Of a DNA stretch of 64,000 bases, positions 1-64,000 are shown piece by piece. Location of the stretch: contig NZ_CP006911.1 of assembly GCF_001281385.1 (NCBI RefSeq), positions 558,001 to 622,000 of the forward strand, in the 5' to 3' direction. The DNA comes from Candidatus Pseudothioglobus singularis PS1. Its GTDB lineage: Bacteria > Pseudomonadota > Gammaproteobacteria > PS1 > Pseudothioglobaceae. The first letter of the stretch is position 1; every line of letters begins with the position of its first letter. A program made the position numbers and the translations under genes. The notes under the pieces were generated by a model, which ran no database searches, was not told the origin of the DNA, and worked only from the letters and a program-made list of their open reading frames with translations.

Positions 1-138
1 CAAGCCCTCGGAGTCTTTATCGAGTCTACCCACTGGATATATATCTGGAATATTTACATAATTTGCTAATGTATCCCCCTCACCACTAAACTGGCATATC
101 ACTCCAAATGGTTTATTAAATGCTATAACTTTAGCCAT
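1..138 (-). CDS. rluE: RluE-like 23S rRNA pseudouridine synthase (3' part missing)
   Basis: Only the first 46 codons lie inside the window; the gene runs off the left edge. The N-terminus has the NKPFGV segment and then [10 protein letters not shown], the motif that holds the catalytic Asp in the RsuA/RluB/E/F branch of pseudouridine synthases. The short N-terminus without an S4 domain, together with a CQF segment after NKP, resembles RluE, which modifies a uridine in 23S rRNA helix 88 in E. coli. The start ATG overlaps the stop of ratA by 8 bases, so the two are probably co-translated. Without the C-terminus, another member of the RsuA family remains possible. Confidence 0.75.
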
Positions 139-562
139 AAACAATTTTTGCTCTATCAACAAAAGCGTCTAATTGTGAGTTGGCAATACTTTTAAATACA
201 GGGGAGATTGTCATGTCGAGTAGCATTGATTTAAAGCTAAATTCAAGTTCTAGATGGACCTTTGCAGCATTTTCACCAAGCGATTCAAATCGCCACTCCC
301 CAGAAAGCTCATCGAAAGGGCCATCCAGTAGTTTCATTTCTATCGACTGAAATGGAGTTAAAGTATTGATCGTTGTAAATGTTTGTTTAAAGCCACTTTT
401 ATTAATCTGAACTGAGGCAGTGATTTGATTACCAGATTCATTTAAAATAGAGGAAGAGTCACACCAGTTTAAAAATTGAGAATAGTCATCTATATTATTA
501 ACTAGCTCAAACATTTGCTGAGGTGTGTATGGAACAATTGCACTTTTAGAAATACGATGCAT
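131..562 (-). CDS. ratA: RatA/COQ10-type START-domain protein
   Basis: A 143-residue single-domain protein of the polyketide cyclase/START (SRPBCC) family. The N-terminal [17 protein letters not shown] and the later [13 protein letters not shown] and C-terminal DRAKIVYG match RatA (YfjG) of E. coli along the whole length. Family members are described either as ubiquinone-binding COQ10 homologues that help respiration or as a ribosome-association toxin; the sequence cannot choose between these roles. Its neighbour smpB is divergent, as in E. coli. The two start codons overlap in the four bases CATG, so its ribosome-binding region lies within the smpB coding sequence. Confidence 0.88.
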
Positions 563-1037
563 GGCAAAAAATAAAAAAGATAATTCAAATACTATTGCTT
601 TAAATAAAAAAGCTAGGCATGACTATTTTATCGAACAAAGTCTAGAGGCAGGTCTAAGTTTACTAGGCTGGGAAGTTAAAAGCCTTAGAGAGAATAAAGT
701 TCAAATTAAAGAAAGCTATGTTATTTATAAAAATAATGAGCTCTTTCTTTTTGGTGCCCATATTTCTCCATTAAGATCAGCTTCAAGCCATGTAGATTGT
801 GACCCAATTAGAACTCGAAAGCTGCTACTTAATAGACTTGAAATTAATAGATTAAGGGAAAAAATTACGCAAAAAGGAGCAACTGTTGTTCCTCTAAAAT
901 TATATTGGGCAAGGGGTCATGTAAAGCTTGAAATCGGAGTTGCAAAAGGAAAAAAAGCACATGACAAGAGGCAAGATATTAAAGATAGAGACTGGAAACT
1001 GGATAAAGCTAGAGCACTAAAAGAGAGTAATCAATAA
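561..1037 (+). CDS. smpB: SsrA-binding protein SmpB
   Basis: SmpB binds tmRNA and brings it to stalled ribosomes for trans-translation. The 158-residue product starts [20 protein letters not shown] and continues with [22 protein letters not shown], the typical beta-barrel start. It ends in a basic tail rich in Lys and Asp/Arg ([15 protein letters not shown]), the part that mimics a codon-anticodon helix. An ATG twelve codons upstream is open, but family alignment and the neighbouring ratA start favour 561. No good Shine-Dalgarno sequence precedes it, which fits a leaderless or very short leader transcript. No ssrA gene was seen in this window. Confidence 0.96.
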
Positions 1038-1216
1038 AATATAATATTTTTTTTAAATTATTTTTCAAATAACTTTCTTTTGATAGTACAATAACTACTA
1101 GATACAGCGTTGGAGGCAGATGGTTTCTTTTGATTCTTTCCTCCTAAAAAGGTGTAAAAGTTACCTCTTCCGCTCTGTCTAATTTTTTTAACAAACTTTT
1201 ATTGGAGAGAATTAAA

Positions 1217-1489
1217 ATGAATAAATCAGAATTAATTGATGCAATCGCTTCAGGTGCTAACCTTTCTAAAGCAGATGCTGCAAGAGCTTTAAATGCTACT
1301 ACTGGTGCTATCACTTCTGCTATGGCAAGTGGTGATGGTGTTCAACTTACTGGATTTGGTAGTTTTGTTGTAAGAAGTCGTGCAGCTCGTACTGGTCGTA
1401 ACCCTCAGACAGGAGCTACTATTCAAATTAAAGCTTCTAATGTGGCAGCATTCAAAGCTGGTAAGGCATTGAAGGATGCATGTAACTAA
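1217..1489 (+). CDS. hup: DNA-binding protein HU
   Basis: A 90-residue nucleoid protein of the HU/IHF family that bends and compacts DNA as a dimer. [20 protein letters not shown] is the helical dimer part, GFGSFVV begins the saddle, and the arm carries the family signature around [12 protein letters not shown] with the intercalating Pro. The GRNP motif and the absence of IHF-specific sequence favour HU over IHF. A GGAGAG site 7 bases upstream fixes the ATG at 1217. The gene is a single transcription unit: a 179-base leader region without a gene lies upstream, with a possible TACAAT -10 box at 1087, and a strong terminator lies downstream. Confidence 0.95.
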
Positions 1490-1510
1490 TTAAGTTATAT
1501 TGTTTCATTA

Positions 1511-1536
1511 AAAAGGCGCCTATGGCGCCTTTTTTA
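1511..1536 (+). terminator. Rho-independent terminator of the HU gene
   Basis: The stem AAAAGGCGCC / GGCGCCTTTT with a three-base TAT loop is followed by a T run. It lies 22 bases after the HU stop codon. The six G/C stem pairs make it one of the strongest terminators in the window. The flanking A run makes it potentially bidirectional, which would also serve the dioxygenase gene converging from the right. Confidence 0.93.
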
Positions 1537-1585
1537 TTTCTAAAAAATTATTTATAAATTTTTCAATTACGTTTCTTCAGTAAAG

Positions 1586-2602
1586 TCATTTGTCGAGATC
1601 CACATAATAGTTTTGTTGCCCATCTTCATTGCTACTGAGATCATTGATTGCAGTTTCTACATCCTTTATTGCATCTTTGAGCTCTTTAATAATTAGATGA
1701 GTGTCATCAGTAAAAGGAAGTTCTTCAATTAATCGATTGAGTTTTCCTCTTGAAAGCCAAGCCTTATGCTTTGCCCATTCCGGGAATAATAACTGATGAG
1801 GGTCAACACTTTTTACATCTGAGAATCTAGAGGGATCATCTGATTCAATCTCCAGAGGCACATACCCATTAACCATTGTGATTCGGTCAAAATGCTCTTT
1901 GAGTTTTGCACCGCGGTGAACAACCATATTTCCTTGCATTACTACTATGTAACCAGGACCAGGAAAGTGAGGGCTCTTTATTTTTTTTTCAGATAGTTTT
2001 TCACCTTTATTTGTTATTTTTTCTACTTCATTTTTGGTGCCCATGTAGTATTGAAATTCACCTCCTACTTGCTTGGTTGGATCTGAAACTATCATGACAT
2101 AGTCAAGTCCAATGGTATCAGTATGCCATCTATCTACTGCTCGATTTAGATCATCCGGAGCAAAATTACAGTGTCCAAGGTGCAATGGAATTGAGTGAGG
2201 GGATACAGGAATGCCATAAATTTTTGACATAAAACTGCTAACCTCAGGGCATAAACATAGATCTCTTAGAAAGCGGGAGCGATATACACAGCCTCTTAAC
2301 ATATGCTGAATCCTTGATCCACCGCTTGAGGAAAATGTTTTTAGCTTCTGTATAACTTTCATTAATTCTTCTGAGCCTTCATTAGATAAGAGTCTCGCAA
2401 CACCAGAAATAGCAAACTCAGTCGGACACTTTGAAATTTCTTCAGCACTATAGCCAAGATCCTTTAATGAAATAGAGTCTTTGGGATACTCTAATGCAAG
2501 ATGCTTTTTAGGATCATAAACTGGCTCATCCTCAAGATAATGATATCCTTCTGGCAGGTTCTTTGGAAATGTGATCGGAGAATTTAATAGTTGGTTTTTC
2601 AT
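1586..2602 (-). CDS. putative Fe(II)/2-oxoglutarate dioxygenase (PhyH-like)
   Basis: A 338-residue protein with no signal peptide or membrane segment. A plausible 2-His-1-carboxylate iron site is visible: His160 and Asp162 in RWHTDTIGLDY, then His229 in MVVHRGAKL, with Arg240 in DRITMVNGY placed to bind 2-oxoglutarate. Spacing and the double-stranded-helix look suggest the phytanoyl-CoA dioxygenase-like group, whose members hydroxylate many small molecules. The substrate is unknown. It is divergent from an FAD amine oxidase across 123 bases, so the two may act on the same nitrogen compound. The family is called from motifs only. Confidence 0.6.
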   Translation of the reverse strand: MKNQLLNSPITFPKNLPEGYHYLEDEPVYDPKKHLALEYPKDSISLKDLGYSAEEISKCPTEFAISGVARLLSNEGSEELMKVIQKLKTFSSSGGSRIQHMLRGCVYRSRFLRDLCLCPEVSSFMSKIYGIPVSPHSIPLHLGHCNFAPDDLNRAVDRWHTDTIGLDYVMIVSDPTKQVGGEFQYYMGTKNEVEKITNKGEKLSEKKIKSPHFPGPGYIVVMQGNMVVHRGAKLKEHFDRITMVNGYVPLEIESDDPSRFSDVKSVDPHQLLFPEWAKHKAWLSRGKLNRLIEELPFTDDTHLIIKELKDAIKDVETAINDLSSNEDGQQNYYVDLDK

Positions 2603-2725
2603 AGTAAATACATTTTTTGCTGTTTCATTATAATACTTATATATACAAAACTAAAACATCCTTTCTTATAGAAATCTATACATAAAAAGGTTAAGATACT
2701 CCTGCGTTTTAATTATTTTTTTTGT

Positions 2726-4051
2726 ATGACTAAATTTACTCCTTATTGGTGGGAAGGTCAGCCACGATTTGAAAACAATACCGAACTTCCTCAAAGTGTG
2801 GATGTTGTAATTGTTGGAGCTGGTTATACAGGTCTTAGTGCTGCTTTAACGTTGGCAAATAATGGTAAAAAAGTTATTGTTTTGGATGCTGAGGATATTG
2901 GATTTGGAGCCAGCACTCGCAATGGTGGCATGTTAGGTTCAGGCCATAAAGTTTCGAATGATCATGCGCAGCAAAAATATGGCTCAGAGGTAGCCTCCAA
3001 TCTTCATAAAGAAGCTAATGCCTCACTGGCTTATACGACTAATTTAATTAAAGAGAATCAGATTGATTGTGATCTTCAAATTTGTGGAAGGCTTAGAACC
3101 TCATGGCTACCTCAAAACCAAACAGATATGTCTAATAATTTAAATAAATTAAAAGATATTGAAGATTTTAATTCTCAAATGATCAATTTAGATCTTCTAA
3201 AGAAGTCAATTAAAACTGATTTATATTTTGGAGGGCAGTATTATGAAGACCATGGAGCGGTTCAACCTCGTAAATTTCATTATGGCTTATTGAAACTTGC
3301 AATTAATGCAGGTGCAATGGTTTATGGAAGTAGACCTGTAACTAAAATTATTAAAAAATCAAAATCAAATGAACTATTGTTTACAGTTAATACTGATGAC
3401 ACCTCTATTGAATGCAAAGACGTATTAATGGCAACAAATGGATACACACGCTCTAATCTTTCAAAGTATTTATCTAGGCGTGTGTTGCCAGTTCCAAGCT
3501 TTATTATTACAACTGTTGATATTGGTGAGGATAGAGTGAAATCGTTATTACCAGGAGGCCATTGTATGGTGGAGACTCGTAAACGTTATTGTTACTATCG
3601 AGCTACTCCTTGTGGAAAAAGAATTATGCTGGGTACCCGAGCTGCAATGCACGCAATGAGTGCTGAAGACGCTCTGCCAACGCTTAAGAAAATGCTGTCT
3701 GAAATTTTTCCCTCTTTGAAGGATGTTGACATTAGTCATTGCTGGACAGGATTTACTGGCTTTAGTTTTAGTCAGCTTCCAAATCTTAGCTCAAAAAATG
3801 GCATATATTCCGCACTTGGGTACTGTGGAAATGGCGTTGCAATGGCCCCCTATTTGGGCCATAAAGCCGCACTTAAAATATTAAATCCAGATCAAAGAGT
3901 GTCTGTTTTTGAACAAACGCCTCTAGAAACAAGGCCATACTACTTTGGAAAGCCATGGTTTTTGCCAATTGCCAGTGCCTATTTTAGAGGCTTTGATTTG
4001 TATGATAATTTCAGACGAGTGAAATCAATAAAAAAAGTTAATTTTGATTAA
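2726..4051 (+). CDS. FAD-dependent amine/amino-acid oxidoreductase (DAO family)
   Basis: A 441-residue flavoprotein. A dinucleotide-binding motif lies at residues 27-41 (VVIVGAGYTGLSAAL), the acidic strand end is VLDAED, and GASTRNGGML is the FAD contact typical of the DAO/glycine-oxidase family. A C-terminal ALGYCGNGVAMAPYLG closes the FAD site. It resembles gamma-glutamylputrescine oxidases (PuuB) and related imino-acid-forming oxidases, including the N-terminal aromatic YWWEG-type segment. The real substrate cannot be read from sequence. Its only close neighbour is the divergent dioxygenase, and it is followed by an independent ndk unit 102 bases on. Confidence 0.8.
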   Translation: MTKFTPYWWEGQPRFENNTELPQSVDVVIVGAGYTGLSAALTLANNGKKVIVLDAEDIGFGASTRNGGMLGSGHKVSNDHAQQKYGSEVASNLHKEANASLAYTTNLIKENQIDCDLQICGRLRTSWLPQNQTDMSNNLNKLKDIEDFNSQMINLDLLKKSIKTDLYFGGQYYEDHGAVQPRKFHYGLLKLAINAGAMVYGSRPVTKIIKKSKSNELLFTVNTDDTSIECKDVLMATNGYTRSNLSKYLSRRVLPVPSFIITTVDIGEDRVKSLLPGGHCMVETRKRYCYYRATPCGKRIMLGTRAAMHAMSAEDALPTLKKMLSEIFPSLKDVDISHCWTGFTGFSFSQLPNLSSKNGIYSALGYCGNGVAMAPYLGHKAALKILNPDQRVSVFEQTPLETRPYYFGKPWFLPIASAYFRGFDLYDNFRRVKSIKKVNFD

Positions 4052-4153
4052 TTTTTACATTAATAACAAGAGCTTTCAATTTTCTCTGTAATTAAAAGAA
4101 ATCTACATTAGCATGGTAAAATATCGCCTTTTTAAATAATTGGGGATTTATCC

Positions 4154-4579
4154 ATGGAACAAACTCTATCTATAATTAAACCGGATGCTGTAGCTAAAAA
4201 TGTAATTGGCCAAATTTATTCACGCTTTGAAAGTGCTGGGTTTAAAATTGTTGCATCAAAAATGATTCACCTGGATGATGAAATGGCTGGTGGATTCTAT
4301 GCCGTTCATCAAGACAGACCTTTCTTTAATGACCTAGTAAGTTTTATGACATCTGGTCCAGTGATGATCCAAGTTCTTGAGGGTGAAAATGCTGTTGCAA
4401 AGCATCGTGAAATAATGGGAGCTACTAATCCAAAAGAGGCCGACGCAGGAACAATAAGAGCTGACTTTGCAGAGTCCTTGGATGAAAATGCAGTTCATGG
4501 TTCTGATTCTCAGGAAAATGCAGCAATTGAAATTGCATATTTCTTTGGCGATGATGGCGTTTGTCCAAGAACTAGATAG
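4154..4579 (+). CDS. ndk: nucleoside diphosphate kinase
   Basis: Transfers the gamma phosphate of ATP to other NDPs through a phospho-histidine. The 141-residue protein has the usual bacterial length, begins [15 protein letters not shown], and carries the active-site His115 in NAVHGSDS followed by the [11 protein letters not shown] end. It is the first gene of the ndk-rlmN-small membrane protein-ispG run. A TAAAAT hexamer near 4118 is a possible -10 box, with a GGGGA ribosome site before the ATG. Confidence 0.98.
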
Positions 4580-4600
4580 ATAAAAGAAGGATATTGTCTT

Positions 4601-5695
4601 ATGTTAGAAAAACAAAACCTTCTAGGGCTTACGCAAAGTAAGCTTAAGAAGTTTTTTTCTGATTTAAATGAGAAACCCTTTCGCACTAAACAAATTATGC
4701 AGTGGGTTTATCATCAAGGTGTTACCGACTTTGATGATATGCATAACTTTTCTAAAGATTTAAGACAAAAACTTGACTCAATCGCCTCAATAAATATGCC
4801 TGAGATTGTCTCCTTGAATCACTCTAAGGACGGGGTAGTCAAGTGGGTTATAAAGCTTGGTGAAGACAATCATATTGAAAGTGTCTTCATACCTCAAAAG
4901 GATAGAGGAACTTTGTGTATTTCTTCGCAGGTTGGATGCTCATTGGCTTGTACTTTCTGTTCAACTGGCTATCAGGGCTTTAATCGTAACCTCAAAAATC
5001 ACGAGATCATCGCTCAAGTCTTGATTGCTAAAAACTATCTTGAGGCCCATAATAGTAGAATCACTAATGTTGTTTTTATGGGAATGGGGGAGCCTCTTCT
5101 CAATGAATCTCCGGTTTATGATGCATGTGAAATTCTTTTGGATGATTGGGCATTTGGCCTTTCAAGGAGAAAAGTAACTGTCTCATCATCAGGAATTGTG
5201 CCTGCACTCATAAGAATGTCAGACACTGTTCCGGTTAGCTTGGCTATTTCTTTACATGCACCCGATGATATACTTAGAGATATATTGGTCCCCATCAATC
5301 AAAAATATCCTATAAAAGAGCTTATGAAGGCATGCCATTATTACCTAAAAGCTGGAACTCAAGAAAGGCATATATTATTTGAGTATGTCATGCTTGATGG
5401 AGTCAATGATTCTATTGAGCAGGCTAAATCCCTTTCAAAGCTTTTAAATTACTGGTTTGAGAGTGAATCAGCAAAAGTTAATTTAATTCCCTTTAACCCT
5501 TTTCCAGAGTCTCAATACAAAACATCAAGCCCTTCAACTATCGACAAGTTTCAAGATGTCCTCTTTAAAGCTGGTATAAGAACGACCACAAGAAGAACAA
5601 GAGGTGATGATGTTGATGCCGCATGTGGCCAGTTGGCTGGAAAAGTCTTAGACAAGAGCAGAAGAAATGCTGAGCGGAATAGATTACTATCCTAA
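4601..5695 (+). CDS. rlmN: 23S rRNA/tRNA adenine-C2 methyltransferase RlmN
   Basis: A radical-SAM enzyme that methylates A2503 of 23S rRNA and A37 of some tRNAs. The iron-sulfur motif CxxxCxxC is Cys113, Cys117 and Cys120 (GCSLACTFCSTG). The C-terminal resolving Cys342 sits in DAACGQL. The length, 364 residues, is normal. It follows ndk by 21 bases, the same order as in many gammaproteobacteria. Its last 29 bases overlap the start of the next gene, suggesting coupled translation. Confidence 0.97.
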   Translation: MLEKQNLLGLTQSKLKKFFSDLNEKPFRTKQIMQWVYHQGVTDFDDMHNFSKDLRQKLDSIASINMPEIVSLNHSKDGVVKWVIKLGEDNHIESVFIPQKDRGTLCISSQVGCSLACTFCSTGYQGFNRNLKNHEIIAQVLIAKNYLEAHNSRITNVVFMGMGEPLLNESPVYDACEILLDDWAFGLSRRKVTVSSSGIVPALIRMSDTVPVSLAISLHAPDDILRDILVPINQKYPIKELMKACHYYLKAGTQERHILFEYVMLDGVNDSIEQAKSLSKLLNYWFESESAKVNLIPFNPFPESQYKTSSPSTIDKFQDVLFKAGIRTTTRRTRGDDVDAACGQLAGKVLDKSRRNAERNRLLS

Positions 5696-5975
5696 AAAGA
5701 AAAAACAACTTAAAGGAAAACTCTTCTGGGTTGTTTTGTTATTTATAATTCTATTAGGCATGTGGTATTATTTTCAGGATTTAGAGTTGTCAGAGGGAAG
5801 CTCCAGTTCAATTATCATCAGTAGGCCGATTGAGGATAGTGAGCCTGTTTCTTTATTAAAAAATCAATTAGGTTCAGTCAATCAAGTTGACGAATCGATT
5901 TCTGAAACAACTATTAATAATAGCGAAAGTCTGGATGAAGTAATTAGTAATTATGAAGCAAATACACAAAATTAA
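5667..5975 (+). CDS. small single-pass membrane protein, unknown function
   Basis: A 102-residue protein. A short basic N-terminus ([11 protein letters not shown]) precedes one membrane helix at about residues 20-36 ([17 protein letters not shown]), then an acidic Ser/Glu-rich tail predicted to lie in the periplasm. No known domain was recognised. It overlaps rlmN by 29 bases and ispG by 23 bases, so both ends are translationally coupled. In many gammaproteobacteria this slot is held by pilW/pilF and the cytoskeletal protein RodZ, which also has one membrane helix. A shrunken RodZ-like protein is possible, but there is no helix-turn-helix left to support it. Confidence 0.7.
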
Positions 5976-7035
5976 TCGAAGATTATCTAAGCAAATATTT
6001 GTGGGAAATGTTGCTATTGGAGGAGATTCTCCAATTAGTGTTCAGAGCATGACTAATACTGATACATGCGATGTAGATTCTACAGTGAATCAAATACTTT
6101 CTCTTGAGAACGCTGGGGCTGATTTAGTTCGGGTGTCGATTCCCACTATGGATGCAGCAGAGGCATTCAAAAAAATAAAGAAGCGTGTCAATATTCCTTT
6201 AATCACTGACATTCATTTTGATTATAAGATTGCTTTAAAAGTAGCAGGGTATGGCGCTGATTGCTTAAGAATAAATCCAGGGAATATTGGGAAAGAGGAT
6301 CGAATTAAGGAAGTTGTTGCTTCAGCAAAAGATAATGGAATACCAATAAGAATAGGTGTTAATGCGGGTTCACTTGAAAAAGATCTACAAAAAAAATATA
6401 CGGAGCCAACGCCTGAAGCAATGGTTGAGTCAGCATTTAGACATATTGATATTCTTGATAGACTGAATTTTGATAACTATAAAGTTTCATTAAAGGCCTC
6501 AGAGGTTTTTATGACTGTGTTCGCCTATCGTCAATTAGCTTCGCAAATTGATAACCCACTTCATCTAGGTATAACTGAAGCCGGCTCTTTTCGTTCTGGT
6601 GCTGTCAAGTCTTCAATTGGCATGGGATTACTTTTGAGTGAGGGGATTGGAGATACTATTCGAGTTTCACTTGCTTCTGATCCAGTTGATGAGATCAAGG
6701 TTGGCTTTGATATTTTAAAGTCACTTCATTTAAGAAAAAAAGGCGTTAATTTAATTGCCTGCCCATCATGCTCTAGGCAAAAGTTTGATGTCATTTCAGT
6801 TGTTAATGAACTTGAATCTCGTCTTGAAGATATTACTGAGTCGATTGATGTAGCCGTTATTGGTTGCGTCGTTAATGGTCCGGGAGAGGCAAAAGAGGTT
6901 AGTGTAGGCCTAACGGGAGGCTCTCCAAACCTTCTCTATATTGATGGAAAGACTCACAGTAAGGTTACTAATGATTCATTAGTCGACACTCTTGAGGCGC
7001 AGATAAGAAGGCGAATTCCTATTTCCAACGTTTAG
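5953..7035 (+). CDS. ispG: 4-hydroxy-3-methylbut-2-enyl diphosphate synthase IspG
   Basis: The penultimate enzyme of the MEP isoprenoid pathway, a [4Fe-4S] protein that reductively opens MEcPP. The 360 residues align with the E. coli type from [16 protein letters not shown] onward, with DIHFDY and RINPGNIG in the TIM barrel. The cluster ligands are Cys270 and Cys273 (ACPSCSR) and Cys305 ([10 protein letters not shown]). It is the compact bacterial form, without the insert domain of plant enzymes. It ends by overlapping the stop of the converging DUF2062 gene by 17 bases. Confidence 0.97.
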
Positions 7036-7504
7036 CTCTTTTAATTGCCCTATATTTATAGATAGTAATAATTGCAAAATAGCCAAGTATTGCTGTAATT
7101 GTAGAAGTTATTATTCCTCCAACCCACATAGCCAGAGTAGCACTTCCAAAGTTATCCATTAGGTATGAAAATGAAAATTCAAAGCCTGGATCCATTTCAA
7201 TCCCCATAATTGAAGCACCCAATTTATAAGTGAAATAAAAAATGGGAACCATGGTGATTGGGTTATTCACCCAAACCAAGAGCATTGAAAGTAAGATGTT
7301 TGCTGAAAATATAACTGCAAGAACTGCTCCCAATAGAGTATGCCCGGGAATAGGAAGGAATGCACAAAATAATCCAATAGCAAAAGCTTTGGCAATAGTC
7401 CTTTTATTCCATTTCCACAACTCTGGATCAGCCAAGTGCTTATTGAGCCAACCTAAATTAACATTTTCTCGCTTTGGGCTATATTTTTTTAATGTCTCTT
7501 TCAT
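7019..7504 (-). CDS. DUF2062 family membrane protein
   Basis: A 161-residue integral membrane protein. [26 protein letters not shown] and the following [20 protein letters not shown] are the hallmarks of DUF2062 (the P-x-P-G-H and N-P-x-T motifs). About three hydrophobic helices are visible, at about residues 40-60, 70-90 and 125-150. The function of the family is not established. Its start overlaps the dxs stop by 4 bases (ATGA), so it is translated with dxs. The tail overlaps the ispG tail on the other strand. Confidence 0.85.
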
Positions 7505-9309
7505 TTATTTTTAGACACATTAATAATATTTTCTGATGTGAGTCCGTAAAGCTCATAAAGCTCAGATTGGGAACCATGCTCTGTAACCTTATCAGGGACA
7601 CCAAGAATTTTCAAAGGCGTATTAATGTTATTTTCCTGTAATAGTTCATTAATGGCGCTACCTGCACCACCATTGACAGTATTATCTTCAATAGAGATAA
7701 GTACTTTAGAGTTATTTGCAATCTCAATAATTAAAGCTTTATCTAAGGGCTTAACAAACCTCATATCAACAACTGTAGCATTAATTTTTTCAGAAGCTTC
7801 AAGCGCAATTTCAAGCATATTTCCAAAAGCAAAAATAGCAGTATCTTTTCCAGTTTTAACTATATTTCCTTTCCCAAGCTCAATTGTTGAGGATGAAACA
7901 AATTCCAAAATCTCAGATTTTCCTCTTGGAAATCTCACACAAACTGGCCCATCAAAATTATGAGCAAAATTAAGCGCTTTATACATTTCCAATGACGAAC
8001 TGGGTGCAATAATAATAATGTTAGGGATACATCTTAAAAAACTCAAATCATAAATACCTGCATGTGTTGCACCATCTGCACCAACTAGTCCTGCTCGATC
8101 AATTGCAAACGTAACATTTAAATTTTGTAGAGCAATGTCGTGAATAAATTGGTCATAGCCACGCTGTAAAAATGTTGAATAAATTGCAACTACAGGTTTT
8201 AGTCCTTTAGTTGCAATTCCGCCAGCCAGAGTAACTGCATGCTGCTCTGCAATGGCAACATCTACAAAACGTTCCGGAAAGCTATTTGCAAATTCAACCA
8301 TTCCAGACCCTTCTGACATTGCTGGGGTTATTCCAATAAGACTTTGATCATCCTTAGCAGTATCACAAAGCCATTTTCCAAAAACGCTACTATAGCTTGG
8401 AAAGTTATTACTTGATAATGATGGCGGCGATATACCATGAAATTTTAGTGGATTCTCTTCTGCAGCTTCCAAGCCATGACCTTTTTTTGTAATGATGTGA
8501 AGTATTCTGGGTTTTTTAAGATTTTTAAGATTTTCTAGAGTTTTGACTAATATGGAAATATCATGTCCATCAATTGGGCCAAAGTAATCTATTCCTAATT
8601 CTTCAAAAAGAGTACCTGGCAAGATCATTCCTTTTAAATGCTCCTCAGATCGTTTTGCAAACTTTTGAATACGTGGAAGCCTTTCAAGGAATTCAAGCGA
8701 TTTAGATTTCATAGTTGAGTATATCTTTCCAGAAATAAGACGCGTTAAATATTTGCTTAGTGCACCCACATTTTTGGAGATGGACATATCGTTATCATTG
8801 AGAATGATGAGCAGGTTGGCATCTGTATCTCCAGCATGATTCATAGCTTCAAATGACATGCCACCCGTTAGCGCACCATCTCCAATGACAGCTATTGAGG
8901 TGTCTGAATTATTATTGAGTTTATTTGCCATAGCAATTCCGAGGGCCGCACTAATGGAGGTTGAGGAATGACCAGCGCCGAAGACATCATGCTCACTTTC
9001 ACTTCGCTTTGTAAAACCAGATAAGCCATCTTTTTGACGAAGAGTTGACATTAGATCTTTGCGACCTGTTAATATTTTATGAGTGTATGCCTGATGACCC
9101 ACATCCCAGACGAAAGTATCATCAGGGCTGTCAAAAACATAATGCATTGCCAAGGTCAATTCAATTGTTCCAAGGTTCGAACTTAAATGACCACCTGTCT
9201 TTTCAATGCTCTCAATTAAGAATAACTTAATTTCTTCTGCAAGAGAATTAAGTTCATTAATATCTAATTTTTTGATATCGCTAGGATTATGAATGTGATT
9301 TAAGATCAT
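7501..9309 (-). CDS. dxs: 1-deoxy-D-xylulose-5-phosphate synthase
   Basis: The first and rate-setting enzyme of the MEP pathway, condensing pyruvate with glyceraldehyde 3-phosphate using thiamine diphosphate. The 602 residues include the TPP motif GDGALTGGMSFEAMNHAG through NDNDMSISKNVG, the DVAIAEQHAVTLAGG pyrimidine-binding segment and RFPRG. Length is slightly below the usual 620. A TATAAT box (plus-strand 9356-9361) lies about 47 bases upstream of the ATG. It needs TPP, and thiC and thiL are encoded elsewhere in this window. Confidence 0.97.
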   Translation of the reverse strand: MILNHIHNPSDIKKLDINELNSLAEEIKLFLIESIEKTGGHLSSNLGTIELTLAMHYVFDSPDDTFVWDVGHQAYTHKILTGRKDLMSTLRQKDGLSGFTKRSESEHDVFGAGHSSTSISAALGIAMANKLNNNSDTSIAVIGDGALTGGMSFEAMNHAGDTDANLLIILNDNDMSISKNVGALSKYLTRLISGKIYSTMKSKSLEFLERLPRIQKFAKRSEEHLKGMILPGTLFEELGIDYFGPIDGHDISILVKTLENLKNLKKPRILHIITKKGHGLEAAEENPLKFHGISPPSLSSNNFPSYSSVFGKWLCDTAKDDQSLIGITPAMSEGSGMVEFANSFPERFVDVAIAEQHAVTLAGGIATKGLKPVVAIYSTFLQRGYDQFIHDIALQNLNVTFAIDRAGLVGADGATHAGIYDLSFLRCIPNIIIIAPSSSLEMYKALNFAHNFDGPVCVRFPRGKSEILEFVSSSTIELGKGNIVKTGKDTAIFAFGNMLEIALEASEKINATVVDMRFVKPLDKALIIEIANNSKVLISIEDNTVNGGAGSAINELLQENNINTPLKILGVPDKVTEHGSQSELYELYGLTSENIINVSKNK

Positions 9310-9486
9310 TCGACTTCGTTAAAAAACTTAATTAAATAGCAGAGAAAAGAGTCGAATTATACACTTGTCAGTATTGAGAATAGTGGAGCCCTAATGGAGT
9401 TTTAATGTTTATGATAAGTCTAAATAAACTTAAATTACTTTCGGCTACTAGTAAAATTAACATTTTTTGTAGGGTTATCTTGAAAT

Positions 9487-10416
9487 ATGTACGCTATTTG
9501 CGCTTTATACAAGTTTACTCGGCTAGATGATTTTGAGGATATCCAGGCTCCACTGAAGTCATTTTTAGATGCTTTAAGTGTTAAAGGAACTCTACTGCTT
9601 GCAAGAGAAGGCATAAATGGAACCATTTCAGGGGGTAAAGATAGTGTTGAAAAAGTTCTTGATTACCTTCAAACTGATGATAGATTTCTTGAATTGGAAT
9701 ATAAATTTTCATATAGCAAAAAACCACCATTTAAGAGACTTAAAGTCAAACTAAAAAAAGAAATAGTTACCATGGGTCTTTCAGAAATTGATCCTAATCA
9801 TTCTGTAGGAACTTATATTAAGCCAAAAGACTGGAATAATTTAATCAATGATCCTGATGTCATACTAATTGATACAAGGAATAATTATGAGTATGAAATT
9901 GGAAGCTTCAAGGGTGCTATTAACCCAAATACTGAAACTTTTAGGGAGTTTCCAAGTTTTACAAAAAATAGTCTAAAGCAATATCAAGACAAAAAAATTG
10001 CCATGTTTTGTACCGGCGGAATTCGCTGTGAAAAATCTACAGCCTATTTAAAGTCTGAGGGTTTTGAAAATGTTTTTCATCTTCAGGGTGGGATTCTTAA
10101 ATACTTGGAAGAGGTTAAAGAGGAAGAGAGTCTTTGGGAAGGTGAATGCTTTGTATTTGATGATAGAGTAGCTGTTAAGCATAACCTTGAGCAAGGTAAA
10201 TATGATCAATGTCATGCATGTCGGTTTCCGATTACTGAAGAAGATACAAAACACCCTCACTATGAGAAGGGCACATCCTGCCCAAGATGTTATGGGACAA
10301 AAAACATTGAACAAGTAGGTAGATACCGAGAAAGAGAGAAGCAGGTCCAACTTGCCAAGAAAAGAGGTGAGGTTCATATTGGTGATGATGCTAATCACAC
10401 TCAACAAAAAACATAG
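9487..10416 (+). CDS. trhO: tRNA uridine(34) hydroxylase TrhO (rhodanese family, YceA)
   Basis: TrhO makes 5-hydroxyuridine at the tRNA wobble position using molecular oxygen. The 309-residue protein has the N-terminal acylphosphatase-like domain ([24 protein letters not shown]) and a central rhodanese domain with the active-site loop [12 protein letters not shown]-terminal Cys-rich part follows ([14 protein letters not shown]). The domain order and length are those of YceA. It has a 177-base upstream gap shared with divergent dxs. Confidence 0.94.
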
Positions 10417-10460
10417 ATAATTTTATAAATACATTTTTTAAATAAGAGATAGTTATTCAA

Positions 10461-11051
10461 ATGTTTGATAGAAAAGATATTGCCCAACTTAAGAAAGATA
10501 TTGTTTTAGATGTGGAGCTGTTAAATTCTAGATTTAAGCTACACACTCGGTGGGGGGTTTTTAGCCCCCGATCGATTGATGATGGTACGCTTCTTCTGAT
10601 GAAGTATATTAGCGCCAATGAAAATGACATTTGTCTTGATTTAGGGTGTGGTTATGGACCAATTGGTCTTGCATTGGCTAGGCAGTGTCACAAGGGAAAA
10701 GTTCATATGGTAGATAAGGACTTTGTGGCGGTTGAACTTTCAAAATACAATGCAAAGATTAATAATGTTAGCAATGCTAAGGCCTATCTTTCTGATGCAT
10801 TTTTGCAAGTACCAAATGATATAAAATTTAATCAAATCATTTCAAATATTCCTGCCAAAGTCGGAAGAGAGCAGCTTTCAATTATTCTTAATGATGCATT
10901 TGATGCGCTGCAGCCAGGGGGGTCAATAACTGTTGTGACCATTAATGGTCTTAAGGACTTTATAAAAAATAATTTTAAATCAGTTTTTGGAAATTATAAA
11001 AAAATTAAACAGGGTCAAAAATATCTTATTTCCCAAGCAATTAAGCAATAA
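10461..11051 (+). CDS. class I SAM methyltransferase, RsmC/MTS-like
   Basis: A 196-residue single-domain methyltransferase. The N-terminal VFSPRSIDDGTLLLMKY is followed by the SAM motif DLGCGYGPIGLALA at about residue 58, as in the 'small methyltransferase' domain of RsmC and RlmG. The usual NPP catalytic tetrapeptide is replaced by SNIPAKVG. Family members modify guanines in rRNA, but the target here is unknown. It sits 44 bases after trhO, so both may be RNA-modification genes in one unit. Confidence 0.75.
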   Translation: MFDRKDIAQLKKDIVLDVELLNSRFKLHTRWGVFSPRSIDDGTLLLMKYISANENDICLDLGCGYGPIGLALARQCHKGKVHMVDKDFVAVELSKYNAKINNVSNAKAYLSDAFLQVPNDIKFNQIISNIPAKVGREQLSIILNDAFDALQPGGSITVVTINGLKDFIKNNFKSVFGNYKKIKQGQKYLISQAIKQ

Positions 11052-11120
11052 TTATTGTATGTATCTTTGCAGTATTTATAATACTAGATTAAAATAGCAG
11101 AAAAAAATTGGAGCAATAAA

Positions 11121-11447
11121 GTGGAAGTATTAGAAAAAATTCAAAAGCAAGTCGATAGCGCTGCAATTGTTATTTATATGAAAGGAACACCACAGTTTCC
11201 TCAGTGTGGATTTTCTGCACGTGCATCTCAAACTTTAGCATCAACGGGAGTTGAGTTTGCTTACGTTAATATTTTTGAAGATCAAGAAGTTTTTCAAAGT
11301 CTCCCAGACTTTGCTGATTGGCCTACATTTCCCCAAATCTATTTCAACTCTGAATTAGTGGGCGGCGGTGATATTATTATTGAAATGGCTGAGCAGGATA
11401 CCCTTAAGGATGCTATGCAAGAGGCTGTTGAAAAATACAATAGCTAA
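11121..11447 (+). CDS. grxD: monothiol glutaredoxin Grx4
   Basis: A 108-residue monothiol glutaredoxin. The active site CGFS starts at Cys29 in KGTPQFPQCGFSARA, with WPTFPQIYFNSELVGG downstream for glutathione binding. Such proteins carry a [2Fe-2S] cluster and deliver it or sense iron, often with BolA. The start is a GTG with a GGAG site 7 bases upstream. A TATAAT at 11087-11092 may be its own -10 box. The stop is 5 bases from the converging ygjP stop. Confidence 0.95.
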   Translation: MEVLEKIQKQVDSAAIVIYMKGTPQFPQCGFSARASQTLASTGVEFAYVNIFEDQEVFQSLPDFADWPTFPQIYFNSELVGGGDIIIEMAEQDTLKDAMQEAVEKYNS

Positions 11448-11452
11448 TTAAA

Positions 11453-12112
11453 TTAAAGTTTTCTTAGTTTGTAGCCGTAATCCTTTAGCCAAGTTTTAGC
11501 TTCTTTGAAGTTAGGCATCATAGATTCAACAGTTTTCCAAAAATGAGATGAATGATTCCTATGAATTGTGTGTGCTAGTTCATGAATAATGACATAGTCA
11601 ATGACGTTCATGGGAGCCATAATTAACAGGTAGTTTAGATTAATATTATTCCTGGATGAGCAAGAGCCCCACAATGTTTTCTGCTCTTTGATTCGAACTT
11701 GGTTTACAGATAAATTATATTGATCGGCAAAATAAGTAAGCCTTGGAATAGCAACCTCTCTAAATTTTTTTTTGTACCATTTCTTTAGAGATGAGTGAAT
11801 CAACTCTTGATCACTTGAACACACTAAAAATTCTTCACCATTGAAAGTTAATTTTTCGGATTGATCCGTTTTTATTTTAATGGGATATAAGGATCCTAAC
11901 ATTAAAGCCATATCTTTATCAAAGGCGCTATCACTTAAACGATTATTGATAATCTTTTGTTGCTTGTTGACCCATTTTTTCTTTTCATTAATAAAGTCAT
12001 GAATTTTATTCATTGAAAGTAGATGAGGGGCTCGCACAATTAATTCAGCATTTTCATTAATTGAAATACTTAGGGTTCTTCTATTGCTCCTGATAACCTT
12101 ATAAGGCGTCAT
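11453..12112 (-). CDS. YgjP-like M48/SprT-type metallohydrolase
   Basis: A 219-residue protein of the YgjP (DUF45) family. The zinc motif is HELAH in VIIHELAHTIHRNHSSHFW with a further His downstream, preceded by LWGSCSSRNNINLNYLLIMAP, which is diagnostic of the family. The substrate is uncertain: it has a protease-like fold, and nucleotide hydrolysis has been proposed for E. coli YgjP. It is the last gene of the long minus-strand run, 26 bases after purL. Confidence 0.85.
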   Translation of the reverse strand: MTPYKVIRSNRRTLSISINENAELIVRAPHLLSMNKIHDFINEKKKWVNKQQKIINNRLSDSAFDKDMALMLGSLYPIKIKTDQSEKLTFNGEEFLVCSSDQELIHSSLKKWYKKKFREVAIPRLTYFADQYNLSVNQVRIKEQKTLWGSCSSRNNINLNYLLIMAPMNVIDYVIIHELAHTIHRNHSSHFWKTVESMMPNFKEAKTWLKDYGYKLRKL

Positions 12113-12138
12113 TTGGATAAGGGCCTCTATAGCTATAT

Positions 12139-15100
12139 TTAGTCAATCCATTTCCTGGCGTTTTCAAACATTCTAAGCCACGGCGATCTCTCTTGCCATT
12201 CATTTGGATGCCAAGAGTTTTGAACTGTTCGAAAAACTCTTTCAGGGTGGGGCATCATGATTGTAATTCTGCCAGATTCATCACAAATGCCTGCTGCAGA
12301 GTTTTCAGAGCCATTAGGATTGTGTGGATATACTTTAGATGGATCTCCAGAATAGTCAACATACTGCATAGCAATACTAGTAATTTTAGTTTTAGAGTCA
12401 AATCTAGCTTTACCCTCTCCATGTGCAATTGCTATAGGCATGATTGAGCCTTCCATTCCACTAAAGAATATAGATTTCGAATTACTAATTTTGACGCCTG
12501 TAAGACGTGCCTCAAATTGTTCTGATGTGTTTTTCTCAAAGGAAGGCCAAGCTGTTGAGCCTGGAATGATTGATTGAAGATTAGAAATCATTTGGCAGCC
12601 ATTACACACCCCCAAAGTGAAACTATCAGATCTTAAAAAATATTCAGAAAACTCATCTTTGGCCAGGCTGTTTAAAAGAATCGAATTTGCCCAGCCTCTT
12701 CCAGCACCTAAAACATCTCCATAGGAAAATCCTCCACAAGCGGCCAAACCCTTAAAGCTGGATAAGGATATTTTTCCAGAAAGAATCTGACTCATATGAA
12801 CATCAGTTGCTTCAAAGCCAGCCTGAGTAAAAGCAGCTGCCATTTCAATATGCCCATTAATTCCTTGCTCTCTTAGGATAGCAATTTTTGGCTTTGTACC
12901 AAAATTTATATAAGGAGTAATAATAGATTCATTGAGATCGAATGTTGGTCGAACTTTGAGACCACTTGAGTCCTTAAGGATTTCAATATTTTCAGATTCG
13001 ACGCATTCTGGGTTGTCCCTTAATTTTGCAATTTCGTATGAGGTTGAAGACCACTTTTTAAAAAGATTTTTTCTCTTGTCTTGAAAAACGATATCATTTT
13101 CATGATAGATTACAATTTCATCATTTAAATTAATTCTAGCAATTCGTTTGGTTGAGTGTTTGAGTCCAATATCTTTTAGAGAGTCAAAAACTCTATTGAT
13201 GTTAGTTGTTGGAATTTGAATGATGCATCCCAGTTCCTCATTAAATAGTTCAGGTAAGAGGTCTGAAGTATAAATATCTAAACCACAATGAGACGCAAAT
13301 GCCATCTCTAATAAAGAGATTAAGGCGCCACCATCGGATCGATCGTGATAAGCAGTAATTAAATTCTCTTTGTTGAATGTGTTGATTAATGAAAAAAATT
13401 GAGAGAAAAGTTTTGGGTCATCAAGATCGGGTGCATCATTTCCAATTTGGTTAAATACTTGTGCTAAGCACGATCCCCCCATTCTATTTTTTCCTAATCC
13501 AAGATCAACTAAAAAAAGTTCTGACTCTATTTCATTAGCAAGTAAAGGTGTAATTTGCTGTCTAGTATCAGGTGTTTTTGAGAAGGCACTAATAATAAGC
13601 GAAAGAGGAGCTGTAACTGATTTACTCTCCCCATTCTCATCCCAAGAGCTCTTCATGGACATGGAGTCTTTTCCAACAGGAATAGTTAATCCGAGCTCAG
13701 GACAAAGTTCCATCCCAATCGATTTAACCGCCTCATAAAGTTTTGCATCTTCACCCGGATGCCCACTGGCGCACATCCAATTTGCAGATAAGTTAATGTG
13801 TTTAATATCCTCAATGTATGCACTCATTAGATTAGTCAGCGCCTCTCCAACACTCATTCTTGCTGCTGCAGCTGCATTGATAAGAGATAGTGGTGTTTTC
13901 TCACCAATAGACATTGCTTCACCTTGATAGCCTCTGAAATCTGAGAGTGATATCGCGCAATCTGCTACAGGTACTTGCCAGGGTCCAATCATTTGATCTC
14001 TAGCAATAAGGCCAGTCACTGATCGATCTGCAATCGTAATTAAAAATTTTTTACTCGCTATTGTAGGAAGTGCTAATAACCGATCAATGGCATCGCTTAT
14101 AGAAATATTACTCGCATCAAAAGCTTTTTCAGCATTAGGCAGGGTAGCAACATCTTTATGAGTTTTAGGTGATGAGCCAAAGAGGAGCGACATCTCTAGA
14201 TCGATAGGTTTATTATCAAAATATGAATCTTCAAGCGTTAAATGTCTATCATTCGTTGCATTTCCAAGAACTGCGTAAGGTGCTCTCTCTTTAACGCAAA
14301 TCTCATTAAACAGATCGATACTTTTTTCCTTAATTGCAATGACGTACCTTTCTTGAGACTCATTACACCATATTTCTAGAGGCGACATTTTTTTTTCGTC
14401 ATTGGGTATTGACCTTAATTGGAGCTTTGCACCTTTTTTTGAGTCATTTACCAGTTCAGGTATTCCATTTGAAAGGCCGCCAGCTCCAATGTCATGGATT
14501 GATACAATTGGATTAGCATCACCCAAATTGGCACAAGCACTGATCACTTCTTGAGCGCGTCTTTGCATTTCTGGGTTGGCTCTTTGAACAGAAGCAAAAT
14601 CGAGATCTTCATTTTGATCACCACTTCCTATACTCGAGGCTGCTCCCCCACCAAGACCAATAAGCATCGCAGGTCCTCCAAGCACAATAATCTTATCTCC
14701 ATTCGAGATTACACCTTTATCAACATGATTCTCCTTAATATTTCCGATTCCACCGGCAAGCATGATTGGCTTATGGTAGCCTCTTATCTCTTCATTATAA
14801 GATCGCTGCTCATAGGTTCTAAAGTACCCACAAGTATTGGGCCTTCCAAATTCGTTGTTAAAAGATGCGGCGCCAATTGGTGCATCAATCATAATATCAA
14901 GTGCCGATGCTATTTGGTTTGGCTTTCCATAATCCTTTTCCCAGTCCTGAGTTGAATTAGGTATCTTTAAATTTGATACTGAGAAGCCGCATAGACCGGC
15001 TTTTGGTTTAGAGCCTCTCCCGGTTGCCCCTTCGTCCCTAATTTCACCCCCAGAGCCGGTTGCTGCTCCAGGATCTGGAGCAATCGCAGTAGGGTGGTTG

Positions 15101-15978
15101 TGTGTTTCAACTTTCATAAGGACTGCTTTTTCAGCATTTGATGTCTTATAAATACCTTCTTCATCAGGCTCGAAGAAGTCTGATTTATAGCCACTCATAA
15201 CTGCAGAGTTATCACTGTAGACTGATAAAAGACCATCAGGATTTTGATGATAAGTATTTTTGATCATACCAAAAAGTGAAATCGCCTGTTTTTCAGAGTC
15301 AATTGTCCAGTCAGCATTAAAGATTTTATGTCTGCAGTGTTCAGAGTTTGCTTGAGCAAACATCATTAATTCGATATCTCTAGGGTTTCTTTGTAAGTCT
15401 TTAAAGCTATCAAATAGATAATTAATTTCACTTCCACTTAATGCAAGTCCAAGTTCAATATTAGCCTTAATAATTGCTGATTTCCCATTTTCAAGAATAT
15501 CAATACTATCAAAGTTGCTGGGTTGAAGTTCATGAAATAATAATTTTGAATCCTCAATATTTTCAAGATAGGATTCAGTCATTTTGTCCATCACGAATTC
15601 AAGGATAGTTTTTAATTCCCTATCATTAGCGCTTCGGTTGAAATGATAAGTTATGCCTCGCTCTAGTCTTTTGATATCCAATAATCCACAAAGTTTGCAT
15701 ATTTCAGATGCTTTGGAGGACCAAGGTGAAATAGTTCCTATTCTTGGTGAGATTGTAATTTGGAAGTTTGAGTTAACTAGATTCGCTTTTGGAGCATAAT
15801 TTAAGAGTTTATCAAGCGAAGATCTGGTTGAAGGGTTAAGATCATTTTTTGATTCAATAAAGTGAATATATTCAGAAGAGATTAGCTCAATGTTGGGGAT
15901 GAGCGCACTAATTTTTTTATTAAGTGCCTTTACTTTAAAATTTCTAAGCGCTTGAATTCCAGTATGAAAAGCGATCAT
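12139..15978 (-). CDS. purL: phosphoribosylformylglycinamidine synthase PurL
   Basis: The large single-chain FGAM synthase of purine synthesis, converting FGAR, glutamine and ATP to FGAM. The 1279 residues carry an N-terminal PurS-like part, a synthase core ([30 protein letters not shown]) and a C-terminal class I glutaminase domain. That domain shows the nucleophile Cys in LGVCNGCQM and the His in PHPERVFR. This is the gammaproteobacterial one-gene form, close to the 1295 residues of E. coli. The start overlaps the yebC stop by 4 bases. Confidence 0.98.
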
Positions 15979-16715
15979 AGTTCAGACAGTATTTCGTCTG
16001 AAATATCAGCATTATGATAGACTTCTTGAGTGTCATCAAGATCTTCAAGTCTATCAATTAGCTTCATAAATTTATCTGCATCCTCAAGATTGAGTTCGAT
16101 TCTATTAGCTGGCTCCATAGTGATCTGTGAATGATCAGGTATAAGGTTTTTAGCAATTAATGCATCTTTAACTGGAAAAAAATTCTCTGGAGTCGTCACA
16201 ACATCAATTGACCCATCTTCATTAGAGATAATATCTTCTGCTCCTGATTCAATTGCAATTTCCATAATTGTGTCCTCATCCCCAGAACCAAAGCTTAAAA
16301 AACCTTGTTTGGAGAACATGTAGGATACTGAGCCGTCTGTTCCAAGGTTTCCACCATGTTTACTGAATGCATGCCTAACATCAGAAACGGTACGGTTTTT
16401 GTTATCAGTCAGACAATCTACCATAATGGCAGTACCACCAAGGCCATAGCCTTCGTAGCGAATTTCTTCATAGTTTTCACCATCTAAATCGCCTGAGCCT
16501 CGCTTTACAGCATTTTCAATGGTATCTCTTTTCATATTTGCTGCTAGAGCTTTGTCTATTACAGCACGAAGAGAGGGATTATTTTCTAGAACCCCACCAC
16601 CCATTTTTGCCGCCACAACAATTTCTTTAATGAGTTTGGTGAAGATTTTTCCACGCTTAGCATCTTGCGCACCTTTTCTGTGTTGAATATTGTGCCATTT
16701 GCTGTGTCCTGCCAT
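15975..16715 (-). CDS. yebC: YebC/TACO1 family protein
   Basis: A 246-residue protein of the YebC/TACO1 family. It begins [20 protein letters not shown], the universal start, and contains [14 protein letters not shown]. The reading frame stays open 33 codons further upstream, but an AGGAG site about 12 bases before the ATG and the family start fix 16715. Members have been described both as transcription regulators and as factors that help ribosomes through difficult motifs. It lies between nadA and purL in the minus-strand run. Confidence 0.95.
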
Positions 16716-16737
16716 TTTCTTAAAGTTTCTCCTATAG

Positions 16738-17706
16738 TTACTTAGTAAAGTCCAGAAGGCGCTGAATTGAATTTTTTGCTTTATCAATAATTTGATTATT
16801 AATGAGGATTTCATTATTACCAGTATTTAAAGTATCTAAGCATTTTTCAAGGTTATTCATTGCCATCCAGCCACAGTGAGCACATGATTCACAATCAGCT
16901 CCCTCTCCCATAGTTGGGGCTTCAATAAATTTTTTGTGAGGCGCTACCTCTTTCATTTTATGGAAAATGCCATTATCAGTTGCAACTATAAAGGTGTTTT
17001 CAGGCCTTGATGCAGCGGCATTGATAAGCTGAGTTGTCGATCCAACAATATCAGCAAGTGCGATCACCTCTTTGGGTGATTCAGGGTGGACCAATACACC
17101 AGCCTCTGGATGTATCTCCATAAGCCTTTTGAGTCCTTCTGCTTTAAATTCTTCATGAACAATACAAGCTCCATCCCACATGAGCATCTCCACACCTGTC
17201 ATCGATTGCACATAGTGACCTAGGTGTTTATCTGGGGCCCAGAGAACTTTTTTCCCTTCATCGTGTAACTTTTGGACCACTTTTAGTGCGCTTCCAGAAG
17301 TTACAACCCAGTCCGCTCTGGCTTTTACTTCTGCAGAAGTGTTTGCGTAGACGACAACGACGTGATCAGGTTTTTGATCACAAAATTTTGAAAATTCGTC
17401 AATTGGACATGATAAATCTAGTGAGCAGTTTGCCTCAGTATCTAAAACGAGAACACGCTTTTCAGGAGATAAAATTTTGGCAGTTTCGCCCATAAATTTA
17501 ACCCCTGCAACAATAATAGTATCTGCATCACTATTCTGACCAAATCTTGCCATTTCAAGAGAGTCCGAGACAATACCTCCCGATTCTTCAGCCAAGGCCT
17601 GAAGATCAGAGCTTACGTAGTAATGAGCAACCAAAGTTGCGTTATTTTGCTTAAGAGCCTCTTTAATTGAATTTTCAATCGATTGTTCTATTTCAATGTT
17701 TTGCAT
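16738..17706 (-). CDS. nadA: quinolinate synthase NadA
   Basis: Condenses iminoaspartate with dihydroxyacetone phosphate to quinolinate in de novo NAD synthesis, using a [4Fe-4S] cluster. The 322 residues contain the three family cysteines, near residues 93 ([10 protein letters not shown]), 180 (DGACIVHEE) and 277 (in [11 protein letters not shown]). [15 protein letters not shown] marks the N-terminal substrate site. It is a little shorter than the E. coli protein. Only two bases separate it from aspS upstream. Confidence 0.96.
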
Positions 17707-17708
17707 TA

Positions 17709-19463
17709 TTAAACTCTAGTCGGAAGAGTCACCTTAATGTTTAAATCTTTAAGCTGCGCTTTAGAAACGCTTGAAGGCGCATCAGTTAATAAACATGCAG
17801 CAGTTTGTGTTTTAGGGAATGCAATAACATCCCTAATCGATTCAGTTTGACTTAAAGTCATAACGAGTCTATCTAAGCCAAAAGCTATCCCACCATGAGG
17901 CGGGCAACCATAGTCAAGCGCATCTAGTAAAAAACCAAATTTTTCTTTTGCTTCTTCATCATCAATACCAAGAAGTGTTAGCACAGTTTTCTGCATGTCA
18001 CTCTGGTGAATACGAATTGATCCACCTCCAACTTCAGAGCCATTGATTACTAAATCATAAGCTCTTGAGAGCGAATCCTCAGGGTTATCTATCAGTGTTT
18101 TTGAGTCTACACTTGGCGCGGTAAATGGATGATGAATGGCATTAAGGGAGCCATCATCTGAAACTTCAAACATAGGGAAGTCGAGAACCCAAATAGGAGC
18201 CCATTCTTTATTGTAGAGATTTAAATCATGAGCAAGTTTTTCCCTTAAATTACCAAGAGCCTCATTGACTACTTTAGATTTATCGGCGCCAAAAAAGATA
18301 ATATCTCCAGTTTTTGCTTCAGTTAGGTCAATTACTTTTTGAGTGACATCGTCACCTAGGAATTTAATAATGGGAGATGAAGGCCCATCTTCATTAAGTT
18401 TAATATAGGCTAAGCCCTTAGCGCCATAGATGCTTACATACTTTGTGTAGTCATCTATTTGCTTACGACTAATTGATGCCCCGCCTTCAACTTTGAGCGC
18501 AGCAACTCTTCCATTTTTATTATTTGCAGGCCCTGAAAAAACTTTGAATTCTACATCTTTCATGATGTCATTCACATCGACCATATGTAATGGAATTCTC
18601 ATATCGGGCCTATCAACACCATAGAGATTAATGGCTTTTTTATAGCTAATTGTTGGAAATTTAGAGGGTAAATCAATATTGCCAACCTCTTTAAAAAGTC
18701 CTCTTATCATCTCTTCCATAAGAGATGTAATTTCATCTTCATTCATAAAAGATGTTTCGACATCAAGCTGAGTGAATTCGGGTTGACGATCTGCCCTTAA
18801 GTCTTCATCCCTGAAACATTTAACAATTTGATAGTATCTTTCAAATCCAGACATCATTAGGAGCTGTTTGAACAGTTGTGGTGATTGAGGAAGAGCAAAG
18901 AAGTTACCCTCATGTGTTCTTGATGGAACGAGATAGTCTCTTGCACCTTCTGGCGTTGCTTTAGTTAAAAAAGGCGTCTCAATGTCTAGAAAGTCATTAC
19001 TATCCATGAAGTCACGCATAAAGTGTGTTACTTTTGATCTTAGTCGTAAACGCTTTTGCATCTCCTCTCTTCTGAGGTCTAAATAACGATATTTAAGTCT
19101 AACTTCCTCAGAAGTTTCCATCGAATCAAGTTGAAAGGGGATAGGTTTTGAAGAATTTAATATTTCAATGTGTGAAGCAAGAACTTCTATTTCACCAGTT
19201 GGAATTTTACTATTTACCATCTCATTCGCCCTAGCAACAACTTGGCCAGTAATTTGAAGAACGAACTCATTCCTAATCGTTTCGGCTAATTTAAAAGTAT
19301 TTGCAGTATCTGGATTGATAACAATTTGAGCGATTCCTTTTTTATCTCTAACGTCAAGAAATATTACACCTCCATGGTCACGCCTCCTATTGACCCAGCC
19401 ACAAAGCTTTACTTGTGAATTAAGATCTGACTTATTTAGTTCACCACAAAAATGTGTCCTCAT
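17709..19463 (-). CDS. aspS: aspartyl-tRNA synthetase
   Basis: A class II aminoacyl-tRNA synthetase of the bacterial type, 584 residues. An N-terminal OB-fold binds the anticodon ([20 protein letters not shown]). Motif 2 is [18 protein letters not shown], a GAD insertion domain lies in the middle, and motif 3 is [11 protein letters not shown] near the C-terminus. Whether it also charges tRNA-Asn cannot be told here; no gatCAB or asnS was seen in this window. The start overlaps the DUF502 gene stop by 4 bases. Confidence 0.97.
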
Positions 19464-20077
19464 TTTTTTTCCTTAATTTTTAAATTGTCAGGCGTCACAA
19501 CACCTGCTGATATAACTAGTTTAAACGCCTCTTCAACACTCATTTGTAACTCGACCGCATCTTTTTTTGGAATCATCACAAAAAAGCCTGAAGTTGGGTT
19601 GGGTGTTGTTGGAACAAACAAATTAATAACATCTTTCCCGATAATGCTTTCTACCTCACCTTTATAGTCACCTGATTGAAAAGCAATAACCCAGATTCCC
19701 TTGCTTGGATATTGAATTAAAAATGCTTTTCTAAAGCTTTCACTTGATGTGTTTAAAACAGTTGAAGAGATTTTCTTTAGTGCGTTATAAATATTTCTAA
19801 AACCAGGTATTTTGTTTAACGCACGCTCCCATAAGTCTAGCAATTTACGACCTAAAATATTTGTAACAAGGGCTCCTGTAATAAGGATAACAAGAATAAC
19901 TAAAACAATTCCAGATCCCGGAATAGTGGTATCTAGATTAAGTAGAGATTCTGGGAGAAGTCTAGTTGGAACAAGGTTATTTACAATTTCCAAAAAGAAT
20001 TTGATTAGGAGTACACTTAGAGCAAGTGGAATCCAAAATAAAAGCCCGGATATAAAGTAATTTCTTAAGCGCTTCAC
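19460..20077 (-). CDS. DUF502 family membrane protein
   Basis: A 205-residue protein. Two membrane helices lie at about residues 8-30 ([19 protein letters not shown]) and 53-75 ([18 protein letters not shown]), followed by a soluble part with the [15 protein letters not shown] segment typical of DUF502. The role of the family is unknown. It is often found just before aspS in gammaproteobacteria, as here, with a 4-base overlap that implies coupled translation. Confidence 0.87.
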
Positions 20078-20162
20078 TGAACTTGAAGATTAATCTAAAA
20101 AAAGGGTTATTTTAACACAAGCTGTATTGTCAATATGGTACTCGAGAGCTTAATATAAGTGG

Positions 20163-20942
20163 TTATTGATTGAGCTCCTCATCCCTAAGTGTTAGGATCT
20201 CATAACCATTTTCAGTCACTAAAATTGTATGCTCTGTCTGAGCTGAAAGCGACCTGTCTTTTGTTGTAACTGTCCAGCCATCAATTCTTGAAGTAACTAC
20301 TTCATAACCACCTAAATTAACCATTGGCTCTATAGTAAAAGTCATTCCAGGCTCAAGAACTGGGCTTTGAGCTATTTTTCCATCATCATAATGAATAACT
20401 TGAGGGAGTTCATGAAAGACCTCTCCGATGCCATGTCCACAATAATCCTTAACAACAGAACAGTTTTTACTATGAACATAAGTACCAATAACTTTGCCAA
20501 TTTCTCCCAAGTGAATACCAGGCTTTACTTTTTCAATACCCAACATCATAGAATCTCTAGCAACGTTACATATTTTTAAGGCTTTAACACTGGGCTTACC
20601 AATGATAAACATTTTCGAAGTGTCACCATGAAAGCCATCTTTAATAACTGTAATATCAATATTAATAATATCACCTTTTTTGAGTTTTTTTTCACTAGGA
20701 ATCCCATGACAAACTACATTATTAACAGAAGTACATATCGATTTTGGGAATCCATTATAGTTAAGAGGAGCAGGAACTGAATCTAAGTCATTAACAATAA
20801 AATCATGACAAATTTGATCGAGCTTTTCAGTAGTAACGCCTGTTTTAACATGTTCACCAATCATTTCAAGTACACTCGATGCTAGCTTTCCAGCTAGACG
20901 CATCTTTTCGATTTGATCTGATGATTTAATTGAGATAGACAT
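20163..20942 (-). CDS. map: type I methionine aminopeptidase
   Basis: Removes the initiator Met from nascent proteins. The 259-residue enzyme has the pita-bread fold signature and all five metal ligands can be placed: the two Asp in IDITVIKDGFHGDTS, the His in YCGHGIGEVFHE, the Glu in FTIEPMV and the last Glu in QTEHTILV. It has no N-terminal extension, so it is class Ia. It lies three bases after the htpX stop in the same run; usually map is linked to rpsB or the secY region. Confidence 0.97.
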   Translation of the reverse strand: MSISIKSSDQIEKMRLAGKLASSVLEMIGEHVKTGVTTEKLDQICHDFIVNDLDSVPAPLNYNGFPKSICTSVNNVVCHGIPSEKKLKKGDIINIDITVIKDGFHGDTSKMFIIGKPSVKALKICNVARDSMMLGIEKVKPGIHLGEIGKVIGTYVHSKNCSVVKDYCGHGIGEVFHELPQVIHYDDGKIAQSPVLEPGMTFTIEPMVNLGGYEVVTSRIDGWTVTTKDRSLSAQTEHTILVTENGYEILTLRDEELNQ

Positions 20943-20945
20943 TTT

Positions 20946-21839
20946 TTATCTAGAATTTTTTGCTCTTTTTTCAAGAGCTTTGATTCTATCTTCAAGTGGC
21001 GGGTGAGATGACCAGAGTTGAGAACGATTAGATTTTGGTTTTTCTCCAATTCCAAATGCAGCTAATTGTTCTGGTAAAGGCTCTGGTTCTCTCTGTCCTA
21101 GTCGTTTTAATGCATTAATCATGTTTTGATGACCCGCTAGATCTGCCCCACCAGTATCAGCGATATACTCTCTCTTACGGGAAAAGTACATAACAATAAT
21201 GCTAGCCAGAATTGAAAGAACTATTTGGGCAAAAATAGTGGTAACAAAGTATCCTATACCATAGCCGCGTTGGTTTTTAAGTATTACTCGATCAACAATA
21301 TGACCAATAACTCTTGAGAAGAATATTACAAAGGTGTTAACAACGCCTTGAATAAGAGTCAGTGTAACCATATCTCCATTGGCAACATGACTCATTTCAT
21401 GACCAACTACTGCTTCAATTTCACCCTGGGTCATATTATCAAGAAGACCTTGCGAAATTGCCACTAAGGCATTATTTTTACTGGCTCCAGTAGCAAATGC
21501 ATTCATTTGACTTGAAGGAAAGATAGCAACTTCTGGCATCCTGATACCAACAATTTTAGACTGTTTTTTTACCGTTTCAATAAGCCATTTTTCCATATTA
21601 TTTTTTGGTGAAGAAATGACAGTGGCACCTGTCATTCTTTTAGCCATCCATTTTGAAATAGCTAGAGAGATGAATGCACCGCCAAAACCAAAAACACCAG
21701 AAAAAATTACAAGAGCATTAATATTTAAATTACTACCATTTTGCATCAGAAGGCTCTCAACCCCCAGAATTCTAAGAGTAATACTTAAAATCACCATAAT
21801 GGCAATATTAGTAAGTAGGAAGAGAAATATTCTTTGCAT
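20946..21839 (-). CDS. htpX: membrane protease HtpX
   Basis: A zinc metalloprotease of the inner membrane that degrades misfolded membrane proteins. The 297-residue product has two N-terminal helices (residues 4-26 and 36-58), then HEMSH in VGHEMSHVANGD, two more helices, and the third-ligand region REYIADTGGADLAG. The frame is open six codons further, but the AAGGAA site in front of the inner ATG supports 21839. It is the first gene of the eight-gene minus-strand run. An AT-rich 111-base gap precedes it. Confidence 0.96.
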   Translation of the reverse strand: MQRIFLFLLTNIAIMVILSITLRILGVESLLMQNGSNLNINALVIFSGVFGFGGAFISLAISKWMAKRMTGATVISSPKNNMEKWLIETVKKQSKIVGIRMPEVAIFPSSQMNAFATGASKNNALVAISQGLLDNMTQGEIEAVVGHEMSHVANGDMVTLTLIQGVVNTFVIFFSRVIGHIVDRVILKNQRGYGIGYFVTTIFAQIVLSILASIIVMYFSRKREYIADTGGADLAGHQNMINALKRLGQREPEPLPEQLAAFGIGEKPKSNRSQLWSSHPPLEDRIKALEKRAKNSR

Positions 21840-21950
21840 ATTGTTTCCTTGAATCAAAAATAATTAATTATATTATATAAATAAATAACTTTATTGATGT
21901 GATATTGATGAATTTTTGCAGGAATTATATATATCCTTAAATCAAAAAAA

Positions 21951-22454
21951 CTACTTACCAGGCCACATCATTCGTGATTCAGTCATTGTGCAGGAATTTT
22001 CACCAGCAGATGTCAAGATTGTTTGATAAGATTTATCGTCAGGAGTGAGAATAATAAATCCTCCATTTGCATAGTTTGATAATTCAAGATTTTCGTTTTC
22101 AGCTTTTAGTTGAGCAATTTCAGAGCAAGATTGGTTATTAATAGAAGTTACTAAAATTGTAGACAGATAACAATATTCGCCATCAGGTATTAAGGTTGCA
22201 TTGAATGATGAGGTTCCATTGTTATATTTTTGAGAAGAAACATGAAGAGAAGGAAGCTCTGAAGGAATATCGGGATGAGCAAATGTAATGTTTAATCCAT
22301 TCAAATTATAAGATTTTTCTATTTGACTTAGATATGAAGAGCAGGTTGTATTAATACCCCGCGCAGTAGCATCGTCAGATAAATTTGATCCATAAGAGCA
22401 AAAACTGTAAAAAAACAATAATAGTGATAAAGATTTGAGGAGGTAATTATTCAT
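21951..22454 (-). CDS. secreted Cys-containing protein, unknown
   Basis: A 167-residue protein with a clear signal peptide (MNNYLLKSLSLLLFFYSFCSYG) and probable cleavage near residue 22. The mature part has Cys in TTCSSYL, EYCYLS, QSCSEI and NSCTMT, an even number that could form two disulfides in the periplasm. No family was recognised. It stands alone between htpX and a small lipoprotein gene, and it may share an upstream region with the lipoprotein gene. Confidence 0.65.
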   Translation of the reverse strand: MNNYLLKSLSLLLFFYSFCSYGSNLSDDATARGINTTCSSYLSQIEKSYNLNGLNITFAHPDIPSELPSLHVSSQKYNNGTSSFNATLIPDGEYCYLSTILVTSINNQSCSEIAQLKAENENLELSNYANGGFIILTPDDKSYQTILTSAGENSCTMTESRMMWPGK

Positions 22455-22549
22455 TTAGAAGTATCCGATTTTCAAGATTACTTTTCAATATACCCCCATT
22501 ATCAAAAGTAATATGAAAATTTACTTGACTGAATAAATCTTAAATTTGA

Positions 22550-22579
22550 TTGGATAACTAATTTAAACTACTTTATAAT
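22550..22579 (+). promoter_or_regulatory. candidate sigma-70 promoter of the 48-residue lipoprotein
   Basis: A TATAAT -10 box at 22574-22579 lies 18 bases after a TTGGAT -35 box at 22550-22555. The start codon follows 31 bases downstream of the -10 box, with an AAGGAG ribosome site at 22597-22602 in between. The -10 match is perfect and the -35 match is partial. Confidence 0.55.
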
Positions 22580-22610
22580 AAAATTTCGAATATTTGAAGG
22601 AGTTTTAAAA

Positions 22611-22757
22611 ATGAAGTTAAGATTTTTATTTATTGCTGTTTTAGCATTGCTTGTTAGTGGCTGTATGGATACAATTATGGCTGTACCTGCTGCTGCAGTT
22701 AATGGCGTTGGTAACGTAGTAGGTGGTATTTGGGGTGCTGTAACAAGTATTTTTTAA
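22611..22757 (+). CDS. small lipoprotein, 48 residues
   Basis: A very short gene with strong local support: an AAGGAG ribosome site 8 bases before the ATG, a promoter upstream and a terminator hairpin downstream. The product begins MKLRFLFIAVLALLVSGCMD, a signal peptide ending in the lipobox LVSGC. Signal peptidase II would leave a lipid-anchored mature chain of only 31 residues, rich in Gly, Ala and Val (PAAAVNGVGNVVGG). It resembles the entericidin-like or small Gly-rich envelope lipoproteins in style, but no family is certain. Such short lipoproteins are often stress-linked or toxin/antitoxin-like; none of that is shown here. Confidence 0.8.
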   Translation: MKLRFLFIAVLALLVSGCMDTIMAVPAAAVNGVGNVVGGIWGAVTSIF

Positions 22758-22779
22758 TACTCTCTAGTAATACTTTTCA

Positions 22780-22817
22780 AATCTCATAAGAATTACTTAT
22801 TTTTATGGGATTTTTTT
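22780..22817 (+). terminator. terminator after the small lipoprotein gene
   Basis: The ten-base stem AATCTCATAA / TTATGGGATT (one G-T pair) with a 13-base loop is followed by five more T. It lies 22 bases after the lipoprotein stop. The stem is AT-rich, so efficiency is uncertain. Confidence 0.65.
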
Positions 22818-22823
22818 AATTGT

Positions 22824-23234
22824 TTAATCAATATATTTACTTTGAGCAAGTTTCAAAGCTTCTTTTTCGTTAGAAGCCTGAACAGAATATGAAACTTTAT
22901 AACCTTGTTCTAGTAGGTTCGAAATAACCCAATCGTTTCCCTTGAAGGCTGGTATGGTTAATATCACTATTTCAACTATAATAATTACAACTTGAAGACC
23001 ATCTGCAGTTGAAAAGTTAAAAAATCCAAGATATCCGTATAGTTCATAATCGATACTAGCCAATATGAGGATTGTAAGAATGTAGGCTATGAAAATCTTC
23101 CAGAGTCCTCGAAATAAGAACCATACTGGAAAAACTGGTAAACAGGTTACAAAAGGAATAGCTAACCAAGCAAAACCAGTTTTAACTGCTTTTAAATCTT
23201 TAGTTGCATGTTGAAGAACTTTATAAGTATTCAT
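22824..23234 (-). CDS. DUF2628-like membrane protein
   Basis: A 136-residue protein. The N-terminal HATKDLKAVKTGFAWLAIPF, a pair of helices at about 20-60 (FVTCLPVFPVWFLFRGLWKI and IAYILTILILA) and a third at about 80-95, then GNDWVISNLLEQGYKV, fit the DUF2628 pattern: a K-x-G-F/W start and a G-N-x-W-x-x-x-N-L-x-x-x-G-Y end. The function of the family is unknown. It converges on the small lipoprotein gene, which shares the bidirectional-looking hairpin at 22780. Confidence 0.65.
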   Translation of the reverse strand: MNTYKVLQHATKDLKAVKTGFAWLAIPFVTCLPVFPVWFLFRGLWKIFIAYILTILILASIDYELYGYLGFFNFSTADGLQVVIIIVEIVILTIPAFKGNDWVISNLLEQGYKVSYSVQASNEKEALKLAQSKYID

Positions 23235-23383
23235 TTAAAAATCTTAATTAACTTTTCAAATTAGTATACCAATAAGATTTCAATTAATAAATTCAATAAT
23301 TAAGATTATTTTATAAAGTTATAAATTTAATAAACCATTGTGAACTATACTTTCTCTTAAAGTTATTTATCTAAAAAAAATTT

Positions 23384-24472
23384 ATGAAACATGAGTCATT
23401 TAATGACCAAGGTATTAAACTATTAAGAAAAAAACAATTTATTGAGGCAAAAAATTCTTTTGAAAAAGCTCTTCAATTCAAACCTAATTTTACCAAAGCT
23501 TTAAATAATCTTGGCATAGTAAACTATAAACTTGGTAACTTAGATCAAGCAGTAAGATTGTTTAAGAAAGTTGTAGCTTTAGACTCTGACTATGCTGTGA
23601 CCAGTGAAAATAAAATTCTTAGTGTTATTTATTTTTTCTCTCAGGGAGATATTCAACAAGCACTGGAAATTCTTAATATGCTCGTGGAGAAAAATCCAAG
23701 AGAAGCACTCCTTTTTAATATGCTTGGAGGATGTTTTGCAAGTATTGGTATGGTTGAGATGGCAATTGAAAATTATCAAAAAGCTATTGAACTTGAACCA
23801 GAATATGCTATTCCAAAACATATGCTTAATTCTTTAACTGGTTATACTAGTAAAGAACCACCAAAACAGTATGTAAAAAATCTTTTTGATGATTATGCTT
23901 ATAGATTTAATGATGCCCTTGTTAATAATCTTCAATACAGCCTCCCTTTTATTATTAAGGAATTTATACTTCAAATTAATAGTAAGAAATGTATATATCT
24001 AAATGTAATAGATTTAGGATGTGGAACAGGTTTAGCTGGAAAAGATTTGAGGGATATAAGTACTAATCTTTTAGGTATTGATATTTCAGAAAATATGATC
24101 TCTGAAGCGAAAAAGTTAGGTATTTTTGATACCCTCATTGTTGGAGATATAGTTGAAAAGTTAAACTCGTTCCCAGGCAAATTTGATTTATTTGTAGCTC
24201 TTGATGTGTTAATTTATATTGGAGATGTAGAATCAATTTTTAAAGCAGTCCACAAGTCTTGTAACTCCGACTCGCTTTTTGTTTTTTCTGTTGAGATTCA
24301 AGATGAGAATGGATACTCTCTATTAAAAAGCTCCCGTTATGCCCACTCAGATAAATACATTATGCATCAAACTAATGAACTTTTTGATTTGGTTAATTCT
24401 CAAAATGTAAAATTAAGAAAAGAGGGCGAGAATTGGATTGAGGGTAAGGTATACGCATTTAAACCAATCTGA
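23384..24472 (+). CDS. TPR-repeat methyltransferase fusion protein
   Basis: A 362-residue two-part protein. About residues 1-145 form three to four tetratricopeptide repeats (for example NDQGIKLLRKKQFIEAKNSF and NLGIVNYKLGNLDQAVRLFK). After a linker with YVKNLFDDYAYRFND, a class I methyltransferase domain follows with VIDLGCGTGLAGK near residue 207 and LLGIDISENMISEAK. The YVKNLFDDYA segment is common to 'TPR-methyltransferase' proteins of marine proteobacteria, where the repeats probably bind a partner or substrate protein. The target is not known. It is a stand-alone gene before the tRNA region. Confidence 0.8.
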   Translation: MKHESFNDQGIKLLRKKQFIEAKNSFEKALQFKPNFTKALNNLGIVNYKLGNLDQAVRLFKKVVALDSDYAVTSENKILSVIYFFSQGDIQQALEILNMLVEKNPREALLFNMLGGCFASIGMVEMAIENYQKAIELEPEYAIPKHMLNSLTGYTSKEPPKQYVKNLFDDYAYRFNDALVNNLQYSLPFIIKEFILQINSKKCIYLNVIDLGCGTGLAGKDLRDISTNLLGIDISENMISEAKKLGIFDTLIVGDIVEKLNSFPGKFDLFVALDVLIYIGDVESIFKAVHKSCNSDSLFVFSVEIQDENGYSLLKSSRYAHSDKYIMHQTNELFDLVNSQNVKLRKEGENWIEGKVYAFKPI

Positions 24473-24502
24473 TTTGGAATCTCATTAATATCTATAAGAA
24501 AT

Positions 24503-24579
24503 TGAGGCGAGAAAAGGGGCTCGAACCCGCCACAACCGGAATCACAATCCGGGGCTCTACCAACTGAGCTATTCCCGCC
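24503..24579 (-). pseudogene. degenerate second copy of tRNA-His (GTG)
   Basis: This 77-base stretch matches the intact tRNA-His at 26931-27007 at 74 positions, in the same orientation. The acceptor stem and the GTG anticodon arm are intact. All three changes hit important places: base 64 changed so that the T-stem 50:64 pair is a C-U mismatch, position 48 changed from C to G, and the encoded 3' CCA became TCA. No promoter of its own was seen. It is probably a dying duplicate, though read-through from the tRNA operon could still make it. Confidence 0.75.
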
Positions 24580-24590
24580 ATAAAAAAAAG

Positions 24591-24623
24591 TGGTGCGCCC
24601 AATAACGTATGCCCTACGGTTGC
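24591..24623 (-). pseudogene. remnant of a tRNA-Arg gene
   Basis: Eleven bases beyond the degenerate tRNA-His, with the same A-rich spacer as in the intact array, lies a shortened copy of the 3' half of tRNA-Arg at 27020-27096. The CCA and acceptor 3' strand (TGGTGCGCCCAATA on the plus strand) and the ACGTATG...CCTACGG part match. About eight bases of the T arm and the anticodon loop region are deleted, and the 5' half is gone. It cannot fold as a tRNA. It shows that the duplication covered at least two tRNA genes. Confidence 0.75.
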
Positions 24624-24693
24624 AATACATTCAACAAAAAATAGGTCAATAAATCCGTATAAAAACCTACCTAATAATAACAGATAAATACAT

Positions 24694-24758
24694 CTTTTTC
24701 AGGCATAAAGTTAAAAGCGTGCACGTAAAAGTGCACGGAATAGGTATGCCTGAAAAAG
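24694..24758. repeat. nested inverted repeat (65 bp cruciform-like element)
   Basis: The outer arms CTTTTTCAGGCATA (24694-24707) and TATGCCTGAAAAAG (24745-24758) are perfect 14-base inverted repeats, extendable by two pairs in RNA. Inside lies a second perfect pair, CGTGCAC (24718-24724) and GTGCACG (24731-24737), with a GTAAAA loop. The whole forms a two-level hairpin in a stretch with no gene between the tRNA remnant and the Ser/Gly-repeat gene. A smaller G-run/C-run hairpin followed by TTTT lies at 24769-24788. A structured RNA, a small mobile repeat or a terminator are all possible. Confidence 0.7.
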
Positions 24759-24826
24759 GTATTGCAGAGGGGGTAGGGCACCCCTTTTGAATGACTACTT
24801 AATCGGGGAAACTGGGTCAGATGTGA

Positions 24827-24856
24827 AATTTGAGTTACACCAGAGTGACTCAAATT
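24827..24856 (-). terminator. inverted repeat just after the Ser/Gly-repeat gene
   Basis: AATTTGAGT and ACTCAAATT form a perfect nine-base stem with a 12-base loop. It starts four bases after the stop of the minus-strand gene at 24860. The position suits a transcription terminator or a 3' end protector, but the T run after the stem is short on that strand. Confidence 0.45.
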
Positions 24857-24859
24857 AGC

Positions 24860-25477
24860 TTAAGTGTCAGGGGCTTTGTAAGTATCAGTTGGAGGTGAAG
24901 CTGAAGGTGTACCTGCAGTTGGAACTGAACCTGAACCTGCACTTGAACCTGAACCTGCACCTGAGCCTGAGCCTGAGCCTGAGCTACCATCAGGGAATAA
25001 AGTATTAAAGGATGATGATAAATCAGAATCTGGCATTATTGGGTTACCATTGCTGTCTTCAATAACAACTATGTTATCAAAACTGAACGCTTCTTGATTC
25101 GGGAGAGTTTCTAATGCCAAGTTCATCTCTACTTTCTCTTCCGAACTAATTATTGTACTTATAGATAATAATTCATCTATTAATTCAGTTCTATTTAGAA
25201 GATTACCATCAACGTCATAAATTGCCTCCAAAGACGATATCCCAAGTTTAACACTTGCCATAATTAATTGTTCTAAGCTATCAGTTGTTAAATCCTGCTT
25301 TTTGAGAAAAGCGTCTTCCTTCTGAATACGAATCTCTTCCATAGTGGCACAGCTGGATAAAAAATAGCTACCATCTGGAGATACTGTCCTTATTACCTCA
25401 CTGCCTTGAGGACACGAGCCCGCAAGACTTTGAGCTGATAAGAGGGATAGGATTACAATTAGGATTAGTTTCTTCAT
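24860..25477 (-). CDS. secreted protein with Ser/Gly-repeat tail, unknown function
   Basis: A 205-residue protein. The signal peptide is MKKLILIVILSLLSAQSLAG, with cleavage near residue 20. A charged middle domain of about 140 residues has two Cys (GSCPQG and SSCATM). Residues 164-184 are a Gly/Ser/Ala dipeptide repeat, then a Pro/Thr-rich end (PSASPPTDTYKAPDT). No family was recognised. The low-complexity tail could be a flexible linker or an exposed surface segment. The gene lies in the 2.4 kb interval between the two tRNA-His copies, where gene order looks least conserved. Confidence 0.72.
   Translation of the reverse strand: MKKLILIVILSLLSAQSLAGSCPQGSEVIRTVSPDGSYFLSSCATMEEIRIQKEDAFLKKQDLTTDSLEQLIMASVKLGISSLEAIYDVDGNLLNRTELIDELLSISTIISSEEKVEMNLALETLPNQEAFSFDNIVVIEDSNGNPIMPDSDLSSSFNTLFPDGSSGSGSGSGAGSGSSAGSGSVPTAGTPSASPPTDTYKAPDT
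24927..24986. repeat. hexanucleotide tandem repeat inside a gene
   Basis: Ten consecutive hexamers, GAACCT, GCACCT and GAGCCT type, cover this stretch in frame with the minus-strand gene and code for Ser-Gly and Ala-Gly pairs. Three GAGCCT units in a row are identical and would be prone to slippage. Because the unit is six bases, a gain or loss would change length but not frame. Confidence 0.85.
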
Positions 25478-25564
25478 AAACTTACTATACCTTAATAAGA
25501 CTATATTTGACTACTATTAGTACCAAATAAGGCTCTACTTTCTAACTATTTTAAGGGCTCTAGG

Positions 25565-25702
25565 ATGGCGAATGATACTCAAATTGCTATGGCTTCTTGG
25601 GGTCGACTGGACAAGATGACAGAGTCATCACTAAGTGAAGATTATGTATTAAGGTTTATAAAAAAATATACAAATAAATCACCAGAGAAATTCGCCAAAT
25701 AA
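25565..25702 (+). CDS. possible small ORF, 45 residues
   Basis: A 45-codon reading frame in the 293-base gap between two minus-strand genes; nothing else was seen in that gap. It starts MANDTQIAMASWGRLDKMTE and ends with a basic KSPEKFAK. The composition looks like a soluble protein rather than random frame: no Cys, balanced charge and no rare-looking runs. The ribosome site is poor. It could be a real microprotein or the remnant of a longer gene. No homologue was recognised. Confidence 0.4.
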   Translation: MANDTQIAMASWGRLDKMTESSLSEDYVLRFIKKYTNKSPEKFAK

Positions 25703-25770
25703 AAATAGAAGAAAGATGAGGGTTTGTTTTGTCAAATTCCTTTTTTGTTATCAAAGGAAAAGTATATTAA

Positions 25771-26715
25771 TTAGGTGCGCAAACTGGTTTTCACTGCTAC
25801 TGGTTCTTTCTTTACTCCCTCTCGAATAAAAACAAAGAGTCCACTTGCAGTAATGAGTAGCATTCCTAGTATTGAATAAATATCAGGTATCTCGCTAAAA
25901 ATAAAGTAACCACTTCCAATAGCAAATATTAACATAATATACTCAAAAGGTGCAATAACTGGGGGTGAGCCAATTCGGTATGCAGATGTAAGTAGAAGCA
26001 TTCCAGCACTTCCAACAGCTGCAATACTAAGAAGCATTACAAGCACTGAATTGTTGTAAATTGACCAATCTCTTATAAGGTATTCTAGGTTTTTAGCCTG
26101 AGAGGGTTCAAATTCGATTAACGGAATTATCAACCAAGCACCAAAAGCAAGTACAACACTTCCTCCATATAGATGAAGCATCTGTTGGAAAACGCTATCT
26201 TTTTCGCTTGTATATTTAGCAAGCATCATTGATACTGAGTATGTAAAAGCAGTAATTATAGGCAGTAAAGTAAAGTAATTAAATCCTGTAGGGCTTGGTT
26301 TAACAATAAGTAAAACACCAATAAAACCGACAATAATGGCACAAATACGGTAGAAACCAACTTCTGACTTGAACATAAACTTTGATAATATTGTTATAAA
26401 TAATGGCGTCACAAAGAATAAGCTCGTTGCCTCTGCAAACTCCATTTTTGCCAACGCAAAATAGAAACATAAAAAACCTATAAAAAATAGTAAGACTCTA
26501 GTGATGGCAAGAATTGGAAACGATGAACTGAAGTCGATACGACGCTTAGTTAATTTAAGAAAAATAATAAGTATGATGCTGCCAACCATTCCACGAATAA
26601 ACATTATTTGAGTCAAAGAAGCATAATCGGCAAGCTGACGAACTAAAACGTCCTGAATGCTGAAGAAAAACATTCCTAACAAGATAAAAAAAATTCCCTG
26701 TTTATCGTTACTCAT
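25771..26715 (-). CDS. EamA/DMT-family transporter
   Basis: A 314-residue inner-membrane protein with ten predicted helices in two EamA repeats. The first repeat is FFILLGMFFFSIQDVLVRQL to about residue 140; the second starts near PIITAFTYSVSMMLAKYT. PVIAPFEYIMLIFAIGSGYF is the typical end of repeat two. Members of the drug/metabolite transporter family export amino acids, riboflavin, purines and others, so the substrate is not predictable. It has a basic 15-residue tail. It lies between the two tRNA-His copies, and its upstream 215-base region holds no other gene that I could see. Confidence 0.85.
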   Translation of the reverse strand: MSNDKQGIFFILLGMFFFSIQDVLVRQLADYASLTQIMFIRGMVGSIILIIFLKLTKRRIDFSSSFPILAITRVLLFFIGFLCFYFALAKMEFAEATSLFFVTPLFITILSKFMFKSEVGFYRICAIIVGFIGVLLIVKPSPTGFNYFTLLPIITAFTYSVSMMLAKYTSEKDSVFQQMLHLYGGSVVLAFGAWLIIPLIEFEPSQAKNLEYLIRDWSIYNNSVLVMLLSIAAVGSAGMLLLTSAYRIGSPPVIAPFEYIMLIFAIGSGYFIFSEIPDIYSILGMLLITASGLFVFIREGVKKEPVAVKTSLRT

Positions 26716-26904
26716 TTTAAACCTCCAAATTTAAGGCTCTTGTTTAAGTGTGGAGTCAATTTTGAGTGATTATATACCTAATTTAATTGGGAATTAAATC
26801 TTATTCACCATTAAAAAGTAAGTCATAAAACTTCTCCAAAAAAAAGCTCTTTATGACACGCAAAAGATCACACAAAAGGACTTTTTGACTTATTTTTAGT
26901 TGAG

Positions 26905-26925
26905 TATTAGGCTAAAACCCTAATA
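26905..26925 (-). terminator. hairpin just downstream of tRNA-His
   Basis: TATTAGG and CCTAATA form a perfect seven-base stem with a seven-base loop, starting five bases after the CCA end of tRNA-His on the minus strand. It may end the tRNA operon or guide 3' processing. No T run follows, so termination is uncertain. Confidence 0.4.
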
Positions 26926-26930
26926 GGAAG

Positions 26931-27007
26931 TGGGGCGAGAAACGGGGCTCGAACCCGCGACAACCGGAATCACAATCCGGGGCTCTACCAACTGAGCTAT
27001 TCCCGCC
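26931..27007 (-). tRNA. tRNA-His (GTG)
   Basis: A complete 77-base tRNA with encoded CCA. The extra 5' G (-1) opposite C73 that marks tRNA-His is present, the anticodon loop is TTGTGAT (anticodon GTG), and the T loop is TTCGAGC. The acceptor has one G-T pair at 4:69. It is the last gene of the Pro-Arg-His array; 12 bases separate it from tRNA-Arg. Confidence 0.98.
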
Positions 27008-27019
27008 ATAAAAAAAAAG

Positions 27020-27096
27020 TGGCGCGCCCAATACGATTCGAACGTATGACCTACGGCTTAGAAGGCCGTTGCTCTATCCAGCTGAGCTATGGGCGC
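27020..27096 (-). tRNA. tRNA-Arg (TCT)
   Basis: A complete 77-base tRNA with acceptor GCGCCCA pairing TGGGCGC, discriminator G and encoded CCA. The anticodon stem-loop ACGGC-CTTCTAA-GCCGT gives TCT, reading AGA and AGG, which suits an AT-rich genome. Confidence 0.98.
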
Positions 27097-27144
27097 ATAA
27101 CTTTGCTTTAATAAAGTTTAGGCTTGCACTTTAAAAATTAATTT

Positions 27145-27221
27145 TGGTCGGAGTGGAGGGATTTGAACCCCCGACCACCTGGTCCCAAACCAGATACGCT
27201 ACCAGACTGCGCTACACTCCG
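27145..27221 (-). tRNA. tRNA-Pro (TGG)
   Basis: A complete 77-base tRNA with acceptor CGGAGTG pairing CACTCCG, discriminator A and encoded CCA. The anticodon loop TTTGGGA gives TGG, a reader for Pro codons. It is the first tRNA of the array, 11 bases from the -10 box. Confidence 0.98.
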
Positions 27222-27231
27222 AAGGTGTGTA

Positions 27232-27259
27232 ATTATACTGTCATAGTCTTCTTAGTCAA
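27232..27259 (-). promoter_or_regulatory. sigma-70 promoter of the tRNA Pro-Arg-His operon
   Basis: On the minus strand TTGACT (plus 27254-27259) and TATAAT (plus 27232-27237) are separated by 16 bases. The -10 box ends 11 bases before tRNA-Pro. Both hexamers are almost perfect, as expected for a highly expressed stable-RNA unit. Confidence 0.85.
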
Positions 27260-27294
27260 TGCTTAATTAAGCTTGATTTATTAGATCATTTTAT

Positions 27295-27969
27295 TTAATT
27301 ATTAAAATAGTTATTATGAAGTTCTGTTTCATCTTTATTGGCCAAAATAACCTTAATTTTTTCACTATTTGCAATATTTTTTTTGATGAGTGAAGGGTCA
27401 GTTAACTCGGATACATTGCTTTGGGTTTCTTGAAATAAATTGGACTGACCGCCAGTCATTGCAATATAAACTTGAGCAAGAATCTGAGCATCTAATAGAG
27501 CCCCATGTCTAGTTCTTTCGCTTGTATCAACACCAAATCGACGGCAAAGGGCGTCTAAATTATGCATTGTGCCAGGCCTTTGTTTTTTTGATAATTCAAG
27601 AGTATCAATAACTGGACATAAGTCTTGTATCTTTTTCTTTATGCCATTAAGTTTAAGTTCGTTGTCAAGAAAGCCCAAGTCAAATGGTGCATTATGAATA
27701 ATCAATGTTGCCCCTTCGATAAAGGATAATAAATCATCTGAGATTTGATTAAATTGAGGCTTATTGATTAGAAATTTATCTGTAATTCCATGAATATTAA
27801 CGGAGTCACCAACAGTTCGATTAGGTTGAATATATTTGTGAAATTCAATATTAGAGACTTCTCTATTTTCAATTTGTACAGCTCCAACTTCAATAATGCG
27901 ATGACCCTCTTTTGGATTAATTCCAGTTGTCTCTGTATCAAGCACAATAAGCCTTTCCATATTTTGCAT
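27295..27969 (-). CDS. dnaQ: DNA polymerase III epsilon subunit (proofreading 3'-5' exonuclease)
   Basis: A 224-residue DEDDh exonuclease. ExoI is LDTETTG, ExoII IHNAPFDLGFLDNEL, and ExoIII contains HGALLDAQILAQVYIAMTGGQ with the catalytic His and Asp. The C-terminal tail is longer than the exonuclease core and fits the part that binds the alpha subunit. A second ATG three codons inside (at 27960) is an equally good start; neither has a strong ribosome site. It is divergent from rpoZ with 53 bases between. Confidence 0.95.
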   Translation of the reverse strand: MQNMERLIVLDTETTGINPKEGHRIIEVGAVQIENREVSNIEFHKYIQPNRTVGDSVNIHGITDKFLINKPQFNQISDDLLSFIEGATLIIHNAPFDLGFLDNELKLNGIKKKIQDLCPVIDTLELSKKQRPGTMHNLDALCRRFGVDTSERTRHGALLDAQILAQVYIAMTGGQSNLFQETQSNVSELTDPSLIKKNIANSEKIKVILANKDETELHNNYFNN

Positions 27970-28022
27970 AATAAAGTAAAATACTGCATTTTAGCATTCA
28001 CCTTTAAGGGTTAACAAAGATT

Positions 28023-28367
28023 ATGGCAAGAGTAACAGTAGAAGATTGTTTAGATAAGGTACAGAATAGATTTGAATTGGTTTTAGTGGCTGCTAAGCGC
28101 GCTCACCAATTAAATTCTGGTGGTTTTAGAACAACCTTAGACGTTGGAAAAGATAAACCAACTGTTTTGGCTTTAAGAGAAATTGAGGCTGGATTAATTA
28201 ATGCCTCAATTCTGACAGAAGAGTATGCAATTGAAGAAGAGCTTAACGCACAGGAAAAGCTTGCAGATCAAGCTAAGATGAGTGAAGTTAAAGAAGAGCT
28301 GTCAGAGGCTTCGCTCGATTCTGAGGTTGCGACTGATGATTTAGCTGTTAAAGATGAAGATGAATAA
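28023..28367 (+). CDS. rpoZ: RNA polymerase omega subunit
   Basis: A 114-residue omega subunit that helps assemble RNA polymerase and carries part of a ppGpp site in proteobacteria. [30 protein letters not shown] is diagnostic, followed by [13 protein letters not shown]. The C-terminal 35 residues are strongly acidic and longer than in E. coli. It stands without the usual spoT/gmk neighbours and is closed by a terminator. Confidence 0.97.
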
Positions 28368-28390
28368 ACACCATTAAATTTTTTAAAGAA

Positions 28391-28419
28391 AAAATGACGC
28401 TCTTGCGTCATTTTTTTTT
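28391..28419 (+). terminator. Rho-independent terminator of rpoZ
   Basis: AAAATGACGC and GCGTCATTTT form a ten-base perfect stem around the loop TCTT, followed by a run of T. It begins 24 bases after the rpoZ stop. Confidence 0.93.
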
Positions 28420-28504
28420 GCTTGATTTATAGATATTTTTATATCATTCCAATCACTGACTTTGGTAACATGAATTTTTTAAGAAATATAACTCGAGGTT
28501 TTAA

Positions 28505-30421
28505 ATGAAATACCCAATCATGCAAAGTAATAGAAAGCCTTTAATTGATGCTCAAAAATATGAATCGATGTACGAACAGTCAATGTCTCAGCCTGATGAA
28601 TTTTGGGCAGATCAGGCAGATCAGTTTATTAGTTGGGATAAAAAGTGGGATAAAGTTTCTGATGTTGATTTTTCTAAAGGAAAAATTGCTTGGTTTGAGG
28701 GCGCCACTCTTAATGTTTCATATAACTGCCTTGATCGTCATCTTCCTGAAAGGGCAAATCAGGTAGCGATTATTTGGGAAGGGGATGATCCAGATTCAAG
28801 TCAGTCTGTCACTTACAAAGAGCTCCATGAAATGGTTTGTAAATTTTCAAATGGAATGAGAGATCTCGGTGTTGAGAAGGGTGATCGTATTTGCCTTTAT
28901 ATGCCAATGATTATTGAAGCAACCGTTGCAATGCTTGCATGTGCAAGGCTTGGAGCTATTCATTCTGTTGTTTTTGGTGGCTTCTCACCTGACGCTTTAA
29001 GAGATAGAATCCTTGATAGTGAATGCAAGATGGTTATTACTGCTGATGAAGGTGTTAGAGGAGGTAAATCTATACCACTTAAAGCCAATGTAGATATTGC
29101 AACAAAAGAGTGCGGTTGTGTTGAGCATATTGTAGTTGTTAAGAGGACTGGCAGTGATATAGGTTGGTCAGACAGAGATGTTTGGTACGATGAACTGGTC
29201 AAAGATGTATCGTCCAACTTCCCTTGTGAAATGTTTGATGCTGAAACGCCACTTTTTATTCTTTACACTTCAGGCTCAACTGGAAAGCCCAAAGGTGTTC
29301 TTCATACCTCTGGTGGCTACCTGCTTTATGCAGCAATGACTCATAAATATACTTTTGATTATCAAGAGGGGGATATATATTGGTGCACTGCTGATGTCGG
29401 CTGGGTAACGGGCCATTCGTACATTGTTTATGGGCCACTTGCTAATGGTGCAACCTCTTTGATGTTTGAGGGTATTCCAAATTATCCAGACGCCTCAAGA
29501 TTTTGGCAGGTCATTGATAAACACCAAGTTAACATTTTTTATACTGCTCCAACTGCGATTAGGGCTTTGATGGGTGCAGGAAATGAGCTCGTTCAAAAAA
29601 CTTCTAGATCTAGTTTAAAAATACTAGGAACTGTTGGAGAGCCAATCAACCCTGAAGCCTGGGAATGGTACTATAGTATTGTAGGTGAAGAGAGATGCCC
29701 TGTTGTAGACACCTGGTGGCAAACTGAAACAGGCGGCCACATGATTACACCAATGCCATTTGCCACTGAATTAAAGCCTGGCTCTGCAACCAAACCTTTT
29801 TTTGGTGTTGAGCCTCAAGTTTTAACTGAGAGTGGTGAAGTGTTAGAAGGTGAAGCTTCAGGTGTTCTGGTTTTGGCGCGCTCATGGCCCGGTCAAATGA
29901 GGACGCTTTATAACAATCATGAGCGCTTTATGGAGGCTTATTTTTCAACGTATCCTGGGAAATATTTTGCTGGTGATGGCGTGAAGCGTGATGCCGATGG
30001 ATATTATTGGATTACTGGAAGGGTGGATGATGTCTTAAACATTTCTGGGCATCGTCTTGGAACCGCAGAAATTGAATCTGCACTAGTTCTTCATAGTAAT
30101 GTCAGTGAGGCTGCAGTTGTTGGAATGCCTCATGATATTAAGGGGCAAGGAATCTATGCTTACGTCTCTCTAATGAGTGGTATTGAGGGAACTGATGAGC
30201 TTAAAAAAGAACTAGTTGCACTTGTCAGAAAAGAGATTGGACCCATAGCTACTGTTGATAAAATTCAATTTGCACAGGGCCTTCCTAAAACAAGATCTGG
30301 AAAGATTATGAGACGAATTTTAAGAAAAATCGCAGAAGATGACTATAAAGAGTTGGGAGATACTTCAACGCTTGCGGAGCCTGGCGTAGTTGAGGATTTA
30401 ATTTCTAATAGAATACAATAG
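28505..30421 (+). CDS. acs: acetyl-CoA synthetase
   Basis: Activates acetate with ATP and CoA by way of acetyl-AMP. The 638-residue protein has the ANL-superfamily motifs: [11 protein letters not shown] (P-loop-like, near residue 255), TWWQTETGG, the hinge-region [13 protein letters not shown], and the acetylatable Lys in [11 protein letters not shown] at the end. The N-terminal EFWADQAD segment and the length are those of true Acs. The ATG has a CGAGG site 7 bases upstream. It fits a cell that scavenges acetate or recycles it. Confidence 0.95.
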
Positions 30422-30446
30422 TCACCTAAAGTACCTAAGTAAAACG

Positions 30447-31328
30447 ATGAACGCACTTCTCTACTTTGTGGTGCTCTTGGCTTGGGGGTCATCATGGTTT
30501 GCCATTAGCTTTCAATTGGGAGATGTTGCGCCCCAGGTTTCAATAGTTTGGCGATTTTTGCTTGCCTCGATAATTCTTTTCATTTGGTGTTATTTTAGAG
30601 GCCTCAAGCTCTCATTCCCATGGCGAGATCATCTAAGTTGGCTTTTGCTAGGTTTTTTTCTATTTTGTGTTAATTATATTTGTGCTTATTTTGGTACCTT
30701 TTATCTTGCTTCTGGTTTAATTTGCCTTATTTTTTCAACCCTTACCTTGTTTACTGTTTTCAACGGCTTTGTTTTTTTTAAAAAACCAATAAGGCTGCCT
30801 ATACTAATTGGAGCAGTGGTTGGTATAGCTGGGCTTTCAGTAATATTTTCAAATGAAATTAGTAGTACTGATTGGTCTCTTGAGTCAGGAGTTGTTAAGG
30901 GTTTTCTTTGGATGCTATTTGCAACTTTTTTTGCCTCAATTGGTATGCTTTTATCAGGCCAATTTCAGGCTCGTAAAATGCCATTAGTCCAAAGCAATGC
31001 TTTTAGTATGCTGTATGGCTCACTGATATTAGTATTTTATATAACTGTGAGTGATGTTAGCTTCAGCTTTAATACTAGTTATAGTTATGTTATATCACTA
31101 GTTTATCTAGCGCTAATTGCATCTGTTATTGGTTTTGGATTTTATTTAAAGCTTGTTGGAAATATTGGGGCAGACAAGGCTTCATATGTGAATATTTTTA
31201 CACCAACCATCGCGCTTCTTCTGTCCACTTTATTTGAAAATTATGAGTGGAGCTGGATAGGTTTAATAGGTGTATTATTAATTATTATTGGTAATATAAT
31301 CGTTCTTTATGCAAAGCCAGCCAACTAG
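30447..31328 (+). CDS. EamA/DMT-family transporter
   Basis: A 293-residue ten-helix transporter. It starts MNALLYFVVLLAWGSSWFAI, the standard EamA opening, with the second repeat from about residue 150 (GFLWMLFATFFASIGMLL) and the end SWIGLIGVLLIIIGNIIVLY. The substrate is unknown. It lies 25 bases after acs and 33 before a nitroreductase, perhaps one transcript. It is not closely similar to the EamA protein at 25771, so it is not a recent duplicate. Confidence 0.87.
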   Translation: MNALLYFVVLLAWGSSWFAISFQLGDVAPQVSIVWRFLLASIILFIWCYFRGLKLSFPWRDHLSWLLLGFFLFCVNYICAYFGTFYLASGLICLIFSTLTLFTVFNGFVFFKKPIRLPILIGAVVGIAGLSVIFSNEISSTDWSLESGVVKGFLWMLFATFFASIGMLLSGQFQARKMPLVQSNAFSMLYGSLILVFYITVSDVSFSFNTSYSYVISLVYLALIASVIGFGFYLKLVGNIGADKASYVNIFTPTIALLLSTLFENYEWSWIGLIGVLLIIIGNIIVLYAKPAN

Positions 31329-31361
31329 ATGTATTGCTAAAGAAACTAAAGGGAGTATCTG

Positions 31362-32027
31362 ATGGATTTAAAAACTACTTTAATGGAGCGAAAATCGACA
31401 AGGGCTTTCTTAGACAAAGAAGTGTCCATGGATACAATAAATGAAATCATTGAGCAGTCAAAAACAGCACCTTCTGGAGTCAATACACAGCCCTGGCAGG
31501 TTGCAGTCATAAAGGGCGAGAGTAAAAATAACCTCTGTAATAAGTTTGAGAAGGCTTTTAGAGGCGGAGTAAAAGGCGCTATGGACTATAAGTATTATCC
31601 AGTTGAGTGGCTTGATGAATATAAACAAAGAAGGAAGGAATGTGGTTTGATGCTCTACTCAACCTTAAATATAAGTCGAGAAGATAAAGAAAGACAGCTT
31701 GATCAGTGGGCACTTAATTATCAAGCCTTTAATGCGCCTGTTATTCTTCTATTTTTTATTGATAGATCAATGGAGAAAGGCTCTTTTATGGATTATGGAA
31801 TGTTTATTCAATCGATTATGCTCTCAGCTGTCGAAAAAGGATTGGCAACTTGTCCTCAGGCGGCTTTGGGAGAGTATCCTGATATTGTTCGTCAAGAATT
31901 TCCAGAGTATAAGGATAAAATGGTACTTTGCGGTTTAGCTTTGGGCTATGAAGATAAGGATCAAATCGTTAACTCATATAGAACACCAAGGGAAGATATA
32001 GGTTGTTTTGTAAGGTACTATAACTAG
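31362..32027 (+). CDS. nitroreductase family protein
   Basis: A 221-residue FMN-dependent oxidoreductase. The N-terminal MERKSTRAFLDKEVS and the FMN-contact segment APSGVNTQPWQVAVIKG are typical, with GLATCPQAALGEYPDIV for the second FMN contact. The family reduces nitro compounds, quinones or flavins using NAD(P)H. The natural substrate here is unknown. The preceding AAAGGGAG ribosome site supports the ATG at 31362. Confidence 0.88.
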   Translation: MDLKTTLMERKSTRAFLDKEVSMDTINEIIEQSKTAPSGVNTQPWQVAVIKGESKNNLCNKFEKAFRGGVKGAMDYKYYPVEWLDEYKQRRKECGLMLYSTLNISREDKERQLDQWALNYQAFNAPVILLFFIDRSMEKGSFMDYGMFIQSIMLSAVEKGLATCPQAALGEYPDIVRQEFPEYKDKMVLCGLALGYEDKDQIVNSYRTPREDIGCFVRYYN

Positions 32028-32038
32028 AATAAATAGAT

Positions 32039-32491
32039 TTATTTTTCAGCCTGCACTTTTGCAAGCTCAAGCTCAAATTGACTTAGCTCAAGCTCGATGA
32101 GGGCATTTGAAAGCTCTTCCGTTAATAATTTAATTTGATTATCATTTGCAATTACAAAAGATTCGCTTTGACTAAGTTCAGACTGAAGTTGGTTATTTTG
32201 AGTTCTAATTAAATTCATCTCAGCTTCAAGCACTTGAACCTTGCTAGATGAAAGATTAAGTTTTTTACTCGATGAGTTCAGCAAGTTAAGGGATTCTACT
32301 AATTGATTATCTAAATCATTCAATTGCGTTTGCAAACTTACAAGATCTAATTTGTATTGTTCAATCTCTTCAGAGTTGTCAATGGAGATAATGATAGGAT
32401 CAGGAGTCTTCATATTAAATTGTGAATAAGAATGCCCTATAAAAAAAACAACCACAGTTGATATCAAATAGAAGGCAATTTTTTGGTCCAT
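32039..32491 (-). CDS. membrane-anchored coiled-coil protein
   Basis: A 150-residue protein. Residues 5-22 form one hydrophobic anchor (IAFYLISTVVVFFIGHSY); the rest is a long heptad-rich helix (LVSLQTQLNDLDNQLVESLN to the end), rich in Leu, Gln and Ser. It would hang from the inner membrane as an elongated rod. No family was recognised, although the shape resembles small cell-division or stalk proteins. It is co-oriented with hemB and lies 27 bases after it. Confidence 0.65.
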   Translation of the reverse strand: MDQKIAFYLISTVVVFFIGHSYSQFNMKTPDPIIISIDNSEEIEQYKLDLVSLQTQLNDLDNQLVESLNLLNSSSKKLNLSSSKVQVLEAEMNLIRTQNNQLQSELSQSESFVIANDNQIKLLTEELSNALIELELSQFELELAKVQAEK

Positions 32492-32518
32492 TTTTATCTA
32501 TCTTATAATAAAAGTTTA

Positions 32519-35418
<2,900 letters not shown>

Positions 35419-35430
35419 AGCTAGTTAGAG

Positions 35431-36690
35431 TTAAATTTTGATCAGCGGCGTAATGACTTCAAGAATCTTATTAACTGCGCCGCGATTTTGATCGAAGGTT
35501 TTTTTGGCATTAACACCAAGTTGCTCTCTTCTTTGATCACTTTTAAGTAGCTCAGAAATTGTGCTCATCAATTCATCAGCATTTGCGACTTGGATTGCGG
35601 CATCACTCATTAATAGTTTTTTTGAGATTTCTTCGAAGTTAAATACGCTAGGACCAAAAATAATTGGTTTTGATAAGGATGCAGCTTCAAGCATGTTTTG
35701 GCAGCCATTATCAGAAAGACTTCCTCCAATAAACGCAAGGTCGCAGACAGAGTAATATGACATCATCTCACCCATAGTATCACCAATTAAAATATCAGTA
35801 TCTTTAGAACATTCTAATGCTGTAGATCTTCTTTCAACCTTAAGCCCACCTACTTTTGCAAGCTTAAAAACCTCATTGAACCTCTCAGGATGTCTTGGAA
35901 TAATAATTAAAAGAGAGTTAATATTATCTGCAGAATTGATATAACTTTTAATGATTTGTTTTTCTTCACCTTCACGAGTACTGGCAAAAACAGTTATTTT
36001 CCTCTCTCCAATTATTTTTTTTAAAGTTTTGATAGACTTATCGTCAATTATATTGTCACTATCAAACTTTAAACTGCCAGTTGTAATCATCTTATCTTGA
36101 TTCGCTCCAAGTGATATGAGTCGATCAGATGAAAATGAATTTTGGGCGCAAATCAAACTTAGGCTGTTTAAAGACACCTTGACTAATTTTGCTGAATACT
36201 TGTCATATCTTTGAAATGACTTATCTGATAAACGCGCATTGATGAGTGCTGATGGAATATTTTTCTTTTTAAGTGTATTTATTAAGTTTGGCCAAATTTC
36301 AGTCTCAAGAAGGATGCAGATCTCCGGGTTTATTTTTCGAATAAATGATTCTAATATAAAGGGAATATCAAAAGGGAAAAAACAGTGTTTAACGTTATTT
36401 TTATAGTGATTATTAACTGCATTAAAACCTGTAATTGTTGTAGTTGAAATAACAATCTGATGATTTGGATATTGACTCATAAGCTTTTCAATTAGAGGCT
36501 TAGAGGCATTAAACTCTCCAACAGAAACGCAGTGAGTCCAAATCACTCTTCCAGTTATTTTCTCAACGATGCCGAATTGATTTTTTAGTTTTCTTGTCCA
36601 AGATGCATCGTGAGTATCTTTTATGAGAAGCCTAAAGATAGCAAATGGAATACTAAAATAAAACACCAATGAATATAGAAATCTATTCAT
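35431..36690 (-). CDS. waaA: 3-deoxy-D-manno-octulosonic acid transferase WaaA
   Basis: Transfers Kdo from CMP-Kdo to lipid A precursor in lipopolysaccharide core synthesis at the inner membrane. The 419-residue GT30 enzyme has an N-terminal membrane anchor (FLYSLVFYFSIPFAIFRLLI), the VSVGEFNASKPLIEKL catalytic region and the sugar-nucleotide loop GDTMGEMMSYY...FIGGSL. Starting at the ATG 36690 gives the usual length; a TTG four codons upstream is possible but has no support. It confirms a Gram-negative envelope. Confidence 0.94.
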   Translation of the reverse strand: MNRFLYSLVFYFSIPFAIFRLLIKDTHDASWTRKLKNQFGIVEKITGRVIWTHCVSVGEFNASKPLIEKLMSQYPNHQIVISTTTITGFNAVNNHYKNNVKHCFFPFDIPFILESFIRKINPEICILLETEIWPNLINTLKKKNIPSALINARLSDKSFQRYDKYSAKLVKVSLNSLSLICAQNSFSSDRLISLGANQDKMITTGSLKFDSDNIIDDKSIKTLKKIIGERKITVFASTREGEEKQIIKSYINSADNINSLLIIIPRHPERFNEVFKLAKVGGLKVERRSTALECSKDTDILIGDTMGEMMSYYSVCDLAFIGGSLSDNGCQNMLEAASLSKPIIFGPSVFNFEEISKKLLMSDAAIQVANADELMSTISELLKSDQRREQLGVNAKKTFDQNRGAVNKILEVITPLIKI

Positions 36691-36937
36691 AGGCAGGGTC
36701 AATTAAATGTTTAAGGGAAAAAATGATCATATGGTTTATCTAGGCACTCAAGATTCAAAGTTTTGATAAAGTCTTAATCAAGTTCGATTCTCTTCTAGAG
36801 GGCTTATGATAGGAAAAAAGGTATAATAGTTGCAAGATATTATAGCTTTATCATTTAACTTTCATTACATCTATTTCATTTAGACTGATTCTTAATTATG
36901 ATCTTAGCTGTTAATTTATTATTTATTTAAAAAAATT

Positions 36938-37954
36938 ATGAAATTTGTAGACTCTGCAAGCGTTGTCGTTGAGGCTGGAAAAGGTGGGGCAGGCTGCCTA
37001 AGTTTTCGTCGCGAGAAATATATTCCAGATGGTGGACCCGATGGTGGAGACGGCGGTGATGGAGGAAATGTCTACTTTCAAGGTCAAGAGGGTTTAAATA
37101 CGTTAAGTGAATTCAGATACAATCGACTTTATCGAGCAAAGAATGGAATGCCAGGAATGGGCAGTGATCGAAGAGGAAAGTCTGCCGATGACTTGTATGT
37201 CGAGGTTCCACTAGGCACCAAAATCATCGACCTTTCTACAGATGAGGTCATTGGTGAAATAACACTCCACAAGCAAAATTTACTTGTTGCAAAGGGGGGG
37301 TTTCATGGATTAGGTAACGCAAGATTCAAGTCATCAATCAATCGAGCTCCCAGACAAACTTCTCCAGGGACTCCAGGAGAATCCAGGGAGGTTGCATTAG
37401 AGTTAAATATAATGGCTGATGTTGGACTTTTAGGAATGCCAAATGCAGGTAAATCATCTTTGATTAGACAAATCTCGGGTGCTCGTCCAAAAGTTGCTGA
37501 ATACCCCTTCACTACACTTCATCCTAGTCTTGGTGTTGTCAAAGCAGGAAATAATCACTTTGTCATGGCGGATATTCCCGGCCTTCTTGAAAAAGCGAGT
37601 GAGGGTGTTGGACTTGGATTTGAGTTTCTTAAGCATCTGTCAAGAGCCAGAGCGCTTCTTCATGTCGTTGATATATTGCCATTTGATGGTTCAGATCCAG
37701 TTAAAAATTATTTAACGATTGAATCTGAATTAAAAAAGTTTGATGATGAACTCTTCAACAAATCTAGGATTGTTGCAATTAATAAAATCGACTTAATTGA
37801 AGAAAGTGAAAGAGACAAGGTCATTAAGGGTTTTCTGAAAAAAATCAAATACAAAGGAATTGTGTTTAACATATCAGCACTAAATGGTTTAGGCTGTAAA
37901 TCCTTAATTTTTGGTTTGTATGATTTAATAGAGCAAAAAAATGAAGAAGAATAA
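36938..37954 (+). CDS. obgE: Obg-family GTPase
   Basis: An essential GTPase of ribosome assembly and stress response, 338 residues. The N-terminal Obg fold is Gly-rich (DGGPDGGDGGDGGN), then the G domain: G1 GMPNAGKSS, G2 FTTL, G3 DIPGLLE, G4 NKID and G5 SALNG. It lacks a long C-terminal extension. Normally it follows rplU-rpmA; here a 247-base non-coding stretch lies upstream, AT-rich with a TATAAT at 36822 but no clear -35 box. It overlaps proB by 14 bases. Confidence 0.97.
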   Translation: MKFVDSASVVVEAGKGGAGCLSFRREKYIPDGGPDGGDGGDGGNVYFQGQEGLNTLSEFRYNRLYRAKNGMPGMGSDRRGKSADDLYVEVPLGTKIIDLSTDEVIGEITLHKQNLLVAKGGFHGLGNARFKSSINRAPRQTSPGTPGESREVALELNIMADVGLLGMPNAGKSSLIRQISGARPKVAEYPFTTLHPSLGVVKAGNNHFVMADIPGLLEKASEGVGLGFEFLKHLSRARALLHVVDILPFDGSDPVKNYLTIESELKKFDDELFNKSRIVAINKIDLIEESERDKVIKGFLKKIKYKGIVFNISALNGLGCKSLIFGLYDLIEQKNEEE

Positions 37955-38714
37955 GTGTTGGGTCGTTAAGATTGGGTCTGCCCTTCTTACTAACAATGGA
38001 GAAGGAATTGACAAACAATTAATCTCCCAATGGGTAGAGCAGATTGTGAGTCTTCAAGCTCATAACATTGATGTTGTGTTGGTTTCGAGTGGATCTATTG
38101 TTGAAGGAATGAAACGATTGGGATGGAATGAGAAGCCAAGTGATATCCACAAACTTCAGGCTGCTGCTGCAGTTGGTCAAATGGGATTGGTGCAAGCTTA
38201 CGAGTCATTATTTGCAAAATACAATGTCCAAACTGCTCAAGTCCTTCTAACGCGTGATAATCTTATCAATTCTAAGCATTTCGAAAATATATCAGCAACA
38301 CTAGCCAACTTGCTTGATTTTGGAATTGTACCTGTCATCAATGAAAATGATACAGTCGCCACTGAGGAGATTAAGTTTGGAGACAACGACACTTTAGCTG
38401 CTCTTGTAGCCAATTTTTTAAATGCAGAAAGATTAGTAATATTGACTGATCAGCATGGTGTTTTTGATGCTGATCCTCGAAAAAATGTCAATGCAAATTT
38501 GATAGACAAAATTCACTTTAATGATGAAAAATTAGAGCGAGTAGCTGGAAAAACAGGAGGCGCTCTGGGCTCTGGCGGTATGTACTCAAAAGTCATGGCT
38601 GCTAAGCAGGCCGCAGAGTCATATACAATCTCGAATATTGCTTGGGGGCGCGAGAAAGAGGTGCTAACTAGGATTTATCAAGGTGAATATATAGGGACCT
38701 TAATTCATTGTTAG
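37941..38714 (+). CDS. proB: glutamate 5-kinase, short form without PUA domain
   Basis: First step of proline synthesis, phosphorylating glutamate. The 257 residues cover only the amino-acid-kinase domain (VVKIGSALLTN at the start, SSGSIVEGMKRLGW, GDNDTLAALVANFLNAERLVILTD, GTGGM-type end GALGSGGMYSK). The C-terminal PUA domain of the 367-residue E. coli enzyme is absent; the frame stops right after the kinase domain. Kinase-only forms exist in other bacteria and are active. It starts inside the obgE end and its stop overlaps folK. Confidence 0.94.
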   Translation: MKKNKCWVVKIGSALLTNNGEGIDKQLISQWVEQIVSLQAHNIDVVLVSSGSIVEGMKRLGWNEKPSDIHKLQAAAAVGQMGLVQAYESLFAKYNVQTAQVLLTRDNLINSKHFENISATLANLLDFGIVPVINENDTVATEEIKFGDNDTLAALVANFLNAERLVILTDQHGVFDADPRKNVNANLIDKIHFNDEKLERVAGKTGGALGSGGMYSKVMAAKQAAESYTISNIAWGREKEVLTRIYQGEYIGTLIHC

Positions 38715-39181
38715 TATATATCGGTTTAGGCTCAAATTTAGAAAATCCAAAGGTTCAAATTGAAAAAGCACTTTCAGCATTAAATCTTTCTAATGAAGTC
38801 ACCGTGAATAAGGTTTCAAGTTTTTATGAATCAAAGCCTCTTTTAGATATGCCTGGACCAAATTATATCAATGCAGTTTGCAGTATTAAAACCTCACTGG
38901 ATGCAATTGATTTATTGGACGTCTGTCAAGGTATTGAAAATGATCAAAAGAGAGTAAGAGAGGTAAAATGGGGCTCAAGAACAATTGATTTAGATATACT
39001 CCTTTATGGGCAGCAAGTTATTTCAAGCGAAAGGTTATCTATTCCTCATCCTGAGATAACTAATAGGGCTTTTGTTTTGGTGCCAATGTACGAAATTGAT
39101 AAAGAGATTAAGGTTCCTATTTTAGGATCAATAAAAAAATTAATTGATAGAGTTAATACGCAAGATTTAAAAAAATTATGA
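38708..39181 (+). CDS. folK: 2-amino-4-hydroxy-6-hydroxymethyldihydropteridine pyrophosphokinase
   Basis: Transfers pyrophosphate to the pterin alcohol in folate synthesis. The 157-residue protein begins VYIGLGSNLENPKVQIEKAL, with FYESKPL, GSRTIDLDILLYG and the C-terminal IPHPEITNRAFVLVPMYEI, the HPPK signature. The best start is a TTG at 38708, overlapping the proB stop by seven bases; no ATG fits. The stop overlaps panB by four bases. Confidence 0.93.
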   Translation: MLVYIGLGSNLENPKVQIEKALSALNLSNEVTVNKVSSFYESKPLLDMPGPNYINAVCSIKTSLDAIDLLDVCQGIENDQKRVREVKWGSRTIDLDILLYGQQVISSERLSIPHPEITNRAFVLVPMYEIDKEIKVPILGSIKKLIDRVNTQDLKKL

Positions 39182-39960
39182 AGCACTCAGATTTAAGTCG
39201 TTATAAACAGAAAGGTGAAAAAATTACCTGTTTGACAGCTTATGATGCCTCAATGGCTAGTTTGATTGATAGTGCGGGTGTTGACACAATTTTGATTGGT
39301 GACTCACTGGGAATGGTAATTCAAGGCGCAGAAAATACGCGTTCAGTCTCAATGGAAGATATGATTTACCATACCTCTATTGTCTCAGGTGCTTGTAAAC
39401 AGTCATTGGTCATAGCGGATATGCCTTTTAATAGCTATGAGGATACTCAATCTGCCTTAAGCAATGCAAAAGCTTTAATAGATCATGGCGCTGAAATGAT
39501 TAAAATAGAGGGCGGTATTGAACATACTGAGGTCATTAAAGCATTGATATCTAATAATATCAATGTATGTGGTCATCTGGGTCTTCAGCCTCAGCTTGTC
39601 ATCGATTCAAGTGATTATAAAGTTCAAGGAAGAGATAAGAGCTCTGCGAAATTAATTATTGATAATGCAATGCTATTAGAGTCACTTGGGGTGAGTGTGT
39701 TGGTCCTTGAATGTGTTCCCAGCGATTTAGCAAAGGTTATTAGCGAGCAAATCAAAATACCAACAATTGGAATTGGTGCTGGAAGAGATTGTGATGGCCA
39801 AGTCCTTGTCAGCTATGATATGCTTGGAATTACTTCAGGGAGACAGCCAAGATTTGTTCGAAATTTTTTAAATTCTCAAGACTCTATTTCAGCTGCTGTA
39901 AAGTCGTATATCAAAGAGGTAAAGACGGGAACCTTTCCATCTGATAGTGAGAGCTATTAA
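39178..39960 (+). CDS. panB: ketopantoate hydroxymethyltransferase PanB
   Basis: Adds a hydroxymethyl group from methylene-THF to ketoisovalerate, first step of pantothenate synthesis. The 260 residues carry CLTAYDASMASLIDSAGVD, ILIGDSLGMVIQG, FNSYEDTQSAL, HLGLQPQ and the IGIGAGRDCDGQVLV metal-site end. It comes right after folK (ATGA overlap) and shares one base with panC. Confidence 0.97.
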   Translation: MKHSDLSRYKQKGEKITCLTAYDASMASLIDSAGVDTILIGDSLGMVIQGAENTRSVSMEDMIYHTSIVSGACKQSLVIADMPFNSYEDTQSALSNAKALIDHGAEMIKIEGGIEHTEVIKALISNNINVCGHLGLQPQLVIDSSDYKVQGRDKSSAKLIIDNAMLLESLGVSVLVLECVPSDLAKVISEQIKIPTIGIGAGRDCDGQVLVSYDMLGITSGRQPRFVRNFLNSQDSISAAVKSYIKEVKTGTFPSDSESY

Positions 39961-40805
39961 TGCAAATTTTCAAAACAACGACAGGTCTTAAGGGTTTTTT
40001 AGAGGATTGTCGGGATAATAACAAAAAAATTTCTCTAGTGCCTACAATGGGCGGGCTTCATGACGGTCATTTAAATTTAGTCAATAGAGCAAGAGCAATC
40101 TCTGATATTGTTGTTGTTAGTATTTTTGTTAATCCAACTCAGTTTGCTAGAGGAGAGGATTTCGAAGACTACCCCAATAATCTTTCTAGTGATCAAAAAA
40201 AACTAGAATCAAAAGGAGTTGACGTATTATTTCTTCCCTCTAAAGGGGAGATTTATCCTGATGGTTTGCATAATGAATACGAGGTTGGTGAAATCGGTCA
40301 AATACTGTGTGGTGCATTTAGACCAAGTCACTTTGACGGTGTTGCACAAGTTGTTCAGCGTTTTTTTGATATTGTTAAGCCTGATTATTCAGTTTTTGGT
40401 GAAAAGGACTATCAACAACTTTTGATTATTAAATCATTGGTTGATAAACTTAAATTGGATATTCTCATTGAGTCTGTAGAAACTCAGAGAGAGATCGATG
40501 GTTTGGCAATGAGCACAAGAAATCAATACCTAAGTCATGAAGATCGTAAAAAAGCTCCCAACTTTTATTTAAAACTTAATGCGCTAAAAAAGTCTATACT
40601 GGATGGGAATTCTATTGAAACATCAAGGTTGAGAGCGATTGATGATTTAGATGAGGAATTTGAGACGGAGTATTTAGAGGTTCTAGATGCGAATAACCTT
40701 ACACAAATCGAGACTAAAACCTCAAAAATTATTATAATATCTGCAATTAGATTTGGCGGAACGCGTCTAATAGACAATATTGTTTTTAGGAGAACGAATG
40801 TTTAG
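39960..40805 (+). CDS. panC: pantothenate synthetase PanC
   Basis: Joins pantoate and beta-alanine with ATP. The 281-residue enzyme shows PTMGGLHDGHLNLV (HIGH-like HDGH), IFVNPTQFARGEDFEDYP, and the KMSKS-like MSTRNQYLS. Its start codon shares one base with the panB stop (TAATG), and its tail overlaps the nfuA start by 8 bases. No panD was seen in this window, so beta-alanine must come from elsewhere. Confidence 0.97.
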   Translation: MQIFKTTTGLKGFLEDCRDNNKKISLVPTMGGLHDGHLNLVNRARAISDIVVVSIFVNPTQFARGEDFEDYPNNLSSDQKKLESKGVDVLFLPSKGEIYPDGLHNEYEVGEIGQILCGAFRPSHFDGVAQVVQRFFDIVKPDYSVFGEKDYQQLLIIKSLVDKLKLDILIESVETQREIDGLAMSTRNQYLSHEDRKKAPNFYLKLNALKKSILDGNSIETSRLRAIDDLDEEFETEYLEVLDANNLTQIETKTSKIIIISAIRFGGTRLIDNIVFRRTNV

Positions 40806-41376
40806 TATTACAGAAGAAGCAGAAGTCTATGTTGCAGATCTTTTTGAGCAGCAAGACGAAAAGGATTTGGGCTTAAAGGTGGATGTTGAAAAAGCTGGGA
40901 CACCAGTTGCAACAGTCACATTTAATTTTTGTATTAAAAGTGACCTCCCTGATAGTTATCAAGAGTTTCCATTTATTGGTTTTAGTGCCTTTATTGATGA
41001 ATCTAATAATCAATACTTGAGTGACTCCCATGTTGCTTTAAAGATTGATGGTACTAACAAAAAACTGACCATTACTGCTCCAAATGCTAAAGGAGAGGCG
41101 CCTAAAGATGATGCACCTCTAGAAGAGAAAGTCCTGTTTACCATTGTCACCGAGGTCAATCCTAGCCTTTCTTCTCATGGCGGGTTTGTAGATTTAGTTG
41201 AAATCACTAAAAAAAATGAAGTTGTCCTGAATTTTGGAGGCGGTTGCCAAGGCTGTAGCTCAGTCAATATGACGCTTAAAGATGGCGTCGAAAAACAGCT
41301 GAAAACATTGTACCCAGAAATATCTGCAGTCCTTGATGCGACAGACCACTCTTACAAAGAAAACGCTTACATGTAG
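40798..41376 (+). CDS. nfuA: Fe-S biogenesis protein NfuA
   Basis: Carries and delivers [4Fe-4S] clusters to apoproteins. The 192 residues have an N-terminal degenerate A-type domain (ITEEAEVYVADLFEQQ) and a C-terminal Nfu domain with CQGCSSVNMTLKDGV, whose two Cys bind the cluster. An AGGAG site before the inner ATG at 40798 decides against the ATG 18 bases upstream. The client proteins may include the many Fe-S enzymes in this window (IspG, NadA, RlmN, ThiC). Confidence 0.94.
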   Translation: MFSITEEAEVYVADLFEQQDEKDLGLKVDVEKAGTPVATVTFNFCIKSDLPDSYQEFPFIGFSAFIDESNNQYLSDSHVALKIDGTNKKLTITAPNAKGEAPKDDAPLEEKVLFTIVTEVNPSLSSHGGFVDLVEITKKNEVVLNFGGGCQGCSSVNMTLKDGVEKQLKTLYPEISAVLDATDHSYKENAYM

Positions 41377-41418
41377 TTTTTCAGTTTTCTTTTGTTGGAC
41401 TTTAAATTAAGGGAATGA

Positions 41419-42357
41419 ATGGAAAATATAAGGGTCTACTCCCATTCTGCATGCCTCTCTAAAGAGAACGGCGAAGGTCATCCTGAGAGAAAAGAGCGAC
41501 TTCAGTCGATAATGGACTCTATTCAAAGTCTTGATACAATCAACATTGACTTTAAAGAAGCGCCCCTAGCTAAGTATAAAGATGTCAATCGAGTCCATCC
41601 TCAGTCTTATCTTGATGAGATCTTTGAAATGATTCCAGATGATGGTCTTGTGGGCGTTGAGAAAGAGCCCTATGCCGATACGCTCTTGTGTCAGAATAGT
41701 AAAGAAGCAATATTAAGAGCCTGCGGGGCTGGCATTGGCGCTTCAATAGATCTCATGAGTGGAAATTTTAAAAGGCTCTTTTGCGCCATTCGTCCACCAG
41801 GACACCATGCAGAAACTACAAGAGTCAATGGCTTTTGCTTTATTAATAATGCAGCTGTTGCAGCTCGCTATTTGCAGTCTCAATTCGATATCAATAGGGT
41901 TGCTATCATTGACTTTGATGTTCATCATGGCAATGGTACTCAAGAGATTTTCTATAATGATGAGTCTGTACTCTATGGTTCAATTCATCAGTATCCCCTC
42001 TTCCCGGGGACAGGCATGGAATCTGAAAAAGGGGTTGGGAATATCTTTAATGCACCCATTGATTCTGGAACTACAAGTGAAGATTTTCTTAAAATTTTTA
42101 ATGAAAAAATTTTAAAAAATGTAGATAAATTCAAGCCTGAGGTGATTTTAATCTCAGCAGGTTTTGATGCGCACAAGAGAGACCCTTTGGCAGCGATTAA
42201 TTTAGATTCTGAAGATTATTTTCTGTTGACTCAGGCAATTGTTGAGATAGCCGATCGACATTGCAGTGGAAGAGTCATTTCTTTTTTAGAGGGCGGCTAT
42301 GATCTTTTAGCCCTCTCAGAATCAATTGAAGCCCATTTTAAGGGGTTAAGTCTTTAA
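41419..42357 (+). CDS. histone deacetylase-like (class II/AcuC-type) amidohydrolase
   Basis: A 312-residue zinc hydrolase of the histone-deacetylase superfamily. The active-site parts are IRPPGHHAE (two His of the charge relay), FCFINNAAVAARYLQ, IDFDVHHGNGTQEIF (zinc-binding Asp and His) and SAGFDAHKRDPLA. In bacteria such enzymes remove acyl groups from polyamines, acetoin-pathway proteins or other small amides. The substrate here is unknown. It is 42 bases after nfuA and 3 bases before thiL, so it is probably cotranscribed. Confidence 0.88.
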   Translation: MENIRVYSHSACLSKENGEGHPERKERLQSIMDSIQSLDTINIDFKEAPLAKYKDVNRVHPQSYLDEIFEMIPDDGLVGVEKEPYADTLLCQNSKEAILRACGAGIGASIDLMSGNFKRLFCAIRPPGHHAETTRVNGFCFINNAAVAARYLQSQFDINRVAIIDFDVHHGNGTQEIFYNDESVLYGSIHQYPLFPGTGMESEKGVGNIFNAPIDSGTTSEDFLKIFNEKILKNVDKFKPEVILISAGFDAHKRDPLAAINLDSEDYFLLTQAIVEIADRHCSGRVISFLEGGYDLLALSESIEAHFKGLSL

Positions 42358-42360
42358 AAG

Positions 42361-43293
42361 ATGATGAACGAGTTCGAGTTAATTAATCATTACTTTAATT
42401 GGCCATTAAGTGATCCTAGTATTGAGTTAGGGGTTGGAGATGACGCAGCACTTTTTGAAATTGATGCTGATTGCCAGCTTGTAACCTCTACCGACACTCT
42501 CTCAGAAGGTGTTCACTTCTTTAAGGACGCACTTCCTGGCGATATTGCCTATAAATCATTAGCAGTTAATCTCAGTGATATTGCAGCAATGGGAGCCAAG
42601 GCTAAATGCTTTACACTCTCCCTTACGCTTCCTAAACTGGATGAAATCTGGTTAAAAGAGTTTTCAGAATCCCTCAAGGAGGCATCCGAATTTTTTAAGG
42701 TTAGTTTGATCGGTGGAGATACGACGAAAGGCCCCTTAAATATTACGATTACGATTATGGGAGTCGTTAAAAAATCTAAGGCGATTAAAAGATCTGGCGC
42801 TAAAAATGGGGATGATATTTATGTCTCTGGTAATCTTGGTGATGCTGCCCTTTGTCTAAAAAAAATGAACGAGGGCATTAACCCAAACTCATCCGAACTC
42901 AATAAACTTAATCAACCAGCTCCAAGAGTTAAACTCGGTCCTGCCTTAATAAATATAGCAAGCTCATGTATTGATGTTTCAGATGGACTTGAGCAAGACT
43001 TAACTCACATCCTAAGGGCTTCAAAGGTCGGAGCAATCATAGACTCTCAGAACTTACCATTAAGCGATTCAGTTAAGGATTATCTAAAGACTAGCCAAGA
43101 CTTAGGTTTGCCATTATGTGGGGGCGATGATTATGAATTATGCTTTACATCTGATCAATCAAATCAAATGGAAATAAAAAAAATATCAGAGAGTCTTAAA
43201 ATTAGAATCACAAAGATAGGAGTCATTAATAACTCACAGACTCTAGAAATTAGAGGTTATGAAGGCTCAAGCGAGTCTTATCAACACTTCTAA
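42361..43293 (+). CDS. thiL: thiamine-monophosphate kinase
   Basis: Phosphorylates TMP to the coenzyme TPP. The 310 residues have the N-terminal FELINHYF, the metal-binding GVGDDAALFEI and STDTLSEGVHF, and the C-terminal LCGGDDYELCFT, all from the PurM-like family. Two adjacent ATG codons are possible starts. With thiC at 33.5 kb it suggests that TPP is made, but thiE, thiG and thiD lie outside the window. Confidence 0.95.
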   Translation: MMNEFELINHYFNWPLSDPSIELGVGDDAALFEIDADCQLVTSTDTLSEGVHFFKDALPGDIAYKSLAVNLSDIAAMGAKAKCFTLSLTLPKLDEIWLKEFSESLKEASEFFKVSLIGGDTTKGPLNITITIMGVVKKSKAIKRSGAKNGDDIYVSGNLGDAALCLKKMNEGINPNSSELNKLNQPAPRVKLGPALINIASSCIDVSDGLEQDLTHILRASKVGAIIDSQNLPLSDSVKDYLKTSQDLGLPLCGGDDYELCFTSDQSNQMEIKKISESLKIRITKIGVINNSQTLEIRGYEGSSESYQHF

Positions 43294-43310
43294 GGAGTAA
43301 AAACTAGAAT

Positions 43311-43724
43311 TTAGATTTCTTTTCTTTCTTCTACAGTCTTACAGTCTATACACTTATCGGCAGTAGGGCGAGCCTCTAGACGATTGAGAGCGATTTCAAT
43401 GCCACAAGTCTTGCAGTAACCATAATCACCCATATCGATTAAATGAAGTGTCTTATCAATCTTATTGATTAATTTTCTTTCACGATCTCTTGTTCTAAGC
43501 TCTAAAGCAAATTCCTCTTCAATTGTAGCCCTGTCATTAATATCTGCAACAGGCGCCGAATCTTCTTGAATGTGATTAATCGTTGATTCTGCCTCAAAAA
43601 CCAACTGCTCTCTCCAGACTTTAAGCTTAAGGATGAAATGCTTAAGTTGCCCAGCAGACATGAACTCTTCACCCTTTTTTGGAATGTAGGCAGGAATTTC
43701 GTCAAAGTTAGGTTCTGCAGTCAT
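43311..43724 (-). CDS. dksA: RNA polymerase-binding transcription factor DksA
   Basis: Works with ppGpp in the secondary channel of RNA polymerase. The 137-residue protein has two long coiled-coil helices (KLKVWREQLVFEAESTINHI, RERKLINKIDKTL) and the C-terminal zinc finger CGIEIALNRLEARPTADKCIDC with four Cys. At the coiled-coil tip VADINDRATIEEE keeps the acidic pair. It converges on thiL with 17 bases between stops. Confidence 0.96.
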   Translation of the reverse strand: MTAEPNFDEIPAYIPKKGEEFMSAGQLKHFILKLKVWREQLVFEAESTINHIQEDSAPVADINDRATIEEEFALELRTRDRERKLINKIDKTLHLIDMGDYGYCKTCGIEIALNRLEARPTADKCIDCKTVEERKEI

Positions 43725-43817
43725 TAGTGTTAGTTTTGTAAAAAAAAGTAGTTTTTACCAAAAATTGCCTAAAATAGCAATGATTTTTTTATTTTTGACC
43801 TAATTAAATTTACGACT

Positions 43818-44579
43818 ATGGCCTTGAAAGCAATTATATTTGATGTAGATGGAACTCTTGCTAATACAGAGCATGATGTTCATCTTAAAGCATTCAATGA
43901 GGCGTTCGATTTTTTTGAGTTAGACTGGTATTGGGATAGTGAGCTTTATGGTGAGCTTTTGAGTGTTAGTGGGGGGAAAGAAAGGCTTAGTCATTTCATA
44001 CAAAAATATAATCCAAAACTAACAAGCCCATTAACTAAAGATGATATAGCCAAGATACATAAAAAAAAGACCGACATTTTTATCAATAAAATAACTGATG
44101 GATATATTTCTTTAAGGGTTGGGGTTGAAAGACTCATTAATGATGCACTTGATAATCATTTAAGACTAGCAATTGCCACTACAACGTCTTATGAAAATGT
44201 TAAAGCAATTTTGGTTTCTGCTTTAGGCGAGGAAGCGCTCAATAACTTTGAAATTATTGCTGCTGGGGATATAGTGGATAAAAAAAAACCATCCCCAGAG
44301 ATTTATAATTATGTTCTAGAAAAGATGAATTTAAATGCGAATGAATGTATAGCCATTGAAGACTCTGAAATTGGTTTTAATTCATCATCTGCAGCAGGAC
44401 TTAGGACTCTAATAACTGTGAGCGAGTATACTATGACAAAAAACTTTGAAGGCGCACTAGTTGTTCTCGATCACTTAGGTGAAGAGAGCCAGCCTTTTTG
44501 GATAATTAATGGCCCACTTTCCAGTCATACGATGGTAAGTGTAGATTATATTAAGGAGCTCTATGAGTGCACTCGTTAA
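43818..44579 (+). CDS. HAD-superfamily phosphatase, CbbY-like
   Basis: A 253-residue HAD hydrolase with motif I FDVDGTLANTE, the CbbY-type cap (GGKERLSHFIQ), Thr motif II ATTTSYENV, Lys motif III in DKKKPSPEIYNYVLEKM, and AIEDSEIGFNSS as motif IV. CbbY enzymes act on sugar phosphates such as xylulose bisphosphate in Calvin-cycle organisms. The match to CbbY and not to other subfamilies is moderate. It overlaps ilvA by 17 bases. Confidence 0.8.
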   Translation: MALKAIIFDVDGTLANTEHDVHLKAFNEAFDFFELDWYWDSELYGELLSVSGGKERLSHFIQKYNPKLTSPLTKDDIAKIHKKKTDIFINKITDGYISLRVGVERLINDALDNHLRLAIATTTSYENVKAILVSALGEEALNNFEIIAAGDIVDKKKPSPEIYNYVLEKMNLNANECIAIEDSEIGFNSSSAAGLRTLITVSEYTMTKNFEGALVVLDHLGEESQPFWIINGPLSSHTMVSVDYIKELYECTR

Positions 44580-46056
44580 CCTGGCAGACAATAGTAACGT
44601 TTATGAGGTAGCAAAAGAATCGGCTTTATCGATTGCCCCTCAGCTAAGCAAAAGGTTTAATAATAATATCTATTTAAAGCGCGAAGATGATCAAGTGATC
44701 CACTCTTTTAAGTTGCGCGGTGCCTATCAAAAAATGAGCTCAATGAGTGAAGAGCAAAAAAGCAAAGGCGTTATTGCTTCTTCAGCTGGCAACCATGCTC
44801 AAGGTGTTGCCCTTGGCGCCAGTAAATTAAATATAAAGGCTATTATCGTTATGCCTACTAGCACTCCTAAAATTAAGGTTCAGGCGGTCGAGCAATTGGG
44901 AGCTGAAGTCATACTCCATGGCGATGTTTATGATGACGCATTTCACCATGCACAGAAGCTAGTAGATGAGCATGATCTTTGCTTTATCAGTCCTTATGAT
45001 GACTTTGAGGTAATAGCCGGTCAAGCCACTGTAGCCAAAGAAATACTATCTCAACTTGATAAAATAGACTACGTGTTTTCCCCAGTTGGAGGCGGAGGAC
45101 TTATATCTGGAATGGCAAGCTACATAAAGCATTACGCTCCGCACATTAAAGTTATTGGAGTGGAGCCAACAGACTCTCCTACCCTTTTTAAAGCATTAGA
45201 GGCGAATGAAAGAGTCATACTTGATGATGTAGGGCGGTTTGCTGACGGCGTGGCAGTGAAACAAATTGGTGAACTTCCTTTCGAAATTGCTAAAGAGTCA
45301 GTTGATGACGTCATTCTGGTGAGTAATGATGAAATGTGCGCAGCTATAAAAGATATTTATGAAGATTTGCGTTCTGTTTCTGAGCCTGCTGGAGCCCTTT
45401 CAACAGCTGGAGTTAAAAAATATATCTTAGAAAATAATTTAAAAAATAAAAATATTGTGTCTGTCGTGTCAGGCTCTAATGTCAACTTTGACAGATTAAG
45501 GTATATTGCAGAGCGAGCTGATCTGGGCGAGCTTAATGAGGCTATTGTTGCTGTTACAATTCCTGAAGAGCCAGGCAGCTTCCTTAAATTTTGTGAAATG
45601 CTTGATAACTCCTCTATCACAGAGTTTAATTACCGGTACTCAGCTAAAAAAGATGCACACATTTTTGTTGGCATTAAGCTGAGTAAAGGGGAGGGTGAAA
45701 AACAGGCTTTAATTTCAAGATTGTCTAAATCCTTTGAGGTTATTGATATGAGTGATAATTCAATGGCAAAAACGCATATCAGATACATGGTTGGCGGCCA
45801 TGCAAATGCTGAGAATGAAGTCATCTACAGATTTGAGTTCCCTGAGAGACCAGGAGCGCTTTTGAATTTTCTTAAAAAAGTGAAAACAAAATGGAACATA
45901 TCGCTCTTTCATTACCGTAACCATGGCGCAGATTTTGGTCGAGTACTAATTGGCCTTCAGGTTGATGATGTTGCTGACCTTGAGGCTAGGTTTGATGAAA
46001 TTGGATACTATTACCAAAACGAAACTGACAACAAAGCTTATCAGTACTTCCTTTAA
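44563..46056 (+). CDS. ilvA: threonine ammonia-lyase, biosynthetic
   Basis: Makes 2-oxobutanoate for isoleucine. The 497-residue PLP enzyme has the Lys in IHSFKLRGAYQKM, the phosphate loop GGGGLISG, and two C-terminal ACT-type domains (AIVAVTIPEEPGSFLKF and VIYRFEFPERPGALLNFL) that sense isoleucine and valine. This is the feedback-regulated form. An AAGGAG site lies 5 bases before the start, inside the preceding gene. Confidence 0.96.
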   Translation: MSALVNLADNSNVYEVAKESALSIAPQLSKRFNNNIYLKREDDQVIHSFKLRGAYQKMSSMSEEQKSKGVIASSAGNHAQGVALGASKLNIKAIIVMPTSTPKIKVQAVEQLGAEVILHGDVYDDAFHHAQKLVDEHDLCFISPYDDFEVIAGQATVAKEILSQLDKIDYVFSPVGGGGLISGMASYIKHYAPHIKVIGVEPTDSPTLFKALEANERVILDDVGRFADGVAVKQIGELPFEIAKESVDDVILVSNDEMCAAIKDIYEDLRSVSEPAGALSTAGVKKYILENNLKNKNIVSVVSGSNVNFDRLRYIAERADLGELNEAIVAVTIPEEPGSFLKFCEMLDNSSITEFNYRYSAKKDAHIFVGIKLSKGEGEKQALISRLSKSFEVIDMSDNSMAKTHIRYMVGGHANAENEVIYRFEFPERPGALLNFLKKVKTKWNISLFHYRNHGADFGRVLIGLQVDDVADLEARFDEIGYYYQNETDNKAYQYFL

Positions 46057-46516
46057 TCAGCTACTTGAGACAGATATTGAATCTGTCCTCTTGATTGAGA
46101 GGCAGAGTTCAAACAATCCGTGGACTCAAACACAGTTACTTGAAAGTATTAAAAATCCAGTCAATCTAAATTATTCATTAATTTATAAGTCAGAAATTAT
46201 TGGATATTTGATAGCAATGCCAGTCATTGAAAGTGCCGACATTCTAAATATAGCAATTAATTCAAGTTATCAAAGAAAGGGTTTTGGAAAAGCATTAATA
46301 GAGCACTTGGTTCAAGCTCTTAACAAGAGGGGAGTGAATGAAGCTTTGTTGGAGGTAAGGCAGAGTAATTTTTCTGCAATTAAATTTTATCTAGCTTTGG
46401 GTTTTAAAGAGATATCAGTTCGAAAAAATTACTATACGAAAAACTCAAATGACCCTTCAGTGAAAGAAGACGGTATAATAATGCGTCTAGAAATCTCAAC
46501 AACTAACAAGACATAA
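45995..46516 (+). CDS. rimI: ribosomal protein S18 alanine N-acetyltransferase RimI-like
   Basis: A GNAT acetyltransferase of about 173 residues. It has [40 protein letters not shown] (acetyl-CoA loop QRKGFG) and [20 protein letters not shown], then RKNYY near the end, which mark RimI. RimI acetylates the N-terminus of ribosomal protein S18. The start is uncertain because its N-terminus lies inside the ilvA end: the ATG at 45995 has an AGG a few bases upstream, a later non-ATG codon near 46025 is possible, and the frame is open back to 45950. It shares one base with icd. Confidence 0.85.
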
Positions 46517-47775
46517 TGACCTATAAAAATATTACAGTGCCAACTACTGGTGAGTCAATCTCAATTAAAAATAATGCGCTAAATGTACCTCATAAACCAA
46601 TCATTACTTATATAGAGGGGGATGGTATTGGTGCTGATATTACACCAGTGATGCTAGATGTGGTCAATACCGCAGTTCAAAAAGCATATGGTGGTGAGAG
46701 AGAGATACAATGGATGGAAATTTTTGCAGGCGAAAAGGCAGATAGTATTTATGGTGAGTACTTGCCGGAGGAAACTGTAGACGCAATCAAGAAATTTTCG
46801 GTCTCAATTAAAGGCCCACTAACTACTCCTGTAGGTGGAGGAATGAGGTCACTTAATGTTGCCATTAGGCAAATTTTAGATCTTTACATATGCCAAAGAC
46901 CTGTTCAGTACTTTGAAGGCACTCCTTCGCCAGTTAGGCATCCTGAAAAAGTGGATATGGTCATTTTTAGAGAAAACTCTGAGGATATTTATGCAGGTAT
47001 TGAGTTTCCTAAAGGTTCAGCCGAAGTGAAAAAGGTCATTGAGTTTCTTCAACAAGAAATGGGCGCAACTAAGATTAGGTTTCCAGAAACATCAGGTATT
47101 GGTATTAAGCCGGTTTCAACTGAAGGCACCTCAAGACTTGTCAGGGCAGCTATTCAATATGCAATAGATAATGATAAGCCATCAGTAACAATTGTTCACA
47201 AGGGCAATATTATGAAGTTTACTGAGGGGTTATTTAGAGATACCGCATATCAACTTGCTAAAGATGAATTTGGCGCAAAAGAGATTGATGGAGGTCCATG
47301 GTGCAGCTTTAAAAATCCAAATAATGGAAATGAAATCATTATAAATGACACAATTGCAGATGCCTTTCTTCAGCAGATACTCCTGCGTCCATCAGAGTAC
47401 TCAGTCATTGCGACTTTAAATCTTAATGGTGACTATATTTCTGATGCCTTGGCAGCACAAGTAGGCGGCATTGGTATTGCGCCAGGAGCCAATCTTTCAG
47501 ATACTATTGGAGTATTTGAAGCGACTCATGGAACAGCGCCAGGCTATGCAGGAAAAGATATGGTCAACCCATCATCTTTAATTCTTTCTGCTGAGATGAT
47601 GCTTAGACATATGGGATGGACTGAGGCAGCTGATTTAATTGTTAACTCAATGTCAAATACAATACAAAAAGGTACCGTTACTTATGACCTTGAAAGATTA
47701 ATTGAGGGCGCTACTTTACTCTCATGTTCTGAGTTTGGAAAGGCACTTGAGGACTCAATAAAGCAAGCAAGCTAA
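46516..47775 (+). CDS. icd: NADP-dependent isocitrate dehydrogenase
   Basis: TCA-cycle decarboxylation of isocitrate. The 419-residue enzyme matches the E. coli type: [16 protein letters not shown], the substrate loop [17 protein letters not shown] with the Ser that is phosphorylated by AceK in enterics, [13 protein letters not shown], and [18 protein letters not shown] for NADP specificity. No aceK, aceA or aceB was seen in this window. The start codon overlaps the rimI stop by one base. Confidence 0.97.
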
Positions 47776-47813
47776 ATAATCACCAATAAACGATTATAAA
47801 AGCTAAGATTTGA

Positions 47814-47842
47814 TTGACTCAAAATTCATAGCTCGTTATAAT
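47814..47842 (+). promoter_or_regulatory. sigma-70 promoter of tRNA-Asn
   Basis: TTGACT (47814-47819) and TATAAT (47837-47842) with exactly 17 bases between them. The mature tRNA begins 11 bases after the -10 box. This is near the ideal sigma-70 promoter. Confidence 0.92.
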
Positions 47843-47852
47843 CTCTCGCTAT

Positions 47853-47928
47853 TCCCTGATAGCTCAGTTGGTAGAGCAACGGACTGTTAATCCGTTTGTC
47901 CCTGGTTCGAGCCCAGGTCAGGGAGCCA
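47853..47928 (+). tRNA. tRNA-Asn (GTT)
   Basis: A complete 76-base tRNA. Acceptor TCCCTGA pairs with TCAGGGA, the discriminator is G, and CCA is encoded. The anticodon stem-loop ACGGA-CTGTTAA-TCCGT gives GTT. It has its own promoter and terminator, so it is a one-gene unit. Confidence 0.98.
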
Positions 47929-47940
47929 AATTTAATATCA

Positions 47941-47964
47941 AAGACATCTTCGGATGTCTTTTTT
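47941..47964 (+). terminator. Rho-independent terminator of tRNA-Asn
   Basis: AAGACATC and GATGTCTT form an eight-base perfect stem around a stable TTCG tetraloop, followed by TTTT. It begins 12 bases after the CCA. The next gene starts 22 bases later. Confidence 0.95.
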
Positions 47965-47985
47965 GTTTCTATAATCAATTTCAAA

Positions 47986-48507
47986 ATGATTACTTATCAA
48001 AAACTTGCCAAGATAGCCTCTAAATTCATATCCAAATCAAAGGTTATGAAATATGGCTTTAACTTATCTCCAATGTATAGAAGGACCTCTGCAAAAGTTC
48101 TCTACATTTCTGAGGATTTTTCTGAGATAAAAATAAAACTACCCTATAGTTACAAAAATGCAAACTACGTCAATACCATATTTGGCGGTAGTATGTTTTC
48201 TGCGGTAGATCCATTTCCAATGACTCAGTTGATGAACTTAATTGGCGATGATTATGTAGTTTGGGATAAAGCTGCTGAAATTCTATTTAGAAGGCCGGCA
48301 AGGGAGGATCTTTATGCAGAATTTACATATACTTTAGAAGAGCTGAATGAGATTAAGAAGAAGGCAACAGAGAATAATGAATTTGAAATCGTTAAGAAGA
48401 CCAAGTTAACAAATAAAGATAAAAGTATTGTTTTTTGTGAGGTTCGAAAAACAGTTTATATTGCCAACAAAACATTCTTCAAAAATAAGCGTAAAAAAAC
48501 TAATTAA
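47986..48507 (+). CDS. DUF4442 hotdog-fold (thioesterase-like) protein
   Basis: A 173-residue protein with the DUF4442 pattern: NLSPMYRRTSAKVLYISEDF, NTIFGGSMFSAVDPFPMTQL and DKAAEILFRRPAREDLYAEF. The family has the hotdog fold of acyl-CoA thioesterases; no member activity is sure. The frame is open 30 codons further upstream, but that would run through the tRNA-Asn terminator, so the start at 47986 is preferred. Its basic C-terminus ends four bases inside the converging gene. Confidence 0.8.
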   Translation: MITYQKLAKIASKFISKSKVMKYGFNLSPMYRRTSAKVLYISEDFSEIKIKLPYSYKNANYVNTIFGGSMFSAVDPFPMTQLMNLIGDDYVVWDKAAEILFRRPAREDLYAEFTYTLEELNEIKKKATENNEFEIVKKTKLTNKDKSIVFCEVRKTVYIANKTFFKNKRKKTN

Positions 48508-49349
48508 TCAGTAATCGTTAGGACTATAGGCTGGTGATCTGAAGCATCAGTTTCTTCATTGACTATGAAGTTTCCAATATTATTTTTAAGGTTGTCACTT
48601 ACAAATGCAAAGTCTCTGCAATGAGGGCCTTCTGACCATTGTTTTTTGTCAAAAATTCCACAGGTAGGCGCATGCTTTAAATTTGAATTTAGATGCGTCC
48701 AAGAGTCAATTAGAGGCTTATCACTGTAACTTGAGATAAGACCATACTCCTTAGAGCTTGATTCAAAGTTAAAGTCTCCACAAATGACAACTTTATTTGA
48801 ACGTTCAAGTTTAGCATATGGACTATCTTCTTGGATGGTTGCAGGGTTAATTGACAAATTATCAATATCATCTTTAATGGATAAAATTCGCTTAAATTGT
48901 TCATAACGTTGATTTTGAGAACCGTACTCTAAGTGAGTTGTAATAACGCACAAAGGAAAGGAGGGTGTTTGGACAGTAACTTCTGAAGCTTGTCTAGGCA
49001 TATGTCTGAAACTACTATTTGTCGGTTGTGGAAGTATGTGATTAAAAGAAGATAAGACAGGTAGTTTTGAAAGTATGATATTGCCAAACTGCTCTCTTTG
49101 GCCCTCTCCATCCCTTAAAACATCGTACGCTGAACCATAAAAAGCTTTATAGTCTAAAAATAAATTTGATAATTGTTTTAATTGATCAGGCTTTGTATTG
49201 TCTTTAAGGATTGAATTACGAGAGACTTCCTGAAGACAAATAACATCGGGAGTAGCCATACTAAAAATAGTATCAGCAATTCTATTTAAAGAAATTTTCC
49301 CATCAACACCTTCTCCATTCTGGATATTCCAGCTTAGGATTTGAATCAT
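48504..49349 (-). CDS. endonuclease/exonuclease/phosphatase-fold hydrolase in the G3P-uptake operon
   Basis: A 281-residue EEP-family phosphodiesterase. The motifs are LSWNIQNGEG, VICLQEVSRNS (metal Glu), THLEYGSQNQRYEQ, CGDFNFESSS and SDHQPIVLT (catalytic His). No signal peptide, so it is cytoplasmic. It overlaps the ugpE-like gene by four bases and takes the place that ugpQ, the glycerophosphodiesterase, holds in E. coli ugpBAECQ. It may therefore split imported glycerophosphodiesters to G3P; this role is inferred from position only. Confidence 0.75.
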   Translation of the reverse strand: MIQILSWNIQNGEGVDGKISLNRIADTIFSMATPDVICLQEVSRNSILKDNTKPDQLKQLSNLFLDYKAFYGSAYDVLRDGEGQREQFGNIILSKLPVLSSFNHILPQPTNSSFRHMPRQASEVTVQTPSFPLCVITTHLEYGSQNQRYEQFKRILSIKDDIDNLSINPATIQEDSPYAKLERSNKVVICGDFNFESSSKEYGLISSYSDKPLIDSWTHLNSNLKHAPTCGIFDKKQWSEGPHCRDFAFVSDNLKNNIGNFIVNEETDASDHQPIVLTITD

Positions 49350-50164
49350 TTAATTCCAGCCTGCATGAATGATTGGACAAACTGTTTTTGAAATATGAGG
49401 AAAGCAATCAAAAGGGGCGCTACTGAAATTAATGTTGCAGCAGACATAACTGACCAATCAACACCCGTCTCAGGCGCAGCAAAAATACCTAAACCAACTG
49501 TCAGTGGCCTAGTTTCAACTGAGTTAGAAATAATGAGTGGCCATAAAAAGTTATTCCAATGGTGGCTGACAGAAACTAAAGAAAATGCAATAAAAGTAGG
49601 CGTCGCCAAAGGAACATAGACCTTCCATAAAATTCCCATTGTACTACAACCCTCTAATTGAGCTGCATCTTCTAATTCTTTTGGAATTGATTTAAATGTT
49701 TGGCGTAATAAAAAGATACAAAATGCGCTAGCAACATAAGGCAATCCCATACCAGTTATTGTATCAATTAAGCCTAGTTTAGAAAGTGTTACATAGTTTT
49801 GTACAATCAATATTTCTGGAGTAATCATTAACTGAACCAACACTAAGGCAAATGCAACATTTGCACCAGTAAATTTAAAACGAACAAATGCATAGGCCGC
49901 CAGAGTAGAAATTAATAGCTGCAATGGCAGTATAAAGGAAACAAGTAGGAATGTATTCAAGCCATATCGCATAAAAGGAGCCTGACTCCATGCCTCACGA
50001 AAGTTATCTAGTGTAAGCGGCGCTAGAATATCAAAATGAATAGCATCACTACTGTAATGAAACGCAGCCCAAAAAGCATACAGCAGTGGGAGTACCCAAA
50101 ATGCTGCAAGTATATATGCACCCATTAGTTCTATATTAGATGAAATTCTTTTGCTATATGTCAT
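49346..50164 (-). CDS. ugpE: Ugp-type ABC transporter permease (UgpE-like)
   Basis: A 272-residue permease of the carbohydrate-uptake-1 family (MalG type). Six helices are visible, with the first near residues 13-33 and the EAA loop EDAAQLEGCSTMGILWKVYVPL contacting the ATPase. It overlaps the ugpA-like gene by four bases. UgpE of E. coli is part of the importer for sn-glycerol-3-phosphate and glycerophosphodiesters. The sugar-type family alone would not fix the substrate; the neighbouring glpD and GlpR-type genes do. Confidence 0.85.
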   Translation of the reverse strand: MTYSKRISSNIELMGAYILAAFWVLPLLYAFWAAFHYSSDAIHFDILAPLTLDNFREAWSQAPFMRYGLNTFLLVSFILPLQLLISTLAAYAFVRFKFTGANVAFALVLVQLMITPEILIVQNYVTLSKLGLIDTITGMGLPYVASAFCIFLLRQTFKSIPKELEDAAQLEGCSTMGILWKVYVPLATPTFIAFSLVSVSHHWNNFLWPLIISNSVETRPLTVGLGIFAAPETGVDWSVMSAATLISVAPLLIAFLIFQKQFVQSFMQAGIK

Positions 50165-51036
50165 CTGTAGTGTACTCTTTTTTCAATAAATAAAAATTGC
50201 GCCAAAGCAGTAAGGGCAAGTAGTGCAAGCAAGAATATCGTCAATGCTGAGGCATAAGAAATATCTAAAAATGCAAAAGCAGTCTCATAAATGTAATATA
50301 GGATTAAATTACTTGCATTATCTGGACCTCCTTTTGTTAAAACAAAAAGATGATCTACAAGTTTAAAAGAATTCAAAAAAGCATTAATCAGTACAAATAA
50401 GGTAGTTGGCAACAGCAAAGGAAATTGAATTCGCCAGAAATAATTCCAACGAGATGAACCCTCAAGCTTTGAGGCCTCTTCAAGTTCTGGTGAAATGGTC
50501 TGTAAGCCTGCAAGATAAAAAACCATAAAAAAACCAGCTTCTTTCCAAACTGTCATAACCATAATTGAAGGAAGCACAGTTGATGGGCTTCCAAGCCAGT
50601 TTGTACTTTCAAAGCCAAAAATAGCCATTGTTTTGTCGATCAATCCTATTTCTGGTGCGTAGAAAAACAACCATATGTTAGCAACTGCAATCATCGGAAG
50701 CATGGTTGGAGTAAAGTAAGCCATTCGAAGTAGTCCTCTTCCAGGAATAGCTTTATTAACAATTAAGGCCATAATAATTGCTAGCCCAATTGATGTAGGA
50801 ATAGTTCCAAGAGCAAGCCACATATTATTTATGAAAACTTTAACAAATATTGGATCACTAAACATACTTTCATAACTTTCAATGCCAGAGAATCTTCTGG
50901 GCCTTATAAAAGATTTATTTGTATAAAGACTATGAATAAAGGTCGTTATGGTTGGATAGTGAGTAAATGCCAAAAGCAATATTGCTGCAGGTGCAAACAA
51001 TAACCAACCTTGAAAATTACGAGTACTATCTTTCAT
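50161..51036 (-). CDS. ugpA: Ugp-type ABC transporter permease (UgpA-like)
   Basis: A 291-residue MalF-type permease with six helices. The start GWLLFAPAAILLLAFTHYPTI is followed by the typical FxxxGxESYESMFSDPIF segment, and the EAA loop is LEEASKLEGSSRWNYFWRIQFPLL. It works as a pair with the UgpE-like permease. A strong hairpin separates it from the ugpB-like gene upstream, so its expression may be lower than that of the binding protein. Confidence 0.86.
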   Translation of the reverse strand: MKDSTRNFQGWLLFAPAAILLLAFTHYPTITTFIHSLYTNKSFIRPRRFSGIESYESMFSDPIFVKVFINNMWLALGTIPTSIGLAIIMALIVNKAIPGRGLLRMAYFTPTMLPMIAVANIWLFFYAPEIGLIDKTMAIFGFESTNWLGSPSTVLPSIMVMTVWKEAGFFMVFYLAGLQTISPELEEASKLEGSSRWNYFWRIQFPLLLPTTLFVLINAFLNSFKLVDHLFVLTKGGPDNASNLILYYIYETAFAFLDISYASALTIFLLALLALTALAQFLFIEKRVHYR

Positions 51037-51063
51037 TATTATTTTATTTAGTCTTAGAATTAA

Positions 51064-51091
51064 TTGGTGGACGTCACTTGACGTCCACCAA
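51064..51091 (-). promoter_or_regulatory. intercistronic hairpin between ugpB and ugpA
   Basis: TTGGTGGACGTC and GACGTCCACCAA form a perfect 12-base stem around a four-base loop. It begins 11 bases after the ugpB stop and ends 28 bases before the ugpA start. No T run follows on the minus strand, so it is better read as an mRNA stability or partial-termination element than as a full terminator. Such hairpins after binding-protein genes are known from other ABC importer operons. Confidence 0.8.
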
Positions 51092-51101
51092 AATTACCAA
51101 A

Positions 51102-52379
51102 TTAACGGTAAGGTTTTAAAATACGCTCTGCAGCGGCTTGCGCCTCTGAAAGAGCTTCTTTTGGAGATTTACTTCCAACGAGTGCTGCTTGGATTGCATC
51201 ATTCAATCCTTTTTTAACTCGACTCGTTTGGTATGTTGAAAATTCAGCTGTTGCATATGCTAGCTGATCACGAGCAACTGCCGCTGGTGGAAAATCTGAA
51301 ACATATGATTTCAAAGTATCTGTCTCATATGCATCAGGACTAACACCCATGTAGCCAGTTGCTACAGACCACTTGGCAGAATTTTCAGGAGCAGTCATGA
51401 ACTTAATTAGTTTCATTGACGCTGCACGTTCTTCTGCAGTAGTGTCCTTAAACATGTAGAAGTTTCCTCCACCTGTAGGTGTTCCGCGACGCTTTCCTGC
51501 TGGAAGCATTGCAACACCAAAGTCGAAGTTAGCATTCTTTTTAACTGTAGTTAAGTTACCAGTTGAATGCCACATCATAGCTGTCTTGCCTTCTAAGAAG
51601 TTTTGACGAAGCGTACCCCATTCAATCGTTCCCTCTGGCATGATTTTATGTTCACTTCCGAATGCCTTCCAAAGTTCAAGTGCTGCAACAACATCTGGAT
51701 GATCAAAGTTAGTTTTATCACCACTTGTCATAAGTGTTTGACCATTCTGCATTGCAAGAGCACCAAACATCCAGTAAGGATAGCCAGTTGATGGAATCAT
51801 AAGACCCCACTGAGAGCCGTCATCTTTAGTTAGTGCTTTTGATGCCGCAAGAAGACCACCCCAAGTTGCTGGTGGTGTTTCAGGATCTAGACCAGCTTCA
51901 CGAAATGCATCTTTGTTATAGTACATAACAATAGTTGAGCGTTGGAAAGGAATACCCCAAGTCTTTCCTGCTGCAATTCCATTTTCCATTAGTGATGGAT
52001 AAAAAGAGTTTAACCATGCTTTTTCTTCACTTGTTGAAACAACATCATCAAACGGTATGATTGCATCTAATTCACGTAATTCATGAACATCAATTGAAAA
52101 CATAACAGACAACTGTGCTGGCTTTCCACTTTCAAGTGCAGCAAGTGCCTTTATTCTCGTATCATCATAGTTGCCTGAATAAATTGCATTTACTTCAATG
52201 TCAGGATTTTCTGACATAAAATCTGCAACAATTGCATCAACTGTTTGCGTTAATGCGCCACCCACAGCAACGGGGTAGTACATTGTTAATTCCGTTTTTG
52301 CTATTGCAGCACTTGATATCATTGAAATACCAAGAGCAACAGACAAGCTATACGAAACTTTTTTTAAGAGCTTATTCAT
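51102..52379 (-). CDS. ugpB: Ugp-type periplasmic binding protein (UgpB-like)
   Basis: A 425-residue solute-binding protein. The signal peptide is about residues 1-27 (VALGISMISSAAIAK). ELTMYYPVAVGGALTQTVDA and GIPFQRSTIVMYYNKDAF, DPETPPATW and GGGNFYMF fit the UgpB/cluster-D sugar-phosphate binding group. It would deliver G3P or glycerophosphodiesters to the permeases. An AGGAGAAAG-like ribosome site lies before the start. The gene sits upstream of ugpA in the order ugpC-ugpB-ugpA-ugpE. Confidence 0.87.
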   Translation of the reverse strand: MNKLLKKVSYSLSVALGISMISSAAIAKTELTMYYPVAVGGALTQTVDAIVADFMSENPDIEVNAIYSGNYDDTRIKALAALESGKPAQLSVMFSIDVHELRELDAIIPFDDVVSTSEEKAWLNSFYPSLMENGIAAGKTWGIPFQRSTIVMYYNKDAFREAGLDPETPPATWGGLLAASKALTKDDGSQWGLMIPSTGYPYWMFGALAMQNGQTLMTSGDKTNFDHPDVVAALELWKAFGSEHKIMPEGTIEWGTLRQNFLEGKTAMMWHSTGNLTTVKKNANFDFGVAMLPAGKRRGTPTGGGNFYMFKDTTAEERAASMKLIKFMTAPENSAKWSVATGYMGVSPDAYETDTLKSYVSDFPPAAVARDQLAYATAEFSTYQTSRVKKGLNDAIQAALVGSKSPKEALSEAQAAAERILKPYR

Positions 52380-52437
52380 TTACTTTCTCCTCGTTTATAT
52401 AATCGTAGTTCTTTTCATTTGCTATTTATCAACGCAC

Positions 52438-53475
52438 CTACGAAGTTATACGTTGATTATTTTTTTTAAACAAATGCATATCATCTGGACTCCAGCTAAT
52501 ATTTAGCTTGTCATTCAGATTAATTTTTGGCTGTCTTGGTTCACGTAGAAAGAACTCTTGATCTAAGTGACTTACTTTAAAAACAGTCTCACCCCCAAAG
52601 TAGTCAATTCCATTGACAACAACAGGAAGTCCTTTTTTGGAAAAAACCAGGTGTTCGGGTCTTATTCCAAGATTAATAGAATTATTACTGGCTTTAATTT
52701 TTTCTTGATTCTCTTTGCTAAGAGATGCAATATGAAGATCTTTGAGTTTTAAAATATTCATAGGTGGAAGCCCAATGAATTGAGCACTAAAAATGCTATT
52801 GGGATAGTTATATATTTCCTCAGGGGCGCCATTTTGAATAATTTCACCAGAATTGAGAAGTATTATTTGGTCAGCCATAGACATTGCTTCTACTTGGTCA
52901 TGTGTCACATAAACAACAGTCAATCCTAACCTTTTCTGAAGGTCACGAATTTCATCGCGCATTTCTGCTCGTAACTTTGAATCTAGGTTTGACAATGGTT
53001 CGTCCATCAGGCAAACAGATTGATCTGATACAATTGATCTAGCTAAAGCAACGCGCTGACGCTGACCTCCTGATAAATTTGCTGGTTTTCGATCGAGTAA
53101 ATCAGATAGTCCAACAACCTTTGCTGCTTCATTGACTCGTTTTTCACGTTCAGCAGGAGGCACTTTTCTTACTTTTAAACCAAACTGTATGTTTTCTTTG
53201 ACATTCAGGTGAGGGAATAGGGCGTAGGACTGAAAGACCATAGAGACTCCTCTTTTTGAGGCTTCAACTTCAGTAACATCTTTGTTTTCAATTTTAATTG
53301 TTCCAGAGGTCACATTTTCCAGGCCCGATAGCATTTTAAGAATTGTTGACTTACCGCAACCTGAAGGACCCAGTAGAACTGTAAATGATTCTTCTTTGAC
53401 AGAAAAAGAAACATTTTTTACGGCATCAATATCACCCCAGCTTTTGGATAGATTTTTTACTTCAATTGCACTCAT
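52438..53475 (-). CDS. ugpC: Ugp-type ABC transporter ATPase (UgpC-like)
   Basis: A 345-residue ATP-binding subunit. Walker A is GPSGCGKST near residue 36, the Q loop is MVFQSYALFPHL, the signature LSGGQRQRVALARS, Walker B CLMDEPLSNLD and the switch THDQVEAMSMAD. A C-terminal TOBE regulatory domain covers about residues 240-340 (LGIRPEH). UgpC belongs to the MalK branch, so substrate comes from context. It overlaps the glpR-like gene by four bases and precedes the ugpB-like gene by 58 bases. Confidence 0.9.
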   Translation of the reverse strand: MSAIEVKNLSKSWGDIDAVKNVSFSVKEESFTVLLGPSGCGKSTILKMLSGLENVTSGTIKIENKDVTEVEASKRGVSMVFQSYALFPHLNVKENIQFGLKVRKVPPAEREKRVNEAAKVVGLSDLLDRKPANLSGGQRQRVALARSIVSDQSVCLMDEPLSNLDSKLRAEMRDEIRDLQKRLGLTVVYVTHDQVEAMSMADQIILLNSGEIIQNGAPEEIYNYPNSIFSAQFIGLPPMNILKLKDLHIASLSKENQEKIKASNNSINLGIRPEHLVFSKKGLPVVVNGIDYFGGETVFKVSHLDQEFFLREPRQPKINLNDKLNISWSPDDMHLFKKNNQRITS

Positions 53476-54245
53476 ACATCTTCCTTATCACAAATTATTA
53501 ATTGAGATTCTGAATCATCTATTATTTGAATAATTTCATTGGGGGGGTTCTGGTCACAAAAAACTTTAGTAACCTCTTCAATCTGTCCTCCTCGCACATG
53601 GGCAATTCGGCCAAATTTTTCATGATCCAAAACTAAAAGGCTTTCGCGACAATTATCAAGGATAACTCTTCTTATCTGAACCTCTTCATCAGAGAAGTCT
53701 AGTAATACACCATCATTATCAACACCTGCAACGCCAAATATTCCAAAGTCAGTCTTATATGAATTAAAGAAGTTTTCAACAGGACTTCCAACCATATCAA
53801 AATCACCACTTCGTATTCTGCCACCCGAGCTGTATACCTCAAAACTGGAATTCGTACTTGCAGTTTGAGCAATGATTAGGTTGTTGGTATAAATCTTAAG
53901 ATTTTTATGTTTTAAAAGTGCTCTCACAACCATCTCAGGGGTAGTGCCTATCCCAAGAGATATAGAGCTACCATTTGGAATTTGATTGGCAACCTCTTTT
54001 GCTATAGATCTTTTGGCTACTCTATTAAGCACCTGTCTTGTACCATAAGCAAGATTACCATCAGTGGATAAAGGCTCTACACCTCCATGCTTTCGTTTTG
54101 CTTGCCCATAATCACAAAGGACGTTAATGTCCCTTCTTACTGTTTGAGTTGTGACACTAAAACGGTCAGCAAGACTTTCAACAGTAATAAATTCTTCTTG
54201 GCGAAGTAGGTCAGAAATTTCTGCTTGTCTAGCAGTTAAATCCAT
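53472..54245 (-). CDS. glpR: DeoR-family repressor, GlpR-like
   Basis: A 257-residue regulator. The N-terminal DeoR helix-turn-helix is RQAEISDLLRQEEFITVESL and RFSVTTQTVRRDINVL, followed by the KRKHGG hinge. The C-terminal sugar-phosphate sensor domain has ISLGIGTTPEMVVRAL (phosphate contact), TNNLIIA and FGVAGVDNDG. It matches the GlpR type, whose inducer is G3P. It is the first gene of the ugp arm and would bind the repeated TTCA-N2-TGAA sites in the gap before it, controlling both arms. Confidence 0.88.
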   Translation of the reverse strand: MDLTARQAEISDLLRQEEFITVESLADRFSVTTQTVRRDINVLCDYGQAKRKHGGVEPLSTDGNLAYGTRQVLNRVAKRSIAKEVANQIPNGSSISLGIGTTPEMVVRALLKHKNLKIYTNNLIIAQTASTNSSFEVYSSGGRIRSGDFDMVGSPVENFFNSYKTDFGIFGVAGVDNDGVLLDFSDEEVQIRRVILDNCRESLLVLDHEKFGRIAHVRGGQIEEVTKVFCDQNPPNEIIQIIDDSESQLIICDKEDV

Positions 54246-54260
54246 CTATAGCTCCAAATT

Positions 54261-54404
54261 GTTCATTTGAACGCTAATTCTAACATAAAAGATAAAAAAT
54301 GAACAATATTTTTTAGTCAAATGAATATTTTTCTATATTTAAATGACAATTATGCTAAAATATTCATATATATGTTCATATGAAAATAATTATTTTCATT
54401 TAAA
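54261..54404. promoter_or_regulatory. operator cluster between the two arms of the G3P locus
   Basis: Four copies of the motif TTCA-N2-TGAA lie in this AT-rich gap: GTTCAttTGAAC at 54261-54272 (perfect), GTCAaaTGAA at 54316-54325 (one mismatch), TTCAtaTGAA at 54375-54384 (perfect) and TTCAttTAAA at 54395-54404 (one mismatch). The first lies just before the glpR-like start and the last two before the HAD gene, so both divergent promoters would be covered. The last two are 20 bases apart centre to centre, about two helical turns. A further TGAAC half-site lies at 54300. The regulator is inferred to be the GlpR-like protein. Confidence 0.65.
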
Positions 54405-54451
54405 TAATTGCTGTAGTGCAAATTATTAAATTTTAATTCTCAGGTAAATAA

Positions 54452-55246
54452 ATGAAAAATCTATCAACTATGTCTTCGACTCAACTTGACAATATAAAGT
54501 TCATTCTTACAGACATTGATGACACATTGACCACAGAGGGAAGATTGAAAAGCGATGCCTATAATGCTATGGAGCGATTATCCCTCTCGGGATATAAAGT
54601 AATCCCTGTTACTGGAAGATGCGCAGGATGGTGTGATCACATTGCCAGGATGTGGCCAGTCGATGGGGTGGTTGGAGAAAACGGTGCTTTTTTTTACCAA
54701 TATGACCATATGAATAAAAAAATGCACAATGTCTACAGTCAAACCGAATTAGAAAGACAGTCTAACTTTAAACTTCTTCATCAAATTAAAGACACCGTTC
54801 TCAGTAGCGTTTCAGGAACCGCTGTAGCATCTGATCAAGATTATCGCGTTACAGATTTAGCTATTGATTTTGCTGAGGATGTTCCGAAACTCTCTATTGA
54901 TAAAATCAATGAAATTGTTGACATTGCTGAGAATAATGGCGCTACAGCAAAAGTGAGCTCGATTCATGTAAATTGCTGGATTGGTGAGCACAATAAACTC
55001 ACTACTAGCTTAAAAATTCTTAAAGAAAGCTTTGGTCTTAATGATGAAGAAATGCAGAGCAAAACCTTGTTTGTTGGAGATTCTCCAAATGATTCTATGA
55101 TGTTTGGTTTTTTTAATAATTCGATTGGCGTTGCTAACGTTGTAGATATGATGCATAAAATTGATAGTCCGCCAAAATATATAACCTCAAAATACTCAGG
55201 CGAAGGCTTTGTTGAACTGGCAGACCTCATATTAAAAGATAACTAG
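54452..55246 (+). CDS. HAD-IIB family phosphatase of the G3P locus
   Basis: A 264-residue HAD hydrolase of subfamily IIB (Cof-type C2b cap). Motif I is TDIDDTLTTEG, motif II PVTGRCAGWCDHI, a Lys in the cap end NKLTTSLKIL and motif IV FVGDSPNDSMMF. The related sugar-phosphatases act on hexose or glycerol phosphates. Its place directly before glpD (0-base spacing) suggests a sugar- or glycerol-phosphate substrate. A second ATG at codon 7 is possible; a CAGG site favours the first. Confidence 0.75.
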   Translation: MKNLSTMSSTQLDNIKFILTDIDDTLTTEGRLKSDAYNAMERLSLSGYKVIPVTGRCAGWCDHIARMWPVDGVVGENGAFFYQYDHMNKKMHNVYSQTELERQSNFKLLHQIKDTVLSSVSGTAVASDQDYRVTDLAIDFAEDVPKLSIDKINEIVDIAENNGATAKVSSIHVNCWIGEHNKLTTSLKILKESFGLNDEEMQSKTLFVGDSPNDSMMFGFFNNSIGVANVVDMMHKIDSPPKYITSKYSGEGFVELADLILKDN

Positions 55247-56809
55247 ATGCTAAAAGAAGGTGAAAAAATTTATGATGTTTTTGTAGCCGGTGGAGGTATT
55301 AATGGTCTTGGCGTTGCAAGAGATGCAGCAGGTCGAGGTTATTCAGTTTGTCTATGTGAAATGAATGACTTTGCATCTGGCACATCATCTAATTCAACAA
55401 AACTAATTCATGGTGGCCTCAGATATCTAGAGCACTATAAATTCCGCTTGGTACAAGAGTCTCTAAAAGAGCGTGAAGTGCTTCTTAAAATGGCGCCCCA
55501 TATCATTTGGCCGATGAGATTTGTCTTGCCTCACTCTAAAGGAATGAGGCCTGCCTGGCTTTTGAGGTTAGGCCTTGCTTTATATGATCACTTAGGGTTT
55601 CGAAAAATACTGCCAGGTACGAGCTCAGTCAATTTGAATAATGGCGTCTTAGAAAGCACCCTTAAAAGTAAATATAAGTTTGGATATGAGTATTCTGATT
55701 GCTGGGTTGACGATTCAAGACTGGTTATCTTAAATGCTGTTGATGCAGCTAAAAATGGCGCTAAATTACAAAACTACACTAAGGTAACAAAAGTTACTAA
55801 GTCTGATGGCATTTGGCTTATTACCACTACTGACTCAATAGATAATACTCAGAATACAATTAAAGCGAAATGTTTTATCAATGCATCTGGACCATGGGTT
55901 GATGATGTATTGCAAGAGTCCTTTAGCAATAAAAATACCAAAAATGTTCGTCTCGTTAGGGGGAGTCATATCGTTGTTAATAAGCTCTATGATCATGATA
56001 AATCCTTTATCTGTCAAAATGATGATGGTCGAATCTTTTTTTTGATTCCATATGAAGATAAATTCACGTTAATTGGAACTACAGATATTGATCATGGTCG
56101 ATCAGCTAGTGAAGTTGAGATAAGTGAAGAAGAAAAACAATACATTTGTGATTCAGCTAATGCCTATTTAAATTCAGAAATCAAACTATCAGATATTGTT
56201 TGGAGTTATTCAGGGGTCAGGCCTCTTTATGATGATGGAGCAAGCAAAGCACAAGAAGCCACTCGTGATTATGTCATTAAAGCTGAAGAGCATGACTCAT
56301 CACTGATGATTAATATTTTTGGGGGTAAAATTACGACCTACCGCCGCCTATCTGAGGCCATTCTTAAGCATATCGAAACATTCCTTGGGCAAAGAGGTGG
56401 TCCTTGGACTGATAATTCTTCTCTTCCAGGGGGAGATATTGATGTCGATGGGCTATTTGACTTAAATAATAAGATTCAGGAAAAATATCCTTTCTTAAAT
56501 GAAGAGATTGTCAAGCGCTTAGTCAGGTCATATGGGACAGTCTCATTTGATATTTTTCCTAGTGCTAAAAATATAGAGTCACTTGGCGAGAGTTTTGGCT
56601 CAGGTCTTTATGAAAAAGAGGTCGTCTACCTGGTCCAAAATGAGTGGGCTAGAACCTCTGAAGATATTTTATTTAGAAGGTCAAAGCTTGGACTGTCTCT
56701 AACAAAAAATGAAAAACAAAAGCTAGATCAATTTTTAGAAAAATACCAAAAGCTGAGTAAAACTTCTGAAAGTTCTGTTAAGCAAGATAACATAGCGGAG
56801 ACTGTATGA
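55247..56809 (+). CDS. glpD: aerobic glycerol-3-phosphate dehydrogenase GlpD
   Basis: Membrane-bound FAD enzyme that oxidises G3P to dihydroxyacetone phosphate and passes electrons to ubiquinone. The 520-residue protein shows the FAD motif VAGGGINGLGVARDAAGRG, GTSSNSTKLIHGGLRYLEH, MNDFASG and the C-terminal DAO_C domain with GGKITTYRRLSE. It starts immediately after the HAD stop and overlaps the Na/Pi gene by four bases, so the three are one operon. This gene is the strongest clue that the nearby ABC importer carries G3P. Confidence 0.97.
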   Translation: MLKEGEKIYDVFVAGGGINGLGVARDAAGRGYSVCLCEMNDFASGTSSNSTKLIHGGLRYLEHYKFRLVQESLKEREVLLKMAPHIIWPMRFVLPHSKGMRPAWLLRLGLALYDHLGFRKILPGTSSVNLNNGVLESTLKSKYKFGYEYSDCWVDDSRLVILNAVDAAKNGAKLQNYTKVTKVTKSDGIWLITTTDSIDNTQNTIKAKCFINASGPWVDDVLQESFSNKNTKNVRLVRGSHIVVNKLYDHDKSFICQNDDGRIFFLIPYEDKFTLIGTTDIDHGRSASEVEISEEEKQYICDSANAYLNSEIKLSDIVWSYSGVRPLYDDGASKAQEATRDYVIKAEEHDSSLMINIFGGKITTYRRLSEAILKHIETFLGQRGGPWTDNSSLPGGDIDVDGLFDLNNKIQEKYPFLNEEIVKRLVRSYGTVSFDIFPSAKNIESLGESFGSGLYEKEVVYLVQNEWARTSEDILFRRSKLGLSLTKNEKQKLDQFLEKYQKLSKTSESSVKQDNIAETV

Positions 56810-58446
56810 GTATACTCATCGAACTTTTAGGCTCAGTAGCGCTCCTCTTATGGGGCTTAAGAATGGTTCGTACAGGCGTAATGCGGGCTTATGGTACGAA
56901 TTTAAAGCGCTTTGCTCGTCGATCAGAAGGAAAAATCTTTCCAGCATTTTTATCGGGCTTAGTAGTTGCAGCTCTTCTTCAAAGCAGTACTGCTACGATT
57001 TTAATTTCCGCATCTTTTGCTGGCCAAAATCTTATTGGGGTTGGATCAGCATTTATAACAATGTTGGGGGCAGATGTAGGAACTTCAATTGCAGTTCTCA
57101 TTGCATCTCAGAAATTTACGACTGTTGCTCCATTATTGTTAGCTATTGGTGTTTTTGGTTTTATAGGCTCAAAAGAGAACAAGTGGCAAAATGTTTTTCG
57201 CGCAGTGAGCGGCTTAGGTTTAATTTTATTTGCACTATTATTGATATCAAATACTGCAGGAGAACTTTCTAAATTTGAGCAGTTTAAGTCACTATTAGAG
57301 ATTTTTAGTAATCAGCCAATATTTTTTGTTCTTTTGGCTCTTGTGATGACCTATCTTTCTTATTCAAGTTTAGCAATCGTGTTATTGTCTGTTAGTTTTT
57401 TAGCAACAGGCGTTATTGGGTTAAATGAAGGGCTCTATCTTGTTTTGGGGGCGAACCTTGGAAGTGGTATGCTGCCTCTTATTTCAAGCTGGAATTCTTC
57501 TGTAGTTGAGAAGACTCCAATAATTGCTAATTTACTTGTAAGAATTTTTTGTATTATAATTTTTTATCCATTTGTTGATTTATTTGCTCAATTCTTCCTA
57601 AGCTTTGCTTCAATGGAACTAGTTCCGGCGCTTTATCACCTTACTTTGAATCTTATAGTTGCTGTTATAGGTATTGCATTTTCAACTCAGATTCTTGGCT
57701 TTACTTCTAAACTTGAACTAGAGAGCAATACTGATGATACTAAAAGTGATTCAAAGTTTTTAGAATCAGATGATTTTTCTATGCCTGCTGTATCTCTTGC
57801 GAATGCTAAGAGGCAGGCGCTTAGGATAGCAGAAGTCTCTCAAAATATGGTTGTGTCATCACTTGCAGTAATGCGAGATGATAATGATCTGTTAAGAAAT
57901 GAAATTATCAAAAATGAGGATACTGTTGATAATCTCTTTGACTCCATAAAGCTTTATATTGCTCAAATATTGCAAGAAGAACTTACTCCAGCAGAAAGCC
58001 AACAAGCACTCAATATACTTAACTTTACTACGAATATGGAGCATATAGGTGATATTGTAAATAATAGTTTAATGGACATTTCTAAAAAGAAAATTTCAAA
58101 ACATATACAGTTTTCTAAAGAAGGTTTCAGTGAGATTATTTCTATTCATGAAGTAGTTTGTTCTGATTATGATCTCGCTATTAGTACATTTATGTCGAAT
58201 GATTGTGAGTTAGCTAAAGTCCTTTATGGAAAAAAACAAGAGCTTCATAAGCTGGAAACTAAATCAGTCTCTAAACATCTTCAGCGAATTGGAAAGGGAG
58301 TCACTGACAGCCTTGAGACCAGCTCAATGCATATCGACGTGATAAGAGATTATAAAAGAATAAATAGCCTTTTATCATCAATAGCCTATCCAATATTATT
58401 TGCGTCTGGTGAGATATTGGAAACAAGGCTGAAGCAAAATAGTTAA
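56806..58446 (+). CDS. Na/Pi cotransporter with C-terminal PhoU-like domain
   Basis: A 546-residue protein. The first 300 residues have eight to nine helices with the two inverted QSS-type repeats (LLQSSTATILISASFAG and SYSSLAIVLLSVSF) of the Na/Pi-cotransporter family. Residues 330-546 form a PhoU-like helical domain (LRNEIIKNEDTVDNLFDSIK). The E. coli homologue YjbB has been reported to export phosphate. In this locus, GlpD and the HAD phosphatase would release phosphate from G3P in excess of need, so export is a sensible role. Import cannot be excluded. Confidence 0.85.
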   Translation: MSILIELLGSVALLLWGLRMVRTGVMRAYGTNLKRFARRSEGKIFPAFLSGLVVAALLQSSTATILISASFAGQNLIGVGSAFITMLGADVGTSIAVLIASQKFTTVAPLLLAIGVFGFIGSKENKWQNVFRAVSGLGLILFALLLISNTAGELSKFEQFKSLLEIFSNQPIFFVLLALVMTYLSYSSLAIVLLSVSFLATGVIGLNEGLYLVLGANLGSGMLPLISSWNSSVVEKTPIIANLLVRIFCIIIFYPFVDLFAQFFLSFASMELVPALYHLTLNLIVAVIGIAFSTQILGFTSKLELESNTDDTKSDSKFLESDDFSMPAVSLANAKRQALRIAEVSQNMVVSSLAVMRDDNDLLRNEIIKNEDTVDNLFDSIKLYIAQILQEELTPAESQQALNILNFTTNMEHIGDIVNNSLMDISKKKISKHIQFSKEGFSEIISIHEVVCSDYDLAISTFMSNDCELAKVLYGKKQELHKLETKSVSKHLQRIGKGVTDSLETSSMHIDVIRDYKRINSLLSSIAYPILFASGEILETRLKQNS

Positions 58447-58492
58447 TTATTAAGGTGCAATAAGTAAGCGCTTTAATTGTGAAGATTCATCT

Positions 58493-58528
58493 TAAGGGCT
58501 CTTTATTTCTCCTTTTGTAGGGCCCTTA
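58493..58528 (+). terminator. possible terminator of the glpD operon
   Basis: TAAGGGC and GCCCTTA form a perfect seven-base stem with a 22-base T-rich loop, 47 bases after the Na/Pi gene stop. There is no long T run after it, so it is a weak terminator or partial attenuator. Confidence 0.4.
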
Positions 58529-58610
58529 TAATGATTAGATACACAAGATTAAGTAAGTCTCTTGTTTTTCAACCTCTATAATAATTCCATTAAAAAAAAT
58601 AATGTAAATT

Positions 58611-59798
58611 ATGAATAATGAAATAGTAATTGTTTCTGCTACCAGAACAGCTTTAGGTTCTTTTGGAGGTTCGCTTTCGTCAATTCCAGCCCATAAGTTA
58701 GGTTCTGCTGTTATTGCCTCATTGCTCGAGAAGACAGGAGTAGCTAATGACCAAGTTGATGAGGTAATTTTGGGTCAAGTGCTGACTGCTGGCAGTGGCC
58801 AAAATCCAGCTAGGCAGGCAGCTTTAGATGCTGGCCTCCCAAATGTGACACCAGCAATGACCATTAATAAGGTTTGTGGGAGCGGCTTAAAGGCAGTACA
58901 GCTAGCATTTCAAGCTATCGCTTGTGGGGATGCTGAAATCGTTATTGCAGGTGGTCAAGAAAATATGAGTCTTTCTGGGCACGTCCTACCGAAGTCAAGA
59001 GAAGGCAAAAAAATGGGTCCATGGGAGATGGTTGATACAATGGTAGTTGATGGTTTGTGGTGTGTATTTAATGACTATCACATGGGCGTTACTGCTGAAA
59101 ATATTGCTTCAAAATTTGACTACTCAAGAGAATCTCAAGACCACTTTGCCTCAGAGTCTCAGCAAAAGGCAGAGTCTGCTCAGATTTCTGATTTATTTCG
59201 TAATGAAATTACACCAATTACTATTCCTCAAAGACGGGGAGAAGATATCGTTTTTGATACTGATGAATTTCCAAGGCATGGAACAACTGAGGAATCCTTG
59301 TCAAAGCTAAGGCCCGCTTTTAAGAAAGATGGAACAGTTACTGCAGGCAATGCATCGGGTATCAATGATGGAGCAGCCGCTGTAATGGTAATGAGTGCAT
59401 CTAAGGCAAAGGAGCTTGGCTTGAAACCCATGGCCAAAATCGTTTCTTATGCTAGTGCTGGTGTTGACCCAAAAATTATGGGAACTGGACCAATACCTGC
59501 AAGTACTAAGTGTTTAGAAAAGGCTGGCTGGAAAGCTTCTGAACTTGATAGAATTGAGGCTAATGAGGCATTTGCAGCGCAGGCCATGTCCGTGAATGAC
59601 TCTCTTGGTCTGGATAAGTCTAAAGTAAATGTTACTGGAGGGGCTATCGCGTTAGGTCATCCGATTGGTGCTTCAGGTGCTAGAATTTTAGTAACACTTG
59701 TGCATGGCATGGAGCGTGATAAAGCAGATAAAGGTCTCGCTACTCTTTGTATTGGTGGAGGAATGGGTGTTGCTATGGCTGTTGAAAGACTTCAGTAG
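58611..59798 (+). CDS. acetyl-CoA acetyltransferase (thiolase)
   Basis: Condenses or splits acetoacetyl-CoA. The 395-residue thiolase II type has [15 protein letters not shown] with the nucleophile near Cys88, [17 protein letters not shown] with the His-site relatives, [12 protein letters not shown] and the [13 protein letters not shown] end with the second Cys. PhaA and AtoB belong to this group and cannot be told apart here; no phaB, phaC or ato genes were seen in this window. It has its own upstream region and is followed by a small secreted protein. Confidence 0.93.
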
Positions 59799-59825
59799 TT
59801 CTCCAATAATCATTCAGAACTATTA

Positions 59826-60143
59826 ATGAAAAAATATTTAATTATCTTCAGCTTAGTATTAGCCAATTTATTTCTTGTAGGAAGTAGTCATGCCTATCTA
59901 GCAGTCGGATATATGAAATGTGAGAAAGTGAATGAACTAGTTCAAAACAATAATCCAGACGTTAAAACAATGATTATGTTTTGGTTTAGCGGTTATTACA
60001 CTGGAAGAAATTATGAAACTTCTAGCTATCCTGCAAAGCCTGATCCTGAGTTGGTTTATATAGCAACCGTAAATTATTGTAATAAAAATCCACAAAATGA
60101 TACTGTTGATTTGGCAGATTTTCTATACTCTAGTTTGCTTTAA
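59826..60143 (+). CDS. small periplasmic protein, HdeA/HdeB-like
   Basis: A 105-residue secreted protein with the signal peptide MKKYLIIFSLVLANLFLVGSSHA. The mature 82 residues have two Cys (MKCEKVNE and VNYCNKNP), a W-F-S-G-Y-Y-T-G helix and the C-x-x-N-P-Q end characteristic of HdeA/HdeB-type proteins, whose one disulfide holds the fold. In enterics these are acid-stress chaperones; many marine relatives have unknown roles. It stands just after the thiolase and its stop meets the stop of the opposite gene. Confidence 0.6.
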   Translation: MKKYLIIFSLVLANLFLVGSSHAYLAVGYMKCEKVNELVQNNNPDVKTMIMFWFSGYYTGRNYETSSYPAKPDPELVYIATVNYCNKNPQNDTVDLADFLYSSLL

Positions 60144-61144
60144 GATCCAAGGTTGGATATTGTTTCTATTAAGGCAGTATTGACTTGTCTTGGTCCAGTA
60201 TCTTTTCGGTTATTATGTCTTCTAGCTCCTGGAACTCGAACGCCATCAATTGACTTATATTTTTCTAGAAAATCTTCAGTTTGACTGGAGGTATCCTTTC
60301 CAGATAATATTTTAGGAGACATTGCAAGAATAAACTGCCCACCTTGAACTGGCCCTCCATCCCCGTTATCACGCTCCTTTGATTCATATGAAAAAGTTTC
60401 ACCTACTAGTGGGCCAGATAGAAGTTCAATCATAAGAGCAATGACAGACCCCTTATGGCCTCCAAATGGAAGTAAAACCCCTTTATCAATTTCCGCTGCA
60501 TCTGTCGTCAGTTCTCCTGATGGAGATAGTCCAGTTCCAAGAGGAACAGAGTGCCCATCTCGTGCTGCAATTTGAATCTCTCCTTTAGCCATTGATGCTG
60601 TTGCCATATCAAAAACGATTGGGTTTTTTCCAGGTCTTGGCCATGAAAATGCCATTGGATTAGTCCCGTATAATGCAGTTGTTCCTCCTGAAGGAGCAAC
60701 TGCCGGTGTGTATGAAACTGACGTTAGGCCAACGAGGCCCTCATCACTGATTGCCTCTACTTCAGGCCATAGGGCTGCAAAGTGATGACAACGCTGAATA
60801 GCTAGCCCCGCGATTCCAAAAGTGTGAGCTGCTTGGATTAATTTTTCAAGTCCATATTTATGTGCAAGTGGCGCAAAACCATTGTGAGCATCACATCTGA
60901 ATATTGTTGGCGTAACTTCCTCAATTTCTGGCTTAGCAGAGCCATCTACTTTGTTACTTTTAAGAGCCTTAACATACCCAGGTATTCGAAATAAACCATG
61001 AGAGACTGAGCCATCTCTCTCAGCATTTGTAACGGTAGTTGCAACTGCATCAGCATTCTCTTCATTAGCGCCATTATTTATAAGCGCTGCTTTAGCTAGG
61101 TTGAAAATCTCATCAAGGCTCAGTTCGGATGTCGTTGAAGTCAT
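60140..61144 (-). CDS. Ldh-family delta1-pyrroline/piperideine-2-carboxylate reductase
   Basis: A 334-residue NAD(P)H-dependent oxidoreductase of the malate/lactate dehydrogenase type that is unrelated to Rossmann MDH. The motifs are GSVSHGLFRIPGYV, AHNGFAPLAHKYGL, CHHFAALWPEVE and GTNPMAFSWPRPGK, typical of DpkA. The start at 61144 has a GAGG site upstream; the frame is open 43 codons further but that part is hydrophobic and unlikely. It is divergent from a proline-racemase-family dehydratase whose product is its expected substrate, so L-proline would be the product. Confidence 0.83.
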   Translation of the reverse strand: MTSTTSELSLDEIFNLAKAALINNGANEENADAVATTVTNAERDGSVSHGLFRIPGYVKALKSNKVDGSAKPEIEEVTPTIFRCDAHNGFAPLAHKYGLEKLIQAAHTFGIAGLAIQRCHHFAALWPEVEAISDEGLVGLTSVSYTPAVAPSGGTTALYGTNPMAFSWPRPGKNPIVFDMATASMAKGEIQIAARDGHSVPLGTGLSPSGELTTDAAEIDKGVLLPFGGHKGSVIALMIELLSGPLVGETFSYESKERDNGDGGPVQGGQFILAMSPKILSGKDTSSQTEDFLEKYKSIDGVRVPGARRHNNRKDTGPRQVNTALIETISNLGS

Positions 61145-61262
61145 TAGGTTAATCCTCTTATTAAATATCCATTCAGGAAGGTAAGTTGCTAAGTATAAGG
61201 AATTCAGCAGCCAAGTTACAAAAAAATGATAACATGCAATAAAAAAATCACACGCAATCAAA

Positions 61263-62300
61263 ATGAAAAACAATAAAACTATTCAAATTGTCTCATGCCA
61301 TGCTGAAGGCGAGGTGGGTAATGTTATTGTTTCAGGAGTTGAAATGCCTCCAGGCAAAACCCTTTGGGAGCAAGCAAGATGGATTCATGAAGATCAATCT
61401 CTTCGTCAGTTCGTTTTAAATGAACCAAGAGGGGGCGTTTTTAAACATGTCAATCTTTTAGTTCCTGCTAAAAATCCTGAAGCAGTCCAAGGTTTTATTG
61501 TTATGGAGCCTGAGCATACACCTCCCATGTCGGGCTCAAACTCGATCTGCGTTTCAACGGTCCTATTAAATACTGGAATCATTCCAATCAATGAGCCAAT
61601 CACAGAATTTATCCTTGAGGCGCCAGGGGGCCTTGTTCCGATTAAAGCCTATTGTGAAGATGGCAAGGCAGTAAGTATTGAGATTCATAATGTTGCGTCA
61701 TTTGCCGATAAGCTTAATGTTTTTTTAGAGGTCGAAGGTGTTGGAACCTTGAAGGTCGACACTGCCTATGGGGGAGATAGTTTTGTTTTGGTTAATGCGC
61801 GTGAGATTGGTTTTGAAATAGAGCCTCATGAGGCTAGAGATATATCCGAGTTAGGAGCAAAGATTACCTTAGCAGCAAATCAACAGCTAGGCTTTAAGCA
61901 TCCAGAAAATTCCGAGTGGAATCACATTTCATTCTGTGAGTTTGCGCTCCCAATCTTTGAGGAAGAGGGCGTTAAGGTGAGTAAGAATACTGTGGTTATT
62001 GATCCCGGCAAGCTTGATCGCTCTCCATGTGGAACAGGCTGCTCAGCGCGAATGGCAGTGCTTCATGCAAAAGGAGAGTTAATTAAAGGAGACCGCATGA
62101 TAGGTCGCTCCATTCTCAATTCAAGGTTTGACTGTCAGATACTAGATGAAGTGCTCATTGGCAATCAAAATGCAATTATCCCATCTATAAGAGGGAGGGC
62201 TTGGATTACTGGAACGCATCAACTGACAATTGATCCAGATGACCTTTTTCCAGAGGGTTACCGACTCAGCGATACCTGGCCCAAAAAACAGTCAATATAG
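61263..62300 (+). CDS. proline racemase-family protein, probable trans-3-hydroxy-L-proline dehydratase
   Basis: A 345-residue member of the proline racemase superfamily. Racemases and 4-hydroxyproline epimerases have two catalytic Cys. Here the first is Ser90 ([11 protein letters not shown]) and the second is Cys256 ([11 protein letters not shown]). The Ser/Cys pair is the known mark of trans-3-hydroxy-L-proline dehydratases, which make delta1-pyrroline-2-carboxylate. The divergent neighbour encodes the matching reductase across 118 bases. The start ATG at 61263 has only a weak ribosome site. Confidence 0.83.
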
Positions 62301-62376
62301 ATATTTATTTTTGAAGATTTATCTAAAAACTAGTGTAAAAATAAATTTATAGTTAAAAATTATTTAAGGAGTATAA

Positions 62377-63531
62377 ATGCCTACAATTCATTGGTTAGGG
62401 ACTGGTCTTTCAGCTATCCCAGGACTCAAAAAACTAATTGAGCATGGACATTCTGTCATTGTTTACAATCGAACAGTAGACAAGGCAATAGAAGCCTTGT
62501 CAGGAGTGGATGGAGATTACCAGGTTGTTCCATTTTCAATTGAAGCAGTTAAAAAATACGCAAATGCTGGTGATGTAGTTGTTTCAATGCTGCCAGGCAA
62601 CTTTCATGTGCCAGTTGCTGAACTCTGCATCTCTTTAGATGCACATTTCGTATCTAGCTCTTATATCTCAGATGAGATGAGAGACTTAAACAGCGCTGCC
62701 ATAAAGAAGGGTTTATGCCTTGTAAACGAAGTTGGACTGGATCCAGGTATCGATCATAGTATGTCACACGCCTTAGTTGAAGAGTATAGAAATTCAAGCG
62801 TATTTTCTAAAGAAAATAGCCATTCTTTTTTAAGTTATTGTGGCGGTCTGAGTGATGTTCCAAATGACTTTTGCTACAAGTTTAGTTGGTCACCTCTCGG
62901 CGTTCTTAAGGCATTAATGTCAACCTCTGTGAGTATCCGAAATAGTGAAGTTTATACTGTAACCAAGCCATGGGAGTCCGTAGAGATTTATCCACTCCCA
63001 ATGCCATGGGGCGAGGATGAATTTGAGGTGTATCCTAATCGTGATTCACGTCCTTTTATAGAGCAATACCAAATGGATGATGACCTCAAAATTGAGCAAT
63101 TCGTCAGAGGAACTCTCAGATATAAGGGTTGGAAGAGTGCATGGAGTAATATTTTTTCAGAGGTAGACTCACTCAATAGTGCAGATTCAGAAGCTAGGCT
63201 TAAAGAGATTAGTGATGATTTATGGAGCAATTACTCTTACAAAGAAGATGAAGTTGATCGGGTCATTTTGACTGTTGAGCTCAAGGTTAAAAATGACTCT
63301 AAGGTTGTTTGGCACAAGCAATTTTTGCTAGACACACTTGGTAACTCAATGGGTAGTGCAATGGCTCAACTCGTCTCATGCTCAGTAGCACTCGCTGTTG
63401 AAGCAGTTATGGGCAATGAAATTTCTGCTGGCGTGAGCGCAGCGCCTCATGATAGTAAACTCGTTGATAGATGGCTTAAACAAGCGGATGACATAAGTGA
63501 TCACTTTGTTTTAGTTGACCACTTGAATTAA
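62377..63531 (+). CDS. saccharopine dehydrogenase-like oxidoreductase
   Basis: A 384-residue NAD(P) enzyme. The Rossmann start is HWLGTGLSAIPGLKKLIEHGH with VYNRT, then VVSMLPGNFHVPVAELCI and NEVGLDPGIDHSMSHALV, the segment shared by saccharopine reductases and lysine dehydrogenases. YCGGLSDVPNDFCYKFSWSPLGVL is the substrate domain. It would oxidise an amino acid to its semialdehyde, for example saccharopine or lysine, but the exact substrate is not known. An AAGGAG site precedes it by seven bases. It may be part of the hydroxyproline/amino-acid cluster. Confidence 0.8.
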   Translation: MPTIHWLGTGLSAIPGLKKLIEHGHSVIVYNRTVDKAIEALSGVDGDYQVVPFSIEAVKKYANAGDVVVSMLPGNFHVPVAELCISLDAHFVSSSYISDEMRDLNSAAIKKGLCLVNEVGLDPGIDHSMSHALVEEYRNSSVFSKENSHSFLSYCGGLSDVPNDFCYKFSWSPLGVLKALMSTSVSIRNSEVYTVTKPWESVEIYPLPMPWGEDEFEVYPNRDSRPFIEQYQMDDDLKIEQFVRGTLRYKGWKSAWSNIFSEVDSLNSADSEARLKEISDDLWSNYSYKEDEVDRVILTVELKVKNDSKVVWHKQFLLDTLGNSMGSAMAQLVSCSVALAVEAVMGNEISAGVSAAPHDSKLVDRWLKQADDISDHFVLVDHLN

Positions 63532-63538
63532 TCATTGG

Positions 63539-64000
63539 GTGAGCCAGTTGAGCCTTAAATTTGATCATGAAACTAAGGGCTGGGCAGATTTAATACCCCG
63601 GAGAAATCCGCAGTCAAATTTAACCTCAAATATAGATACGAGATGGCTTGTGATTGGTGCAGGTTTCACAGGTCTTTCGTGTGCAAGAAGATTGGCTGAA
63701 CTGAATCCAAGTGATAAGATTATTTTGCTTGAGGCTAGAGAGATTGGCCAAAGCGCATCTGGAAGAAACTCAGGATACGCAGTAGCGCATAGTCATTTTT
63801 CTGGGAGATATCAAAAGGATCAACTTGGACAATATAAAAGGATTGACCGTATCAATCAAGCGGGCCTTGAATCTCTTAGCGCCGTCATAAATGAAAACCA
63901 TATTAATTGTGACTTTAAGGAGTCTGGTATATACCATATGGCTGCTGACGAAAGTTCATTCTTAGAATGCGATTATTTTGTTGATTACCTAGAGAAAAGG
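63539..64000 (+). CDS. FAD-dependent oxidoreductase, N-terminal part (3' end missing)
   Basis: The first 154 codons of a DAO-family flavoprotein; the gene runs off the right edge. The dinucleotide motif RWLVIGAGFTGLSCARRL, the acidic end LLEAREIGQSASGRNSGYA and the FAD loop all match the D-amino-acid and imino-acid oxidases. The best start is a GTG at 63539, eight bases after the saccharopine-like stop, with a TTG at 63548 as alternative. It closely follows the amino-acid catabolic genes and may be a D-hydroxyproline or amine oxidase. Confidence 0.78.
   Translation, partial: MSQLSLKFDHETKGWADLIPRRNPQSNLTSNIDTRWLVIGAGFTGLSCARRLAELNPSDKIILLEAREIGQSASGRNSGYAVAHSHFSGRYQKDQLGQYKRIDRINQAGLESLSAVINENHINCDFKESGIYHMAADESSFLECDYFVDYLEKR

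Follow-up and report, generated by a model that had tools for sequence, protein, structure and literature searches.

A divergent GlpR-type gene cluster in Candidatus Pseudothioglobus singularis PS1 that may consume glycerophosphodiesters for carbon and release phosphate

We analysed a 64,000-nt stretch of the genome of Candidatus Pseudothioglobus singularis PS1 ("the window"), a member of the Pseudothioglobus/PS1 (SUP05) group whose genome measures 1.71 Mb, and describe here nine genes, all intact, that are arranged as two divergent arms (Table 1). On balance, we lean towards the view that these genes are a GlpR-type, PhoB-independent operon pair, with which glycerophosphodiesters derived from phospholipids would be eaten for carbon and the surplus phosphate exported. 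All nine open reading frames are open in the window sequence at the coordinates given by an earlier, sequence-only reading of the same DNA. Pfam and NCBIfam profiles, applied with curated score cut-offs, confirm the gene set named in that reading: a GlpR-type regulator, a Ugp-like importer and an EEP-fold hydrolase opposite a HAD-IIB phosphatase, GlpD and a Na/Pi-PhoU transporter. The spacing of 0-4 bases that it described is exact for the right arm, where the HAD-IIB and GlpD genes are separated by 0 bp and the GlpD and transporter genes overlap by 4 bp, but not for the left arm, where there are three 4-bp overlaps and also gaps of 58 bp (between the genes for UgpC and the substrate-binding protein, SBP) and 65 bp (between those for the SBP and UgpA).

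Table 1. Features of the divergent cluster, in window coordinates, with profile scores or sequence evidence.
Feature	Coordinates	Strand	Evidence
EEP-fold hydrolase, proposed cytoplasmic phosphodiesterase	48504..49349	-	PF03372 6e-17
UgpE-like permease	49346..50164	-	PF00528; NF008210 UgpE 2e-35, under cut-off
UgpA-like permease	50161..51036	-	PF00528; NF007852 UgpA 6e-31, under cut-off
UgpB-like periplasmic binding protein (SBP), proposed glycerophosphodiester receptor	51102..52379	-	NF008211 UgpB 1.8e-46, under cut-off
UgpC-like ATPase with TOBE domain	52438..53475	-	NF008653 UgpC 402.9 bits (cut-off 432)
DeoR/GlpR-type repressor	53472..54245	-	PF00455 and PF08220; NF008154 235.6 bits (cut-off 331)
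Divergent control region	54246..54451	.	palindromes and -10-like TATGCTAAAAT
Proposed operator 1, TGTTCATTTGAACG	54260..54273	.	<=1 mismatch to TGTTCATWTGAACA
Proposed operator 2, TGTTCATATGAAAA	54373..54386	.	1 mismatch to palindrome
HAD-IIB phosphatase	54452..55246	+	PF08282; TIGR01484 above cut-off
GlpD, aerobic glycerol-3-phosphate dehydrogenase	55247..56809	+	NF008899 731.9 bits (cut-off 360)
Na/Pi-PhoU transporter, YjbB-like layout, proposed phosphate exporter	56806..58446	+	PF02690 and PF01895

The joining of a Ugp-like importer to a catabolic set (diesterase, phosphatase and GlpD), as the sequence-only reading had it, is supported by the gene content. In the pathway that we propose, the ABC importer SBP-UgpA-UgpE-UgpC would take up a glycerophosphodiester (glycerophosphocholine, -ethanolamine, -glycerol or -inositol, as examples), which the cytoplasmic EEP enzyme would cut to G3P and an alcohol (or to glycerol and an alcohol phosphate). 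GlpD would convert G3P to DHAP, with electrons passing to the quinone pool, and the HAD phosphatase would dephosphorylate the phosphomonoester that GlpD leaves unused. Each C3 unit would bring one Pi, far above the needs of growth, so the Na/Pi-PhoU protein would let Pi out; such efflux would, in addition, lift whatever inhibition internal Pi exerts on the importer. A 1994 study by Brzoska and colleagues reportedly described Ugp as trans-inhibited by Pi; our literature search on this effect found no papers. Lastly, the GlpR-type repressor would act on the palindromes between the arms, and the appearance of G3P would switch on both arms.

The SBP is a member of a tight family spread across proteobacteria. 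It is 27% identical to its E. coli Ugp counterpart (UgpC 41%, UgpE 30%, UgpA 25%) and scores 158.6 bits against the UgpB profile NF008211, short of the 411-bit cut-off. The phosphate ligands of UgpB (Tyr64, Ser143, Ser266 and Tyr342 in Phaeobacter numbering; PMC12718374, in extract) are kept in 81 of 81 SBPs aligned with E. coli UgpB, as Y71, S148, S272 and Y343. The Trp pair (188/191) that clamps the glycerol moiety in G3P- or G1P-binding UgpB is not kept in full: the W188-equivalent, just after an alignment gap, is W in 77/81 and Y in four, and the W191-equivalent is M in 79/81. At the hydroxyl ligands, the Gly303-equivalent is Gly in all 81 SBPs, the Arg393-equivalent is R in 72, K in eight and a gap in one, and the Glu88-equivalent is Ser in 80, with an invariant Asp two residues further on. 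At four further positions, Y202, W254, W270 and H271, the family is invariant and differs from E. coli UgpB. When the SBP model is compared with known structures, the glycerophosphocholine-bound UgpB 6r1b ranks first (Z 46.4), slightly above G3P-type UgpBs, with a trehalose/maltose binder (Z 45.5) tied with it within 1 Z and the dinucleotide-binding protein 7c16 close behind (Z 45.2). Judged from alignment and model, the pocket looks better suited to a phosphodiester than to free G3P. The sequence-only reading allowed for import of either G3P or glycerophosphodiesters; the pocket would favour the diester.

We assign the diesterase step to the EEP protein. N8, E41, D192, N194, D271 and H272, which we take to be its catalytic residues, are invariant in 41 sequences; its AF2 model (pLDDT 94.8) has the EEP fold, and no signal peptide is apparent by eye. 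The substrate could not be named from the fold, as structure matches span nucleases, nocturnin, mannosyl-6-phosphatase and neutral sphingomyelinase (Z 23-28). We propose that the enzyme is a glycerophosphodiesterase on the basis of its position in the operon, directly after UgpE here and also in relatives, and of its replacement by a GpdQ relative elsewhere. Indeed, UgpE is followed by a metallophosphoesterase gene instead of EEP in L142, L143, L144 and L164 (L142-L144 came to light in the Na/Pi search and lie outside the 80 loci described below). The best PDB match of the L143 protein is 2dxl/2dxn (6e-24), and 2dxn is GpdQ, a glycerophosphodiesterase (PMC4528799, in extract). Relatives of Enterobacter aerogenes GpdQ thus occupy the same slot, although GpdQ has a metallophosphoesterase fold, unlike the EEP of our cluster. 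The sequence-only reading placed the EEP enzyme in the role of UgpQ; this holds for the operon, where PF03009, the UgpQ/GDPD domain, is absent from all nine proteins, but the window genome has one GDPD-family gene elsewhere, so we rejected the idea that the EEP is its sole diester route.

Related loci were the best 80 of 546 relatives, many of them from metagenome bins with possibly wrong labels; a gene was counted if tblastn gave a match of more than 60 bits no further than 8.5 kb from the SBP gene, and related genomes in the set are not independent. EEP is absent from 13 of the 42 full-context loci. We considered whether a GDPD fills the slot in EEP-less loci, and a single GDPD query, a weak test, gave no match beside UgpE in the 80 loci. 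In loci lacking EEP, five of ten ORFs that follow UgpE match other families, one is a HAD hydrolase and four match nothing; this survey says little, because some ORFs of GC-rich loci were in the wrong frame (that of L086 was).

The phosphatase is similarly conserved and similarly exchanged. D21, D23, T54, K182, D210 and D214 of HAD-IIB are invariant in 23 sequences, and HAD-IIA replaces HAD-IIB in L095, L143 and L144, as well as in L086 and L164 (by tblastn only). A HAD gene is found in 16 of the 18 clusters having a phosphate-transport gene. The co-occurrence of GlpD with Na/Pi transporters, which the sequence-only reading proposed as a check, holds in part: GlpD is commoner with a linked transporter than without one (12/18 versus 5/62 of the 80 loci), but six of the 18 transporter-bearing clusters show no GlpD: L038, L048 and L079, and also L028, L030 and L092, which lie on short contigs. 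We therefore rejected a tie of Na/Pi to GlpD itself.

An alternative that we consider rather unlikely is that the importer takes up free G3P (and perhaps archaeal G1P), like the UgpB of E. coli or Phaeobacter, with EEP and HAD cleaning up side products, and carbon use and Pi export as in our preferred reading. The SBP sequence profile does fit E. coli UgpB chains best in the PDB (6x84, 8.6e-51; 4aq4, 1.7e-50), the W188- and R393-equivalents are largely kept, and GlpD is present in the cluster. Nonetheless, the Met and Ser at the W191- and E88-equivalents (the alignment gap before the first Trp notwithstanding), the presence of a diesterase gene in 29/42 full-context loci and of the GpdQ type in four further loci, and the retention of EEP and HAD in some clusters without GlpD argue against this alternative.

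Pairing of the cluster with phosphate transporters recurs in relatives. Among 29 genus genomes, nine have the Na/Pi protein, nine have the SBP and eight have both (Fisher p 1.8e-5; the genomes are related, not independent), the exceptions being G026 and G005. All nine genes lie in one stretch in seven of eight related genomes that were chosen for having a Na/Pi match; the eighth, G026, keeps the regulator, UgpC-like, HAD, GlpD and Na/Pi genes at its locus (L017), with no SBP, permease or EEP match there. The contig taken as that of G005 (L024, equal coordinates) ends at GlpD. Across the 80 loci, 18 have a phosphate-transport gene, in each case no more than 334 bp from a cluster gene: Na/Pi in 13, and PHO4 and/or DUF47 in five (L045 is counted on a DUF47 match alone, where its contig ends). 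This second kind, PiT with DUF47, is unrelated to Na/Pi-PhoU. Because the transporters acquired by related clusters come from two unrelated families, pairing by chance is unlikely, and the link between cluster and phosphate transport made in the sequence-only reading is strengthened. The pairing is far from universal: in 30 of the 42 full-context loci the search range of 8.5 kb contains no phosphate transporter, and the presence of a transporter is not associated with that of EEP outside the genus (p 1.0). In a class sample of 369 genomes, with our own genome left out of the SBP genomes and with E-value limits of our own choice, Na/Pi occurs in 5/9 SBP genomes versus 9/368 (p 2.8e-7), or by genus in 3/7 versus 7/271 (p 3.6e-4). 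Of the five genomes that have both proteins, three (G295, G345 and G440) carry the SBP and Na/Pi genes on separate contigs. EEP is present with no linked transporter in G169, G345 and G440, as is GpdQ in the second cluster of G271 (L164), and the class-sample SBP clusters L163, L166 and L167 have neither diesterase nor transporter.

The Na/Pi-PhoU protein of the window has two PF02690 and two PF01895 stretches, that is, two Na/Pi repeats plus a PhoU domain; PF02690 matches no other gene in the genome at E 0.001. The two-domain layout is identical to that of E. coli YjbB, with 33% identity over 535 aligned positions, but the window protein lies in a different supported clade and scores 154 bits against TIGR01013 (cut-off 306; YjbB itself 569) and 160 bits against TIGR00704 (cut-off 210; YjbB itself 456). 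The Na/Pi tree requires four changes of linkage, each a gain or a loss; supported branches force two or more of them. In Salmonella, YjbB and PitA are treated as routes of Pi export when Ugp metabolises G3P (PMC11389368, in extract). It is less probable still than uptake of free G3P that Na/Pi-PhoU imports Pi, or works in both directions as a safety valve setting internal Pi, rather than being a dedicated exporter, and that the cluster is as much about phosphorus supply as about carbon. S. aureus NptA, which has a PhoU domain, imports Pi, as do PiT proteins (PMC13170248, in extract), and the window protein is under the cut-offs of both families that hold YjbB. However, one PiT gene is already present in the genome, which has no PstB over cut-off, extra Pi import alongside a Pi-rich substrate would make little sense, and YjbB is described as a Pi exporter (PMC11389368, in extract) and as not sufficient for Pi import in E. 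coli (PMC13170248, in extract).

Two TGTTCATWTGAAC-type palindromes, shared with genus relatives, lie between the arms, as does a -10-like TATGCTAAAAT near 54351-54361. Only three places in the genome have <=1 mismatch to TGTTCATWTGAACA, two of them inside the control region, and the counterpart of operator 2 is a perfect TGTTCATATGAACA in L017, L019, L022 and L024. At <=2 mismatches the palindrome is not commoner genome-wide than a reversed control (33 versus 35), and we rejected it as the mark of a wider regulon, the third <=1-mismatch site (C1:1248738, L118) having matched none of the query genes. The best NCBIfam match of the adjacent regulator is GlpR, yet its score is below the cut-off (Table 1). 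With the Pho box consensus CTKTCAT-N4-CTKTCAY we found no match in 54246-54451 at up to 3 mismatches, and a Pho box there was rejected; over the whole window, matches at up to 3 mismatches numbered 44 against 48.3 expected. The window genome has no PstB over the curated cut-off, which 13 of 14 control genomes pass, and PstB exceeds it in one of the 29 genus genomes, not the window genome. No PhoB (TIGR02154) is over cut-off in the 29 genus genomes, by a cut-off so strict that only 2/14 controls pass; the best PhoB-like match of the window genome scores 179.9 against 296.2 bits. Since there is no PstB and no PhoB over cut-off, and no Pho-box-like match between the arms, control of GlpR type is likelier than control of PhoB type, as the sequence-only reading had suggested. 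Its overall interpretation is partly supported: the catabolic set and the likely non-PhoB control stand, Na/Pi is not tied to GlpD as such, and the pocket leans towards a phosphodiester. Least probable among the alternatives is that the ligand is another phosphodiester or a phosphorylated sugar (such as a dinucleotide or a glycosyl glycerophosphate), with G3P only one product: the rank of 7c16, the four invariant residues that differ from E. coli UgpB, and the sugar-phosphate and phosphoglycolate phosphatases among HAD-IIB relatives in PDB and NCBIfam lists would fit, but the GlpR-type regulator, GlpD, and GlpK in L022, L050 and L065 point to a glycerol phosphate.

The cluster resembles E. coli Ugp (UgpBAEC-UgpQ) in ABC type, in all four subunit families and in having a diesterase encoded alongside, but differs in its GlpR-type regulator, in a genome where neither PstB nor PhoB exceeds its cut-off, in EEP rather than GDPD, in the altered pocket, and in the joined GlpD, HAD and Na/Pi genes. 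The sequence-only reading set the use of G3P for carbon against the usual role of Ugp; carbon growth through Ugp has a precedent in another marine bacterium with an ABC importer, Phaeobacter MED193, which uses G3P and G1P as sole carbon source via Ugp and Gpx (PMC12718374, in extract). Unlike our SBP family, the MED193 UgpB has both Trp residues, and the extract of that paper mentions no linked phosphate exporter (PMC12718374); the same UgpB appears in a P-stress table (PMC10132767, in extract). The PafA route of Bacteroidetes also uses organophosphates as carbon and releases phosphate, but is based on a phosphatase and not on diester import (PMC8812569, in extract). In our literature search this gene set is not named in titles among the matches listed, and a search for Thioglobus singularis with glycerol-3-phosphate found no papers.

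A broader possibility, which we hold tentatively, is that the cluster belongs to a widespread, undescribed phosphodiester-as-carbon module outside the Pho regulon, comprising a Ugp-related importer of glycerophosphodiesters, a HAD phosphatase, a new family of cytoplasmic EEP glycerophosphodiesterases for which GpdQ relatives can substitute, and a phosphate exporter drawn from two unrelated transporter families. Ugp-type importers are usually regarded as phosphorus-scavenging genes, and their presence is read as a sign of phosphate stress. Ugp counts in ocean metagenomes would mislead if the present branch works for carbon supply and discards phosphate. While feeding on membranes, carriers of the cluster would give off phosphate to the seawater, making SUP05-group heterotrophs phosphate suppliers during membrane degradation. 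The same reading, if true, would assign the Na/Pi-PhoU proteins, which are poorly understood, a role in physiology, and would suggest what an unassigned group of EEP enzymes may do.

The single-contig genome of Candidatus Pseudothioglobus singularis PS1 (G000; 1.71 Mb) has its closest relatives, among named records, under the labels Candidatus Pseudothioglobus, Thioglobus, PS1 clade and SUP05. The sequence-only reading had placed here a tightly spaced divergent locus for glycerol-3-phosphate (G3P) uptake and phosphate disposal. Nine intact genes in two arms were confirmed (table), but the spacing is not tight throughout, with left-arm gaps of 58 and 65 bp. Every part of the cluster comes from a known family; GlpD is the only one of the nine above its equivalog-model cut-off; the best-scoring models are Ugp ones for the importer subunits and a GlpR one for the regulator, in each case below the cut-off.

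Features of the cluster, its flanks and related loci
Stretch	Position	Feature
Contig C1	558001-622000	window
Window	48504-58446	cluster: nine intact genes, two divergent arms
Window		left arm: GlpR-type repressor, UgpC-like ATPase, UgpB-like binding protein (SBP), UgpA-like and UgpE-like permeases, EEP-fold hydrolase (EEP)
Window		right arm: HAD-IIB phosphatase, GlpD, Na/Pi-PhoU transporter (Na/Pi)
Window	54260	TGTTCATTTGAACG, divergent region
Window	54373	TGTTCATATGAAAA, divergent region
Window	58611-59798	presumably thiolase-like gene adjoining Na/Pi
L023	2585-3781	counterpart of the preceding gene, presumably thiolase-like
L026	2664-3851	counterpart of the same gene, presumably thiolase-like
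Window	60140-62300	divergent pair near the cluster, which we take to encode malate/lactate dehydrogenase-like and proline-racemase-like proteins; may act in hydroxyproline use
L017 (G026)	4318-6745	stretch with the orphan UgpC-like gene and an adjoining, presumably amidohydrolase-like gene
L022	13995-15359	gene just past EEP, its start resembling that of the G026 gene
L143	10115-11076	second GpdQ-type gene near the cluster, split across two frames

Scanning one genome per species (84,980 species) yielded 546 relatives of the SBP, of which the best 80, at 66-93% identity, carry titles including Alpha-, Gamma- and Deltaproteobacteria. Residue roles in UgpB were taken from excerpts of PMC12718374, according to which UgpB shares the two Tyr and two Ser with one binder of glycerophosphocholine (GPC) and one of dinucleotides, and a Trp pair comes with G3P binding. 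Across 81 aligned SBPs, the phosphate-binding Tyr, Ser, Ser and Tyr and the hydroxyl-binding Gly are invariant. Of the Trp pair that clamps G3P, the first is kept in 77 and replaced by Tyr in 4, and Met takes the second position in 79; Ser stands in for the Glu ligand in 80, and the residue two positions further along is always Asp. For the AlphaFold model of the SBP (pLDDT 83.7), GPC-bound UgpB 6r1b is the top structural match (2.1 A over 386; Z 46.4), but less than 1 Z separates it from the trehalose binder 1eu8 (Z 45.5), so that the two are tied; the dinucleotide binder 7c16 is third (Z 45.2), and G3P-type UgpBs are lower (4aq4, Z 43.3; 9lff, Z 42.3). This favours, but does not settle, a phosphodiester ligand; by sequence profile, E. 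coli UgpB is the better fit.

EEP is found at 43 of the best 80 loci (29 of the 42 with full context). It has a confidently modelled EEP fold (pLDDT 94.8) and catalytic-type residues invariant in 41 sequences and, since it begins right at the fold, is predicted to be cytoplasmic. At L142, L143, L144 and L164 (three genomes, same class), a metallophosphoesterase follows UgpE instead; in the PDB, the L143 protein matches 2dxl/2dxn best, and 2dxn is the glycerophosphodiesterase GpdQ (PMC4528799, in excerpt). Because two unrelated families occupy one slot, one being kin to a known glycerophosphodiesterase, this swap is the best evidence that the predicted EEP substrate is a glycerophosphodiester. 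A phosphatase swap parallels it: HAD-IIB is present at 27 of the best 80 loci, and HAD-IIA takes the role at L095, L143, L144 and, by tblastn, L086 and L164; at L047, EEP is followed by a HAD-IIA gene.

The phosphate transporter is an optional cluster member, occurring in 12 of 42 full-context loci, or 7 of 37 once those of the genus are set aside. Among the best 80 of 546, 18 loci carry a phosphate-transport gene (Na/Pi, 13; PHO4 with DUF47, 4; DUF47 at a contig end, 1), always at most 334 bp from a gene of the cluster. The Na/Pi tree implies four linkage changes (gains or losses), at least two of them forced by supported branches, and PiT-DUF47 is a second, unrelated transporter source. The proposed co-occurrence with GlpD proved to be an enrichment (12/18 transporter-bearing loci versus 5/62 others) but not a rule for all 18; HAD-IIB behaves similarly (16/18 versus 11/62). 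Outside the genus, with full context, both associations persist (HAD-IIB, p 0.025; GlpD, p 0.015), the former becoming p 0.08 when HAD-IIA is added, and EEP shows none (p 1.0). Among 369 genomes drawn evenly from the class, with E-value limits of our choosing, 10 have the SBP, 10 have Na/Pi and six, including the window's genome, have both. Excluding that genome, Na/Pi occurs in 5/9 SBP genomes versus 9/368 (p 2.8e-7), or 3/7 versus 7/271 by genus (p 3.6e-4). Three of those five genomes (G295, G345, G440) have the two genes on separate contigs; G271 has a second cluster (L164) lacking a linked transporter.

Within the genus, 9 of 29 genomes have the Na/Pi protein, 9 the SBP and 8 both. Seven of eight related genomes, fetched for having a Na/Pi hit, keep all nine genes together. 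The eighth, G026 (L017), retains HAD, GlpD and Na/Pi of the right arm, plus the repressor and, at 49%, a UgpC-like gene, with an FGGY-kinase gene (GlpK by similarity) after Na/Pi; the SBP, permeases and EEP were not found in that stretch, as if the part between the UgpC-like and amidohydrolase-like genes had been deleted. The thiolase-like neighbour adjoins Na/Pi in the window, L023 and L026, but not in L021 or L025, so the flank is partly common to several genomes. In a comparison with L019 and L012, the window's importer is closer to that of G007 (SBP 96%, UgpE 98%) than to that of G018 (93%, 89%), whereas EEP, HAD, GlpD and Na/Pi are nearer to G018 (74, 77, 76 and 81%) than to G007 (55, 68, 70 and 76%); these opposite nearest relatives suggest swapping of cluster segments.

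A GlpR-like regulator rather than PhoB had been proposed, and no Pho-box-like site was found in the divergent region at up to three mismatches. PstB exceeds its cut-off in 1 of 29 genus genomes (G011) versus 13 of 14 controls. PhoB does so in none of the 29, but this test is weak because only 2 of 14 controls reach the cut-off and G000 holds PhoB-like regulators (best 179.9 bits; cut-off 296.2). In G011 (contig C22; L103, L105), PstB lies within ~1 kb of the strongest PhoB match in the genus, which at 260 bits is still under the cut-off, suggesting a Pst-PhoB island acquired in one lineage. G000 has one PiT, one GDPD and one FGGY-kinase gene. The 206-bp divergent region contains two sites (table), with the same or similar sites at both places in genus relatives; the palindrome TGTTCATATGAACA is perfect in L017, L019, L022 and L024, and L028, L029 and L031 have, by eye, similar half-sites. 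At up to one mismatch, the palindrome occurs at three places genome-wide, two of them in this region; at up to two, it is not commoner than its reversed control. The GlpR-type protein probably controls the two arms jointly.

G3P delivers three carbons per phosphate, and biomass contains ~100 carbons per phosphorus, so a cell living on G3P would have to shed nearly all of its phosphate. An ABC importer, unlike GlpT, could not do so by exchange, which is how GlpT handles the surplus (PMC11389368, in excerpt). The same excerpt, on Salmonella whose Ugp is driven by a Tet promoter, treats GlpT, YjbB and PitA as the phosphate-export routes in G3P metabolism. The clusters studied here carry transporters of two kinds, YjbB-type and Pit-type. 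Against export, S. aureus NptA, which has a PhoU domain, imports phosphate (PMC13170248, from the part seen). We found no description of the gene combination, the EEP assignment or the linked outlet in the literature searched. The original idea survives in sharpened form: the cluster would be a module of GlpR type, probably independent of PhoB, that draws carbon from organophosphates, most likely glycerophosphodiesters, and in some lineages, this one among them, has a putative phosphate outlet.
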